Positions 1 to 45,159 of a stretch of DNA of 45,159 nucleotides are shown piece after piece. The stretch is from Bacteroidota bacterium. GTDB lineage: Bacteria; Bacteroidota; Bacteroidia; 2-12-FULL-35-15. Every line of letters starts with the position of its first letter. The stretch's first letter is position 1. The notes beneath the pieces were generated by a model, which was not told where the DNA came from, made no database searches, and saw only the letters and a program-made list of their open reading frames with translations. Position numbers and translations under genes: made by a program. The stretch lies in assembly GCA_947466965.1 (NCBI GenBank), contig CANIFU010000018.1:1-45159 (forward strand), read 5' to 3'.

Positions 1-19
1 ATTTTTCTCTTTTTCTCTT

Positions 20-41
20 TTTCTTTTCTCTTGAAAAGAAA
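20..41. repeat. Polypyrimidine/polypurine hairpin at left edge
   Basis: A perfect 9-bp inverted repeat (arms 20-28 and 33-41, 4-nt loop) sits inside a C/T-rich run (1-30) followed by an A/G-rich run (33-50). It could form the stem of a terminator or of an intergenic repeat belonging to an element that continues left of the window. There is no gene between it and 249. The remaining stretch, 50-248, shows no ORF or RNA that I recognise. Confidence 0.5.
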
Positions 42-248
42 AGAAACAAAAGTTCAAGAACAAACGATCGCTCCACACAGGCTACAAGGCATCGCAATTG
101 TTCAGTCCTCACACGCAGCTTCGTAAGAATATGGTTTTTTAACGAAAATCAAAAGCAAGAACGCGAATCGGCTATATATTGATAACGCCGAATGTCATAA
201 CAGACCTAAAATGTTTAAAAACAACAATTAAATCGTATTTTTAAACCC

Positions 249-749
249 GTGAAAAGCAACCAGAGTAAAATAAAAAGGAATTTAATCCTTATTATAATGG
301 CTATTTTAGCTATACTTACAGGTTATTTAAGGGATACTGTTTTTAAAACAATCAATGCCATATTGCGAGCAGCGGATCTCGAACAGGACTATTTCCTTCC
401 TGCTTTTATTTCCTTTCTTCAAAATTTTGAATACCAAACATTGGTTAACCTAAAATGGTTCTTAACACTATTTTTTAGTTTGCTTTATCTTATTCTCTCT
501 ATCATTATTATCAAAACCCTATTTAAAGACAGCAAATATCTAAAAATCACGACATTAACATACATTGGGGTTTTATTGATTTCCGCAGGATTCATTGCCG
601 CAGGTTTGATTTTCAAAAACAGTTCAGAAAAAATGTATGAATTTGCTCGCTACCTCATGGGAATGGCTCAATCTCCAATCATTTTAATGATCTTAATTCC
701 TACTTTCAAATTGATGGAAAAAGAAATGAATAAAACTTCGAATAAATAG
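249..749 (+). CDS. Small integral membrane protein, exosortase-F-associated-like
   Basis: A 166-residue protein with a basic N-terminus and four predicted membrane segments (about residues 10-28, 68-90, 97-120 and 136-152). The spacing of the helices, a lysine-aspartate between helices 2 and 3, and the final helix with an ALIPxF-like ending (here LMILIPTF) resemble the small proteins encoded beside exosortase XrtF in Flavobacteria. The exosortase itself would lie upstream, outside the window, so this is only a family resemblance. The start is GTG at 249, chosen because it supplies the positive N-terminal tail; an ATG at 297 would remove part of the first helix. The gap to glyA is only 49 bp, but glyA has its own promoter box. 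Function unknown. Confidence 0.5.
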   Translation: MKSNQSKIKRNLILIIMAILAILTGYLRDTVFKTINAILRAADLEQDYFLPAFISFLQNFEYQTLVNLKWFLTLFFSLLYLILSIIIIKTLFKDSKYLKITTLTYIGVLLISAGFIAAGLIFKNSSEKMYEFARYLMGMAQSPIILMILIPTFKLMEKEMNKTSNK

Positions 750-769
750 CAAACTAAATTTTACTTTTG
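737..769 (+). promoter_or_regulatory. Promoter of glyA
   Basis: A perfect Bacteroidota -7 box TACTTTTG at 762-769, with TTCG 21 nt upstream as a weak -33 element. The predicted transcript start lies about 20-25 nt before the glyA ATG. Confidence 0.6.
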
Positions 770-798
770 CAAGTACATTAAACTCTATTTAAATTCTT

Positions 799-2070
799 AT
801 GAAAAAAGACACTGCCATTTTTAACTTAATTGCTGAAGAAAAAAAACGTCAAACCATTGGCCTAGAATTAATCGCTTCCGAAAATTATGTGAGCGAAAGT
901 GTTATGAAAGCTATGGGTTCGGTGCTAACAAATAAATATGCAGAAGGACTTCCCGGAAAACGTTATTATGGTGGATGTGAGGTTGTGGATAAAGTGGAGC
1001 AACTTGCAATCGACCGCGCAAAAAAGCTATTCAATGCCGAATGGGTGAATGTACAGCCGCATTCAGGAGCTCAAGCAAATGCTGCTGTTATGCTCGCGAT
1101 ATTAAAGCCAGGTGATAAAATTTTAGGTTTCGACCTATCTCATGGAGGACATCTTACACACGGTTCTCCAGTTAATTTTTCGGGTAAACTTTATGTTCCA
1201 AGCTTTTATGGTGTTGAACAAAAAACAGGTCGTGTCGATTTTAATAAAATTGAAGCTATAGCAATCAAAGAAAAACCGAAATTGATTATTTGTGGAGCAT
1301 CTTCTTATTCCCGCGATTGGGATTATAAAAAACTTAGAAAAGTAGCTGATAAAGTGGGTGCTTTATTAATGGCTGATATTTCTCATCCATCAGGTTTGAT
1401 TGCACGTGGCTTAATGAATGATCCTTTACCTTATTGCCACGTTGTAACAACTACAACACATAAAACACTGAGAGGCCCTAGAGGAGGTATGATCATGATG
1501 GGTAAAGATTTTCCAAATCCATGGGGCGAAAAAACTCTAAAGGGAGAATTAAAAATGATGTCTCAATTATTTGATTCAGCAGTATTTCCGGGAACACAAG
1601 GAGGACCATTGGAACATGTTATTGCAGCAAAAGCAGTTGCATTTGGCGAAGCACTTGAAGACAGCTATATGAAATATTGCATTCAGTTAATGAAAAATGC
1701 AAAACTAATGGCGCAATGTTTTGTGGATAAAGGTTACAAAGTAATTTCAGGTGGAACGGATAATCACTGCATGTTAATTGATCTTCGTTCAAAAAACCTA
1801 ACAGGTAAATTAGCCGAAACAACGCTTGTAAAAGCTGATATCACGGTAAACAAGAACATGGTTCCTTTTGATGATAAATCACCATTCGTAACTTCTGGTA
1901 TCCGCATTGGAACGGCAGCAATCACCACCCGAGGAATCAAAGAAAAGCAGATACCGAAAATAGTTAATTTAATAGATAAAGTATTAATGAATTGCGACAA
2001 TGAAAAAGTTATTGCCGAAGTAAAAAAAGAAGTTAATAAATTAATGAAAGACTACCCTCTTTTTGCTTAA
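799..2070 (+). CDS. glyA: Serine hydroxymethyltransferase
   Basis: A cytosolic PLP enzyme that interconverts serine and glycine while loading tetrahydrofolate with a one-carbon unit. The 423-residue length is normal for bacterial GlyA. The family motifs are present: LIASENYVS near residues 24-32, the substrate-side [15 protein letters not shown] block at 45-59, the DISHPSG segment at 193-199 that binds PLP, and [14 protein letters not shown] with the Schiff-base lysine K222. The start ATG follows a clear -7 promoter box by about 30 nt, and a strong terminator follows at 2093-2128, so it appears to be a single-gene transcript. No unusual residues were seen. Confidence 0.97.
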
Positions 2071-2092
2071 TACTTTACCCAATAATTCTTTA

Positions 2093-2128
2093 AAGAACCT
2101 TGTCCGAAAAAGGCAAGGTTCTTTTTTT
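2093..2128 (+). terminator. Intrinsic terminator after glyA
   Basis: A 10-bp perfect stem (2093-2102 with 2114-2123), an 11-nt loop and a run of seven Ts. Confidence 0.85.
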
Positions 2129-2178
2129 ATCCCGATTAGCTAATAAAAAAAAGAAAAGAAGTGCAATTTATTAAGTAC

Positions 2179-2209
2179 TTTGCACTTCTGAAATATTAGT
2201 TTATTTTTG
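2179..2209 (+). promoter_or_regulatory. Promoter of the E2 acyltransferase gene
   Basis: TTTG at 2179-2182, a 19-nt spacer, then TATTTTTG at 2202-2209. Both match the Bacteroidota housekeeping sigma consensus exactly. The start codon is at 2254. Confidence 0.7.
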
Positions 2210-2253
2210 TATTTTATTTAGAACAAATATCATTCAATAACCATTACATAAAT

Positions 2254-3567
2254 ATGGCACAAGTAGAGTTGATTATGCCCAAAATGGGTGAAAGTGTTGC
2301 AGAAGCAACGATCATTAAATGGTTAAAAAAAGAAGGTGATAAAATTGCTGCCGATGAAACTGTTCTAGAAATTGCAACTGATAAAGTAGATTCTGAGATT
2401 CCTTCTACCTCAGAAGGAACACTTATAAAACGCTTATTCAACGAAGGTGATGTGGTGCAGGTTGGAAAAGCGATTGCTATTATTTCAACCGATGCGAATA
2501 CTGTTATTGAAACTGTTGTATTAAATGCACCTGTTGTAGAACAAACAAAATCAATTCAACAAGAATTAGCTACTTCAGCAATTAATAATGCTGTTTCTAT
2601 TGAAAAAAATTCTTCATCAGGAAAATTCTTTTCACCACTTGTTCGAAATATCGCAAAACAAGAAGGCATAGCAATGGATGAATTAGACAGCATTTCAGGC
2701 ACCGGCGCAAATGGCAGAGTGACTAAAAATGACATACTTGCATACATTCCAAACAAAGGAAAACAAGCTACAACTGAACAACCTAAAGTTATACAGGAAT
2801 TAGCATTAAACAATGGTACTGCCCAAACACAAACAAAACCTGCTATTTCATTAAACCCAGGCGATGAGATTATTGAAATGGATCGCATGCGTAAACTCAT
2901 TGCTGATCATATGGTGATGAGTAAGCATACTTCTCCACATGTTACTTCTTTTGTAGAAGCGGACGTTACAAACATTGTTAAATGGAGAGATAAAGTAAAA
3001 GGAAACTTTGAAAAACGAGAAGGTGAAAAGCTAACCTTCACTCCTATCTTCATAGAAGCATTGGTTAAAGCAATAAAAGATTTTCCAATGATCAATATCT
3101 CGTTGGATGGAACAAAGATAATCAAAAGAAAAAGTATTAACATCGGTATGGCAGCTGCATTACCGAGTGGCAATTTGATTGTTCCTGTGATAAAAAATGC
3201 AGATACATTAAACTTAGTTGGAATAACAAAACAAGTGAATGATCTAGCGAACCGCGCTCGTGCAGGAAAATTATCTCCAGATGATATCCAGGGAGGAACC
3301 TATACAATCACGAATGTTGGTTCATTCGGGAATGTTATGGGTACACCAATTATTAATCAACCTCAGGTTGCAATTATGGCTGTTGGTGCAATAAAGAAAA
3401 AGCCTGCTGTTATCGAAACACCAGAAGGTGATTTGATTGGCGTTCGACATTTTATGTATTTATCACATTCTTATGATCACAGAGTTGTTGACGGATCTTT
3501 GGGTGGGAAATTTGTAAGAAGAGTTGCTGATTATCTCGAGCAGTGGGATATTGAACGAGAAATATAG
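2254..3567 (+). CDS. 2-oxo acid dehydrogenase complex E2 (dihydrolipoamide acyltransferase)
   Basis: The core subunit of a pyruvate/branched-chain/2-oxoglutarate dehydrogenase-type complex. It transfers an acyl group from lipoate to CoA. Three parts are visible in 437 residues: a lipoyl domain (about 1-80) with the attachment lysine K44 in ATDKVDSE; an E3/E1-binding domain (about 126-165, FFSPLVRNIA to GRVTKNDI); and the catalytic domain (about 205-437) with the DHRVVDG motif (H409, D413). Linkers rich in Q/T/A/P separate them. The single lipoyl domain and the GESVAEATI motif fit the branched-chain or 2-oxoglutarate type rather than a multi-lipoyl pyruvate E2, but the substrate cannot be assigned. 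E1 and E3 genes are not adjacent in the window. It has its own promoter, and the next gene starts 36 bp downstream. Confidence 0.93.
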   Translation: MAQVELIMPKMGESVAEATIIKWLKKEGDKIAADETVLEIATDKVDSEIPSTSEGTLIKRLFNEGDVVQVGKAIAIISTDANTVIETVVLNAPVVEQTKSIQQELATSAINNAVSIEKNSSSGKFFSPLVRNIAKQEGIAMDELDSISGTGANGRVTKNDILAYIPNKGKQATTEQPKVIQELALNNGTAQTQTKPAISLNPGDEIIEMDRMRKLIADHMVMSKHTSPHVTSFVEADVTNIVKWRDKVKGNFEKREGEKLTFTPIFIEALVKAIKDFPMINISLDGTKIIKRKSINIGMAAALPSGNLIVPVIKNADTLNLVGITKQVNDLANRARAGKLSPDDIQGGTYTITNVGSFGNVMGTPIINQPQVAIMAVGAIKKKPAVIETPEGDLIGVRHFMYLSHSYDHRVVDGSLGGKFVRRVADYLEQWDIEREI

Positions 3568-3603
3568 ACCAATTTCTTCCATAACTAATTAACTATTACA
3601 TTT

Positions 3604-5679
3604 ATGAAAAAGTACTCTCTCCACTTATTTTTAATTGTTACAATTTTTTTGTATTCCACCAATGGGTTTTCCTTGGAGCGAAATTCCAATTATAAGAACA
3701 CATACAGATATGCGGAAGAGCTTTTCGTAAACGAAAACTATACAGCGGCATTGCCTTTGTATATCAAGCTCGACTCAATGGATAAAGGAAATCACAATCT
3801 TAATTTCAAGATCGGATTTTGTTATTTAAAAGCAGCAACTTACAAAACAAAAGCTATTCCTTATTTAGAATTCGCAATCAATAACATTGCGAAACGCTAT
3901 GAACAAGGTGCAATAAATGAGCAAGAAGCACCACTTTCTAGCTATTATTATCTCGCAAAAGCATACCATTTCAATTATGAATTTGATAAAGCTATTGTGA
4001 TGTATCAAAAATACCTTAACGAATTGGGGACGGATACAAAATACAAAGAAGAAATTGATGAAATAAATCATGATATTGAAACTTGCAACTTTGGAAAAGA
4101 ACTCATAAAAAACCCAAAAACTATTACGGTTGAAAATCTTGGAGAAGCAGTAAACAGTAAATTCCCGGATTACGCCCCTGTTGTTTCATTGGATGAACAA
4201 ACATTGATTTTTACATCACGTAGAGAAAGCCTAACAAGTCAAAATAAATTACCAAACGGTGAATATTATGAAGATATTTTTGTTTCTACATATGTTGATG
4301 GCAAGTGGTGTAAAGCGAACCCGATAGGACCAAACATTAATTCAGCTGAACATGAAGCTTCAATTAATCTATCAGCAGATGGTTTAAAATTACTAATCTA
4401 TAAAGATGATGGAGGCAATGGTAATTTATACCTGAGTGAATTGAAAGGAACAGAATGGAGCATACCAAAATATGCATCTGCCCCAATTAATTCATCGTCA
4501 TGGGAATCGCATGCTTGCTTAAGCTCCGATAACCGTGTATTGTATTTCACCAGCAACAGACCAGGAGGTTTTGGTGGAAGAGATATTTATAAGTGTTTAA
4601 AATTACCAAATGGAGATTGGGGTCCCGCTCAAAACATAGGAGATGTAATCAATACAAAATATGATGAGGACGGAATCTTTATTCATCCTGATGGCAAACA
4701 AATTTTTTTCTCATCAAAAGGTCATAATTCCATGGGAGGATTTGACATTTTTACCTCAATGATCAATGATGAAAACGGATATTGGTCAAGGCCTGTTAAT
4801 TATGGCTACCCTGTTAATACAACCGATGACGACGTTTTCTTAATCACGTCAGCTGACGGCTCCCGTGCTTTCTTTTCTTCCGATAAAGAAGGTGGATTTG
4901 GAGAGAAAGATATTTATATGATTAAATTTCCGGAATTCGAAACGCGAGACATTACAGTATTATTAGGTAAAATCATCAATAATTCAAACGAAAGCATTGA
5001 AAACAATCAAATATACATTATCGAACAATCAAAAATGGATACCTTAATGGTTTTAAATGCCAACGGTGCTTCCGGAAAATTCGGAACAAATCTTCCTGTA
5101 GGGAAAACATATAGAACAGTATATGTTGTGAATAATGAGGAAATATATTCTGAAATAATAGACGTGCAGAAAGGAAAACATTACCAGGTAATTAAAAGAA
5201 ATGTTCCCTATAAATCGGCGGCCTTGTTAACAGCTATAGATTCTGCGGCTCAAAATAACCTTGCAAATAAAAACGTAATTGATTCTTGCAATCCCCAAAA
5301 ATCAACTTTCCAGTTGTTTTTTAAATACAACAAAAAAGAGCTAGACAATAATATGTTAGCATTTAAATCGTTTATAGATGCACTTGCAAATTGCATCAAA
5401 ACCAATCCTGTATATGAAATTCACATAGAAGCAAGTGCGTCTAAAGTTCCTACAAAAACCTTCAATAGCAACCAAAATTTAGTCAACTTAAGAGCTATGA
5501 ATGCGAAAGAAAAAGTAATGGAAGCGTTGACTAAAAAAGGACTTGCAAAAAATCAGGTACTTTTCAGTGAAACAATAGCATTGGTTCAGGGTCCGGATTA
5601 CCAAAAAGACGCAATTGAAAATAGATCAACCTACGAGCAATATCAATTCATAAAGATAACCGTCTCTCAGAAAAAATAA
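3604..5679 (+). CDS. PorE-like TPR/PD40 envelope protein with divergent OmpA-like C-terminus (paralog 1 of 4)
   Basis: A 691-residue exported protein with a signal peptide at 1-23. TPR-like helices span about 31-150. A PD40/WD40-like beta-propeller covers about 188-440 (repeated DG..IFFSS, GGFG..DIY and F..SNR elements). A weak carboxypeptidase-regulatory-like fold lies at about 449-535 and an OmpA-like region at about 567-689. The last region keeps the beta-alpha layout (FQLFFKYNKKEL...), but the peptidoglycan-binding signature (TDxxG...NxxLSxxRA) is missing; at the equivalent place is SASKVP (611-616) followed by AKEKVMEAL. This domain order is known from PorE of the type IX secretion system. 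It starts 36 bp after the E2 gene and could be read through from it. Role inferred: periplasmic or outer-membrane-associated scaffold. Confidence 0.8.
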   Translation: MKKYSLHLFLIVTIFLYSTNGFSLERNSNYKNTYRYAEELFVNENYTAALPLYIKLDSMDKGNHNLNFKIGFCYLKAATYKTKAIPYLEFAINNIAKRYEQGAINEQEAPLSSYYYLAKAYHFNYEFDKAIVMYQKYLNELGTDTKYKEEIDEINHDIETCNFGKELIKNPKTITVENLGEAVNSKFPDYAPVVSLDEQTLIFTSRRESLTSQNKLPNGEYYEDIFVSTYVDGKWCKANPIGPNINSAEHEASINLSADGLKLLIYKDDGGNGNLYLSELKGTEWSIPKYASAPINSSSWESHACLSSDNRVLYFTSNRPGGFGGRDIYKCLKLPNGDWGPAQNIGDVINTKYDEDGIFIHPDGKQIFFSSKGHNSMGGFDIFTSMINDENGYWSRPVNYGYPVNTTDDDVFLITSADGSRAFFSSDKEGGFGEKDIYMIKFPEFETRDITVLLGKIINNSNESIENNQIYIIEQSKMDTLMVLNANGASGKFGTNLPVGKTYRTVYVVNNEEIYSEIIDVQKGKHYQVIKRNVPYKSAALLTAIDSAAQNNLANKNVIDSCNPQKSTFQLFFKYNKKELDNNMLAFKSFIDALANCIKTNPVYEIHIEASASKVPTKTFNSNQNLVNLRAMNAKEKVMEALTKKGLAKNQVLFSETIALVQGPDYQKDAIENRSTYEQYQFIKITVSQKK

Positions 5680-5700
5680 TTCAACGATTATAGACGTTAG

Positions 5701-5719
5701 AGGAATAAATTTCCTTTTT
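5701..5719 (+). terminator. Weak hairpin/terminator after paralog 1
   Basis: AGGAA (5701-5705) pairs with TTCCT (5711-5715) over a 5-nt loop and runs into Ts up to 5719. The stem is short, so termination may be partial. Confidence 0.35.
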
Positions 5720-5762
5720 AAATGTTTTTTAAAAAAAAATATCAAAAAATCCTTAGAAAGAG

Positions 5763-5770
5763 TATATTTG
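5763..5770 (+). promoter_or_regulatory. -7 promoter box of paralog 2
   Basis: TATATTTG matches the Bacteroidota -7 consensus, 33 nt before the ATG at 5803. No clear -33 element was seen. Confidence 0.5.
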
Positions 5771-5802
5771 CTTTAAAATTTTACATTTTCTAAACACTGA
5801 TT

Positions 5803-8079
5803 ATGAAAAAAATTAATCTTTTTTTACTCCTTTTGTTTCTAACTTCTTTGGGATTTTCTCAAGCAGGAAGAGGCGATTATAAAGCTAATTTCCTTCAAGG
5901 CAATTATTTAATCCTTGAACAAAATTATTCTTTAGCGCTAAAATATTTCAAAGACGCTTATCTGATTGACTCCTCTAACGCGAATATAAATTACAAAATA
6001 GGTATATGTTACTTAGAATCTGAGACAGAAAAAAACAAAGCCTTATCCTTTCTTGAAAAATCAGTACAAAATGTCTCTCACAATTACAATCCAGAGGATC
6101 CCAAGGAGAAAAAAGCTCCTGAATTAGCCTATTATTCTCTTGGTGTTGCCTACCGCCTTGCATACCGTTTCAATGAATCGATTACTTATTTTAACAAATT
6201 TAAAGCTATCATTGGCAACCGCAATCAAAGTCTTACTTCAGATCTGGATAAGCAAGTGGAAACAAATTTTAACGCAATTGAATTTATTAAAGATACAATT
6301 AGTGTAAGTATTAAGAATCTTGGTGATAGTATTAACTCCATCTATCCTGATTATAGTCCTGTCATTTCTGCAGATGAATCCACTTTAATTTTCACCTCAC
6401 GAAGAGCAGGTAGCACAGGGGGAGAAAAAACAGATAACGATCAATTTCTTGAAGACATCTATTTTTGTAACAAAAAAACAGATGGCACATGGTCTTCCGC
6501 AAAATCAATCGGTTCAAGCATAAATACGTTTGGTAGCGAAGCCAATATCAATCTTTCCCCTGATGGTCAGCAATTGTATGTTTACAGAGATGTGAACGGA
6601 GGAGATATTTATTACAGTAATTTAGAAGGCGACACCTGGAGCGGATTATTACCTTTATCTTCAAACATAAATACTCCAGACTGGGAAACACATGCTACAG
6701 TTTCTTTAGATGGAAATACCTTATATTTTGTAAGCAATAGAAAGGAAGGCAGTTATGGTGGTAGAGATATTTGGCGAAGTGTAAAATTACCAAACGGACA
6801 ATGGAGTATGCCCTTGAATGCAGGTCCAGAAATCAATACGAAAGAAGATGAAGAGGCTCCCTTTCTTCATCCCGATGGTGTAACGCTATTTTTTAGCTCA
6901 AAGGGTCACAAAAATATGGGTGGATTTGATATTTTCAAATCTGTAAAAGATAAAAACGGCAATTGGACTACTCCTGAAAACCTAAGATCTCCAATTAACA
7001 CACCCGATGACGATATTTTTTATGTTCAATCTGCTGATGGCAAAAGAGGCTATTTTTCTTCCTTAAGAGACAAAGGATTTGGTGGAAAAGATATTTACAT
7101 GATCAATTTTGATAAAGCAATCGCCGAACCATTAACACTTCTAAAAGGATATATAACTTTTGACGGCACAACAAAAGGGCTTTCAAAAGTTGAAATAGTG
7201 GCTACCGATATGGCAACAGGATTGGTTGTTCAAAACATTAAAACGAATGAACTAACCGGAAAATACCTAATGATCCTTAAACCTGGGATAGAAGGAAAGA
7301 CATATAATATCAGTTATGAATCAGAAGGTTTTCAACCTATTAATGTTACAATTACAATTCCTCCCAACTCCTCTTATCAGGAAATTGAGAAAGAACTTTT
7401 ATTGCATAGCTTAAATTTTGAAAGTAAAACACTTGGAACCATAACCATTTCTGGCACTCTAAAAAATGTTAAGGGGAATTCTATTTCTGGAGCTCAGATT
7501 GTAGTGAAAGACAACATTACCGGCAAACTTATAGAAACCTTTTATACTTCTTCCGATTCTGGCTCCTATTCTTTTATTTTAAATCGAGGACAAAACTATA
7601 ATTTATCATACGAAGCTAAAGGATATCTTTTTCAATCTGAAAATGTAAATATTACCAAACAAACAGATTATTCAGTTTTGAAAAAAAATATTATTCTGGA
7701 AAAAGTTCAGATCGGCTCTAAAATAGTACTCAACAATATTTTCTTTGATTCTAACAAAGCTACTCTTAAGAAAGAATCAAATTTGGAAATTGAAAAGCTA
7801 TTGAATCTAATGAAAGAATATCCCGAATTAACCTTTGAAATAGCCGGTCACACGGATAACAAGGGAAACGATGCGGCAAACTTAAAACTATCGCAAATGC
7901 GTGCTCAGGCAGTGGTAGACGCCTTTGTAAAAAAAGGGATCAGTGAACAGTACCTAATTTCAAAAGGATATGGTGAAACGATGCCAATTGCTGCAAATAC
8001 TATGCCTTCTGGGCAACCTAACAAAAAAGGAATGCAACAAAACAGAAGAGTTGAAATAAAAATAATTGAATCTAAATAA
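5803..8079 (+). CDS. PorE-like protein: TPR, PD40 propeller, two CRD folds, canonical OmpA domain (paralog 2 of 4)
   Basis: A 758-residue exported protein with a signal peptide cleaved near residues 19-22 (LGFSQAG; no lipobox cysteine). TPR helices lie at about 26-160 and the PD40 propeller at about 180-437. Two carboxypeptidase-regulatory-like domains follow (about 447-520 and 546-615), then an OmpA_C domain at about 640-757. The OmpA domain is canonical: FFDSNKATL, then T684-D685 and N693/L696-S697/R700-A701 of the peptidoglycan-binding signature, ending with QNRRVEI. This is exactly the architecture described for PorE, which links the type IX secretion system to peptidoglycan, though PorE of Porphyromonas is a lipoprotein and has one CRD. 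Of the four paralogs, this is the only one expected to bind peptidoglycan. It has its own -7 box. Confidence 0.85.
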   Translation: MKKINLFLLLLFLTSLGFSQAGRGDYKANFLQGNYLILEQNYSLALKYFKDAYLIDSSNANINYKIGICYLESETEKNKALSFLEKSVQNVSHNYNPEDPKEKKAPELAYYSLGVAYRLAYRFNESITYFNKFKAIIGNRNQSLTSDLDKQVETNFNAIEFIKDTISVSIKNLGDSINSIYPDYSPVISADESTLIFTSRRAGSTGGEKTDNDQFLEDIYFCNKKTDGTWSSAKSIGSSINTFGSEANINLSPDGQQLYVYRDVNGGDIYYSNLEGDTWSGLLPLSSNINTPDWETHATVSLDGNTLYFVSNRKEGSYGGRDIWRSVKLPNGQWSMPLNAGPEINTKEDEEAPFLHPDGVTLFFSSKGHKNMGGFDIFKSVKDKNGNWTTPENLRSPINTPDDDIFYVQSADGKRGYFSSLRDKGFGGKDIYMINFDKAIAEPLTLLKGYITFDGTTKGLSKVEIVATDMATGLVVQNIKTNELTGKYLMILKPGIEGKTYNISYESEGFQPINVTITIPPNSSYQEIEKELLLHSLNFESKTLGTITISGTLKNVKGNSISGAQIVVKDNITGKLIETFYTSSDSGSYSFILNRGQNYNLSYEAKGYLFQSENVNITKQTDYSVLKKNIILEKVQIGSKIVLNNIFFDSNKATLKKESNLEIEKLLNLMKEYPELTFEIAGHTDNKGNDAANLKLSQMRAQAVVDAFVKKGISEQYLISKGYGETMPIAANTMPSGQPNKKGMQQNRRVEIKIIESK

Positions 8080-8225
8080 CTGATTTTAAAATAATTAAAC
8101 AGCCTATTTATTTCTTGCTACTTAATGTATTACATAAAATATTTAAATGTTTTTGATTAAATTAATAAATAATTGTGCTTATCTTACTAGCTTAGCGTAA
8201 TATTTATTTTTAATCACCTGGCTCT

Positions 8226-10652
8226 ATGCAAAAAATATTAATCTTATTCTTTTCAATTTTCGTCTTCAATTTTTCTTTAAAAGCCCAAGGCAAATCTGAC
8301 TACCGTCAGAAATTCACCGAAGGTAATTTTCTAATATTGGAAGGTAATTTCCCCTTAGCGTTAAAGAATTTCAAGGAGGCATTCGAAATTGATTCTACCA
8401 ATGCAAATATAAATTTCAAAATGGGCTTGTGCTATTTAAATTCTGAAACAGAAAGAAACAAAGCAATAATATACTTAGAACGTGCCATTAAGAAAACGTC
8501 AAAAAAATACAAAGATCTTGATCCATCAGAAAAATCCGCTCCTGTAAATGCATATTTTTACTACGGACAAGCCCTTCACTTCTCATATAAATTTGATGAT
8601 GCAATTGCGAATTATGAAAAATTCAAATCTTATTTAAAAGAAAAAAATCGATTGCTCATTAAAGATGTCGATCGCCAGATTGAAATCAGTAACAATGCTA
8701 AAACACTTGTAAATGCACCAATGAATATTATATTAAAAAACCTTGGTGATAGTATTAATTCTTCAGCTCCTGAATATAGTGCGGTTTTATCTGCTGATGA
8801 GAAAACAATCATTTTTACTACAAGAAGAGCTTCGGGCACAGGGCTTGATAAAACAGATGAAGGCCAGTTTTATGAAGATATTTATATCGCATATAAAAAA
8901 ACAGATAGTACTTGGACAAGTCCAGTTTCTATTAGTGCGAATATCAATTCAACAACTCACGAAGCGAGTGTTGGACTAACAGCTGATGCTCAAACTCTGT
9001 TAATATACAAAGACGTAAATGGAGGAGACATTTATTTCAGTACCCTTGAAGGGAATAACTGGACTTACCCACAGGCGATGGCCTCCGACATCAATAGTCC
9101 TAAATGGGAAACCAGTGCCTGTTTAAGTCCGGATGGAAATACCCTATATTTTGTGAGTAACAGGGATGGCGGACTTGGTGGACGGGATATTTGGAAATGT
9201 TTAAAATTGCCCAATGGGAAATGGAGTTTAGCAATGAATTTAGGCGCTCCAATAAATACAATTTATGATGAAGAATCTCCATTTATACACCCAAGCGGTA
9301 ATGTTTTATTCTTTAGTTCAAAAGGGCACCAGACAATTGGAGGATTCGACATTTTCTTTTCTTCTAAAAACCAAGAAACAAATACTTGGGAAGAACCTTT
9401 TAATATTGGTTACCCAATAAATACAACTGATGACGAAGTGTTTTATGTGACATCGCCGGATGGAAAAAGAGGGTATTACTCTTCCTCATACAGACCAGAA
9501 GGTTATGGAGAAAAGGACATATATATGGTATCTTTGCCTGAGCGACAAGAAGTGCCTCTTGTTTTGATCAAAGGATTTATTGTCCCTACACAAGGCCAGC
9601 AATTACCTCCATTTTTGGAAATTCTTGTAACTAATAATGAAACAGGAATTGTTTCTGGGGTTTACAAACCGATGGTAAAAGATGGCAGTTTCACAATTAT
9701 TATTCCTCCAGGAAGTAATTATACACTTTCTTATTCCAATGATGGGCAAGAATTTTTCTCTGAAGTGATCGATGTACCAATGAGTTCTGCTTATCAGGAA
9801 ATCAACAAAGAAGTGCTCTTAAATCGTGTAAATTGGGGAGTAGAAATAAAAGATACAATCGCAAAAACAAACACAGATGTAGCTTTCATTTCCTTAGATG
9901 GAAAAATTGTGGATGAAAATAATTCACCATACACAAATTTAAAAGTGAACCTAATTAATTCAAAAGGTGAAATAATAAAATCAACTACTTCAGATGAATT
10001 GGGTTGGTTTATCTTCTCCGATCTTCCTAATAACGAAGAATACATGGTTGGTCTGGACGAAAATGATACTCGTATTATTGGAAAAAAATCACACGCTGAA
10101 TTCAAAGACGCTAACGGTAAATTACTAAAATCAAAAATTATCGAAGGAAAATACATACTGTCAAATTCCAAAACTTCTATAAGGTTCAAAACAAATCCTA
10201 AAAACATACCTGTTGTTACTACCAAATATGATAATACGATTTCGAATAAAGTACCTCACGAACAACTTGCCAGTGTTAATAATTTAAATTTCGAAATGTA
10301 TTTCAAATATAATGTAACCGAGATTGACATAAATGATGTTCAGTTTAAACAATATATAGATAATTTATCGGCTTTAGTTGCAAAGAACGGAAGCTTAAAC
10401 ATCAAATTAATTTCTAGTGCATCAAAAGTACCTTCAAGAGCCTATAAATCGAACAAAGAGCTTTCTATAGCTCGATCTGAAAAAGCAAAAGAACAAATTC
10501 TGAATGCATTGAAAGAAAAAGGAGTTGATGCCTCGAACGTTATTTTTGTAAAAACAAAATCATATGTATCCGGACCTACTTACAATTTTGATTATTTAAT
10601 TAATAAGGCACAATACGAAGCATATCAATTCATTAAAATAGCTGGGTACTAA
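8226..10652 (+). CDS. PorE-like TPR/PD40 protein with divergent OmpA-like C-terminus (paralog 3 of 4)
   Basis: 808 residues, the longest of the four. Signal peptide 1-20 (ending LKAQ), TPR about 25-160, PD40 propeller about 183-437, CRD-like folds at about 445-530 and 553-615, an insert of roughly 60 residues, then an OmpA-like region at about 687-808. The first 440 residues track paralog 2 closely (NANINFKMGLCYLNSETE; SPDGNTLYFVSNR), whereas the C-terminus tracks paralog 1: SASKVP (731-736), an AKEQILNAL helix, and a tail GPxYxxDxLxNxxxYExYQFIKI shared with it. The peptidoglycan-binding Asp and Arg signature is absent. It looks like a domain shuffle between neighbouring paralogs. A strong terminator follows. 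Confidence 0.8.
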   Translation: MQKILILFFSIFVFNFSLKAQGKSDYRQKFTEGNFLILEGNFPLALKNFKEAFEIDSTNANINFKMGLCYLNSETERNKAIIYLERAIKKTSKKYKDLDPSEKSAPVNAYFYYGQALHFSYKFDDAIANYEKFKSYLKEKNRLLIKDVDRQIEISNNAKTLVNAPMNIILKNLGDSINSSAPEYSAVLSADEKTIIFTTRRASGTGLDKTDEGQFYEDIYIAYKKTDSTWTSPVSISANINSTTHEASVGLTADAQTLLIYKDVNGGDIYFSTLEGNNWTYPQAMASDINSPKWETSACLSPDGNTLYFVSNRDGGLGGRDIWKCLKLPNGKWSLAMNLGAPINTIYDEESPFIHPSGNVLFFSSKGHQTIGGFDIFFSSKNQETNTWEEPFNIGYPINTTDDEVFYVTSPDGKRGYYSSSYRPEGYGEKDIYMVSLPERQEVPLVLIKGFIVPTQGQQLPPFLEILVTNNETGIVSGVYKPMVKDGSFTIIIPPGSNYTLSYSNDGQEFFSEVIDVPMSSAYQEINKEVLLNRVNWGVEIKDTIAKTNTDVAFISLDGKIVDENNSPYTNLKVNLINSKGEIIKSTTSDELGWFIFSDLPNNEEYMVGLDENDTRIIGKKSHAEFKDANGKLLKSKIIEGKYILSNSKTSIRFKTNPKNIPVVTTKYDNTISNKVPHEQLASVNNLNFEMYFKYNVTEIDINDVQFKQYIDNLSALVAKNGSLNIKLISSASKVPSRAYKSNKELSIARSEKAKEQILNALKEKGVDASNVIFVKTKSYVSGPTYNFDYLINKAQYEAYQFIKIAGY

Positions 10653-10680
10653 TAAAAATATTTATAATCTCAATTAATTA

Positions 10681-10714
10681 AAAAAACCTCCAAAACTAAT
10701 TTGGAGGTTTTTTT
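10681..10714 (+). terminator. Intrinsic terminator after paralog 3
   Basis: AACCTCCAAA (10685-10694) pairs with TTTGGAGGTT (10700-10709) over a 5-nt loop, extended by A/T flanks and followed by a T run to 10714. Confidence 0.85.
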
Positions 10715-10733
10715 GATAAATTAAGGACATTTC

Positions 10734-10764
10734 TTTCATAAAAAAAACTTTTTTTGTACTTTAG
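10734..10764 (+). promoter_or_regulatory. Probable promoter of paralog 4
   Basis: TTTC at 10734-10737, a 19-nt spacer, then TACTTTAG at 10757-10764, one base off the TAnnTTTG consensus. It predicts transcription starting at about 10769-10773, which makes a TTG start codon at 10773 unlikely and favours GTG at 10806. Confidence 0.45.
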
Positions 10765-10805
10765 TACCATACTTGTTTAAAAAAAGCCAAATAAAGAGAT
10801 ATACG

Positions 10806-12380
10806 GTGAATAAAATTTCTACCATTTTTTTTAAAAGAATACTGTTTTTTGCGATTGCTTTTTTATTAACCAACGGAATAAAAGCGCAGCCTAAAACCTC
10901 AAAGATAATTGACCCAGCTGATGCGAAAGAACATTTTTCTCATAACAATTTCTTATTTGCAATACCCTCTTATAAACAACTTCTAAAACAAGAACCCAGC
11001 AACAGCGATTACAATTACAAACTGGGTATCTGTTACCTCTACACTAATATTAATAAAACACTTGCCATTCCTCACCTAGAAATTGCCAGCAAAGCAACAA
11101 AGCCCGAAAAACAAGTACTTTATCATTTGGGGTTGGCGTATCAATATGCTAGCCGCTTTGATGATGCTATTAAAACATTGAACAAATACAAAGCAACTTT
11201 AGTGGGAATAGAATTAGAGCAAATTGAGCATCAAATTGAAACGTGTGAAAATGCTAAAGAATACGTAAAACACCCTGTAAATGTTACTTTTCAGAATCTT
11301 GGAAAAGAAATCAATTCAGAATTTCCAGACTATTATCCTTTTGTTTCTGCAAACGAAACCTTTATCGTTTTTACTTCCAGAAGGAAAGATAATATTGGAG
11401 GACAAGTGGAAGTTGATGGTTACTTCTCATCCGATATATACATGTCTAATCCATTGAATGACGTATGGACTAAACCTAAAAACATGGGTGGAACAGTAAA
11501 TACCCGCTATGATGAACAAGCCGTTGGATTAACACCAGACGGACAAACCATGCTAATGTATATTGACCACATCGATAGTTTGGGAAATATCTATTCTTCC
11601 ATAAATAAAGCAGGAACCTTTCAAAAAATGAGGAAACTAAATAACAATGTGAATTCCGATTTTGAAACAGCCGGATCAATAACTCCGGATGGAAATATCA
11701 TTTTTTTTGCTTCCAAACGGGATGGTGGCTTTGGTGAAACCGATTTATATATGGCCCGTAAATTACCAAACGGACTATGGGCGAAAGCTCAAAATTTAGG
11801 TTCTACTTTGAATACCAAATACAAAGAAGATTTTCCACAAATTGCCCCGAATGGAAAAACACTTTATTTTTCTTCACAAGGACATGCCGGAATGGGCGAC
11901 TTCGACCTTTTTCAATCTACCTGGAATGAGGAAGAAAATTCGTGGACAAGCCCTAAAAACTTAGGATATCCAATCAATTCAGTTGGCGATGATCGTTGTA
12001 TTTCTTTTACAGAAAATAATAGAGTGGCATATATTTCAGCATCCAGAGATGGTGGATTCGGAGATCTGGATTTATACCGATTAAAATTTGAAGATTCCGA
12101 TGACCGAATGACTGTCTTACAAGCTTATATAACAACTTCCGACAGTTCAAAAAATGTAACTTCAATTGTAACCGTTAGAGATCTAAAAAATAAAAATGCG
12201 CAAGAATTAAACTATAGTCCGAATTCAAAATCAGGTAAATTTATTATGGCATTAACTCCAAGTAAATATGAAATAACAATTGAAGCAGATGGCTATAAAA
12301 AATTAACGGATGTCTTCTTTATTTTTGATATTGGTAACGGACAAAATGAAAGTAAAAAGTTATTTACACTTCAGAAATAA
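10806..12380 (+). CDS. PorE-like TPR/PD40 protein lacking an OmpA domain (paralog 4 of 4)
   Basis: From GTG at 10806 the protein has 524 residues. An in-frame TTG at 10773 would add 11 residues but coincides with the predicted transcript start, and a purine-rich AAAGAG lies 8 nt before the GTG. A signal peptide ends in GIKAQ. Counted from the longer 535-residue reading, TPR-like helices span about 50-150, the PD40 propeller about 188-437 (TPDGNIIFFASKRDGGFGETDLY and similar), and one carboxypeptidase-regulatory-like fold about 445-520. The protein stops there with no OmpA-like domain. The stop is followed at once by another gene and I see no frameshifted remainder, so the short form looks genuine. 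It is the most divergent member and has its own terminator-separated promoter. Confidence 0.78.
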   Translation: MNKISTIFFKRILFFAIAFLLTNGIKAQPKTSKIIDPADAKEHFSHNNFLFAIPSYKQLLKQEPSNSDYNYKLGICYLYTNINKTLAIPHLEIASKATKPEKQVLYHLGLAYQYASRFDDAIKTLNKYKATLVGIELEQIEHQIETCENAKEYVKHPVNVTFQNLGKEINSEFPDYYPFVSANETFIVFTSRRKDNIGGQVEVDGYFSSDIYMSNPLNDVWTKPKNMGGTVNTRYDEQAVGLTPDGQTMLMYIDHIDSLGNIYSSINKAGTFQKMRKLNNNVNSDFETAGSITPDGNIIFFASKRDGGFGETDLYMARKLPNGLWAKAQNLGSTLNTKYKEDFPQIAPNGKTLYFSSQGHAGMGDFDLFQSTWNEEENSWTSPKNLGYPINSVGDDRCISFTENNRVAYISASRDGGFGDLDLYRLKFEDSDDRMTVLQAYITTSDSSKNVTSIVTVRDLKNKNAQELNYSPNSKSGKFIMALTPSKYEITIEADGYKKLTDVFFIFDIGNGQNESKKLFTLQK

Positions 12381-12416
12381 TAAATCTATTTTAACAATAT
12401 TTACTCCACATTTAAA

Positions 12417-13229
12417 ATGATACAACCTAATTTAATTCGTCCAATTGCATTTTTCGATTTGGAAACAACCGGTGTGAATGTCGCTTCCGACAGAATTGTT
12501 GAACTTTGTATTTTAAAGATTTCTCCTGATGGAACAAAAGAAATTAAAACAAAACGCATTAATCCAACAATTCCAATCCCTCTGGTTGCCTCTGAAATCC
12601 ATAAAATATACGACAAAGATATAGAGAATGAACCCACCTTTAAAAGCTATGCAAAAAGTCTCGCTGAATTCCTGAAAGATTGTGATTTAGCGGGTTACAA
12701 TTCTAACAAATTTGATATTCCAATTTTAGTAGAAGAATTTTTACGTGCCGAAATTGAATTCGATATAAAAGGAAGACACTTTGTTGATGTTCAAAACATT
12801 TTCCATCAGATGGAACAAAGAACTTTAAAAGCAGCGTATAAATTTTATTGTGGTAAAGAAATTATAAATGCACACAGTGCTCAGGCAGATATTGAAGCAA
12901 CTTATGAAGTATTTTTAGCCCAACTTCAAAAATATGACGGAGTTGAATTTGAAGATAAAAAAGGCAATAAGTCTTCGCCTGTAATAAACGATATTAAAGC
13001 GCTTCACGAATTCACAAACATCAATAAAAATGCGGATCTTGCAGGAAGGATCATTTTTAATGAAAAAGGGATTGAAGTTTTTAATTTCGGAAAACACACA
13101 GGAAAAGCGGTAGAACAAGTATTACGTGATGAGCCTTCTTATTATTCATGGATGCTGAATGGAGATTTTCCTTTGTATACTAAAAAAATACTTACTGAAA
13201 TAAAATTACGTATGACTTTCAACAAATAA
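12417..13229 (+). CDS. DnaQ-like 3'-5' exonuclease with C-terminal DUF3820-like module
   Basis: A 270-residue DEDDh nuclease. Exo I is FFDLETTG (D14, E16), Exo II is the AGYNSNKFDIPIL segment, and Exo III is HSAQADIEAT, providing the catalytic His and Asp. The fold matches the epsilon proofreading subunit of DNA polymerase III, but in Bacteroidota such stand-alone proteins may act in repair or RNA processing. The C-terminal 50 residues (FNFGKHTGKAVE...YYSWMLNGDFP) form a separate small module often fused to these nucleases and resembling DUF3820. It starts 36 bp after paralog 4 and is followed on the same strand by the FAH gene. Confidence 0.88.
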   Translation: MIQPNLIRPIAFFDLETTGVNVASDRIVELCILKISPDGTKEIKTKRINPTIPIPLVASEIHKIYDKDIENEPTFKSYAKSLAEFLKDCDLAGYNSNKFDIPILVEEFLRAEIEFDIKGRHFVDVQNIFHQMEQRTLKAAYKFYCGKEIINAHSAQADIEATYEVFLAQLQKYDGVEFEDKKGNKSSPVINDIKALHEFTNINKNADLAGRIIFNEKGIEVFNFGKHTGKAVEQVLRDEPSYYSWMLNGDFPLYTKKILTEIKLRMTFNK

Positions 13230-13329
13230 TTTCAGTTTGATTTATGATTCGTTTTTATAATGCGAAAAAAGTTCTTTCCAGATTTTTCACAACGATAAAA
13301 CTGTTATTAAAATAATACATGAAAATTCT

Positions 13330-13941
13330 ATGAAAATAATTTGCATTGGACGTAATTATCTTGAACACGCGAAAGAAATGCATTCACCTGTTCCTGCTGA
13401 GCCAATTTTTTTTTTAAAACCGGATACCGCAATCATCAAAGACAATCAACCTTTTTATTATCCTGATTTTTCAAAAGAAATTCATCATGAAGTAGAATTA
13501 GTAATTAAGATAAATAAAACAGGGAAAAATATTGATACCCAATTTGCTCATAAATATTACGATGAAATAGGTATTGGCATTGATTTTACTGCGCGCGACA
13601 TACAAGCAAAGTGTAAGGAAAAAGGACTACCATGGGAAAAAGCCAAAGCATTTGATGGCTCTGCTCCAATCGGAAAATTTATTGACAAGAAAAAATTTGC
13701 AGATCAAAATAATATTAACTTTCAATTAAGCATTAATGGAAAATCTGTACAGAAAGGGAATACCAAAGATCTGCTATTTAATTTCGATACATTAATTGCT
13801 TACATTTCAAAGTTTTTTACTTTAAAAACTGGCGACCTGATTTATACTGGTACACCTGAAGGAGTTGGTCCGGTTGCTATTGGCGACAAACTCCAAGCAT
13901 CGATTGAAAATGAAATATTATTATCTTTTGAAATAAAATAA
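13330..13941 (+). CDS. Fumarylacetoacetate hydrolase family protein
   Basis: A 203-residue single-domain member of the FAH superfamily, the size of YcgM/FAHD1-type acylpyruvases. Visible signature elements: CIGRNYLEHAKE at the N-terminus, KPDTAI, the metal-binding HHEVELVI segment with its paired glutamates, GIDFTARDIQ with the third acidic ligand, and YTGTPEGVGP near the end. It is expected to hydrolyse a C-C bond in an acylpyruvate or to decarboxylate oxaloacetate; the substrate is unknown. It lies 100 bp after the exonuclease gene and 14 bp before the DUF4197 gene, with which it is probably cotranscribed. Confidence 0.9.
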   Translation: MKIICIGRNYLEHAKEMHSPVPAEPIFFLKPDTAIIKDNQPFYYPDFSKEIHHEVELVIKINKTGKNIDTQFAHKYYDEIGIGIDFTARDIQAKCKEKGLPWEKAKAFDGSAPIGKFIDKKKFADQNNINFQLSINGKSVQKGNTKDLLFNFDTLIAYISKFFTLKTGDLIYTGTPEGVGPVAIGDKLQASIENEILLSFEIK

Positions 13942-13955
13942 ATCAAATATATACC

Positions 13956-14714
13956 ATGAAAAAAATCGGATTCTCTTCTATTTTGATCATTGCGATCTCA
14001 ATAACGGCATGTACGTCACAACAATTACAACAAACTGCAGATGCAGCTAAAGTTGCGATTAATTCAACAGGATCAGGAACAGCTACTCCAGCTGCTAATC
14101 CATTAACTAATGATGAAGTAATCAGTGGATTAAGAGATGCATTAACGGTTGGTACAAATAATTCTAGTGCATTCGCATCTAAAGTAGACGGTTTTTATAA
14201 AAACCCATCATTATTTATTCCCTTTCCTCCTGAAGCACAAAAAGTAAAAGACTGGGCAACAAAATTGGGAATGAATGAACAGTTGGATAAGTTTGTGATG
14301 ACGCTGAACCGTTCTGCCGAAGAAGCAACAAAAGATGCTGCACCTGTTTTTATAAATGCAATTAAAGGAATGAGCATTGGTGATGGATTTGCTATTTTAA
14401 AAGGAGCAGACAACGCAGCTACTCAATTCTTAAAAAATAAAACCACAGCTGAATTACGTGTAAAATTCACTCCTATTGTTCAAAATGCGATTAATAAAGT
14501 GGAATTAACGAGGTATTGGAATCCGATTATCAATAATTACAATAAAGTACCATTTGTTGAAAAACAAAACCCTGATTTAACAGCTTACGTTACCGACAGG
14601 GCAATTGAAGGCTTGTTCAAATTAATCGCAGAGGAGGAATTAAAGATCCGTAAAAATCCTCTTGATCGTGTTACAGATATTTTAAAGCGCGTATTCGGAA
14701 ATATCATGAATTAA
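13956..14714 (+). CDS. DUF4197-family lipoprotein
   Basis: 252 residues. The N-terminus has a type II signal peptide with lipobox ITAC (cysteine at about residue 19), followed by a low-complexity Ser/Thr/Gly/Ala linker. The body (about 50-245) matches the DUF4197 family as I recall it: LTNDEVISGLRDAL, a segment FLIPFPPEAQ-like (here LFIPFPPEAQKV), NRSAEEATKDAAPVF, and the GDGFAILKGADNAATQFL motif. It is mostly alpha-helical and expected to be anchored in the envelope and face the periplasm. No function is established for the family. A symmetrical terminator follows. Confidence 0.87.
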   Translation: MKKIGFSSILIIAISITACTSQQLQQTADAAKVAINSTGSGTATPAANPLTNDEVISGLRDALTVGTNNSSAFASKVDGFYKNPSLFIPFPPEAQKVKDWATKLGMNEQLDKFVMTLNRSAEEATKDAAPVFINAIKGMSIGDGFAILKGADNAATQFLKNKTTAELRVKFTPIVQNAINKVELTRYWNPIINNYNKVPFVEKQNPDLTAYVTDRAIEGLFKLIAEEELKIRKNPLDRVTDILKRVFGNIMN

Positions 14715-14770
14715 ATTCCTGCATTAAAAATATAAAAATTTATTTTTTATTGATTCACAAACATCTTTTT

Positions 14771-14805
14771 TCAAAAAAGCCTTCGCAATTAGAAGGATTT
14801 TTTGA
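14771..14805. terminator. Bidirectional terminator between DUF4197 and Usp genes
   Basis: Arms TCAAAAAA-g-CCTTC (14771-14784) and GAAGG-a-TTTTTTGA (14792-14805) with a 7-nt loop. The A tract on the left and T tract on the right let it serve both convergent genes. Confidence 0.85.
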
Positions 14806-14816
14806 AAACGATATAA

Positions 14817-15698
14817 TTAATATGGATGTACCCACTCTATATTTGAAAATTTAGGCTGAATACTCATGACAGGGATCTTTGAATGATTTATAATTTGCTG
14901 AGCATAAGTTCCCATCATTCTTCCGGTGATATCTTCCTCCTGATCTGTCATAATCACAATTAAATCAGCGTTGATGAGTTTTGCATAATCGTATGTTATT
15001 TTCGCTTGATTTTTTCCATCAATGGTTGTTCGAGAAAAAGGTAAATCACATTTTTTAATATATTCTTCTATCTGATCCAATTTTAATTGAAATTTCTTAA
15101 GCTCTGTTTCATCTTCAGAATCAGCTAAACCAAGAATATGAATTTTAGAAGCGAAATGTTTTGCTAATACAATGGCTTGATTTACTTTCTGTCGTGAATG
15201 AACTGAATCATCTATCGGTAATAAAATTTCTTTAAAACCTAATTTCTTTGAGTGCACCTGAACGGAAATAATAGGACACTCGGATTGTGTCACCATTTTA
15301 AAAGTATTACTACCAATAAAAAACTCTACAAAACCTGAAGTTCCATGCGTTCCCATAACAACAAGATCAACATTTTGTTCTTTAGAAATGGAACGTATTT
15401 CATTGAAAATATTTCCGGTTGATAAAACCGTTGTAGACTTAACACCATATTTCGAGCGAATATCTATTGCTACTTCGCCTAATTTTTTTTCAATAACATT
15501 CATTAAATCACTAGGAGGCAATATTCTTAATTCAGGTGCAATAATATCAAACTGTTCCCAATGCTTTTCAACAACATGCAACAAAACTAATTCAGCCTTA
15601 AACAGCTGAGCCATAAATCCGGCATGCTCTATAGCTAACATAGATGTTTCAGAAAAATCAATTGGTATTAAAATTTTTTTTAAGTCGAATGCTTTCAT
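14817..15698 (-). CDS. Universal stress protein, tandem UspA domains
   Basis: 293 residues made of two UspA-like domains (about 6-148 and 158-285). The first opens with KKILIPIDFSETS and closes with the ATP-binding pattern G-2x-G-9x-G-S (GTHG...IGSN), so it may bind ATP. The second opens with KEILLPIDDSVHS but replaces the glycine-rich loop with a TDQEEDITGRMM stretch, suggesting that only the first half binds nucleotide. It lies 26 bp downstream of a truncated Usp gene and is probably transcribed from the promoter in front of that fragment. Tandem UspA proteins are cytoplasmic stress-response proteins; no ligand or partner can be deduced. Confidence 0.9.
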   Translation of the reverse strand: MKAFDLKKILIPIDFSETSMLAIEHAGFMAQLFKAELVLLHVVEKHWEQFDIIAPELRILPPSDLMNVIEKKLGEVAIDIRSKYGVKSTTVLSTGNIFNEIRSISKEQNVDLVVMGTHGTSGFVEFFIGSNTFKMVTQSECPIISVQVHSKKLGFKEILLPIDDSVHSRQKVNQAIVLAKHFASKIHILGLADSEDETELKKFQLKLDQIEEYIKKCDLPFSRTTIDGKNQAKITYDYAKLINADLIVIMTDQEEDITGRMMGTYAQQIINHSKIPVMSIQPKFSNIEWVHPY

Positions 15699-15724
15699 AA
15701 GTATAGGATTGATTGATAGTTTTA

Positions 15725-15904
15725 TTAATTAGGGTTAGGAAATATTGTTGTATCTTTTTGGGGTAATGGTCGAATACTTAATACTTGAAAAAGAGTAATT
15801 TCAGCATGATATTCCCGAGCGATATTATAGGATTTTTCTAGAGCAATCAATGACTGCTCAGAAAAATCGATGGGAACTACTATTTTATTGCTAGAATGAA
15901 TCAT
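15725..15904 (-). pseudogene. Truncated universal stress protein (N-terminal fragment)
   Basis: From the ATG at 15904 the product is 59 residues: NKIVVPIDFSEQSLIALEKS and the following helix and strand are a recognisable start of a UspA domain, but the reading frame stops after the second strand, leaving about a fifth of a tandem Usp. No continuation in another frame was seen before the intact Usp gene at 15698. A longer TTG-started reading is possible but unlikely. It is probably a decayed duplicate, or a short leader gene retained because it carries the promoter of the pair. Confidence 0.65.
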
Positions 15905-15962
15905 ATTTTTTAAATACTTTTGGAGTATATAAAACAAATTAAATAATTAATTTCATATTTAA

Positions 15963-15970
15963 CAAATATA
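15963..15970 (-). promoter_or_regulatory. -7 promoter box for the Usp pair
   Basis: Read on the minus strand the sequence is TATATTTG, a perfect -7 box about 60 nt before the fragment's ATG. Confidence 0.5.
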
Positions 15971-15997
15971 CTCAAACCTTTTAAAAACCCTATCAAT

Positions 15998-16873
15998 ATG
16001 ATTAATATCATAGCAGAAACAGAATTGATTCTGAATCCAAACGGAAGCGTATATCACTTACAACTTTTACCTGAAAACATAGCCGAAAACATCATTATTG
16101 TTGGTGATCAGGGACGTGTTGAAACAGTTTCCCGTTTTTTCGACACCATCGATTTTAAAGTTCAAAACAGAGAGTTTATTACCCATACAGGAACCTTCAA
16201 TGGTAAACGAATAATGGTTATTTCGTCCGGCATAGGAACAGACAATATCGACATCCTAATCAATGAATTAGATGCTGCTGTGAATATCGATCTAAAAACA
16301 CGCATGATCAAAGAAGAGCGGGTGAGCTTAAATATTGTCCGAATTGGTACATCAGGTGCTTTACAAGAAGATATCCCGGTCGACAACTTTGTTGTTTCCA
16401 CACATGGTTTAGGTTTTGACGGCTTATTGAACTACTATCTAGATCTTCCAATAATAAATGATAATGAGGTTTCAGAAGCATTCATTAAGCAAACCAATTG
16501 GAGCAAGAACCTTCCTTACCCTTATGCAGTAAAGGGCTCAGAAACACTTATTAAAAAGATAGGTTTTGACCTTATAAAGGGAATTACCGCCACCGCTCCT
16601 GGATTTTATGGCCCACAAGGTCGAAAATTAAGATTAACTCCATGGGTAGAAGATTTTAATCAACAATTAACCGATTTTAAATACAAGGAAAATCGCATAA
16701 CAAACTTCGAAATGGAGACCTCTGCCCTTTATGGTTTAGGAGCTCTTCTTGGCCACCAAACCTGCACTGTTTGTTCGATCATAGCCAATCGCGTAGCCAA
16801 GAAATACAGTCAGAATTACCATGCTTCAATAGAGGAATTAATCCAACTCGTGCTTGAGAGATTAACAAAGTAA
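15998..16873 (+). CDS. Nucleoside phosphorylase (uridine phosphorylase-like)
   Basis: A 291-residue protein of the NP-I phosphorylase family that cleaves nucleosides with phosphate for salvage. Features: the phosphate-binding start IIVGDQGRVETVS, SSGIGTDNIDI, the RIGTSGALQEDIPVDNFVVS core, and the substrate-binding NFEMETSALYGLG motif near the C-terminus (about 237-249), with the Glu-Met-Glu that contacts ribose. The EMETSALY form fits pyrimidine (uridine) phosphorylases, but the length and an inserted loop after GFYGPQGRK differ from E. coli Udp, so the base specificity is open. It is divergent from the Usp genes, with 93 bp between start codons. Confidence 0.85.
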   Translation: MINIIAETELILNPNGSVYHLQLLPENIAENIIIVGDQGRVETVSRFFDTIDFKVQNREFITHTGTFNGKRIMVISSGIGTDNIDILINELDAAVNIDLKTRMIKEERVSLNIVRIGTSGALQEDIPVDNFVVSTHGLGFDGLLNYYLDLPIINDNEVSEAFIKQTNWSKNLPYPYAVKGSETLIKKIGFDLIKGITATAPGFYGPQGRKLRLTPWVEDFNQQLTDFKYKENRITNFEMETSALYGLGALLGHQTCTVCSIIANRVAKKYSQNYHASIEELIQLVLERLTK

Positions 16874-16921
16874 GGTTGAAATCTTCTTGAGTAACATTAT
16901 AAATACCCAAAAACTGCAGTC

Positions 16922-16929
16922 TACCTTTG
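16922..16929 (+). promoter_or_regulatory. -7 promoter box for the SirB1-like gene
   Basis: TACCTTTG, 22 nt before the ATG at 16952. No convincing -33 element. Confidence 0.45.
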
Positions 16930-16951
16930 TACAAACAGATTATCAAAAGGT

Positions 16952-17824
16952 ATGAATAAACAAGAAGTAACTGCACTCATAAGCTTATTGGATGATCCGG
17001 ATGAAACGATATTCAAACAAGTTAGCATAAAATTTTTATCCCTAGGCGAGGAAGTTATTCCAGTATTGGAGGATGCATGGGAGCATTCTTTTGATACATT
17101 GATTCAGAATAGGATTGAAAATATAATTCATCAGATTCAATTCGATCTTATTAAAGATTCGCTAAAGCAATGGTCGCATCCTGAACAACAAAATTTACTT
17201 GAAGGTGCTTTATTAATAGCCAGATATCAATATCCAGATGTTAATACTGCAAAAATAATTAAACAGATCGATCAGATTAAACAGGATGTTTGGCTCGAAT
17301 TGAACGAACATCTCACAGCTCTTGAAAAAGTAAAGATCATTAATCATATTCTTTTTGATGTACATAATTTCAGCGGCAATACTAGCAATTACCACGCACC
17401 ACAGAATTCATACATCAACAATGTTCTGGAAAACAAAAAAGGCAATCCCCTTTTATTGTCTATCATCTATACAATAATTGCTCAGAAACTGGACATTCCT
17501 ATTTACGGGGTAAATCTACCAGAACATTTTATTCTTTGTTATGTAGATATTGAACACATGGGTGTTCCATCAATAGAGGGTAATCAAGGCAGCAATGTGT
17601 TTTTCTATATCAATCCATTTAGCAAAGGAGCTGTATTCGGACAAAAAGAAATTGATGCTTTTTTAAAGCAGCTTAAACTTGAGCCACTTGCTATTTTTTA
17701 TGAACCGTGTTCAAATTTAGAAATAATCAAACGTCTGTTACGAAATTTAATCACTTCATACGAAAAGCTTGGCTATCCCGATAAAAGTGAAGAATTAAAA
17801 GAATTATTAGATTCTTTGGGGTAG
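16952..17824 (+). CDS. SirB1/transglutaminase-like family protein
   Basis: 290 residues with no signal peptide. The N-terminal 75 residues look like short HEAT-type helices (ALISLLDDPDETIFKQV, EVIPVLEDAWEHS). Residues about 80-240 match the SirB1 N-terminal/transglutaminase-like family: NNVLENKKGNPLLLSIIYTIIAQ, then IPIYGVNLPEHFILCY, and an FYINPFSKGAVF segment. The His in LPEHFIL is retained, but the catalytic cysteine of true transglutaminases is not obvious (the segment reads NPLLLSIIY), so it may be non-catalytic. The C-terminal helices resemble a TPR pair. Function unknown. It converges on the polysaccharide operon; only 56 bp separate the two stop codons, with a weak C/G hairpin there. 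Confidence 0.75.
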   Translation: MNKQEVTALISLLDDPDETIFKQVSIKFLSLGEEVIPVLEDAWEHSFDTLIQNRIENIIHQIQFDLIKDSLKQWSHPEQQNLLEGALLIARYQYPDVNTAKIIKQIDQIKQDVWLELNEHLTALEKVKIINHILFDVHNFSGNTSNYHAPQNSYINNVLENKKGNPLLLSIIYTIIAQKLDIPIYGVNLPEHFILCYVDIEHMGVPSIEGNQGSNVFFYINPFSKGAVFGQKEIDAFLKQLKLEPLAIFYEPCSNLEIIKRLLRNLITSYEKLGYPDKSEELKELLDSLG

Positions 17825-17880
17825 GTAAATGTTTAGAATAAAAGTTTTCTTTTGTTCTCCACTTCTGAATAGGAGGAGTT

Positions 17881-18471
17881 TTATTGTAGAATCTTTTTAA
17901 TTGTATTCACTATAATTTTGAGATCAGTTAAAATTCCTTGCTCAGCAATATATTTCAGATTGAGTTTTAACTTTGAGGGCATTATTACATTGATGTAGAC
18001 TTCTTCCGGGTTTTCAGCATTTCCTAACAATTCATTTTCATTACTGTATTCAATACTCGCATAATCTGTAATACCTGGCTTAACGGATAATACCTGCATT
18101 TGTTCCGGGGTGTACATGTCAACATATCTTCTCACTTCAGGACGCGGACCTACCAAACTCATTTTACCCAAAAGTACATTTATCAATTGTGGTAACTCAT
18201 CAATTTTATATTTTCTCAATGTATACCCAATTTTTGTAATTCGGTTATCTTTTTTTCCTACAGTAAGCAAGCTGACCTTATCAGCATTGGCTCTCATTGA
18301 ACGAAACTTTAATAATTTAAAATCTACTCCGCCTTTCCCTACTCTGTTTTGTTTATAAAAAATACCACCTTTCGAATCGATGAAAATAAAGAGAGCGATC
18401 AGAAGAAAGGGAAGCAAAAGAAGGATTAATCCTATTAATGAAAAAAATATATCGAAGATTCGTTTAAGCAT
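17881..18471 (-). CDS. Monotopic phosphoglycosyl transferase (WcfS/PglC-like), initiating sugar transferase
   Basis: A 196-residue small PGT that moves a sugar-1-phosphate from a UDP-sugar to undecaprenyl phosphate, the first step of surface polysaccharide synthesis. It has the re-entrant hydrophobic helix (about 7-30), FYKQNRVGKGG, KLLKFRSMRANAD (about 53-64), the catalytic Asp-Glu pair D91-E92 in KIDELPQL, and SLVGPRPEV. It lacks the four extra membrane helices of WbaP-type enzymes. Its ATG directly abuts the stop codon of the upstream aminotransferase gene (TAAATG), implying translational coupling. The pairing resembles WcfR-WcfS of Bacteroides capsule loci. It is the last gene of the operon. 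Confidence 0.9.
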   Translation of the reverse strand: MLKRIFDIFFSLIGLILLLLPFLLIALFIFIDSKGGIFYKQNRVGKGGVDFKLLKFRSMRANADKVSLLTVGKKDNRITKIGYTLRKYKIDELPQLINVLLGKMSLVGPRPEVRRYVDMYTPEQMQVLSVKPGITDYASIEYSNENELLGNAENPEEVYINVIMPSKLKLNLKYIAEQGILTDLKIIVNTIKKILQ

Positions 18472-19686
18472 TTATTTATTTACAATAACTTTATTTACAG
18501 AATCAATTACCGAATCAACAACTCGCTTAACTAGATCATCATTCAAGTCAACATAAACAGGTAATGAAATCTCTCTTGAATAATTATCAAATGTTACCGG
18601 ATATTTTTTTATATCGTATCCGAGATTTTTATAAAAGCTCATCATAGGAACAGGAATAAAATGCACATTAACTGCAACGTCGTGGTCAAATATTTCTTTG
18701 ATGATCGCATCTCGTTGAGCTTCAGTAATACCTTTAATGCGAAGGGCATATAAATGATAACAGGAATTTTTATTTTCAGAGACATACTCAGGCAGTTGTG
18801 CCCATTCGTATTTTGAAAAAGCATTGTCATATTGTTGAAAGATATGCGCACGTTTTTTTGTTGTAATACTGTCGTAACGATCTAATTCAACCAAACCGAT
18901 TGCCGCCATAATATCGGTCATATTACATTTGTAACCCGCCTCAACGATATCATATCGCCAGTTACCTTTTTGAGTTTTTGCTAGCGCATCCTTATCCTGA
19001 CCATGAAGTGTTTTAATACACAAAGACTTATAAACCGCTTCATTATCAAATGGTGCTGGAAGATTTAATGCAACAGCTCCGCCTTCAGCAGTGGTTAAAT
19101 TTTTGACAGCATGAAAAGAAAATACAGAAATATCGGTTAAAGAACCAGCTTTTTTTCCTTTGTATGTTGCACCGAATGAGTGAGCAGAATCGGAAAGTAC
19201 TAAAACACGACCGAGCAATTTTTGCTCTTCCGATTGAGGCACAAAGGCCGCTTTGTGTTTTACAACAAGAGAATTAATCTCATCATAATCACAGGCATAA
19301 CCTCCAAAATCAACAGGCATTATTACTTTTGTATTTGAAGTGATTGCTTTTTCAATATTAGCGATTGAAATATTAAAATCAGTAGCATCTACATCTACAA
19401 AAACAGGTGTTGCACCACAATGCATCACAACATTGGCAGTTGCCGAATAGGTATAAGCCGGAAGAATAACTTCATCCCCCACTTTCACTCCGAACCAACG
19501 AAGAATAATCTCTAAACCAGCAGTAGCACTGTTTAAACACAAGGTGTTTTTATTTCCGCAATAATTTGTAATTTCTTTTTCAAAGAGTTTTGTTTTAGGA
19601 CCGGTTGTAATCCAGCCTGATTTTAAAACATTAGTTACTTCATCAATTATTTTTTGATCAATATGTGGTGGCGAAAAATGAATCAT
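18472..19686 (-). CDS. DegT/DnrJ/EryC1/StrS sugar aminotransferase (WcfR/PglE-like)
   Basis: A 404-residue PLP enzyme predicted to aminate a UDP-4-keto-6-deoxy sugar. Visible: GWITTGP near residue 24, LPAYTYSATANVVMHCGATPVFVDVD (about 75-100), the PLP-binding SDSAHSFGA, and the Schiff-base lysine K195 in FHAVKNLTTAEGG. It is slightly longer than typical PglE because of an insert rich in polar residues at about 148-160. Its stop codon touches the start of the phosphoglycosyl transferase gene, so the nucleotide-activated amino sugar it makes is the likely substrate of that transferase. The required 4,6-dehydratase is not in the window. Confidence 0.88.
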   Translation of the reverse strand: MIHFSPPHIDQKIIDEVTNVLKSGWITTGPKTKLFEKEITNYCGNKNTLCLNSATAGLEIILRWFGVKVGDEVILPAYTYSATANVVMHCGATPVFVDVDATDFNISIANIEKAITSNTKVIMPVDFGGYACDYDEINSLVVKHKAAFVPQSEEQKLLGRVLVLSDSAHSFGATYKGKKAGSLTDISVFSFHAVKNLTTAEGGAVALNLPAPFDNEAVYKSLCIKTLHGQDKDALAKTQKGNWRYDIVEAGYKCNMTDIMAAIGLVELDRYDSITTKKRAHIFQQYDNAFSKYEWAQLPEYVSENKNSCYHLYALRIKGITEAQRDAIIKEIFDHDVAVNVHFIPVPMMSFYKNLGYDIKKYPVTFDNYSREISLPVYVDLNDDLVKRVVDSVIDSVNKVIVNK

Positions 19687-19699
19687 TTTATCAGCGATA

Positions 19700-21016
19700 T
19701 TAATTAATAGTTAATTCTTGGGTGCTTATATTCTTTGATTTTTTTTCAAATGAAAAACTTAATAAAACATAAATAAATACAAAATAAATAACACCAGCTT
19801 GTACTTCTAGCATCGACTCAACTAAAAAGTTAAGTGCCGCTATTAATACGAACATTTTGAATAAAAGTTGTTGGCGCTTATAATAAAAATAAAAGGGTGC
19901 TGCTAAAATAAATACAAGAATTGCAAAACCAAAAATACCTAGAGGAATAAACGTATTAAAATATTGATTATGAGAATTTAAGTTTGTTTTATATTCGGAA
20001 ACCATGCCTTTTTCTATATATTTTTCAAGCATTACATCTTTAGCATCACCAGTACCAACTCCAAAAATAAAGTTAGATTTAACAATATCTACTGCAGCTT
20101 TCCAAACTAAAACCCTGCTCCCCGATCCATCTGTATCAGCAACATCTTTGGTTGAATCTGATAAAATGCCTTGATTTTTTATAGCTCCAGTTATAACAGC
20201 TATTTTAGGTATTCGAGTTATTGAAACTGGTGTTATTTTAATATTTAAAATATAAAACATACTTCCTAGAAATACAGAAATTAGTATCAACAGCATGTAT
20301 TTTTTTTGCTTGAATAAGTTAGTAAATAAATAACATGATATTACAGATAAACTTATCCAACCAGCTTTAGAGCTTAACATCAGAACAAATAGAACTAATA
20401 ATATAATAGCTGTGCACCATTTCCAATTTAATTGCAACTTATTAGTACTTACAAAATAAAATAAAATAGCCAAAGCAAAAACACTATACATAGCACTATA
20501 ACTAGGATGTAAAAAAATAGATAAATTAGTGTAATAAAAACAACCTATACCTAAATTAGTTTCTAAACCATTAATAATAATATACTCGGGTTTAACATAA
20601 CGATATAAAGCAACTAAAAAACATATTGTTGCATAAAACAAACAACCAAATACAAAAAACTTAAAATATTTATCTATAAAATCTTTACAAGATTGGCTAT
20701 AAGTAGACAATACAAAAGGGAAAACAATAAATGATAATTTAGTTTCAAGTTCTTCCCTACCAAACTTTAAATTAGTTGAATAGCACATTCCAATTAAATA
20801 GATAGCGTAAAACAAAACTAGTAATATTAAACCAGGATTATTAATATTCGCTTTAAAGCCAACAATTATTTGCTTGGGAGCTAAGAGCCAATTAAATACA
20901 ATTAACAAGATAATAGGCGATAAAATTAAAGGAAAAATAGGTATAAAAAAAGCCAATGCACACATCAAAAATATATGGATGGGTGTATTTAAACGAATTA
21001 TATTAATTTCTAACAT
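19700..21016 (-). CDS. O-antigen ligase/polymerase family membrane protein (WaaL/Wzy-type)
   Basis: 438 residues with about ten to twelve hydrophobic segments. The large periplasmic loop before the last helices carries GVGTGDAKD and SHNQYFNTFIPLGIFGF, the His-containing pattern characteristic of O-antigen ligases and related polymerases. It may ligate finished polysaccharide to lipid A-core (or to another acceptor) or polymerise repeat units; sequence alone cannot separate these. The first is easier to reconcile with the ABC exporter of the same operon. The gene is very AT-rich. It lies 13 bp downstream of nothing unusual: the acyltransferase ends 1 bp before its start, so the two are tightly coupled. 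Confidence 0.85.
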   Translation of the reverse strand: MLEINIIRLNTPIHIFLMCALAFFIPIFPLILSPIILLIVFNWLLAPKQIIVGFKANINNPGLILLVLFYAIYLIGMCYSTNLKFGREELETKLSFIVFPFVLSTYSQSCKDFIDKYFKFFVFGCLFYATICFLVALYRYVKPEYIIINGLETNLGIGCFYYTNLSIFLHPSYSAMYSVFALAILFYFVSTNKLQLNWKWCTAIILLVLFVLMLSSKAGWISLSVISCYLFTNLFKQKKYMLLILISVFLGSMFYILNIKITPVSITRIPKIAVITGAIKNQGILSDSTKDVADTDGSGSRVLVWKAAVDIVKSNFIFGVGTGDAKDVMLEKYIEKGMVSEYKTNLNSHNQYFNTFIPLGIFGFAILVFILAAPFYFYYKRQQLLFKMFVLIAALNFLVESMLEVQAGVIYFVFIYVLLSFSFEKKSKNISTQELTIN

Positions 21017-21017
21017 A

Positions 21018-21644
21018 TTATTTAACCGAATAATTAGATGAAACTAATGTTTGATCATAATAATTATCAAAATTAATTCCATCCAAAAATAATTTCTTAT
21101 CAATCTTTCTTGTATCTCCGACCACCTTTGCTGGATTACCAACAATTACAGAATAATCAGGAAAACTACCTTTAACAATACTACCAGCACCTACAATGGA
21201 AGCTTTTCCTATTGAAGTGCCGCATAATAAAACTGCAGAAGTACCAATTAAAGAATATTCACCTATAAATACAGGTTTTATAATATATCCAGGACGAACT
21301 TTTGCAGGGATTTCAATAAACTTTTCGCCATTTAAACGAATTGCATTTTCACTACTGTGAGTATAAATACAAGCATGCGAAGCTAATTGTACACCTTTCT
21401 CAATTTTAATGCCTCCAATCCCATCTAAGATACAATAATGACCTACCCACACATTATTTTGAATATCAATATTAATTTTATTAACGAATTTAACAGTTGA
21501 ACTTATACGCGTTTTATTATAGAATTTTTTATCAATCTTATTAAAAAAACCATATACCATAAATGGTTTTTTTAAAAATGAAATTAAATTTAAAAATAAG
21601 GAAATAAAAAAACCGACTGGAGATAAATATATACGTCTAAACAT
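21018..21644 (-). CDS. Hexapeptide-repeat acyltransferase (left-handed beta helix)
   Basis: 208 residues. After an N-terminal hydrophobic/basic segment (about 1-35), residues 50-195 show repeated [LIV]-G-x4 hexapeptides (NNVWVGHYCILDGIGG, GEYSLIGTSAVLLCGTSIG, KASIVGAGSIVKG) and the common ending VIVGNPAKVVGDTRKI. This is the fold of sugar O- or N-acetyltransferases. The HACIYTHSS stretch likely contains the catalytic histidine. It probably decorates the polysaccharide with acetyl groups at the cytoplasmic side of the membrane. It sits between a GT4 and the ligase/polymerase gene with gaps of a few bases. Confidence 0.87.
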   Translation of the reverse strand: MFRRIYLSPVGFFISLFLNLISFLKKPFMVYGFFNKIDKKFYNKTRISSTVKFVNKINIDIQNNVWVGHYCILDGIGGIKIEKGVQLASHACIYTHSSENAIRLNGEKFIEIPAKVRPGYIIKPVFIGEYSLIGTSAVLLCGTSIGKASIVGAGSIVKGSFPDYSVIVGNPAKVVGDTRKIDKKLFLDGINFDNYYDQTLVSSNYSVK

Positions 21645-21650
21645 TTTTTG

Positions 21651-22814
21651 TTATTTTTTTTTACAAATATAATTATAATAAAGTTCAGCATTTTTAGGAG
21701 TGAAATTTAAAGAGGCTTTTCGAGAATTTTCTTTTAAAATATTTAAAAGATTTTTATCATCATAAAGACCTAAAATATATTCTGAAATACCCTTTTTATC
21801 TCCTTTTTCAAAAACCGAACCACATTTAAACTTATCAACCATTAACTGAAATTCGGAATTTTTTGATGCCAATGCCAATAAAACAGATCCTGCAGCTAAA
21901 ACCGAATATGTTTTACTTGGTAATGATGCATATTCCATACCTTCACCTAAAGCAATAACACCTATATCGCCTGTTGTAATTGAAAAAGGGAATGTTTCTT
22001 TTTCTTGAAAATCTAATAATATAACATTAGATAATTTTTTATCAGTAATTATTTTTTGTATTTGATTTTTTTTTGCTCCTTCGCCAATTAAAACAAAGTT
22101 TATATCTTGTTTATCAATCAGTAATTCGGCTGCTGAAAGTAAAGATTCGAAATCGTGTGTATCACCAAAATTACCCGAATATAAAACGGTAAATTTATCT
22201 ACTTGATTGTATTTTTTTGCAAACCAATTTTCGTTCTTAGGTTTTGGAATAATAAAATTTGTATCCACCCAATTATTAATTACAGTAGGTTTAATTTTAT
22301 TGTCGTAGTATTTTTCTAATGCTTTAGCCATAAAATGCCCTAGCGTTATAACGGAATCAGCTTTATTTAAAAGTCGCGTATTTAGCTTAGCCCAAGTCCT
22401 GTATGTTATATCCGATTGCTTAAATATTTTCATACTTAATAACGCATCCGGATAAATATCCCACATTATGAGATGATATTTTTGTTTAAATAAACGTTTA
22501 AAAAAAAGCCCTAAAAAGGTGATGAATGGAGGTGTTGAAATAATTACTAATTCATACTTTTTGCTTTTAAATAATAGCCTAAAAAAAACTTGAATTGTAA
22601 ACCATAGCCAAGTAAAAATACGTTTCGTTGATTTCTCCTTATTGTATTTACAAAAATAAACAACTTCAATTGTAGGATTTAATGTTGTTTGCGTATTACT
22701 TATTTCGCCTGCATATAAAATTACCGACTCGCCATTTTCGGCAAATTGGTTAAGTATATCCACCATTAATTGGCGAGTAACCTGACAAATAAATATGTAT
22801 TTTTTTTTATTCAC
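21651..22814 (-). CDS. Glycosyltransferase family 4 (WbuB-like)
   Basis: A 387-residue GT-B enzyme. The N-terminal half contains a membrane-associated basic helix region (FRLLFKSKKYELVIISTPPFITFLG) and IMWDIYPDALL, typical of WbuB-type amino-sugar transferases. The C-terminal half starts with FTVLYSGNFGDTHDFESLL and has the E-x7-E-like donor site replaced by ALGEGMEYASLPSKTYSVLAAG, again as in that subgroup. It transfers a sugar to the growing lipid-linked chain, probably retaining. Acceptor and donor are unknown. Coding density is high: gaps of 6 bp downstream and 11 bp upstream. Confidence 0.87.
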   Translation of the reverse strand: MNKKKYIFICQVTRQLMVDILNQFAENGESVILYAGEISNTQTTLNPTIEVVYFCKYNKEKSTKRIFTWLWFTIQVFFRLLFKSKKYELVIISTPPFITFLGLFFKRLFKQKYHLIMWDIYPDALLSMKIFKQSDITYRTWAKLNTRLLNKADSVITLGHFMAKALEKYYDNKIKPTVINNWVDTNFIIPKPKNENWFAKKYNQVDKFTVLYSGNFGDTHDFESLLSAAELLIDKQDINFVLIGEGAKKNQIQKIITDKKLSNVILLDFQEKETFPFSITTGDIGVIALGEGMEYASLPSKTYSVLAAGSVLLALASKNSEFQLMVDKFKCGSVFEKGDKKGISEYILGLYDDKNLLNILKENSRKASLNFTPKNAELYYNYICKKK

Positions 22815-22825
22815 TAATTAAATTT

Positions 22826-23839
22826 TTATTTAAACAAAATCGCTTTAATTAATCGGCCATATACTTTTAAAACGTCAAAAGCTTTTGGTCTGTACTTATC
22901 ACTTTTATTTGGATTAGCCGAATAAACGCCAAACATATTAATGGTACGATAAATTCCTAAAAACCAAAATATAGATCTAATAATCAATGCCAAAGAAAGT
23001 AGCGATTTTAATTGGAATGATTTAAATTTAGATTCATGTTTTTTAAAAACATACACCAAATTTTTATGATACTGCTCAAACGAAGCAATAATATTTTTTT
23101 GTGATGAACTACCACCTAAATGTATAATTTCAACTTCGGGCAAATAAAAGGTTTTCATTTTAGCAGCTCTAAATTTATAACCTAACTCACAATCTTCATG
23201 ATAAAAAAATATGTTTTCATCAAGGTTACCAATTGTATTCAGCGATTCTTTTCGGATTAACAAACAAGCTAATGTTAAATAATCAACTACACGTTTTTCA
23301 TCAATGCTATTAAGCATAAAGGCAGGTTTATTATTGCCTGTAAAAAATGAAGTAAAAAGTTTACTGTTTTTTAATTTTACAATATAAAAAGATAAACCTG
23401 TAAGATTAAAAAATGTTTTTAAAGGATTCGGGAAATCAAACCAAGAGCGTTGAATCGTTTTATCAAAATTTAAAAGCTTTGGTCCCACTGCTGTAACATC
23501 AATATGAGAATTTAAAAATTCAATTAAATTATTTAATGTATTTTCTAAAACAATGGTGTCGCTATTTAGCAACAAAACCATTTCGCCTTTTGCTTTTTGT
23601 ATTCCTAAATTATTTGCTTTTGAGAAACCCAAATTCTCTTTATTGTCAATAACAATTGTATTTGTAAATTTTTTTTTTATCATTTCCACACTTCCATCGT
23701 TCGAAAAATTATCAACAACAATAATTTCATACAAACAGCTAGAATTGGTTGAATAAATTGAATTTAAACACTGTTCGATTAAATCCTTTGTGTTATAATT
23801 TATTATAATTATAGAAAGTTGGGGCTTTACTACATCCAT
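22826..23839 (-). CDS. Glycosyltransferase family 2 (WbbL-like)
   Basis: 337 residues, GT-A fold. N-terminus LSIIIINYNTKDLIEQCLNSI, nucleotide-binding VVDNFSNDGSVEM, NLGFSKANNLGIQKAKGE, and the DxD-like LNSDT at about residues 92-96. The acceptor-side motif is FFYHEDCELGYKFRAAKMK, with ED as the likely base region. The GFSKANN and HEDCELGYR-type motifs are those of rhamnosyltransferase-like enzymes, but the sugar cannot be assigned. It starts 4 bp downstream of the next GT2 gene. Confidence 0.88.
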   Translation of the reverse strand: MDVVKPQLSIIIINYNTKDLIEQCLNSIYSTNSSCLYEIIVVDNFSNDGSVEMIKKKFTNTIVIDNKENLGFSKANNLGIQKAKGEMVLLLNSDTIVLENTLNNLIEFLNSHIDVTAVGPKLLNFDKTIQRSWFDFPNPLKTFFNLTGLSFYIVKLKNSKLFTSFFTGNNKPAFMLNSIDEKRVVDYLTLACLLIRKESLNTIGNLDENIFFYHEDCELGYKFRAAKMKTFYLPEVEIIHLGGSSSQKNIIASFEQYHKNLVYVFKKHESKFKSFQLKSLLSLALIIRSIFWFLGIYRTINMFGVYSANPNKSDKYRPKAFDVLKVYGRLIKAILFK

Positions 23840-23843
23840 TTAT

Positions 23844-24731
23844 TTAATTTTTAATGCCATTAAAAATTCCTTTAAAAGTAGTCTTTAATTTTTCTTTTTT
23901 ATTGTCATCTACAGCAATTATTGAAATAATAGATTTTAAAAAAGTGAAATTTTTATTCAAAATATATAAGGGGAATTTAAACAAATACATTTTTGTAAGT
24001 ATAACATTATTCCGAGCCATATAATAGCGCCTCATTACATTATGTGTAGAACTTGTAAAATTTATTCCGAATATTTTTTTTGATTGCGATAATCCAATTG
24101 CATGATTAAAACCTACTTCCGAACTAATCACAATTTTATAACCTTTCGATTTTAATCGCAAACAATATTCTATATCCACACAATCAATAAAAAAATCTTC
24201 ACGAAAGGCCCCTACTTCTTCAAATACAGGTATTGAAAGCATGGAACCAGAAGTTATAAGTACGCGCATTTCAATTGTTTTTAAACCTAAATCAATACGT
24301 TTTTTTAAATAGGTGCTTCCGTTTGTATCATAATTAGCAGCAACCATGGCAAGCTTATTTTTATCGCTATAATTATTATATGTATCAATAAGTAATTGAA
24401 TAATTGTTGGTGTAGGTAAACTATCTTGATCGAAAGTTATCGCCCATTTAAAACTTAGTTTAGCACCTGCTTCAAGACCTTGATTTAAAGCTTTTGCTAT
24501 TCCAACATTAGTTTCATTTTTAATTATTATAACATTTTCATTAATGCTTAACTCATCAATAAACCTATGACTTTGGCCTTGAGAATTATTATCCACAATA
24601 AACTTTTGCACATTAACAGGTAAAGCATTTATTAAATTTATAATATTTGATGTAGGATTATATGTAACTATAACCACAAAAATATTGGTTGGAATTGGTG
24701 GAATAATATCACATGTATCAACTCTGCTCAT
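23844..24731 (-). CDS. Glycosyltransferase family 2 (rhamnosyltransferase-like)
   Basis: 295 residues, GT-A. Elements: VVIVTYNPTSNIINLI, FIVDNNSQGQS, NVGIAKALNQGLEAG, and TFDQDSLPT, where DQDS is the metal-binding motif typical of the RfbF/WbbL-like subgroup. The acceptor region is FIDCVDIEYCLRLKSKGY. The C-terminus is shorter than in some relatives and ends in a basic stretch (KKEKLKTTFKGIFNG), probably membrane-associated. A 66-bp AT-only gap separates it from the preceding GT2 gene. Confidence 0.88.
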   Translation of the reverse strand: MSRVDTCDIIPPIPTNIFVVIVTYNPTSNIINLINALPVNVQKFIVDNNSQGQSHRFIDELSINENVIIIKNETNVGIAKALNQGLEAGAKLSFKWAITFDQDSLPTPTIIQLLIDTYNNYSDKNKLAMVAANYDTNGSTYLKKRIDLGLKTIEMRVLITSGSMLSIPVFEEVGAFREDFFIDCVDIEYCLRLKSKGYKIVISSEVGFNHAIGLSQSKKIFGINFTSSTHNVMRRYYMARNNVILTKMYLFKFPLYILNKNFTFLKSIISIIAVDDNKKEKLKTTFKGIFNGIKN

Positions 24732-24797
24732 TTTTATATTTCTACAAAATAATAATCAAAAATATTATAAAAATAAATTTAAAAAATGCTTTATGGT

Positions 24798-25817
24798 CTA
24801 AAAAATAATTAGATTCAAAAAACGTCTTCTAAATAAAATAAAAGAATAAAAAACACAACCAACTATTGGCGACATAGCATATTTGGAAAAATCGGGAATT
24901 TGTTTTATTGAAACTTGAAACTTTGCATAAAAATGATCCTCTCCACTATTTTTAATCCACAATTGTGCTTCATATAATCGAAGCTTCAAAATAAATTTCA
25001 TTTTAAGTAAATCTAAAAACGAAAGCTGCGCTTGAATTTGTTTATAGTAAGTTGAATGTATGAATTGATAATTCAATAAAACACTATCTAATAAAGCTAT
25101 ATTCGCTTTTTTATTACTCGCTGTAGTCGAATTCAGATGAACTCTAAACGATGTTAAAACTTCGGGAATATAAAACAAACCTACATTACAAGATACACGA
25201 AGGCAATATTCGAAATCACAAATTTGATATAAAAGAGGATCAAAATAACCAAACTTATCAATTAAATTTTTCCGAAACATTAAAACATTCGGCTCTCCAA
25301 TAAAATTTGCAGTATTATATTTAATCACCATTTTACATAGCTTATCACTACTTATTAATGCTGGTTTTGTGATACCAAATATTTTACCAGGCGAAAGTAT
25401 TTTATATTTATACTCATCCTTAATATCTTCAGCAACACCGTTTTCAAAAATAAAAATACGATCGCAACTAATTATAGAAATATCATCGGTTGCAAATTGC
25501 ATCATTCTAGAAACACATGTAGGAATTAAAGTATCGTCTTGAAATAAATATTTAATCCATTCGCCAGAAGATTTATTGATACACGCATTCCAATTACCTA
25601 CTAAACCAAGATTTTTTTCATTTATAAATAATTTAATTCGTTTATCTTTTTGAATATATTCGTTAACAATTGCTATCGAATTATCTGTCGATTGATCATC
25701 AACTATAATTATCTCTACATTCAAATAATCTTGAGAACATGCACTATCCAAGCATTCCCGCAGGTATAACTCGCCATTATAAATTGGAATACAAATGCTT
25801 ACAAGCGGGTTTTTCAT
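24798..25817 (-). CDS. Glycosyltransferase family 2
   Basis: 339 residues, GT-A. VSICIPIYNGELYLRECLDSA, IIVDDQSTDNS, NLGLVGNWNACINKSSGEWI, and the QDDTL metal-binding motif, followed by YQICDFEYCLRVS as the acceptor-side acidic motif and a basic, hydrophobic C-terminus (FRRRFLNLIIF). Flanking gaps are larger than elsewhere in the operon (66 bp after, 110 bp before); no promoter box was found in them. Donor and linkage unknown. Confidence 0.88.
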   Translation of the reverse strand: MKNPLVSICIPIYNGELYLRECLDSACSQDYLNVEIIIVDDQSTDNSIAIVNEYIQKDKRIKLFINEKNLGLVGNWNACINKSSGEWIKYLFQDDTLIPTCVSRMMQFATDDISIISCDRIFIFENGVAEDIKDEYKYKILSPGKIFGITKPALISSDKLCKMVIKYNTANFIGEPNVLMFRKNLIDKFGYFDPLLYQICDFEYCLRVSCNVGLFYIPEVLTSFRVHLNSTTASNKKANIALLDSVLLNYQFIHSTYYKQIQAQLSFLDLLKMKFILKLRLYEAQLWIKNSGEDHFYAKFQVSIKQIPDFSKYAMSPIVGCVFYSFILFRRRFLNLIIF

Positions 25818-25926
25818 GTTATTTTTAATTGATGTTGTTTAGATAATAATTGATTAACTAAAATTTGTTAATTTATAATAATAAAAAAATATTTCTTCCA
25901 TAAACAATGTTGAGGAATTATGTCAG

Positions 25927-26919
25927 CTAATTAATTTGCTTATTTCTATTTTTAAATCCAATTCGGGAAGCTAATTCATAGATTATAGAAACAAATAAAA
26001 ATTTTATAGATTGATATGTATCTAATTTTTTTTGCAGTTTGAAATTTTGTTTAACTAACTCTTCACTAGAAAATATTTCAGATACTTTAAAATATAATTC
26101 TCTCTTTTTTTGATCAGATAATACTTCGTCATTTAATAAAACTTTAATTAATTTTATTATTTGCATATTAAGTAAATATTGTATTTCAGGAGCAAACTCT
26201 TGGCGTATTAATTCAATTAACTTAATCCATTGCGGATAATTTATGATATTAGAATTAGCGCCCCATACACCTATATTATGTATTCGATAAACAGCCATTA
26301 CATCCTGATGGTATTTGATTTTACCAAATTGAGCATTTAGCATATGTAAAGGGTAGTCTCCAAGGGGCAGATTATTAAACCATGCAGGGATAGTATTTTT
26401 TAAATTATTTCTAAATACACAAGAGGTTGTATAAATAAAATTTTCAATAGCCAAATCCATAATTGTTGTAACCTCTTTTTGACTCTTTAAATTAGATAGA
26501 AATTGACTTCGAGGTTCATTTTCATTTATTATTTTCACATTATGAAAAGAAATAGAAAAGTCCTTATTGTTTTCCAAAAAGTATACTTGTTTTTGTAGTT
26601 TTGTTTTGTCAGTCCAGTAATCATCGCCTTCGCAAAGCGCTATGTATGAACCCTTTGCTTCTTTCAATGCAAAAACAAAATTAGGCATCATACCTAAATT
26701 TTTTTCGTGCTTGGTATATTTTATACAAGTAGCTCGTGGATGTGTTGCAATTATATTTTGAACAATGGCATCTGTTTTATCTGGCGAACAATCATTTGCA
26801 ATAATAAGTTCAACTTCAAAATCACAATCTTGCATCAAAATTCCATTTATAGCTTGTTCTATAAATTTTTCGTGTGCATAGGTAATCATTACTACACTTA
26901 CTTTAGGGAGATTTCCCAT
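25927..26919 (-). CDS. Glycosyltransferase family 2
   Basis: 330 residues, GT-A. VSVVMITYAHEKFIEQAINGIL, LIIANDCSPDKTDAIV, NLGMMPNFVFALKEAKGSY, and CEGDDYWTD with the metal-binding aspartates; EGDDYW is typical of a common subgroup in capsule loci. The C-terminal helices are probably membrane-associated. The start lies 3 bp after the stop of the acetyltransferase gene. Sugar specificity unknown. Confidence 0.89.
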   Translation of the reverse strand: MGNLPKVSVVMITYAHEKFIEQAINGILMQDCDFEVELIIANDCSPDKTDAIVQNIIATHPRATCIKYTKHEKNLGMMPNFVFALKEAKGSYIALCEGDDYWTDKTKLQKQVYFLENNKDFSISFHNVKIINENEPRSQFLSNLKSQKEVTTIMDLAIENFIYTTSCVFRNNLKNTIPAWFNNLPLGDYPLHMLNAQFGKIKYHQDVMAVYRIHNIGVWGANSNIINYPQWIKLIELIRQEFAPEIQYLLNMQIIKLIKVLLNDEVLSDQKKRELYFKVSEIFSSEELVKQNFKLQKKLDTYQSIKFLFVSIIYELASRIGFKNRNKQIN

Positions 26920-26921
26920 TC

Positions 26922-27569
26922 TTAAATTTCTAAAGGTTTTAATTCTTTAATTATCTTGGCAGGCACGCCCACAACTACGCAATTATCAGGAATATCTTTT
27001 GTAACTACAGAACCTGCTCCTACTATAACATTTTCTCCTATTTTAATGTCTGGCAATATAGTTGAATTTGCACCAAGTTGTGTGAATGATCCAATTTGAC
27101 AACGCCCTAAAATTTTCACTGCTGGAGCAATCTCTACAAAATCACCAATGCAACAATCATGTGTAATTATTGAATTGTAATAAACAATACTGCCCTTTCC
27201 TATTTTTACACTATTAGATAATATGGCTCCTACTAAAATATTTGTACCCTCTCCGATTTGAATATCATAAGACCCTATAGACGCTAAAGGGCTTATTGTA
27301 GAAGTATATTTACCACCAAAAGTTATAAATTTATCGTAGAGTTTTTTTCTTAAAACAGGATTTCCTATTCCAATTGTAAATTGGTTATCGATTGTTTTAA
27401 AATAATTAATAGCTTCAGTTGAAGTTGTAAAAACAGGGAATTTATCAAATAATTTTTCAGAAATGTCATTGCTTACGTCATCATAAAAAACTATATTTTC
27501 TAATTGATTTGATTGATGTAAAATTTCTAATACTTCTTTAGCAAATCCTTTTGCTCCAATTATTAACAT
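26922..27569 (-). CDS. PglD/NeuD-like sugar N/O-acetyltransferase
   Basis: 215 residues in two parts: an N-terminal Rossmann-like sugar-nucleotide binding domain (MLIIGAKGFAKEVLEIL; VFYDD; FTIGIGN; about 1-80) and a left-handed beta-helix (about 95-210) with hexapeptides such as IGEGTNILVGAILSNSVKIGKGSIVYYNS. H137 in IITHDCCIGDF matches the catalytic histidine of PglD. The ending VVVGVPAKIIKEL is typical. It overlaps the upstream aminotransferase gene by 7 bp, so the two very probably act in sequence: transamination of a keto-sugar nucleotide, then acetylation of the new amine. Confidence 0.9.
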   Translation of the reverse strand: MLIIGAKGFAKEVLEILHQSNQLENIVFYDDVSNDISEKLFDKFPVFTTSTEAINYFKTIDNQFTIGIGNPVLRKKLYDKFITFGGKYTSTISPLASIGSYDIQIGEGTNILVGAILSNSVKIGKGSIVYYNSIITHDCCIGDFVEIAPAVKILGRCQIGSFTQLGANSTILPDIKIGENVIVGAGSVVTKDIPDNCVVVGVPAKIIKELKPLEI

Positions 27570-28639
27570 ATGGTATCATTAATTACTTTAACAATCCTAT
27601 TCAAGTCACCTTCCATCAATCCCACATATAAAGGCAAACACAAAATCCTACTAGCAATGCTTTCCGAAACAGGCATTACCGCCCCTTTTGTATATTCTAC
27701 AGTATTTAATGAAGGGTAAAAATATCTCCGGGGAAAAACAGCTAAATCATTCAGCCTACTAAGAACCTCCAATAATTGTATTTCGCTTTCGAGAATTATA
27801 GGATAATAGCTGTAATTCCATTGCGTATTTTCTCTTATTGTAATTGATTTCAATTTAGAAAAATCTAAATTATCATTATAAAAATCAACAACCTTTTTTC
27901 TCTCACTTAATATAATTTCCATATAAGGAAAAACCGCTAATCCCATTGCACCTTGCAATTCGGATATCTTTCCGTTGATCCCTAATCCGTGGAATGCTAA
28001 AGGTCCATTATGCCCAAAATTATGACTGTAAAACAATTTTTGTTGTAAGTCGGCATCATTAGCAAACATTGCACCTCCCTCTCCTGTATGAAACAATTTA
28101 GTGGCATGAAAACTACAGGTGCTAACATCACCATAATAGAAGATGGATTTATCATTGTATTGCACCCCAAAACAATGAGCTGCATCATAAATTACTTTTA
28201 GATGGTGTTTTTTTGCAATGGCTTCTATAGCATCCACATGGCAAGGATTACCAAACACATGTGTTGCCAAAATGGCCGTAGTTTTATCTGTAATTGCTAA
28301 TTCAATTTTTGTTTCATCAATTGTAAGGTAATCGGGATGGATATCTACAAACACTGGAGTGCAATTCTCCCACACAATAGATGCCGTAGTAGCCACATAC
28401 GAAAACGGTGTGGTAATAATTTCACCCTTATTTCCGAGCAGCTTTAAAGCTATTTGCAAGGGAATGGTTCCATTATTAGTAACAATTATATTGGAAACAT
28501 CTAAATACTTTTTGATTTTTTCTTCCAATTCCAAAACCAATTCCCCTCGATTGGTTAACCATTGGTTATCCCAAATACGTTGTACATGCTTTTGATATTC
28601 ATTTATTGGCGGAAAAAAAGTTTTAGTAACGTTTATCAT
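27563..28639 (-). CDS. DegT/DnrJ/EryC1/StrS sugar aminotransferase
   Basis: A 358-residue PLP aminotransferase. It has FFPPINEYQKHVQRIWDNQWLTNRG at the N-terminus, TTPFSYVATTASIVWENCTPVFVDI (about 76-100), IYDAAHCFG, and the PLP lysine K181 in FHATKLFHTGEGGA. Those motifs are close to VioA/FdtB-type enzymes acting on 3- or 4-keto-6-deoxy sugar nucleotides. The overlap with the PglD-like acetyltransferase gene suggests that the product is an acetamido-dideoxy sugar incorporated in the polysaccharide. It differs clearly from the 404-residue aminotransferase at the other end of the operon, so two different amino sugars are likely. Confidence 0.9.
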   Translation of the reverse strand: MINVTKTFFPPINEYQKHVQRIWDNQWLTNRGELVLELEEKIKKYLDVSNIIVTNNGTIPLQIALKLLGNKGEIITTPFSYVATTASIVWENCTPVFVDIHPDYLTIDETKIELAITDKTTAILATHVFGNPCHVDAIEAIAKKHHLKVIYDAAHCFGVQYNDKSIFYYGDVSTCSFHATKLFHTGEGGAMFANDADLQQKLFYSHNFGHNGPLAFHGLGINGKISELQGAMGLAVFPYMEIILSERKKVVDFYNDNLDFSKLKSITIRENTQWNYSYYPIILESEIQLLEVLSRLNDLAVFPRRYFYPSLNTVEYTKGAVMPVSESIASRILCLPLYVGLMEGDLNRIVKVINDTIC

Positions 28640-28640
28640 T

Positions 28641-29873
28641 TTATATTTTTGAAATTTCCTTTTTTAACAATTCTATTCTTGGTTTCATTTGCATTTCATT
28701 TGAATAGACCTTCATAAATTTTTGTCTTCCTTTTTCTGAAATCTCCTTCAATTTATTTGGATTTTCAATCAGTTTTACAACTTCTTTTTCAATTGAATTA
28801 CTAGAACTATCAATAATTATCAAATCCTCATCGGGAGTAAATAAACTATTTTGATTCAAATAATCCGAAATAAGAACAACTACGCCATTTAAGGCTGCTT
28901 CAACAACTGTGCCTAAAGGAAATCCATCAAAACCTCCTTTAGCCAAAATAAATGGTTTGTTTGGAGAAATCAAAATATCCATCTTTTTATAAATCGTACT
29001 TAATTTTTTAAAATCCAAATATCCATAAAAAAATATTTTTTCTTGTATTTGATTAATGTCAATGTCATCTTTATTAAAACCACCAATTATATGAAATCGA
29101 ATAAAATTATATTTTTTTGCTATTTGATGAGCGAATTCTATAAAGGTATCATATCCTTTATCTTCACCTCTAGGAGTATATTTTGCAGCACAAAAACAAA
29201 TATCAAACGTTTTTTTATTTAAAAGGTAATTCTTTTTATCTGAAATATCTTTAACTAAAGAAATTTGAGGCACTACTCCCCCAAAAATAAATTCAATATT
29301 TTCATTTTTACAAAAATTCTTGTTTACCAAATAATCCAAAGTTATTTTTTGAGTAACAATTACTTTACGAAACATTTTCGACATAAAAACGCGCCTTAAC
29401 TTTGAATCTGCATTTTCGTCGTCCATCTGAAAACCTCCTCCAGGATATAAAGTAAAAACGAAAGGAATTTTATATTTTTCCAGCCAATTTAAACTATTGA
29501 ATATGTTATTTATAAATACGCAATAAAATAATTTTGTATTTATGTTTATATATCCTTTCTGGATTTGTAGTTTGTTTTTTAATTTATAATTTGAGTTAAT
29601 TATTTCTTTTATATGCTGTTTGTGATATCCAATATCTGTCTTTACTAAAGGGTAAGCTGTTGGATTCAATATAATTTTTGATTTAGAAAAAATTGATAAC
29701 AATACAGTGTATTCTTCAAACCTAAATCCGGAAATTGGATGAGGGTAAATATCATCAAAAATCAATAAATCGACCATATTAAATCCTTTGAAAGGACGAA
29801 AAGGTTGAAAGATAATATTTTTAAAAATGAAAAATAATCCTTTCGCCTTTTTTTTAATCGTTGTTAAAGACAT
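28641..29873 (-). CDS. Glycosyltransferase family 4-like
   Basis: 410 residues. The N-terminal half is poorly conserved (FDDIYPHPISGFRFEEY; TLYPGGGFQMDD); the C-terminal half has the GT4 donor-binding layout: FDICFCAAKYTPRGEDKGYDTFIEF, FHIIGGF, KIFFYGYLD, and FILAKGGFDGFPLGTVVEAALNGVVVLIS, where FPLGTVVEA is the expected Glu-containing motif. It is a retaining GT-B enzyme of unknown specificity. It is placed directly behind the ABC exporter genes, 5 bp after the ATPase gene. Confidence 0.8.
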   Translation of the reverse strand: MSLTTIKKKAKGLFFIFKNIIFQPFRPFKGFNMVDLLIFDDIYPHPISGFRFEEYTVLLSIFSKSKIILNPTAYPLVKTDIGYHKQHIKEIINSNYKLKNKLQIQKGYININTKLFYCVFINNIFNSLNWLEKYKIPFVFTLYPGGGFQMDDENADSKLRRVFMSKMFRKVIVTQKITLDYLVNKNFCKNENIEFIFGGVVPQISLVKDISDKKNYLLNKKTFDICFCAAKYTPRGEDKGYDTFIEFAHQIAKKYNFIRFHIIGGFNKDDIDINQIQEKIFFYGYLDFKKLSTIYKKMDILISPNKPFILAKGGFDGFPLGTVVEAALNGVVVLISDYLNQNSLFTPDEDLIIIDSSSNSIEKEVVKLIENPNKLKEISEKGRQKFMKVYSNEMQMKPRIELLKKEISKI

Positions 29874-29878
29874 TCTAC

Positions 29879-31123
29879 TTATAATTTATCGATCTGAATA
29901 TTCTGCCATTCCAAGTGAGGACGGACAACTCCACCCCAGTAGCCAAAATAATTTCCTCGTTGAGTTCCTTCTTCATCAACATCAATTGATATAACTTTAT
30001 CCAATTGCGTTATAATTTCGAAATTATTACCAACCAACAAAACAGTACAAAAATATTTACTTTTATTTAATAAGTTTTTAGGTATTTTACATACACTTTT
30101 ATATATCCCTTTAGTCAATGGAATACGGATTAAATTAGGTGATGCAAATACATAAACATCCTTGTCTTCAAAAATTGAAATTGAAGCATTTAGCGTATGA
30201 TTATCACTAAAATTATAGAACTCAATTTCTATTTCAATTTCATTTTCGATATAATAATAATTCCCAGCCGTTTTAAACTTAATTGAAGTAATTTTTGCAT
30301 TTTCATTTCCTGGAGCATCTTCAATTGCCCAACTAACATTATCAACTGCATTTGATATGTTTGAATTATACACATCCAAAGCTTCATCAATATTACCGTC
30401 AAATTTTATTGCTCCTTTCTCCAACACAATCCCCTTCGAACATAAACTCTTTACCGCAACCATATTATGACTTACAAAAAGAACCGTTCTTCCTTCGCCA
30501 GAAACATCTTTCATTTTACCTAAACATTTTTTTTGAAACTCGGCATCACCAACAGCAAGTACTTCATCCACAATTAATATCTCGGGTTCTAAATGAGCGG
30601 CTACGGCAAATGCTAAACGCACATACATACCAGATGAATAGCGTTTTACAGGCGTATCTAAAAACCTTTCAACTTCAGAAAATGAAACTATTTCATCAAA
30701 CTTTTTTTGAATTTCTATTTTATTCATTCCTAATATAGAACCATTTAAAAATATGTTTTCACGACCACTTAATTCGGGATGAAAACCAGTACCAACTTCT
30801 AATAAACTGGCTACACGTCCATCAATAGTAATTTTCCCTTTTGTTGGTGTAACTATTCGGCTCAATACCTTTAATAAGGTAGATTTGCCTGCACCATTTC
30901 TACCAATAATTCCAACTCTATCCCCTTGTTTTATATCAAACGAAATATCATTTAATGCCAAAAACTCCTCTGATGATTTTCGTTGGCCTTTGGTATTCGA
31001 ACTAAATAATGATTTAGCTTTATTTGAAATAACATCTCTCAAAGCTGTATAGCTGGCTTCATTCTGATGTTTCAGAATATAGCTTTTACTAATATGTTCT
31101 ACTTTTATAACAGTGTTACTCAT
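29879..31123 (-). CDS. ABC polysaccharide exporter ATPase with C-terminal extension (Wzt-like)
   Basis: 414 residues. The ATPase part (about 1-250) has Walker A GRNGAGKS (74-81), signature YSSGM, Walker B EILIVDEVLAVGD and the H-loop SHNM. The N-terminal insert (KAKSLFSSNTKGQRKS) before the core is typical of the teichoic acid/O-antigen exporter group. Residues about 265-414 form a beta-rich extension (ITSIKFKTAGNYYYIENEIEIEIEF...) as in Wzt, where this domain recognises the non-reducing end of the finished glycan before export. With the permease 5 bp upstream, it forms the exporter of the operon. Similar Wzm/Wzt pairs export A-LPS in Porphyromonas. Confidence 0.92.
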   Translation of the reverse strand: MSNTVIKVEHISKSYILKHQNEASYTALRDVISNKAKSLFSSNTKGQRKSSEEFLALNDISFDIKQGDRVGIIGRNGAGKSTLLKVLSRIVTPTKGKITIDGRVASLLEVGTGFHPELSGRENIFLNGSILGMNKIEIQKKFDEIVSFSEVERFLDTPVKRYSSGMYVRLAFAVAAHLEPEILIVDEVLAVGDAEFQKKCLGKMKDVSGEGRTVLFVSHNMVAVKSLCSKGIVLEKGAIKFDGNIDEALDVYNSNISNAVDNVSWAIEDAPGNENAKITSIKFKTAGNYYYIENEIEIEIEFYNFSDNHTLNASISIFEDKDVYVFASPNLIRIPLTKGIYKSVCKIPKNLLNKSKYFCTVLLVGNNFEIITQLDKVISIDVDEEGTQRGNYFGYWGGVVRPHLEWQNIQIDKL

Positions 31124-31128
31124 TAAAT

Positions 31129-31971
31129 TTAAATTATATCAGCAAATGATTTTTCCATTTTTCGGAAATACCAAATACCTACAAACAAAAACAATACACT
31201 TATTCCTATTGAAGCAATAAATTCGGGAATATGCAAAGGTGTTTCCCCACCCATAATACACCATCTAAAACCATCAATTACACCAACCATTGGGTTTAAT
31301 GCATAAATATATTTTAAAACTTGAGGTATGTTTCTGCTATATACCTCATTACTGCTATATCCTACTGGTGAAATGTATAAACCAATTTGAACAATAAAGG
31401 GAATAATAATCCTAAAATCGCGATACTTTACATTTAAAGCAGCTATGTATAAACCTGTACCCATTGCCGTTATAAAGGCTAAAAGCAAAAATAAAGGGAG
31501 CATCAAAATCCTTATATCGGGAATAAAATGATACCAAAAAAACAAACCTATTAAAATCAAAAAGGAAATAAAAAAGTCTATTAAACAAACAATAACAGTA
31601 CTAGCAGGAACAATTAATCGAGGAAAATAAACTTTAGTTAATAAGTTAGAATTTGAGATTAAAGAGTTTGCTGATTCGCTAAAAGCGCTTGCAAAAAATT
31701 GCCAAGGTAACATGGCCGCACAAACCATTATAGCATAAGGTATTCCGCCATCCGATTTAAAATTACCCAACTTACTAAACACAATAGTAAAAACTACAAT
31801 AGTAATAAGTGGTCGCAATATACTCCAAACAATACCAATGGCAGTTTGTTTATAACGAACTAAAATATCGCGCCAAGCTAAAAAATAGAAAAGCCCCCGG
31901 TAATTCCAGAGGTCTTTCCAATAGTTACTGTTTTCAGTACCTGGTTCTATTATTATTCGATGTTTGTTCAA
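31129..31971 (-). CDS. ABC polysaccharide exporter permease (Wzm-like)
   Basis: 280 residues of the ABC-2 transporter type with six membrane helices. Signature features: LWNYRGLFYFLAWRDILVRYKQTAIGIVWSILRP near the N-terminus, the LLTKVYFPRLIVPASTV coupling region, and an ending in YFRKMEKSFADII. It moves lipid-linked polysaccharide through the inner membrane with the adjacent ATPase. The start is TTG at 31971; no in-frame ATG lies upstream within the 101-bp gap to rny, and later methionines fall inside the first conserved block. It is the first gene of the polysaccharide operon. No promoter box is evident directly upstream. Confidence 0.92.
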   Translation of the reverse strand: MNKHRIIIEPGTENSNYWKDLWNYRGLFYFLAWRDILVRYKQTAIGIVWSILRPLITIVVFTIVFSKLGNFKSDGGIPYAIMVCAAMLPWQFFASAFSESANSLISNSNLLTKVYFPRLIVPASTVIVCLIDFFISFLILIGLFFWYHFIPDIRILMLPLFLLLAFITAMGTGLYIAALNVKYRDFRIIIPFIVQIGLYISPVGYSSNEVYSRNIPQVLKYIYALNPMVGVIDGFRWCIMGGETPLHIPEFIASIGISVLFLFVGIWYFRKMEKSFADII

Positions 31972-31989
31972 GTTTGTTGTTTGTTTTTT

Positions 31990-32059
31990 GTTATTGGTTG
32001 TTAGTTCTTGCTATTGTAACTGGTTTGTATTTTTTAACCAACAACTAACAAGTAATAAC
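31990..32059. repeat. Imperfect 21-bp inverted repeat in front of the exporter operon
   Basis: Arms 31990-32010 and 32039-32059 pair at 18 of 21 positions around a 28-nt loop. The arms consist of GTTAGTT/GTTATT-like units. In the minus sense no T-run follows, so it is not a typical terminator for rny; it would lie in the leader of the wzm transcript or in the rny-wzm read-through RNA. Confidence 0.55.
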
Positions 32060-32065
32060 TAACAA

Positions 32066-32082
32066 CGCTAAACTACTTAGCG
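32066..32082 (-). terminator. Short hairpin overlapping the rny stop codon
   Basis: CGCTAA (32066-32071) and TTAGCG (32077-32082) flank a 5-nt loop containing the rny stop. The downstream minus-strand sequence is only moderately T-rich, so termination would be weak. Confidence 0.3.
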
Positions 32083-33614
32083 AAGTTAACCGCTCTTGTT
32101 TCTCTAATTACAGTAACTTTTACTTGCCCAGGATATGTCATTTCGGTTTGAATACGTTGGGAAATGTCGAAAGAAAGTGTTTCCGCATCTTTATCGGTTA
32201 CCTTATCGCTAGATACCAAAACTCTTAATTCTCTTCCTGCCTGTATCGCATATGTTTTATCCACCCCTGGATACGACATTGCCAATGCTTCTAAATCTTT
32301 TAATCGTTTTATGTATTGTTCAACAACTTCACGTCGAGCTCCTGGGCGAGCACCGCTAATAGCATCACACACCTGAACGATAGGTGATAACAACGTTGTC
32401 ATTTCAATTTCATCGTGATGCGCACCAATTGCATTACATACTTCTGGTTTCTCTTTATATTTTTCAGCTAATTGCATTCCCAAAATCGCGTGAGGTACTT
32501 CAGGAGAATCGTCTGGAACTTTTCCAATATCGTGTAACAATCCTGCACGTTTTGCCATCTTCACATTTAAGCCAAGTTCTGCAGCCATTGTAGCACAAAG
32601 GTTTGCTACCTCTCGTGAGTGTTGCAACAAGTTTTGTCCGTAGGATGATCGGTATTTCATTCTTCCAACCATACGAATCAATTCAGGATGCAAGCCGTGA
32701 ATTCCTAAATCGATAGTTGTTCGCTTTCCGATCTCAATAATCTCTTCTTCAATCTGTTTCTTTACTTTCTCAACCACTTCCTCAATACGAGCAGGGTGAA
32801 TACGTCCATCCGTTACCAATTGGTGTAAAGATAAACGAGCAATTTCTCTTCTTACAGGATCAAATCCAGATAAAATAATTGCTTCTGGAGTATCATCAAC
32901 AATAATCTCAATGCCTGTAGCAGCTTCTAATGCACGAATATTGCGCCCTTCGCGCCCAATAATACGACCTTTAATTTCATCATTTTCAATATTAAAAATA
33001 GAAACCGAATTTTCAATTGCATGTTCAGTAGCAACACGCTGAATGGTTTGGATAACTACTTTTTTTGCTTCCATACTTGCAGAAATTTTCGATTCCTCTA
33101 CAATGTCTTTAATATGAGACATCGCTTGCGTTCTTGCTTCTGCTTTCAGCGATTCAACAAGCTGTGCTTTCGCTTCTTCTGCTTTCATCCCACTAAGTGT
33201 TTCTAATTGCTCAATCTGTCTTCGGTGAAATTTTTCGACATCCTGTTGTTTTGCATTCAGCAAATCTAATTGATGCGTAAGATTTTGACGAACGGAATCC
33301 AACTCTGCATCTTTACGCTGCACTTGTTCTTGTTTTTGTGAGAGCGATTGCTCCTTTTGCTTCACTTTATTTTCTGCCTGAAGAATTGCTTGATTCTTTT
33401 CATTAATTGACTTTTCGTGTTCTGATTTCAACTGCAAAAACTTTTCCTTTGCCTGAAGCATTTTGTCTTTTTTTATTACTTCTGCTTCTGCCTCCGCTTC
33501 TTTTACTATTGCATCTGCTTTTCCTTTGTTTAACATTTTTAAGAATAAAAATGTAATGACAGCCCCCAAGATCAATCCAACTAAGGCTATTACTGCTAAT
33601 ATAATGATTTCCAT
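32073..33614 (-). CDS. rny: Ribonuclease Y
   Basis: 513 residues. An N-terminal membrane anchor (about 3-26), a long charged coiled coil (about 30-175), a KH RNA-binding domain (about 205-270; [19 protein letters not shown]) and an HD phosphohydrolase domain (HSREVANLC...GLLHDIG, about 335-430) are in the order typical of RNase Y. It is a membrane-bound endonuclease that initiates mRNA decay. It lies downstream of zapA and the candidate 6S RNA on the same strand, a gene order I recall from many Bacteroidota. The polysaccharide exporter genes follow after 101 bp. Confidence 0.96.
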
Positions 33615-33650
33615 AAATAATTTAATTGTTACTTGTTAATTATTGATATT

Positions 33651-33735
33651 AAATAAACCCGTACGCTCCTTTCTGAGAGTAAAAATAGACTTTAACGGGG
33701 TAATCAAAACTCTTGTAGGAAATTTTTTGTTTACA
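33651..33735 (-). ncRNA. ssrS: Candidate 6S RNA (6S-Flavo type)
   Basis: The 152-bp gap between zapA and rny contains a non-AT-skewed block that, read on the minus strand, begins near CCTACAAGAGTTTTGATTAC, runs through CCCCGTTAAAGTC and ACTCTCAGAAAGGAGCGTA, and ends ACGGGTTTATTT. CCCGT (about 33695-33699) can pair with ACGGG (about 33658-33662) to close a stem that is followed by a U-rich tail. The motif string and its position between zapA and rny agree with what I recall of the 6S-Flavo RNA family. Ends are approximate. 6S RNA would bind the housekeeping RNA polymerase by mimicking an open promoter. Confidence 0.6.
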
Positions 33736-33766
33736 TTTTATTGTTAACAAAATCTAAATACAGCGA

Positions 33767-34057
33767 TTATGGATTGGACTCTTTTTGAAGAAAATCAGAA
33801 ACAAATAGGTCGAGTTGATTGATTTCTTTCTCCAACTCTGGCGATTTTTTAGGTATATTCTGTTGGGCAGCAATTAAATTCAATGCGCTCATAGCTAACA
33901 AATCCTGCTTATCACGAACTGAATAGTTCTGCTCCAATTCTTTCACCTTTTCATTAATCAGCGTCGCTGCATATTGAACCGAAGACTCATCTTCCTGTTT
34001 GATAGTTAGAGGATAAGTTCGCCCTGCAATTAATACTTTTAATGATATATCTGCCAT
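33767..34057 (-). CDS. zapA: Cell division protein ZapA
   Basis: 96 residues. The opening LKVLIAGRTYPLTIKQEDE and the following AATLINEKVKELEQNYSVRDKQDLLAMSALNLIAAQ segment are the ZapA beta-hairpin and helix; the remainder is a coiled coil. ZapA binds FtsZ and bundles its filaments at the septum. It is second in an apparent operon after the small coiled-coil protein (90-bp gap) and before the candidate 6S RNA and rny. Confidence 0.9.
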   Translation of the reverse strand: MADISLKVLIAGRTYPLTIKQEDESSVQYAATLINEKVKELEQNYSVRDKQDLLAMSALNLIAAQQNIPKKSPELEKEINQLDLFVSDFLQKESNP

Positions 34058-34147
34058 TTTTATCGTTTCGTTTTGGGGGCTTTCACTTGTATTTTAATAA
34101 ATATAAAGTTTCATTAAAAAAAACGATAGCCTCTAAACTACTTTTCT

Positions 34148-34438
34148 CTAATTCAAAAGAGCAATACAGTCGTCTATTTCCTGCACAAGCTCATTAATTT
34201 TCTCTTTTGTATCTGTTACAATTTTATTTTGTTCTTCGTTTTTAGAATCTTGAATTTCCTTGTTGCTTTTTTCTAAAGCAGCAATCGTATTCTTTTGTTC
34301 TTCAATAGTTTTAAGCAAATTTTCTTTTTCTGCAACCAATAGCTCATTTTCCTTTTTTAGCTCTTGGTGCAATTTTACTATTTTTTCGATCTTTGTTTTT
34401 AAATCGGTTATGTTTAAAGTTAAGTCGTTCATAATCAA
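34148..34438 (-). CDS. Small coiled-coil protein upstream of zapA
   Basis: 96 residues, almost entirely one coiled coil (about 5-80) rich in Lys/Glu/Gln with leucine heptads (LKTKIEKIVKLHQELKKENELL). It has no signal or membrane segment. The ending INELVQEIDDCIALLN is the conserved-looking part. Similar small proteins precede zapA in many Bacteroidota and could be a ZapB-like partner, but this is from context only. A second ATG two codons in (34432) is also a possible start. A strong promoter precedes it. Confidence 0.75.
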   Translation of the reverse strand: MIMNDLTLNITDLKTKIEKIVKLHQELKKENELLVAEKENLLKTIEEQKNTIAALEKSNKEIQDSKNEEQNKIVTDTKEKINELVQEIDDCIALLN

Positions 34439-34468
34439 GTATTAAAATCTATTCATTTCAAGTTTTTA

Positions 34469-34499
34469 CAAATATAACACCGAATATCTGAACTACAAA
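34469..34499 (-). promoter_or_regulatory. Promoter of the coiled coil-zapA-6S-rny block
   Basis: On the minus strand TTTG (34496-34499), a 19-nt spacer and TATATTTG (34469-34476): a perfect match to the Bacteroidota consensus, about 30 nt before the start codon. Confidence 0.75.
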
Positions 34500-34522
34500 A
34501 TAATTCTTACTAATGGTTTTTA

Positions 34523-34530
34523 TACCTTTG
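34523..34530 (+). promoter_or_regulatory. -7 box just before the M23 start (possible leaderless mRNA)
   Basis: TACCTTTG ends only 3 nt before the ATG at 34534. No good -33 element was found. The same arrangement occurs in front of trmD. Confidence 0.4.
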
Positions 34531-34533
34531 TAT

Positions 34534-36267
34534 ATGGATAAACCATTTTTTCTGCTGAACTTCCTTTTTTTGCTTTATTTTAATTTATCAGCGCAAAACA
34601 ATTATCCTCAAAATGATTTCCGTTCTCCTGTAGATATGCCATTAAGTCTAACAGGAAATTTTGGTGAAATCAGGCTTAACCATTTTCATGCTGGCTTCGA
34701 TATCAAGACAAATAACCGAGAAGGAATTCCCGTTTACGCTGTAGCTGATGGCTACATTTCCAGAATAAAAATAAGTGCTTTTGGATATGGAAAGGCAATT
34801 TATATCACTCATTTGAATGGATACACAACCGTTTACGGACATTTATTGAATTTCGATAATGACATTCAGACCTTCGCCAACAAAATACAGTATCTGAAAG
34901 AATCCTATGAAATTGACACACTGCTTTCCACATTCACATTACCCATAAAAAAAGGAGAACTTATTGGGTTGTCTGGAAATACTGGAGGATCACAAGGCCC
35001 ACATCTGCACTTTGAAGTACGCGATAGCAAAACAGAAATGCCCATTAATCCCTACTTTTTCGGATACATGATTCCTGATACAATTAAACCCCGGATCAAC
35101 CAAATTGCTATATATCCGCTGAATGAAACAGCAACTATCAATGGTAAAAATAGTCCTAAAAAAATTACTCCGATTTATAAAAAGGGGAATTACTCATTTT
35201 TAAAGACGGATACAATCACCGTAAATGGATCTATTGGTTTTGCAGTTGAATGTTACGATATAGAAACAAAATCAACGAATAAAAACAATGTCTATTCCAT
35301 TGAATTAAAATCGGGTGAAAAACGAATATATTATCAGGAATTTGAAAAATTTACTTTCGAAAATGCTCGCTACGTGAATACTCATATCGATTATGAATCG
35401 CAACAAAAATATGGAAGTAAATTTCAAAAATGTTTTGTCTCAAAAAATAATCAATCTGGAATCTTCAAAGATGTTATCGATCATGGTGCGATTCAATTTA
35501 ATGACGACTCCATTCATTTGATCCGCTTTATAATCAAAGACTATGTTGGTAACACAACGGAACTTATTATAAAAATAAAAAGCATATCAAAGCCGACATA
35601 TAAAACCAAAATAGCAAAAACTCCTATATTACAACGATTCGATTGCTTGTTGGAAAATAAATTCAATACCTCCGATTTTCGAATCTTAATTCCTGCGGCA
35701 GCACTGTATGATGATGTCTTTTTAAATTATTCGAAAAAAGGCAAAATGCCTGGCACTTACTCTCCTTTACATGAATTAATGGATGATGAAACACCTTTAC
35801 AAAAATATATTTCAATTGGATTAAAAGCAATTGATTTAGTGGATGCTCTAAAGTCTAAAGCGTGTATTGTATCTTATAATAAAAAAGGGAGAAAAAATTA
35901 TGAAGGGGGAACATTCTCTGAAGGATGGCTAACTACCCAAACTAAAACATTCGGGCGTTTTTCCATTTCAATCGATACAATTGCGCCTAAAATAAAAGTG
36001 ATTTCCAAACAAAATAAAGATAAAACAATTGACTTCAGCAATTCAAAAACAATTGGAATTTTAGCGAGCGACAACCTTTCAGGTATTAAAAAATATCATG
36101 CTAGAATAGATGGGAAATGGGTTTTGTGCGAATATGAATTTAAAAAGAATTTATTATTTTACACTTTTGATCAGAGCATTTCAAAAGGGGAACACCTCTT
36201 CCAAATTGAGGTTTCAGACGACAGACAAAACACGTCAACACTTTCATTTGTCTTTATAAGATATTAG
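34534..36267 (+). CDS. M23-family metallopeptidase (LytM-like)
   Basis: 577 residues from the ATG at 34534; an upstream ATG at 34513 would add seven residues but would place the -7 box inside the gene. Signal peptide about 1-20 (ending LSAQ). The peptidase domain (about 40-180) has the zinc ligands in NHFHAGFDI (HxxxD) and the catalytic HLHFEV near the end, with GYTTVYGHL between. The C-terminal 400 residues are beta-rich, without a recognised domain; they end in a segment with IDTIAPKIKV and ASDNLSGIKKYHARIDG, which resembles Ig-like repeats. It is expected to cleave peptidoglycan cross-links in the periplasm. Divergent from the zapA block with only about 95 bp between start codons. Confidence 0.9.
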   Translation: MDKPFFLLNFLFLLYFNLSAQNNYPQNDFRSPVDMPLSLTGNFGEIRLNHFHAGFDIKTNNREGIPVYAVADGYISRIKISAFGYGKAIYITHLNGYTTVYGHLLNFDNDIQTFANKIQYLKESYEIDTLLSTFTLPIKKGELIGLSGNTGGSQGPHLHFEVRDSKTEMPINPYFFGYMIPDTIKPRINQIAIYPLNETATINGKNSPKKITPIYKKGNYSFLKTDTITVNGSIGFAVECYDIETKSTNKNNVYSIELKSGEKRIYYQEFEKFTFENARYVNTHIDYESQQKYGSKFQKCFVSKNNQSGIFKDVIDHGAIQFNDDSIHLIRFIIKDYVGNTTELIIKIKSISKPTYKTKIAKTPILQRFDCLLENKFNTSDFRILIPAAALYDDVFLNYSKKGKMPGTYSPLHELMDDETPLQKYISIGLKAIDLVDALKSKACIVSYNKKGRKNYEGGTFSEGWLTTQTKTFGRFSISIDTIAPKIKVISKQNKDKTIDFSNSKTIGILASDNLSGIKKYHARIDGKWVLCEYEFKKNLLFYTFDQSISKGEHLFQIEVSDDRQNTSTLSFVFIRY

Positions 36268-36339
36268 AATATTATGGATTTGCACCAAACCAAGAAAATA
36301 CTTTTTATTTTGCCTAAATACTAAATAAAAAAAGACAAA

Positions 36340-36438
36340 ATGATTACAAAAGAGGAAACAGGTGCATCGGTCTGCAAGCTTTTGAACAGAAATTACATCC
36401 TTTTATCTGAAATAAAACATCCGATAAAAAATGAATAG
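36340..36438 (+). CDS. Possible 32-residue small ORF
   Basis: Within the 270-bp gap after the M23 gene, an ATG at 36340 opens a 32-codon frame (MITKEETGASVCKLL...) preceded by A-rich sequence. The peptide has a basic C-terminus and one cysteine. There is no homology I recognise. The segment is slightly richer in GC than the surrounding AT-rich sequence. The rest of 36268-36537 shows nothing else that I recognise. Confidence 0.2.
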   Translation: MITKEETGASVCKLLNRNYILLSEIKHPIKNE

Positions 36439-36537
36439 TGAAATTTTATCAAATGAACTTCATACTTTTTTATTATTTTAGCATATAGGCTTGAAAATCA
36501 TTTTTTTTTAATCAACTAAAATTAAACAGATAATTCT

Positions 36538-36930
36538 ATGAAAAAATCAATTTTTACATTCGCACTTTTGACATTCTTAACTGCAACTTCTGCTATTGCT
36601 CAAACGCAAGACAATGCATCTTTTGCAATTTGCGGATCAACAGAAGGTTCAATCAAACAGTCTAGCCTTACTAACTGCAGCGTTCTGATTCCAATAAATA
36701 AAAACTTGACTATAAAATCATTTACAATCTCTATTCTTGCTCCGAATGTAGAAGTAAAAAAAGAAGGTTCTTTTACGGATTATTCTTGTACAGGCAATCA
36801 AATTAGCCCTTCTGCTTTAGAAGCTTTAAAAAAGGCAAGTCCTGCTAACAAGATCCTAATTGAAGAGATTATAGCAAGTGATGGGAAAACGGATAAAAAA
36901 TATCCGTCTTTTCAGATTCACATAAAATAA
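36538..36930 (+). CDS. Small secreted protein resembling the C-terminal domain of GldM/PorM
   Basis: 130 residues with a signal peptide (1-21, ending AIAQ). The mature part has the strand pattern and key words of the last domain of GldM: FTISILAPN, a VEVKKEGSF step, FTDYSCTGNQISPSALEALKKASPANKILIEEIIASDGK and a final PSFQIHIK strand. Full GldM is about 500 residues with an N-terminal membrane helix; here only the last periplasmic domain is present, with its own signal peptide. Two cysteines (about residues 31 and 47) may form a disulfide. GldM-like domains contact the outer-membrane-associated ring of the gliding/T9SS motor, so this may be a binding partner or competitor, but that is inference. 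Confidence 0.55.
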   Translation: MKKSIFTFALLTFLTATSAIAQTQDNASFAICGSTEGSIKQSSLTNCSVLIPINKNLTIKSFTISILAPNVEVKKEGSFTDYSCTGNQISPSALEALKKASPANKILIEEIIASDGKTDKKYPSFQIHIK

Positions 36931-36941
36931 AAAAATATTAC

Positions 36942-36981
36942 AAAAAAAGGGCGATGTTCGATTCAATATCGCCCTTTTTTT
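36942..36981. terminator. Bidirectional terminator between the GldM-like gene and the VUT transporter gene
   Basis: Perfect arms AAAAAAAGGGCGAT (36942-36955) and ATCGCCCTTTTTTT (36968-36981) with a 12-nt loop. It serves both convergent genes. Confidence 0.9.
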
Positions 36982-36997
36982 ATTTCAGAATGCTGCA

Positions 36998-37714
36998 CTA
37001 ATCTTCCACTTTATGATCTAATGAATCTTCAGCAGCTTGCACAATAAAAACATGTGCATTTTCTACTCCTAAATAACTATCAATAACTTTGTGGCCACCA
37101 TAAATAATAGGCGTTAGCGTTATAGCAATAATCAACTTTACTGTGTAACCTGTTAAAGCCATATTTAAAAATGTTGCCGTATCCACTTTCCCGGGAAGCC
37201 AAAATGCTATACCGGCAACAATAAATGTATCAACCAACTGAGATATAATTGTAGAACCAGTGCTCCTCAGCCAAATCATTTTACCCCCTGTCTTATCTCT
37301 GAGCAACCAAAAAATACTTACATCAATAAATTGAGAAACCAAAAAAGCGATCAAACTACCCACAATAATCCACAGGCTTTGACCGAATACAGCATTGAAT
37401 GCCTGATCGGAAACTGCAGAAATACCCTTTGCTGCTGGCACCTGCATTGCAAAAAATAAAACAATAAATGCATAAACAATCAGCGAAGCAGTAATCAACG
37501 ATAATTTTTTAACACCGGATCTTCCAAAATATTCATTAATCAAATCAGTTGCTATAAATACAACAGGCCATGGAAGAATTCCTACGCTCATGATGAACGG
37601 ACCAAAAAATATAAGCTTCCCTCCTATTAACTCCGCAACAATTGCATTCGTAATAAAGATTCCCGCTAAAATAATAAATACAAATTCTTTTTTTGTTTTA
37701 AACATGTTAATCAA
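36998..37714 (-). CDS. Queuosine precursor/vitamin uptake transporter (YhhQ/VUT family)
   Basis: 238 residues with six hydrophobic segments. Family marks: FITNAIVAELIGGKL near residue 20, VVFIATDLINEYFGRSGVKK, SQFIDVSIFWLLRDKTGGKMIWLRSTGSTIISQLVDTFI. In E. coli, YhhQ imports preQ0/preQ1. Here the gene follows bioA on the same strand with a 70-bp gap, making it the fifth gene of a biotin operon, and the family was originally labelled a putative vitamin transporter. No preQ1 riboswitch was seen in front of it. Substrate therefore uncertain: a queuine precursor by family, a biotin-related compound by context. Confidence 0.85.
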   Translation of the reverse strand: MINMFKTKKEFVFIILAGIFITNAIVAELIGGKLIFFGPFIMSVGILPWPVVFIATDLINEYFGRSGVKKLSLITASLIVYAFIVLFFAMQVPAAKGISAVSDQAFNAVFGQSLWIIVGSLIAFLVSQFIDVSIFWLLRDKTGGKMIWLRSTGSTIISQLVDTFIVAGIAFWLPGKVDTATFLNMALTGYTVKLIIAITLTPIIYGGHKVIDSYLGVENAHVFIVQAAEDSLDHKVED

Positions 37715-37784
37715 TTTTAATTACAAAATTCCATCAATAAGAATCGAAATAAGCACTTGAACATTAAGAGCAATGAAACTATGA

Positions 37785-39065
37785 TTAATCATTTAATAAT
37801 CCATCTAAAAAAAGTTCCACACATTCATAAATGTAATCAAGATCATCACTTTTAATACAATAAGGAGGCAATATATAAACAACGTTTCCAAGTGGTCGGA
37901 GAATAACACCCTTGGAAATAAAAAAATCGGATATCTGCTCAGCCAATGAATTTAAGTAATTGGTATGTTCGTTTGTTTTTATTTCAAATGCGATAATCGT
38001 TCCTGATTGTCGAACATCCAAAATACGAGCATGTCCTATTATTTTTTTTAAAAATAATGAGTGCTTCTGTTCAATTCTGACAATGTTTTCAAAAGCACCG
38101 GGCAGATCAAAAAGATCCATACTTGCCAATGCTGCAGAACAAGCGGTAGGATTCGCAGTATATGAATGTCCGTGAAAAAAGGTTTTCATTTTATCATCAC
38201 TCAAAAAAGCATCATAAATAAATTTAGAACAAGCAGTAGCTCCCAATGGCATTACCCCACCCGTAAGGCCTTTACTCAAACAAATAATATCAGGTTTATT
38301 AAACAAACGATCACTCGCAAAAAATGTACCTGTCCGACCGAAGCCTGTCATCACCTCATCGGCAATTGTAATTACTTCATTCTCTCTACAAAGAGCGATC
38401 AGTTTATCCAAAACGTTTTCAGAATACATAACCATTCCACCTGCACCTTGAATCAAGGGTTCAAAAATAAATGCTGCTATATCGTTCTCCTGTAATGCTT
38501 TTTTCAATTCAGTCAAACTCTCCAATTCCTTTCCTTTCACAGGAACAGGGATATGAATAACATCAAATAATAATTTAGAAAAAGGGAGATTGAACGCATT
38601 TCTAGCACCAACACTCATTCCACCAAAAGTATCACCATGATAGGCGTTTTCAAATGCAATAATCTTGTTCTTGGGGCGATTAATATTACTCCAATATTGA
38701 AATGCCATTTTCATTCCTACTTCAACCGCAGTTGAACCATTATCAGAATAAAATATTTTTGATTGATTTTCCGGCAAGCGCTTTAAAAGTCTTTCTGCAA
38801 GTTGAACCGCTGGCTCATGTGTAAATCCTGAGAATATTGCATGTTCAAGCGTTTGCAATTGCTCAGCAACTTTCTTAGCTATATAAGGATGACAATGCCC
38901 GTGAATATTTACCCACCACGATGCTATCCCATCGATGTATCGGTTTCCTTTTTCATCATAAAAATAAGCTCCTTCCCCTCTCACAAGTGCTATTGGAAGA
39001 CGTGCTGTTTTTAATGGAGTAAAGGGATGCCAAACTGCATATTGATCTCTTTCCTGTAGTGTCAT
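37785..39065 (-). CDS. bioA: Adenosylmethionine-8-amino-7-oxononanoate aminotransferase
   Basis: A 426-residue class III PLP aminotransferase that converts KAPA to DAPA with S-adenosylmethionine as amino donor. Motifs: VWHPFTPLKTARLPI, GIASWWVNIHGHCHP (45-59; the double Trp is typical of BioA), FYSDNGSTAVEVGMKMA, YHGDTFGGMSVG, ITIADEVMTGFGRTG and the PLP lysine K265 in CLSKGLTGG. It is the fourth gene of the bio operon, after bioD. An inverted repeat lies directly before its start codon. Confidence 0.97.
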   Translation of the reverse strand: MTLQERDQYAVWHPFTPLKTARLPIALVRGEGAYFYDEKGNRYIDGIASWWVNIHGHCHPYIAKKVAEQLQTLEHAIFSGFTHEPAVQLAERLLKRLPENQSKIFYSDNGSTAVEVGMKMAFQYWSNINRPKNKIIAFENAYHGDTFGGMSVGARNAFNLPFSKLLFDVIHIPVPVKGKELESLTELKKALQENDIAAFIFEPLIQGAGGMVMYSENVLDKLIALCRENEVITIADEVMTGFGRTGTFFASDRLFNKPDIICLSKGLTGGVMPLGATACSKFIYDAFLSDDKMKTFFHGHSYTANPTACSAALASMDLFDLPGAFENIVRIEQKHSLFLKKIIGHARILDVRQSGTIIAFEIKTNEHTNYLNSLAEQISDFFISKGVILRPLGNVVYILPPYCIKSDDLDYIYECVELFLDGLLND

Positions 39066-39072
39066 AATTTAA

Positions 39073-39105
39073 AATCCCATCAAAAATAGGTATTTTGATG
39101 GGATT
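39073..39105 (-). promoter_or_regulatory. Perfect 13-bp inverted repeat directly upstream of bioA
   Basis: Arms 39073-39085 and 39093-39105 are exact complements (AATCCCATCAAAA / TTTTGATGGGATT) around a 7-nt loop, ending 7 nt before the bioA ATG. In the mRNA the hairpin would occupy the ribosome-binding region. It may attenuate bioA translation, act as a leaky terminator, or be a protein operator. Confidence 0.6.
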
Positions 39106-39132
39106 ATTTTATTTGAATCAAGTTGAAAATTA

Positions 39133-39750
39133 CTATTTTAAATATTCAAATTCTTTCGCATAGCGGGAAATAACTTCTGCATTCAAGTCTTTTTCTTTAT
39201 TGATACGACCTAACACTTTCAAACTACTATACTCAACGATAATATCTTCTGATAATTGATGCGGAGGACCATTAAATATAATTCCTAAGATGTTTAATTT
39301 CTTTGCTTTTAATGCATCAATCGATAATAATGAGTGATTGATACTTCCTAAATAGTTCTGAATAACCAAGATCACCTCTACATCAAATTTATTAATTACA
39401 TCCACCATAAATTCTTTGCGGTTTAATGGAACCATCAAACCACCTGCGCCTTCCATAATTAAAGTAGAATTAGTCGATTCTGGAATATGTAGTCCAGACA
39501 AACCAATTTCAATACCTTCTAATTCAGCAGCAGCATGTGGCGACATATATTGTTTCAATAAATATCCTTCGGGGTGAAACTTACTTTCGGTATTACTCAC
39601 CCACTTTTGAACTTTAGCAGTATCTGTAGAAAAAAAACTTCCCGTTTGAATAGGCTTCCAATAATCTGCTTTTAGAGCTTCGACAAGAACAGCAGATACA
39701 ACCGTTTTACCAACGTCTGTTCCAATTCCTGTAATAAATATCTTTCGCAT
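39133..39750 (-). CDS. bioD: Dethiobiotin synthetase
   Basis: 205 residues. An ATP-dependent carboxylase that closes the ureido ring of dethiobiotin. The P-loop ITGIGTDVGKTVVSA lies at the N-terminus (GTDVGKT, 10-16), followed by YWKPIQTG, where lysine and threonine contact the substrate, and MEGAGGLMVPL, the conserved switch loop. Length is slightly short compared with E. coli BioD (about 225). Third in the bio operon, 60 bp after bioF. Confidence 0.95.
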   Translation of the reverse strand: MRKIFITGIGTDVGKTVVSAVLVEALKADYWKPIQTGSFFSTDTAKVQKWVSNTESKFHPEGYLLKQYMSPHAAAELEGIEIGLSGLHIPESTNSTLIMEGAGGLMVPLNRKEFMVDVINKFDVEVILVIQNYLGSINHSLLSIDALKAKKLNILGIIFNGPPHQLSEDIIVEYSSLKVLGRINKEKDLNAEVISRYAKEFEYLK

Positions 39751-39810
39751 AAATTTTTTTGAAAATTATATTTTTTAACGAAAATAAAACTTTTTTTTCT
39801 GACCTGAGCA

Positions 39811-40962
39811 TTATTTTTTATTATCAAAATATTCATTTAGGAATGAACACAAACTTTTTATTTCTTTTCTGGTATTAAATGAATGAATACAAATCCGTAA
39901 TCGCTCTTTTCCTTTTGGAACTGTAGGATTAAGAATTGGTCTAACATCAAAGCCATTCGTTTGAAGGTCTTCAGCTATTTTTTTTACGGATTCATTTCCA
40001 CCAACAACAAGACATTGGATAGGACTCTCACTGGGGATCAAATAAGATATCACTTTTTTTGAAAGGTGCTTTTTAAAGGTATGGATCTGCTTATGAAGCT
40101 TTTTTATTTCAGGTTCACTTTTAGCAAGCAACAGATAGGCTTCGTGAATTGCGACTAAACTGTTATTGGGTAAGGCTGTCGTATAAATAAAAGATCGGGA
40201 ATAATTGATTAAAAAATCACGAAGGAGTTTGCTTCCAAGAACGGCAGCACCATGACAACCAAGTCCTTTTCCATAGGTGTGTACCCTAGCAAACACCTCA
40301 TTTTCTAACTTTAATTCCTGAACCCTACCTCTTCCTTTATTTTGGGTAATTCCAGTAGCATGAGCCTCGTCAACAATAAGATTGGCCGCATATTTTTTAC
40401 ACAAGCGAACGATTTCCTTCAAGGGAGCAGAATCACCATCCATTGAATAAATACTTTCTACAGCAACATAGATAGTTCCCTCAGCAATATTCAAACGTTC
40501 TTCCAGATGCTTTAAATCATTGTGTTTAAAAAGATAGGTTGTTGCACCAGAAAGCCGCATACCATCGTGAACGGATGCGTGAATCAATTCATCATAAATA
40601 ATAGTATTTCCCTTTTGTCCCAAGGCAGAAAAGATTCCCAAATTAGCATCGTATCCCGAATTGTAGAGCAATGCTGCAGGGACATTATGAAGGTCAGCAA
40701 TAAACAATTCTAGATTTTCCGCGAAAACTGAATTGCCCGCCAGTAAACGTGAGCCACCAGATCCATTCGACTCTTTTAATTTCGAACAGGATTTTGAAAT
40801 ATGTCTAGCTAATTTTATAGAACGAGCAAAACCAATGTAATCATTACTACAAAAATCAGAAAGTTCGGTTGTTTGAACTAACTTACGCAATGCATTTTGC
40901 TCCTTTCGCTTTTCAAGCCTATGAAATAGAAATTGATCTGCTGAAAATTTAGATCGACTCAA
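39811..40962 (-). CDS. bioF: 8-amino-7-oxononanoate synthase (KAPA synthase)
   Basis: A 383-residue PLP enzyme of the alpha-oxoamine synthase family that joins pimeloyl-ACP and alanine. [11 protein letters not shown] (about 36-46), [13 protein letters not shown], the [11 protein letters not shown] aspartate segment, and the lysine K232 in [12 protein letters not shown] are all present. The gene overlaps the end of bioB by 14 bp, implying coupled translation. Second gene of the operon. Confidence 0.95.
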
Positions 40963-41959
40963 CTTCTTTCGATTTTATTTTTGAAACAGGCTGTGTCGTT
41001 CCTTCAAAAGCCTTACGGGGTGACAAGCCGAACAAGTTAAACATTTTCATATCCGTATTAAAATCAGGATTCGGAGTAGTTAATAATTTATCCCCTGCAA
41101 AAATTGAATTTGCTCCAGCCAAAAAACAAAGTGCTTGACCCTCCAAGCTCATTTGAGTTCTACCTGCCGACAAACGAACGACCGTTTGAGGAATTACTAT
41201 TCGTGTTGTAGCGATCATCCGTACCATATCCCAAATAGGGACTAATGGCTGATTTTCAAGAGGGGTTCCAGCAACAGGAACAAGCGCATTAATAGGCACC
41301 GATTCAGGATGCAGCTCCATCGAAGATAGGGTTTTCAACATATTCACTCTGTCCTCTGTTGTTTCTCCTAATCCAATGATCCCACCTGAACAAACCGAAA
41401 CTTTTGCCTTACGGACATTTTTTATTGTATTCAAACGATCGTCAAAGTTGCGAGTTGTAATAATTTTCTTGTAACTTTCTTCAGATGTATCAATATTGTG
41501 ATTATATGCATACAGACCAGCATCAGCAAGCTTTTGAGCTTGACTTTCAGTTAACATCCCAAGAGTACAACATACTTCTAATCCTTTTTCATTCACTGTT
41601 TTTACCATATCTAACACACGATCAAAATCACTGTTATCCCTCACTTCTCGCCATGCAGCACCCATACACAAGCGGGATGCTCCGCCTTCTTTTGCCTTAT
41701 CTGCAGCTTCACTTACTTGTGCTACCGACATTAATTTATGTACTTCGATACCTGTATTATATCGTGCTGCTTGTGGACAATAACTACAATCTTCGGCACA
41801 ACCACCCGTTTTTATGGATAACAAAGAACTTACCTGTACTTCACTCGCATTGTTAAATTCACGGTGAATAGTTTGAGCCTTAAATACAAGATCCAACAAT
41901 GGCATAGTATAAATATCTAATATTTCTTCAGCGGTCCAGTTATGTCGAATTGTTGTCAT
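40949..41959 (-). CDS. bioB: Biotin synthase
   Basis: A 336-residue radical SAM enzyme that inserts sulfur into dethiobiotin. C54, C58 and C61 of CxxxCxxC ([13 protein letters not shown]) hold the 4Fe-4S cluster; YNHNIDTS and the arginine in [11 protein letters not shown] contribute to the 2Fe-2S site. Length is normal. First gene of the operon bioB-F-D-A-VUT. The pimelate-side genes bioC and bioH are not in the window. Confidence 0.97.
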
Positions 41960-41990
41960 ATAATATTTTTTTATGTTCTTGAATGTGCTA

Positions 41991-42021
41991 CAAATATAAA
42001 GGATTAAATTTTACGTCCAAT
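41991..42021 (-). promoter_or_regulatory. Promoter of the biotin operon
   Basis: On the minus strand ATTG (42018-42021), 19-nt spacer, TATATTTG (41991-41998), 32 nt before the bioB ATG. No clear BirA or BioR operator palindrome was recognised. Confidence 0.65.
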
Positions 42022-42085
42022 AGCCTTTTAATAACGAATAAACAAAAATCTGCGAAAGGGTGCATCAACTAAAGTGTACATTAAT

Positions 42086-42093
42086 TACCTTTG
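42086..42093 (+). promoter_or_regulatory. -7 box just before trmD (possible leaderless mRNA)
   Basis: TACCTTTG ends 4 nt before the ATG at 42098. It rules out the in-frame ATG at 42074 as a start. Confidence 0.5.
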
Positions 42094-42097
42094 CAAT

Positions 42098-42772
42098 ATG
42101 CGTATAGATATTATTACCGTTTTACCTCAATTACTAGAGAGCCCTTTTCAACATAGCATTCTTAAACGTGCAATTGACAAAGGAATAGTGGAAGTAAATT
42201 TAATTAACCTCCGCGACTACTCCACGCATAAACAAAAAAGTGTGGATGATTATGCTTTTGGGGGTGGGGCCGGCATGGTTATGGGAATTGAGCCAATTGC
42301 AAATTGCATCAACGCATTAAAAGCAGAACGCAGGTATGACCAAGTAATCTATACTTCTCCCGATGGCGAATTGTTGAACCAGAAAATGTCAAATCAATTG
42401 TCAATATTAAAAAACATCATCATTCTTTGCGGGCACTATAAAGGGGTGGATCAACGGGTGCGCGACCATTTTATAACCAAAGAAATTTCTATCGGTGATT
42501 ATGTATTGTCAGGTGGAGAGCTAGCCGCAGCTGTTATTAGTGATAGTATCATCCGCCTGATTCCTGGAGCAATGTCCGATGAAACATCTGCATTGACGGA
42601 CTCTTTTCAAGACAATTTATTGGCACCACCAGTTTATACGCGCCCTGCGGACTTTAATGGAATGAAAGTTCCGGAAATATTACTATCTGGACACACAGCC
42701 AACATTGATCATTGGCGACACGAACAAAGTATTCAACGCACCAAAGAACGAAGACCAGACCTGTTGAAATAG
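42098..42772 (+). CDS. trmD: tRNA (guanine-N1)-methyltransferase
   Basis: A 224-residue SPOUT methyltransferase that makes m1G37 in tRNAs and so prevents frameshifting. The ATG at 42098 gives the usual start [17 protein letters not shown]; an ATG 24 nt upstream would precede the -7 box. Trefoil-knot motifs: [27 protein letters not shown], and [16 protein letters not shown]; the C-terminal helices end in PDLLK. It is followed by rplS as in many bacteria, but rplS has its own promoter box. Confidence 0.96.
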
Positions 42773-42894
42773 AATAAGCCAATTAAAAAGTTTAATAAAA
42801 CAAGTTTTGCGATCTGAATTATGAAAAATTGATTGGTTTTTCTCTAAAAAAACAAATATTTTTCACGAATTGCATTTCTATTCTAAAAAAATTC

Positions 42895-42902
42895 TATATT
42901 TG
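42895..42902 (+). promoter_or_regulatory. -7 promoter box of rplS
   Basis: TATATTTG with a TTG 22 nt upstream; the leader to the ATG at 42953 is about 45 nt and contains a GGAGGAAG purine run (about 42913-42920) that is too far from the start to be its Shine-Dalgarno. Confidence 0.6.
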
Positions 42903-42952
42903 CAATCCTTTTTGGAGGAAGAACTGTTTAATTTATTATAAAACAAAGAGTT

Positions 42953-43303
42953 ATGAGCACATTATTAAAATTCGTAGAAGATCAATTATCTGTAAAAGCA
43001 AACCACCCAAAATTTAAAGCAGGTGATACTGTTACAGTAAACTATAAAATTAAAGAAGGTGAAAAAGAGCGTGTTCAGCAATACCAAGGTGTTGTAATTC
43101 AACGTAAAGGATCTGGTTCAACAGAATCTTTCACTGTAAGAAAAATGAGCAACAGTGTTGGTGTTGAGCGTGTATTCCCTGTAAATTCACCATACATTGA
43201 CAGTATTGTAGTAAATAAAGTGGGTGTTGTTCGCAGAGCCCGATTATATTATTTACGTGAATTGACTGGTAAAGCAGCTCGTATCGCTGAGAAAAAACAA
43301 TAA
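42953..43303 (+). CDS. rplS: 50S ribosomal protein L19
   Basis: 116 residues, normal length. [29 protein letters not shown] and the conserved [45 protein letters not shown] are the L19 signature. L19 sits at the 30S-50S interface. The ATG at 42953 is supported by the family's N-terminus ([11 protein letters not shown]). A strong terminator follows. Confidence 0.98.
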
Positions 43304-43319
43304 TTTCTATACCTATTTT

Positions 43320-43357
43320 AAAAAACCCTCTTCTGCTTTTGCAGGAAAGGGTTTTTT
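43320..43357 (+). terminator. Intrinsic terminator after rplS
   Basis: Outer stem AAAAAACCCT (43320-43329) with AGGGTTTTTT (43348-43357) and inner CTGC/GCAG with a 4-T loop, followed by a T-rich tail. Confidence 0.88.
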
Positions 43358-43411
43358 ATTTTTAGTACATTACTAAATTATATAAAAATAACCACAGCAT
43401 TTAATAATTGA

Positions 43412-45001
43412 ATGACAATCAAAGAAGAAATAGACCGTCGCAGAACATTCGGCATTATTGCCCACCCCGATGCTGGTAAAACTACATTGACCGAGAAGCT
43501 ATTGCTATTCGGTGGCGCAATTCAAACTGCAGGTGCTGTAAAATCAAACAAGATAAAAAAACACACCACCTCCGATTTTATGGAGATAGAGCGCCAACGT
43601 GGAATTTCCGTTGCAACCTCAGTAATGGGTTTTGAATACAAAGGCATTAAAATTAATTTGCTAGATACTCCAGGACATGAGGATTTTGCAGAAGACACCT
43701 ACCGAACGCTCACTGCCGTGGATAGCGTGGTGATGTTAATCGACTGTGCAAAAGGTGTGGAGCCTCAAACTCGAAAACTTTTAGAAGTTTGTCGTATGCG
43801 CAGTACTCCCGTTATCGTGTTCATAAATAAGATGGACCGTGAAGGGAAAGACCCGTTTGATCTATTAGAAGAAATAGAAAAAGAATTACGGATCGACCTG
43901 CGTCCTTTGAGTTGGCCCATTAGTATTGGGAAAACATTTAAGGGCGTTTATAACCTTTATGAAAAAAGTTTAACATTGTTTAATTCGGGTGAAAAACAAA
44001 CAGATGAAAATTCTGTTGAAATAAAAGAGCTGAACGACGGAACCTTAGATCAATTAATTGGTGAGGATTATGCAAATACATTAAGAAGTGATGTTGAATT
44101 ATTAGAAGCGGGTTATCCAAAATTTGACGTGGAAGAATATTCCGAAGCAATGGTTTCCCCTGTTTTCTTTGGTAGTGCAGTCAATAATTTCGGAGTAAGA
44201 GAATTGCTGGATAGCTTTATTGATATAGCACCTCGTCCAAAAGGAAGAACAACAGATACAAAAGAAGTAAATCCGGAAGATAAAAACTTTAGTGGTTTTG
44301 TTTTTAAAATACATGCTAATTTGGATCCCAAGCACCGCGATCGGATTGCCTTTTTAAGAATTGTTTCTGGGAAATTCGAACGTAACAAAAATTATTTTCA
44401 TGTACGCGAAGGAAGAAATATGAAGTTTTCAAATCCTACTGCATTCATGGCGCAGGAAAAAAACATTGTAGATGAGGCTTTCCCCGGTGATATTATTGGT
44501 TTGTATGACTCCAGTAATTTTAAAATCGGAGATACCTTAACAGAAGGAGAAAAAATGAATTTCAAAGGCATCCCTCAGTTTTCTCCCGAATTATTTAAGT
44601 ATGTTGTGAATGCTGATCCTTTGCGAACCAAACAACTGAACAAAGGATTGGAGCAGTTGACAGACGAAGGAGTAGCGCAATTATTTACAAAAAAAACAGA
44701 TAATCGAAAGGTGTTAGGAACGGTTGGCGCATTGCAATTTGAGGTGATCCAACACCGTTTAAAAAGCGAGTACTCCGCATCCTGTAATTTTGAACACATC
44801 TCACTCTATAAAGCCTGTTGGATGAGTTGCAAAGATCAAAGAAAACTAGAAGCGTTTATTTTTGAAAAGGCACATCACATGGCAACCGACAAAGAAGGCC
44901 GACCGGTATTTTTAGCTGAATCAGCATGGGCATTGCAAATGGCGCAGGAGAAAAATCCCGATATCAAATTTCACTTTATTTCTGAGTTCAAGGACGAGTA
45001 G
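43412..45001 (+). CDS. prfC: Peptide chain release factor 3
   Basis: A 529-residue translational GTPase, the same length as E. coli RF3, that releases RF1/RF2 from the ribosome after termination. G1 AHPDAGKTTLTE (17-28), the switch I region MEIERQRGISVATSV, G3 DTPGHEDF, G4 NKMDREG and the RF3-specific C-terminal domain (PQFSPELFKYV; GALQFEVIQHRLKSEY) are all intact. It has no obvious -7 box in the 54-bp leader after the rplS terminator. Downstream it runs into the 22-bp repeat array. Confidence 0.96.
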   Translation: MTIKEEIDRRRTFGIIAHPDAGKTTLTEKLLLFGGAIQTAGAVKSNKIKKHTTSDFMEIERQRGISVATSVMGFEYKGIKINLLDTPGHEDFAEDTYRTLTAVDSVVMLIDCAKGVEPQTRKLLEVCRMRSTPVIVFINKMDREGKDPFDLLEEIEKELRIDLRPLSWPISIGKTFKGVYNLYEKSLTLFNSGEKQTDENSVEIKELNDGTLDQLIGEDYANTLRSDVELLEAGYPKFDVEEYSEAMVSPVFFGSAVNNFGVRELLDSFIDIAPRPKGRTTDTKEVNPEDKNFSGFVFKIHANLDPKHRDRIAFLRIVSGKFERNKNYFHVREGRNMKFSNPTAFMAQEKNIVDEAFPGDIIGLYDSSNFKIGDTLTEGEKMNFKGIPQFSPELFKYVVNADPLRTKQLNKGLEQLTDEGVAQLFTKKTDNRKVLGTVGALQFEVIQHRLKSEYSASCNFEHISLYKACWMSCKDQRKLEAFIFEKAHHMATDKEGRPVFLAESAWALQMAQEKNPDIKFHFISEFKDE

Positions 45002-45021
45002 GCAGTAGACAATTAAATTCC

Positions 45022-45159
45022 TGTCAGTTCGAGCCGGGTCGATTGTCAGTTCGAGCGGAGTCGATTGTCAGTTCGAGCGGAGTCGAGAACGAGATTAATA
45101 TAGGAAAGAAAAGTGTTTGTCGCCAGTCAGTTCGAGCGGAGTCGATTGTCAGTTCGAGC
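45022..45159. repeat. Tandem 22-bp repeat array (GTTCGAGCGGAGTCGA type), cut by window edge
   Basis: Units with the consensus TGTCAGTTCGAGCGGAGTCGAT start at 45022, 45044 and 45066 (contiguous), then, after a 37-bp unique spacer, at 45125 and 45147 (the last cut at 45159). Unit 1 differs at two positions (CCGGG for CGGAG). The core is GC-rich against an AT-rich background and can fold imperfectly. From memory, similar motifs are dispersed in intergenic DNA of many Bacteroidota. Confidence 0.85.

Follow-up and report, generated by a model that had tools for sequence, protein, structure and literature searches.

Organization of the locus

The window analyzed here is a stretch of 45,159 nucleotides from a Bacteroidota bacterium (contig CANIFU010000018.1, forward strand). 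It contains four consecutive genes, all on the + strand and arranged head to tail, which we refer to as A (3604..5679, 691 aa), B (5803..8079, 758 aa), C (8226..10652, 808 aa) and D (10773..12380, 535 aa, with a TTG start). The gene 36 bp before A encodes a dihydrolipoyl acyltransferase (E2; 2254..3567, +; NCBIfam E2 models), while 36 bp after D there is a gene for a DnaQ-type exonuclease (12417..13229, +; Pfam RNase_T and ExoX-like_C), followed by one for a FAH-family hydrolase (13330..13941, +; Pfam FAA_hydrolase). The first-pass annotation had described four successive ORFs sharing an N-terminal architecture of the PorE type, and ORF calls, Pfam searches and BLASTP bear this out. Proteins A to D are true paralogues, with pairwise identities of 33-49% across 450-550 residues (BLASTP, E 1e-88 to 1e-179).

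PD40 repeats (PF07676) were found far above the gathering score in all four proteins, and the TPR signal is weak in A but clear in the other three. The CRD-like domain passes its gathering score in B, where two are present, and in C; in A and D the corresponding region is suggested by alignment only, and the D protein stops after it. As for the C-terminal ends, B carries a canonical OmpA domain (PF00691, 68.6 bits), C matches the same model at 15.1 bits (E 0.03), below the gathering score of 27.2 bits, and no PF00691 match was returned for A or D. The HMM searches and the alignments described below thus agree with the original count of one canonical OmpA domain (B), two altered ones (A and C) and one protein without any (D). 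Signal peptides were judged by eye from the N-termini of A to D, and a pattern check found no lipobox in these four proteins or in 161 proteins of the array family. On this sequence evidence A to D appear to be exported by a signal peptidase I type route and to carry no lipid anchor.

A match to the Bacteroidota-type promoter TTG-N19-TAnnTTTG, assigned by consensus only, lies upstream of the E2 gene (2180..2209, +). This consensus occurs 8 times in the window against 2.0 expected, and matches to the sigma-70 promoter are no more common than in shuffled sequences (61 versus 61.7). The 120-nt gap between C and D folds at -25.4 kcal/mol, with a strong stem-loop and T-run (10687..10714, +) that a simple terminator scan missed. 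Given this terminator-like hairpin the four genes need not be co-transcribed, and D may form a transcription unit separate from A-C.

A shared, divergent OmpA-like domain in A and C

In PorE, a component of the type IX secretion system (T9SS), Asp576, Asn584 and Arg591 contact the DAP of peptidoglycan (PMC7192894). Alignment to the PorE C-domain (6top) and a residue check match these positions to D685, N693 and R700 of the canonical domain of B (7708..8076, +). In the C-terminal domains of A (5281..5676, +; identified by alignment and genome search, and containing a SASKVP motif) and of C (10254..10649, +) the Asp position is occupied by Ser and the Asn and Arg are kept; D has no such domain. 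The tails of A and C represent one common C-terminal domain, with 42% identity over 117 residues (BLASTP), and in an alignment of 43 divergent tails Ser57, Val59, Pro60, Asn67 and Arg74 are invariant. When aligned by profile to Pal, the divergent tails have this Ser where the HAD motif has its Asp, and their Asn and Arg line up with those of Pal. Across loci, 37 of the 41 canonical tails have the Asp-Asn-Arg triad. Of the 86 divergent tails, which come from several orders, 85 have Ser-Asn-Arg together with the Val-Pro motif. The two OmpA domains first noted as altered do therefore depart from the canonical sequence, but they are a single conserved domain type rather than two random decays, and the fixed loss of Asp in domains that are otherwise well kept argues, at the level of sequence, for selection and against decay.

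The C tail was modeled with AlphaFold2 at a pLDDT of 94. Its top match in Foldseek, and thus the best structural match of the divergent tail, is the PorE C-domain (6top, E 5.9e-7), and VIA-align gave a Z score of 9.2 for 6top and scores of about 9-10.5 for OmpA, Pal and T6SS-anchor domains. The confident model and these two sets of matches indicate that the predicted fold of the divergent tail is OmpA-like, although its score falls under the PF00691 gathering score. The full-length AlphaFold model of C was poor (pLDDT 64) and was used only for the order of secondary-structure elements.

Conservation of the array in lesser-known Bacteroidota

Synteny was followed at 76 loci, comprising the window and 75 loci with orthologues of C, a set picked by similarity to C and hence not random. 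An E2 gene lies directly upstream of the array at 50 of these 76 loci (window included) from several families, and 34 of the 50 E2-linked loci have at least two array genes. Array size at the loci seen ranges from one to six genes, fragments counted. The loci retain the gene order A-(E)-B-C-D, with each tail type mostly holding its own position, and the tail-less D type is the last gene in 22 of the 34 multi-gene arrays. Downstream dnaQ and FAH genes likewise recur among the loci, the former as a boundary kept at many of them and the latter as the second conserved neighbor, and the complete E2-array-DnaQ/FAH synteny was also present in genomes from other families of the class. Judged by these sequence comparisons, the array is orthologous, old and position-conserved in lesser-known Bacteroidota.

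The composition of the array differs between lineages. In some lineages among the Vicingaceae and other Flavobacteriales MAGs the tails run divergent, divergent, none, and many lineages possess a single E2-linked gene with a divergent tail only. Arrays of divergent tails without any canonical one also occur (L150, L151, L154 and L161), from which it follows that a canonical OmpA partner is not obligatory; the single divergent-tail genes in turn suggest that heteromer formation is no general requirement. It had been proposed that only one member of the set grips peptidoglycan, a view that fits the residues in the window but does not extend to the arrays of other lineages that lack a canonical tail.

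In an even sample of 198 genomes of the phylum the divergent tail was found in 2 and SprA in 154, figures that mark the tail as lineage-restricted and as no general part of the T9SS. A literature search on tandem TPR/WD40-like/OmpA-like proteins returned no description of such an array in the subset of the literature searched. What we consider new is thus an E2-anchored, position-conserved array of PorE-architecture proteins with a distinct class of OmpA-like tail; that genomes may encode multiple PorE homologues was already known.

Relationship to PorE, CHU_0125 and the T9SS

The array shares its domain order (TPR, propeller, CRD-like, OmpA-like) with PorE (PG1058) of the Porphyromonas gingivalis T9SS. 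This order is complete in B, which also keeps the three peptidoglycan contact residues; it ends with the divergent OmpA-fold tail in A and C, and in D the tail is missing. A TPR-PD40-OmpA architecture is likewise common to the array and CHU_0125 (NF053607), an outer-membrane integrity protein of Cytophaga hutchinsonii. The NCBIfam equivalog cut-offs for these two families are 600 bits for PorE (NF052230) and 620 bits for CHU_0125. With the PorE model we obtained 178 bits for A, 278 for B, 182 for C and 174 for D, and with the CHU_0125 model 195-273 bits for the four proteins, all well short of the respective cut-offs. The PorE model's best match in this genome is encoded at another locus (C34:11484-13478) and reaches 528 bits, which is also below 600.

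In a tree built from the N-terminal core a 99/90 branch sets the array apart from this PorE candidate, from CHU_0125 and from the PorP-linked PorE-like genes of the genome. The PorE reference in this tree consists of the genome's own best PorE match and CHU_0125 members rather than P. gingivalis PorE; these stand-ins were used since none of the 198 sampled genomes of the phylum yielded a PorE above cut-off. The PorP-linked genes in the tree are those of C21, C34 and C55; the one at C17 was omitted for its long branch, and it grouped with the PorE-like/CHU_0125 side only in a quick tree, in which long branches met. PorE is moreover a lipoprotein (PMC7192894), in contrast to the array proteins with their missing lipobox. 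Hence, although A to D resemble PorE in architecture, membership tests on their sequences place them outside PorE, and the PorE affiliation in the first-pass annotation is not supported. Its premise of one PorE per genome was only partly right as well, given that 14 homologues have been reported in Tannerella forsythia and more than 20 in Flavobacterium johnsoniae (PMC7192894) and that we count about 16 PorE-like proteins in the present genome.

PorE homologues of F. johnsoniae have also been reported as non-lipoproteins (PMC7192894), and this species possesses operons that combine a type B CTD protein, a PorP/SprF-like protein and a PorE-like protein, for example at Fjoh_3950 (PMC12618676, PMC9143113). 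The PorE-like proteins of these operons have the same architecture as those of the array. The genome studied here shows the order type B CTD, PorP-like, PorE-like at four other loci (C17, C21, C34 and C55). The array differs from such modules in lacking both PorP-like and type B CTD neighbors at the window locus, and the modules of this genome that entered the careful tree fall on a different branch.

These data bear directly on the possibility that A to D are T9SS components proper, i.e. duplicated and sub-functionalised PorE proteins that would anchor the PorK/N ring or a gliding track to the wall. Their PorE architecture speaks for it, as does the presence of a T9SS core: this genome encodes SprA, as do 39 of 41 relatives and 20 of 21 array-bearing genomes, and the genome studied here also contains 16 PorP-like genes and 28 type B CTD domains over cut-off. 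The co-occurrence of array and SprA is, however, weak evidence, because SprA is present in nearly all relatives. Set against this are the scores far under the PorE cut-off, the missing lipobox, the separate branch in the tree, a better PorE candidate elsewhere in the genome, the absence of PorP and type B neighbors at the array, and the lack of a divergent tail in most SprA-bearing genomes. On balance we regard a direct T9SS function of this kind as unlikely.

About the same small chance can be given to a second alternative, in which A to D would be general outer-membrane integrity tethers resembling Pal or CHU_0125, unrelated to the T9SS, whose tail variants serve different wall states. The four proteins score similarly against the CHU_0125 and PorE models, and CHU_0125 mutants are reported to shed vesicles and to have a sensitive envelope (PMC5891637). 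Yet the proteins remain under the CHU_0125 cut-off and outside the CHU_0125 clade, and none of the four bears a lipid anchor.

The explanation we find least likely, and indeed very improbable, is that A, C and D are decaying redundant tandem copies in the course of losing their OmpA domain: copy number does vary among lineages and gene fragments occur at a few loci (L099 and L105), but the Ser-Asn-Arg and Val-Pro residues are nearly fixed, the tail model folds confidently, D orthologues of near relatives are 85-87% identical in the core, and D holds its last position in most multi-gene arrays.

A proposed role for the array

The reading that we favor, and consider somewhat probable, is that the array constitutes an accessory tether between the wall and the outer membrane, related to PorE without being the PorE of the T9SS. 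Genes A to D would represent, in this genome, an ancient tandem array that encodes periplasmic scaffolds with PorE architecture and is situated between E2 and dnaQ-FAH, and the earlier suggestion of a set of scaffolds gains support from the data presented above. We infer that the common TPR, propeller and CRD-like part probably binds one partner in the envelope; the likeliest candidates are an outer-membrane barrel and a fellow member of the array, so that complexes may form within the set. B would be tethered to peptidoglycan via its canonical Asp-Asn-Arg pocket. The replacement of the pocket Asp by an invariant Ser suggests that A and C probably have another ligand, or bind peptidoglycan in an altered manner. 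D would act as a scaffold without an anchor. Any connection to the T9SS or to gliding is likewise conjectural.

More tentatively, and with less confidence than we place in the accessory tether, the tail type shared by A and C could represent a new class of OmpA-like domain, defined by a Ser-Asn-Arg pocket and a Val-Pro insertion, whose ligand is something other than meso-DAP peptidoglycan, such as a stem peptide in modified form or the tail of a protein. The array would then be a dedicated multi-part envelope scaffold of the lesser-studied Bacteroidota, distinct from the PorE modules of the T9SS.

Many Bacteroidota have several PorE-like proteins, and the array bears on why a cell should need a dozen or more of them. 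With tails that are conserved in position, the array provides a ready-made comparison of the roles of tail and scaffold, and the Asp to Ser pocket lends itself to a concrete and inexpensive binding test, in a domain family otherwise defined by its binding of DAP.

Relatives of the array genes

A second protein of the D type, the paralogue type that lacks a C-terminal tail, is encoded outside the array in the same genome (contig C24, G000:C24:5347-7035), and was placed with the D orthogroup at a branch support of 100/100 in the tree of the N-terminal core. Loci L120, L128, L133 and L134 from other genomes, and similar ones, each possess one gene of approximately 880 aa with the divergent OmpA-like tail, neighbored by an RF3 gene and not by an E2 acyltransferase gene. 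The RF3 gene of the window (43412-45001) is distant from the array.

Other genes of the window

The window also carries a surface-glycan cluster (17881-31971, reverse strand) comprising glycosyltransferases, a Wzy_C ligase/polymerase, an ABC-2 exporter, DegT aminotransferases and a sugar transferase, as well as biotin genes (bioA, bioD-like, bioF-like and bioB; 37785-41959, reverse strand). The protein encoded at 34513-36267 received no name in an NCBIfam search at E 1e-30, and its matched M23 peptidase domain makes it a possible wall hydrolase. Finally, a small membrane protein (249-749) scored 72.4 bits against an XrtX-associated model, just under the cut-off of 75, which hints that an exosortase system might lie at the contig edge.
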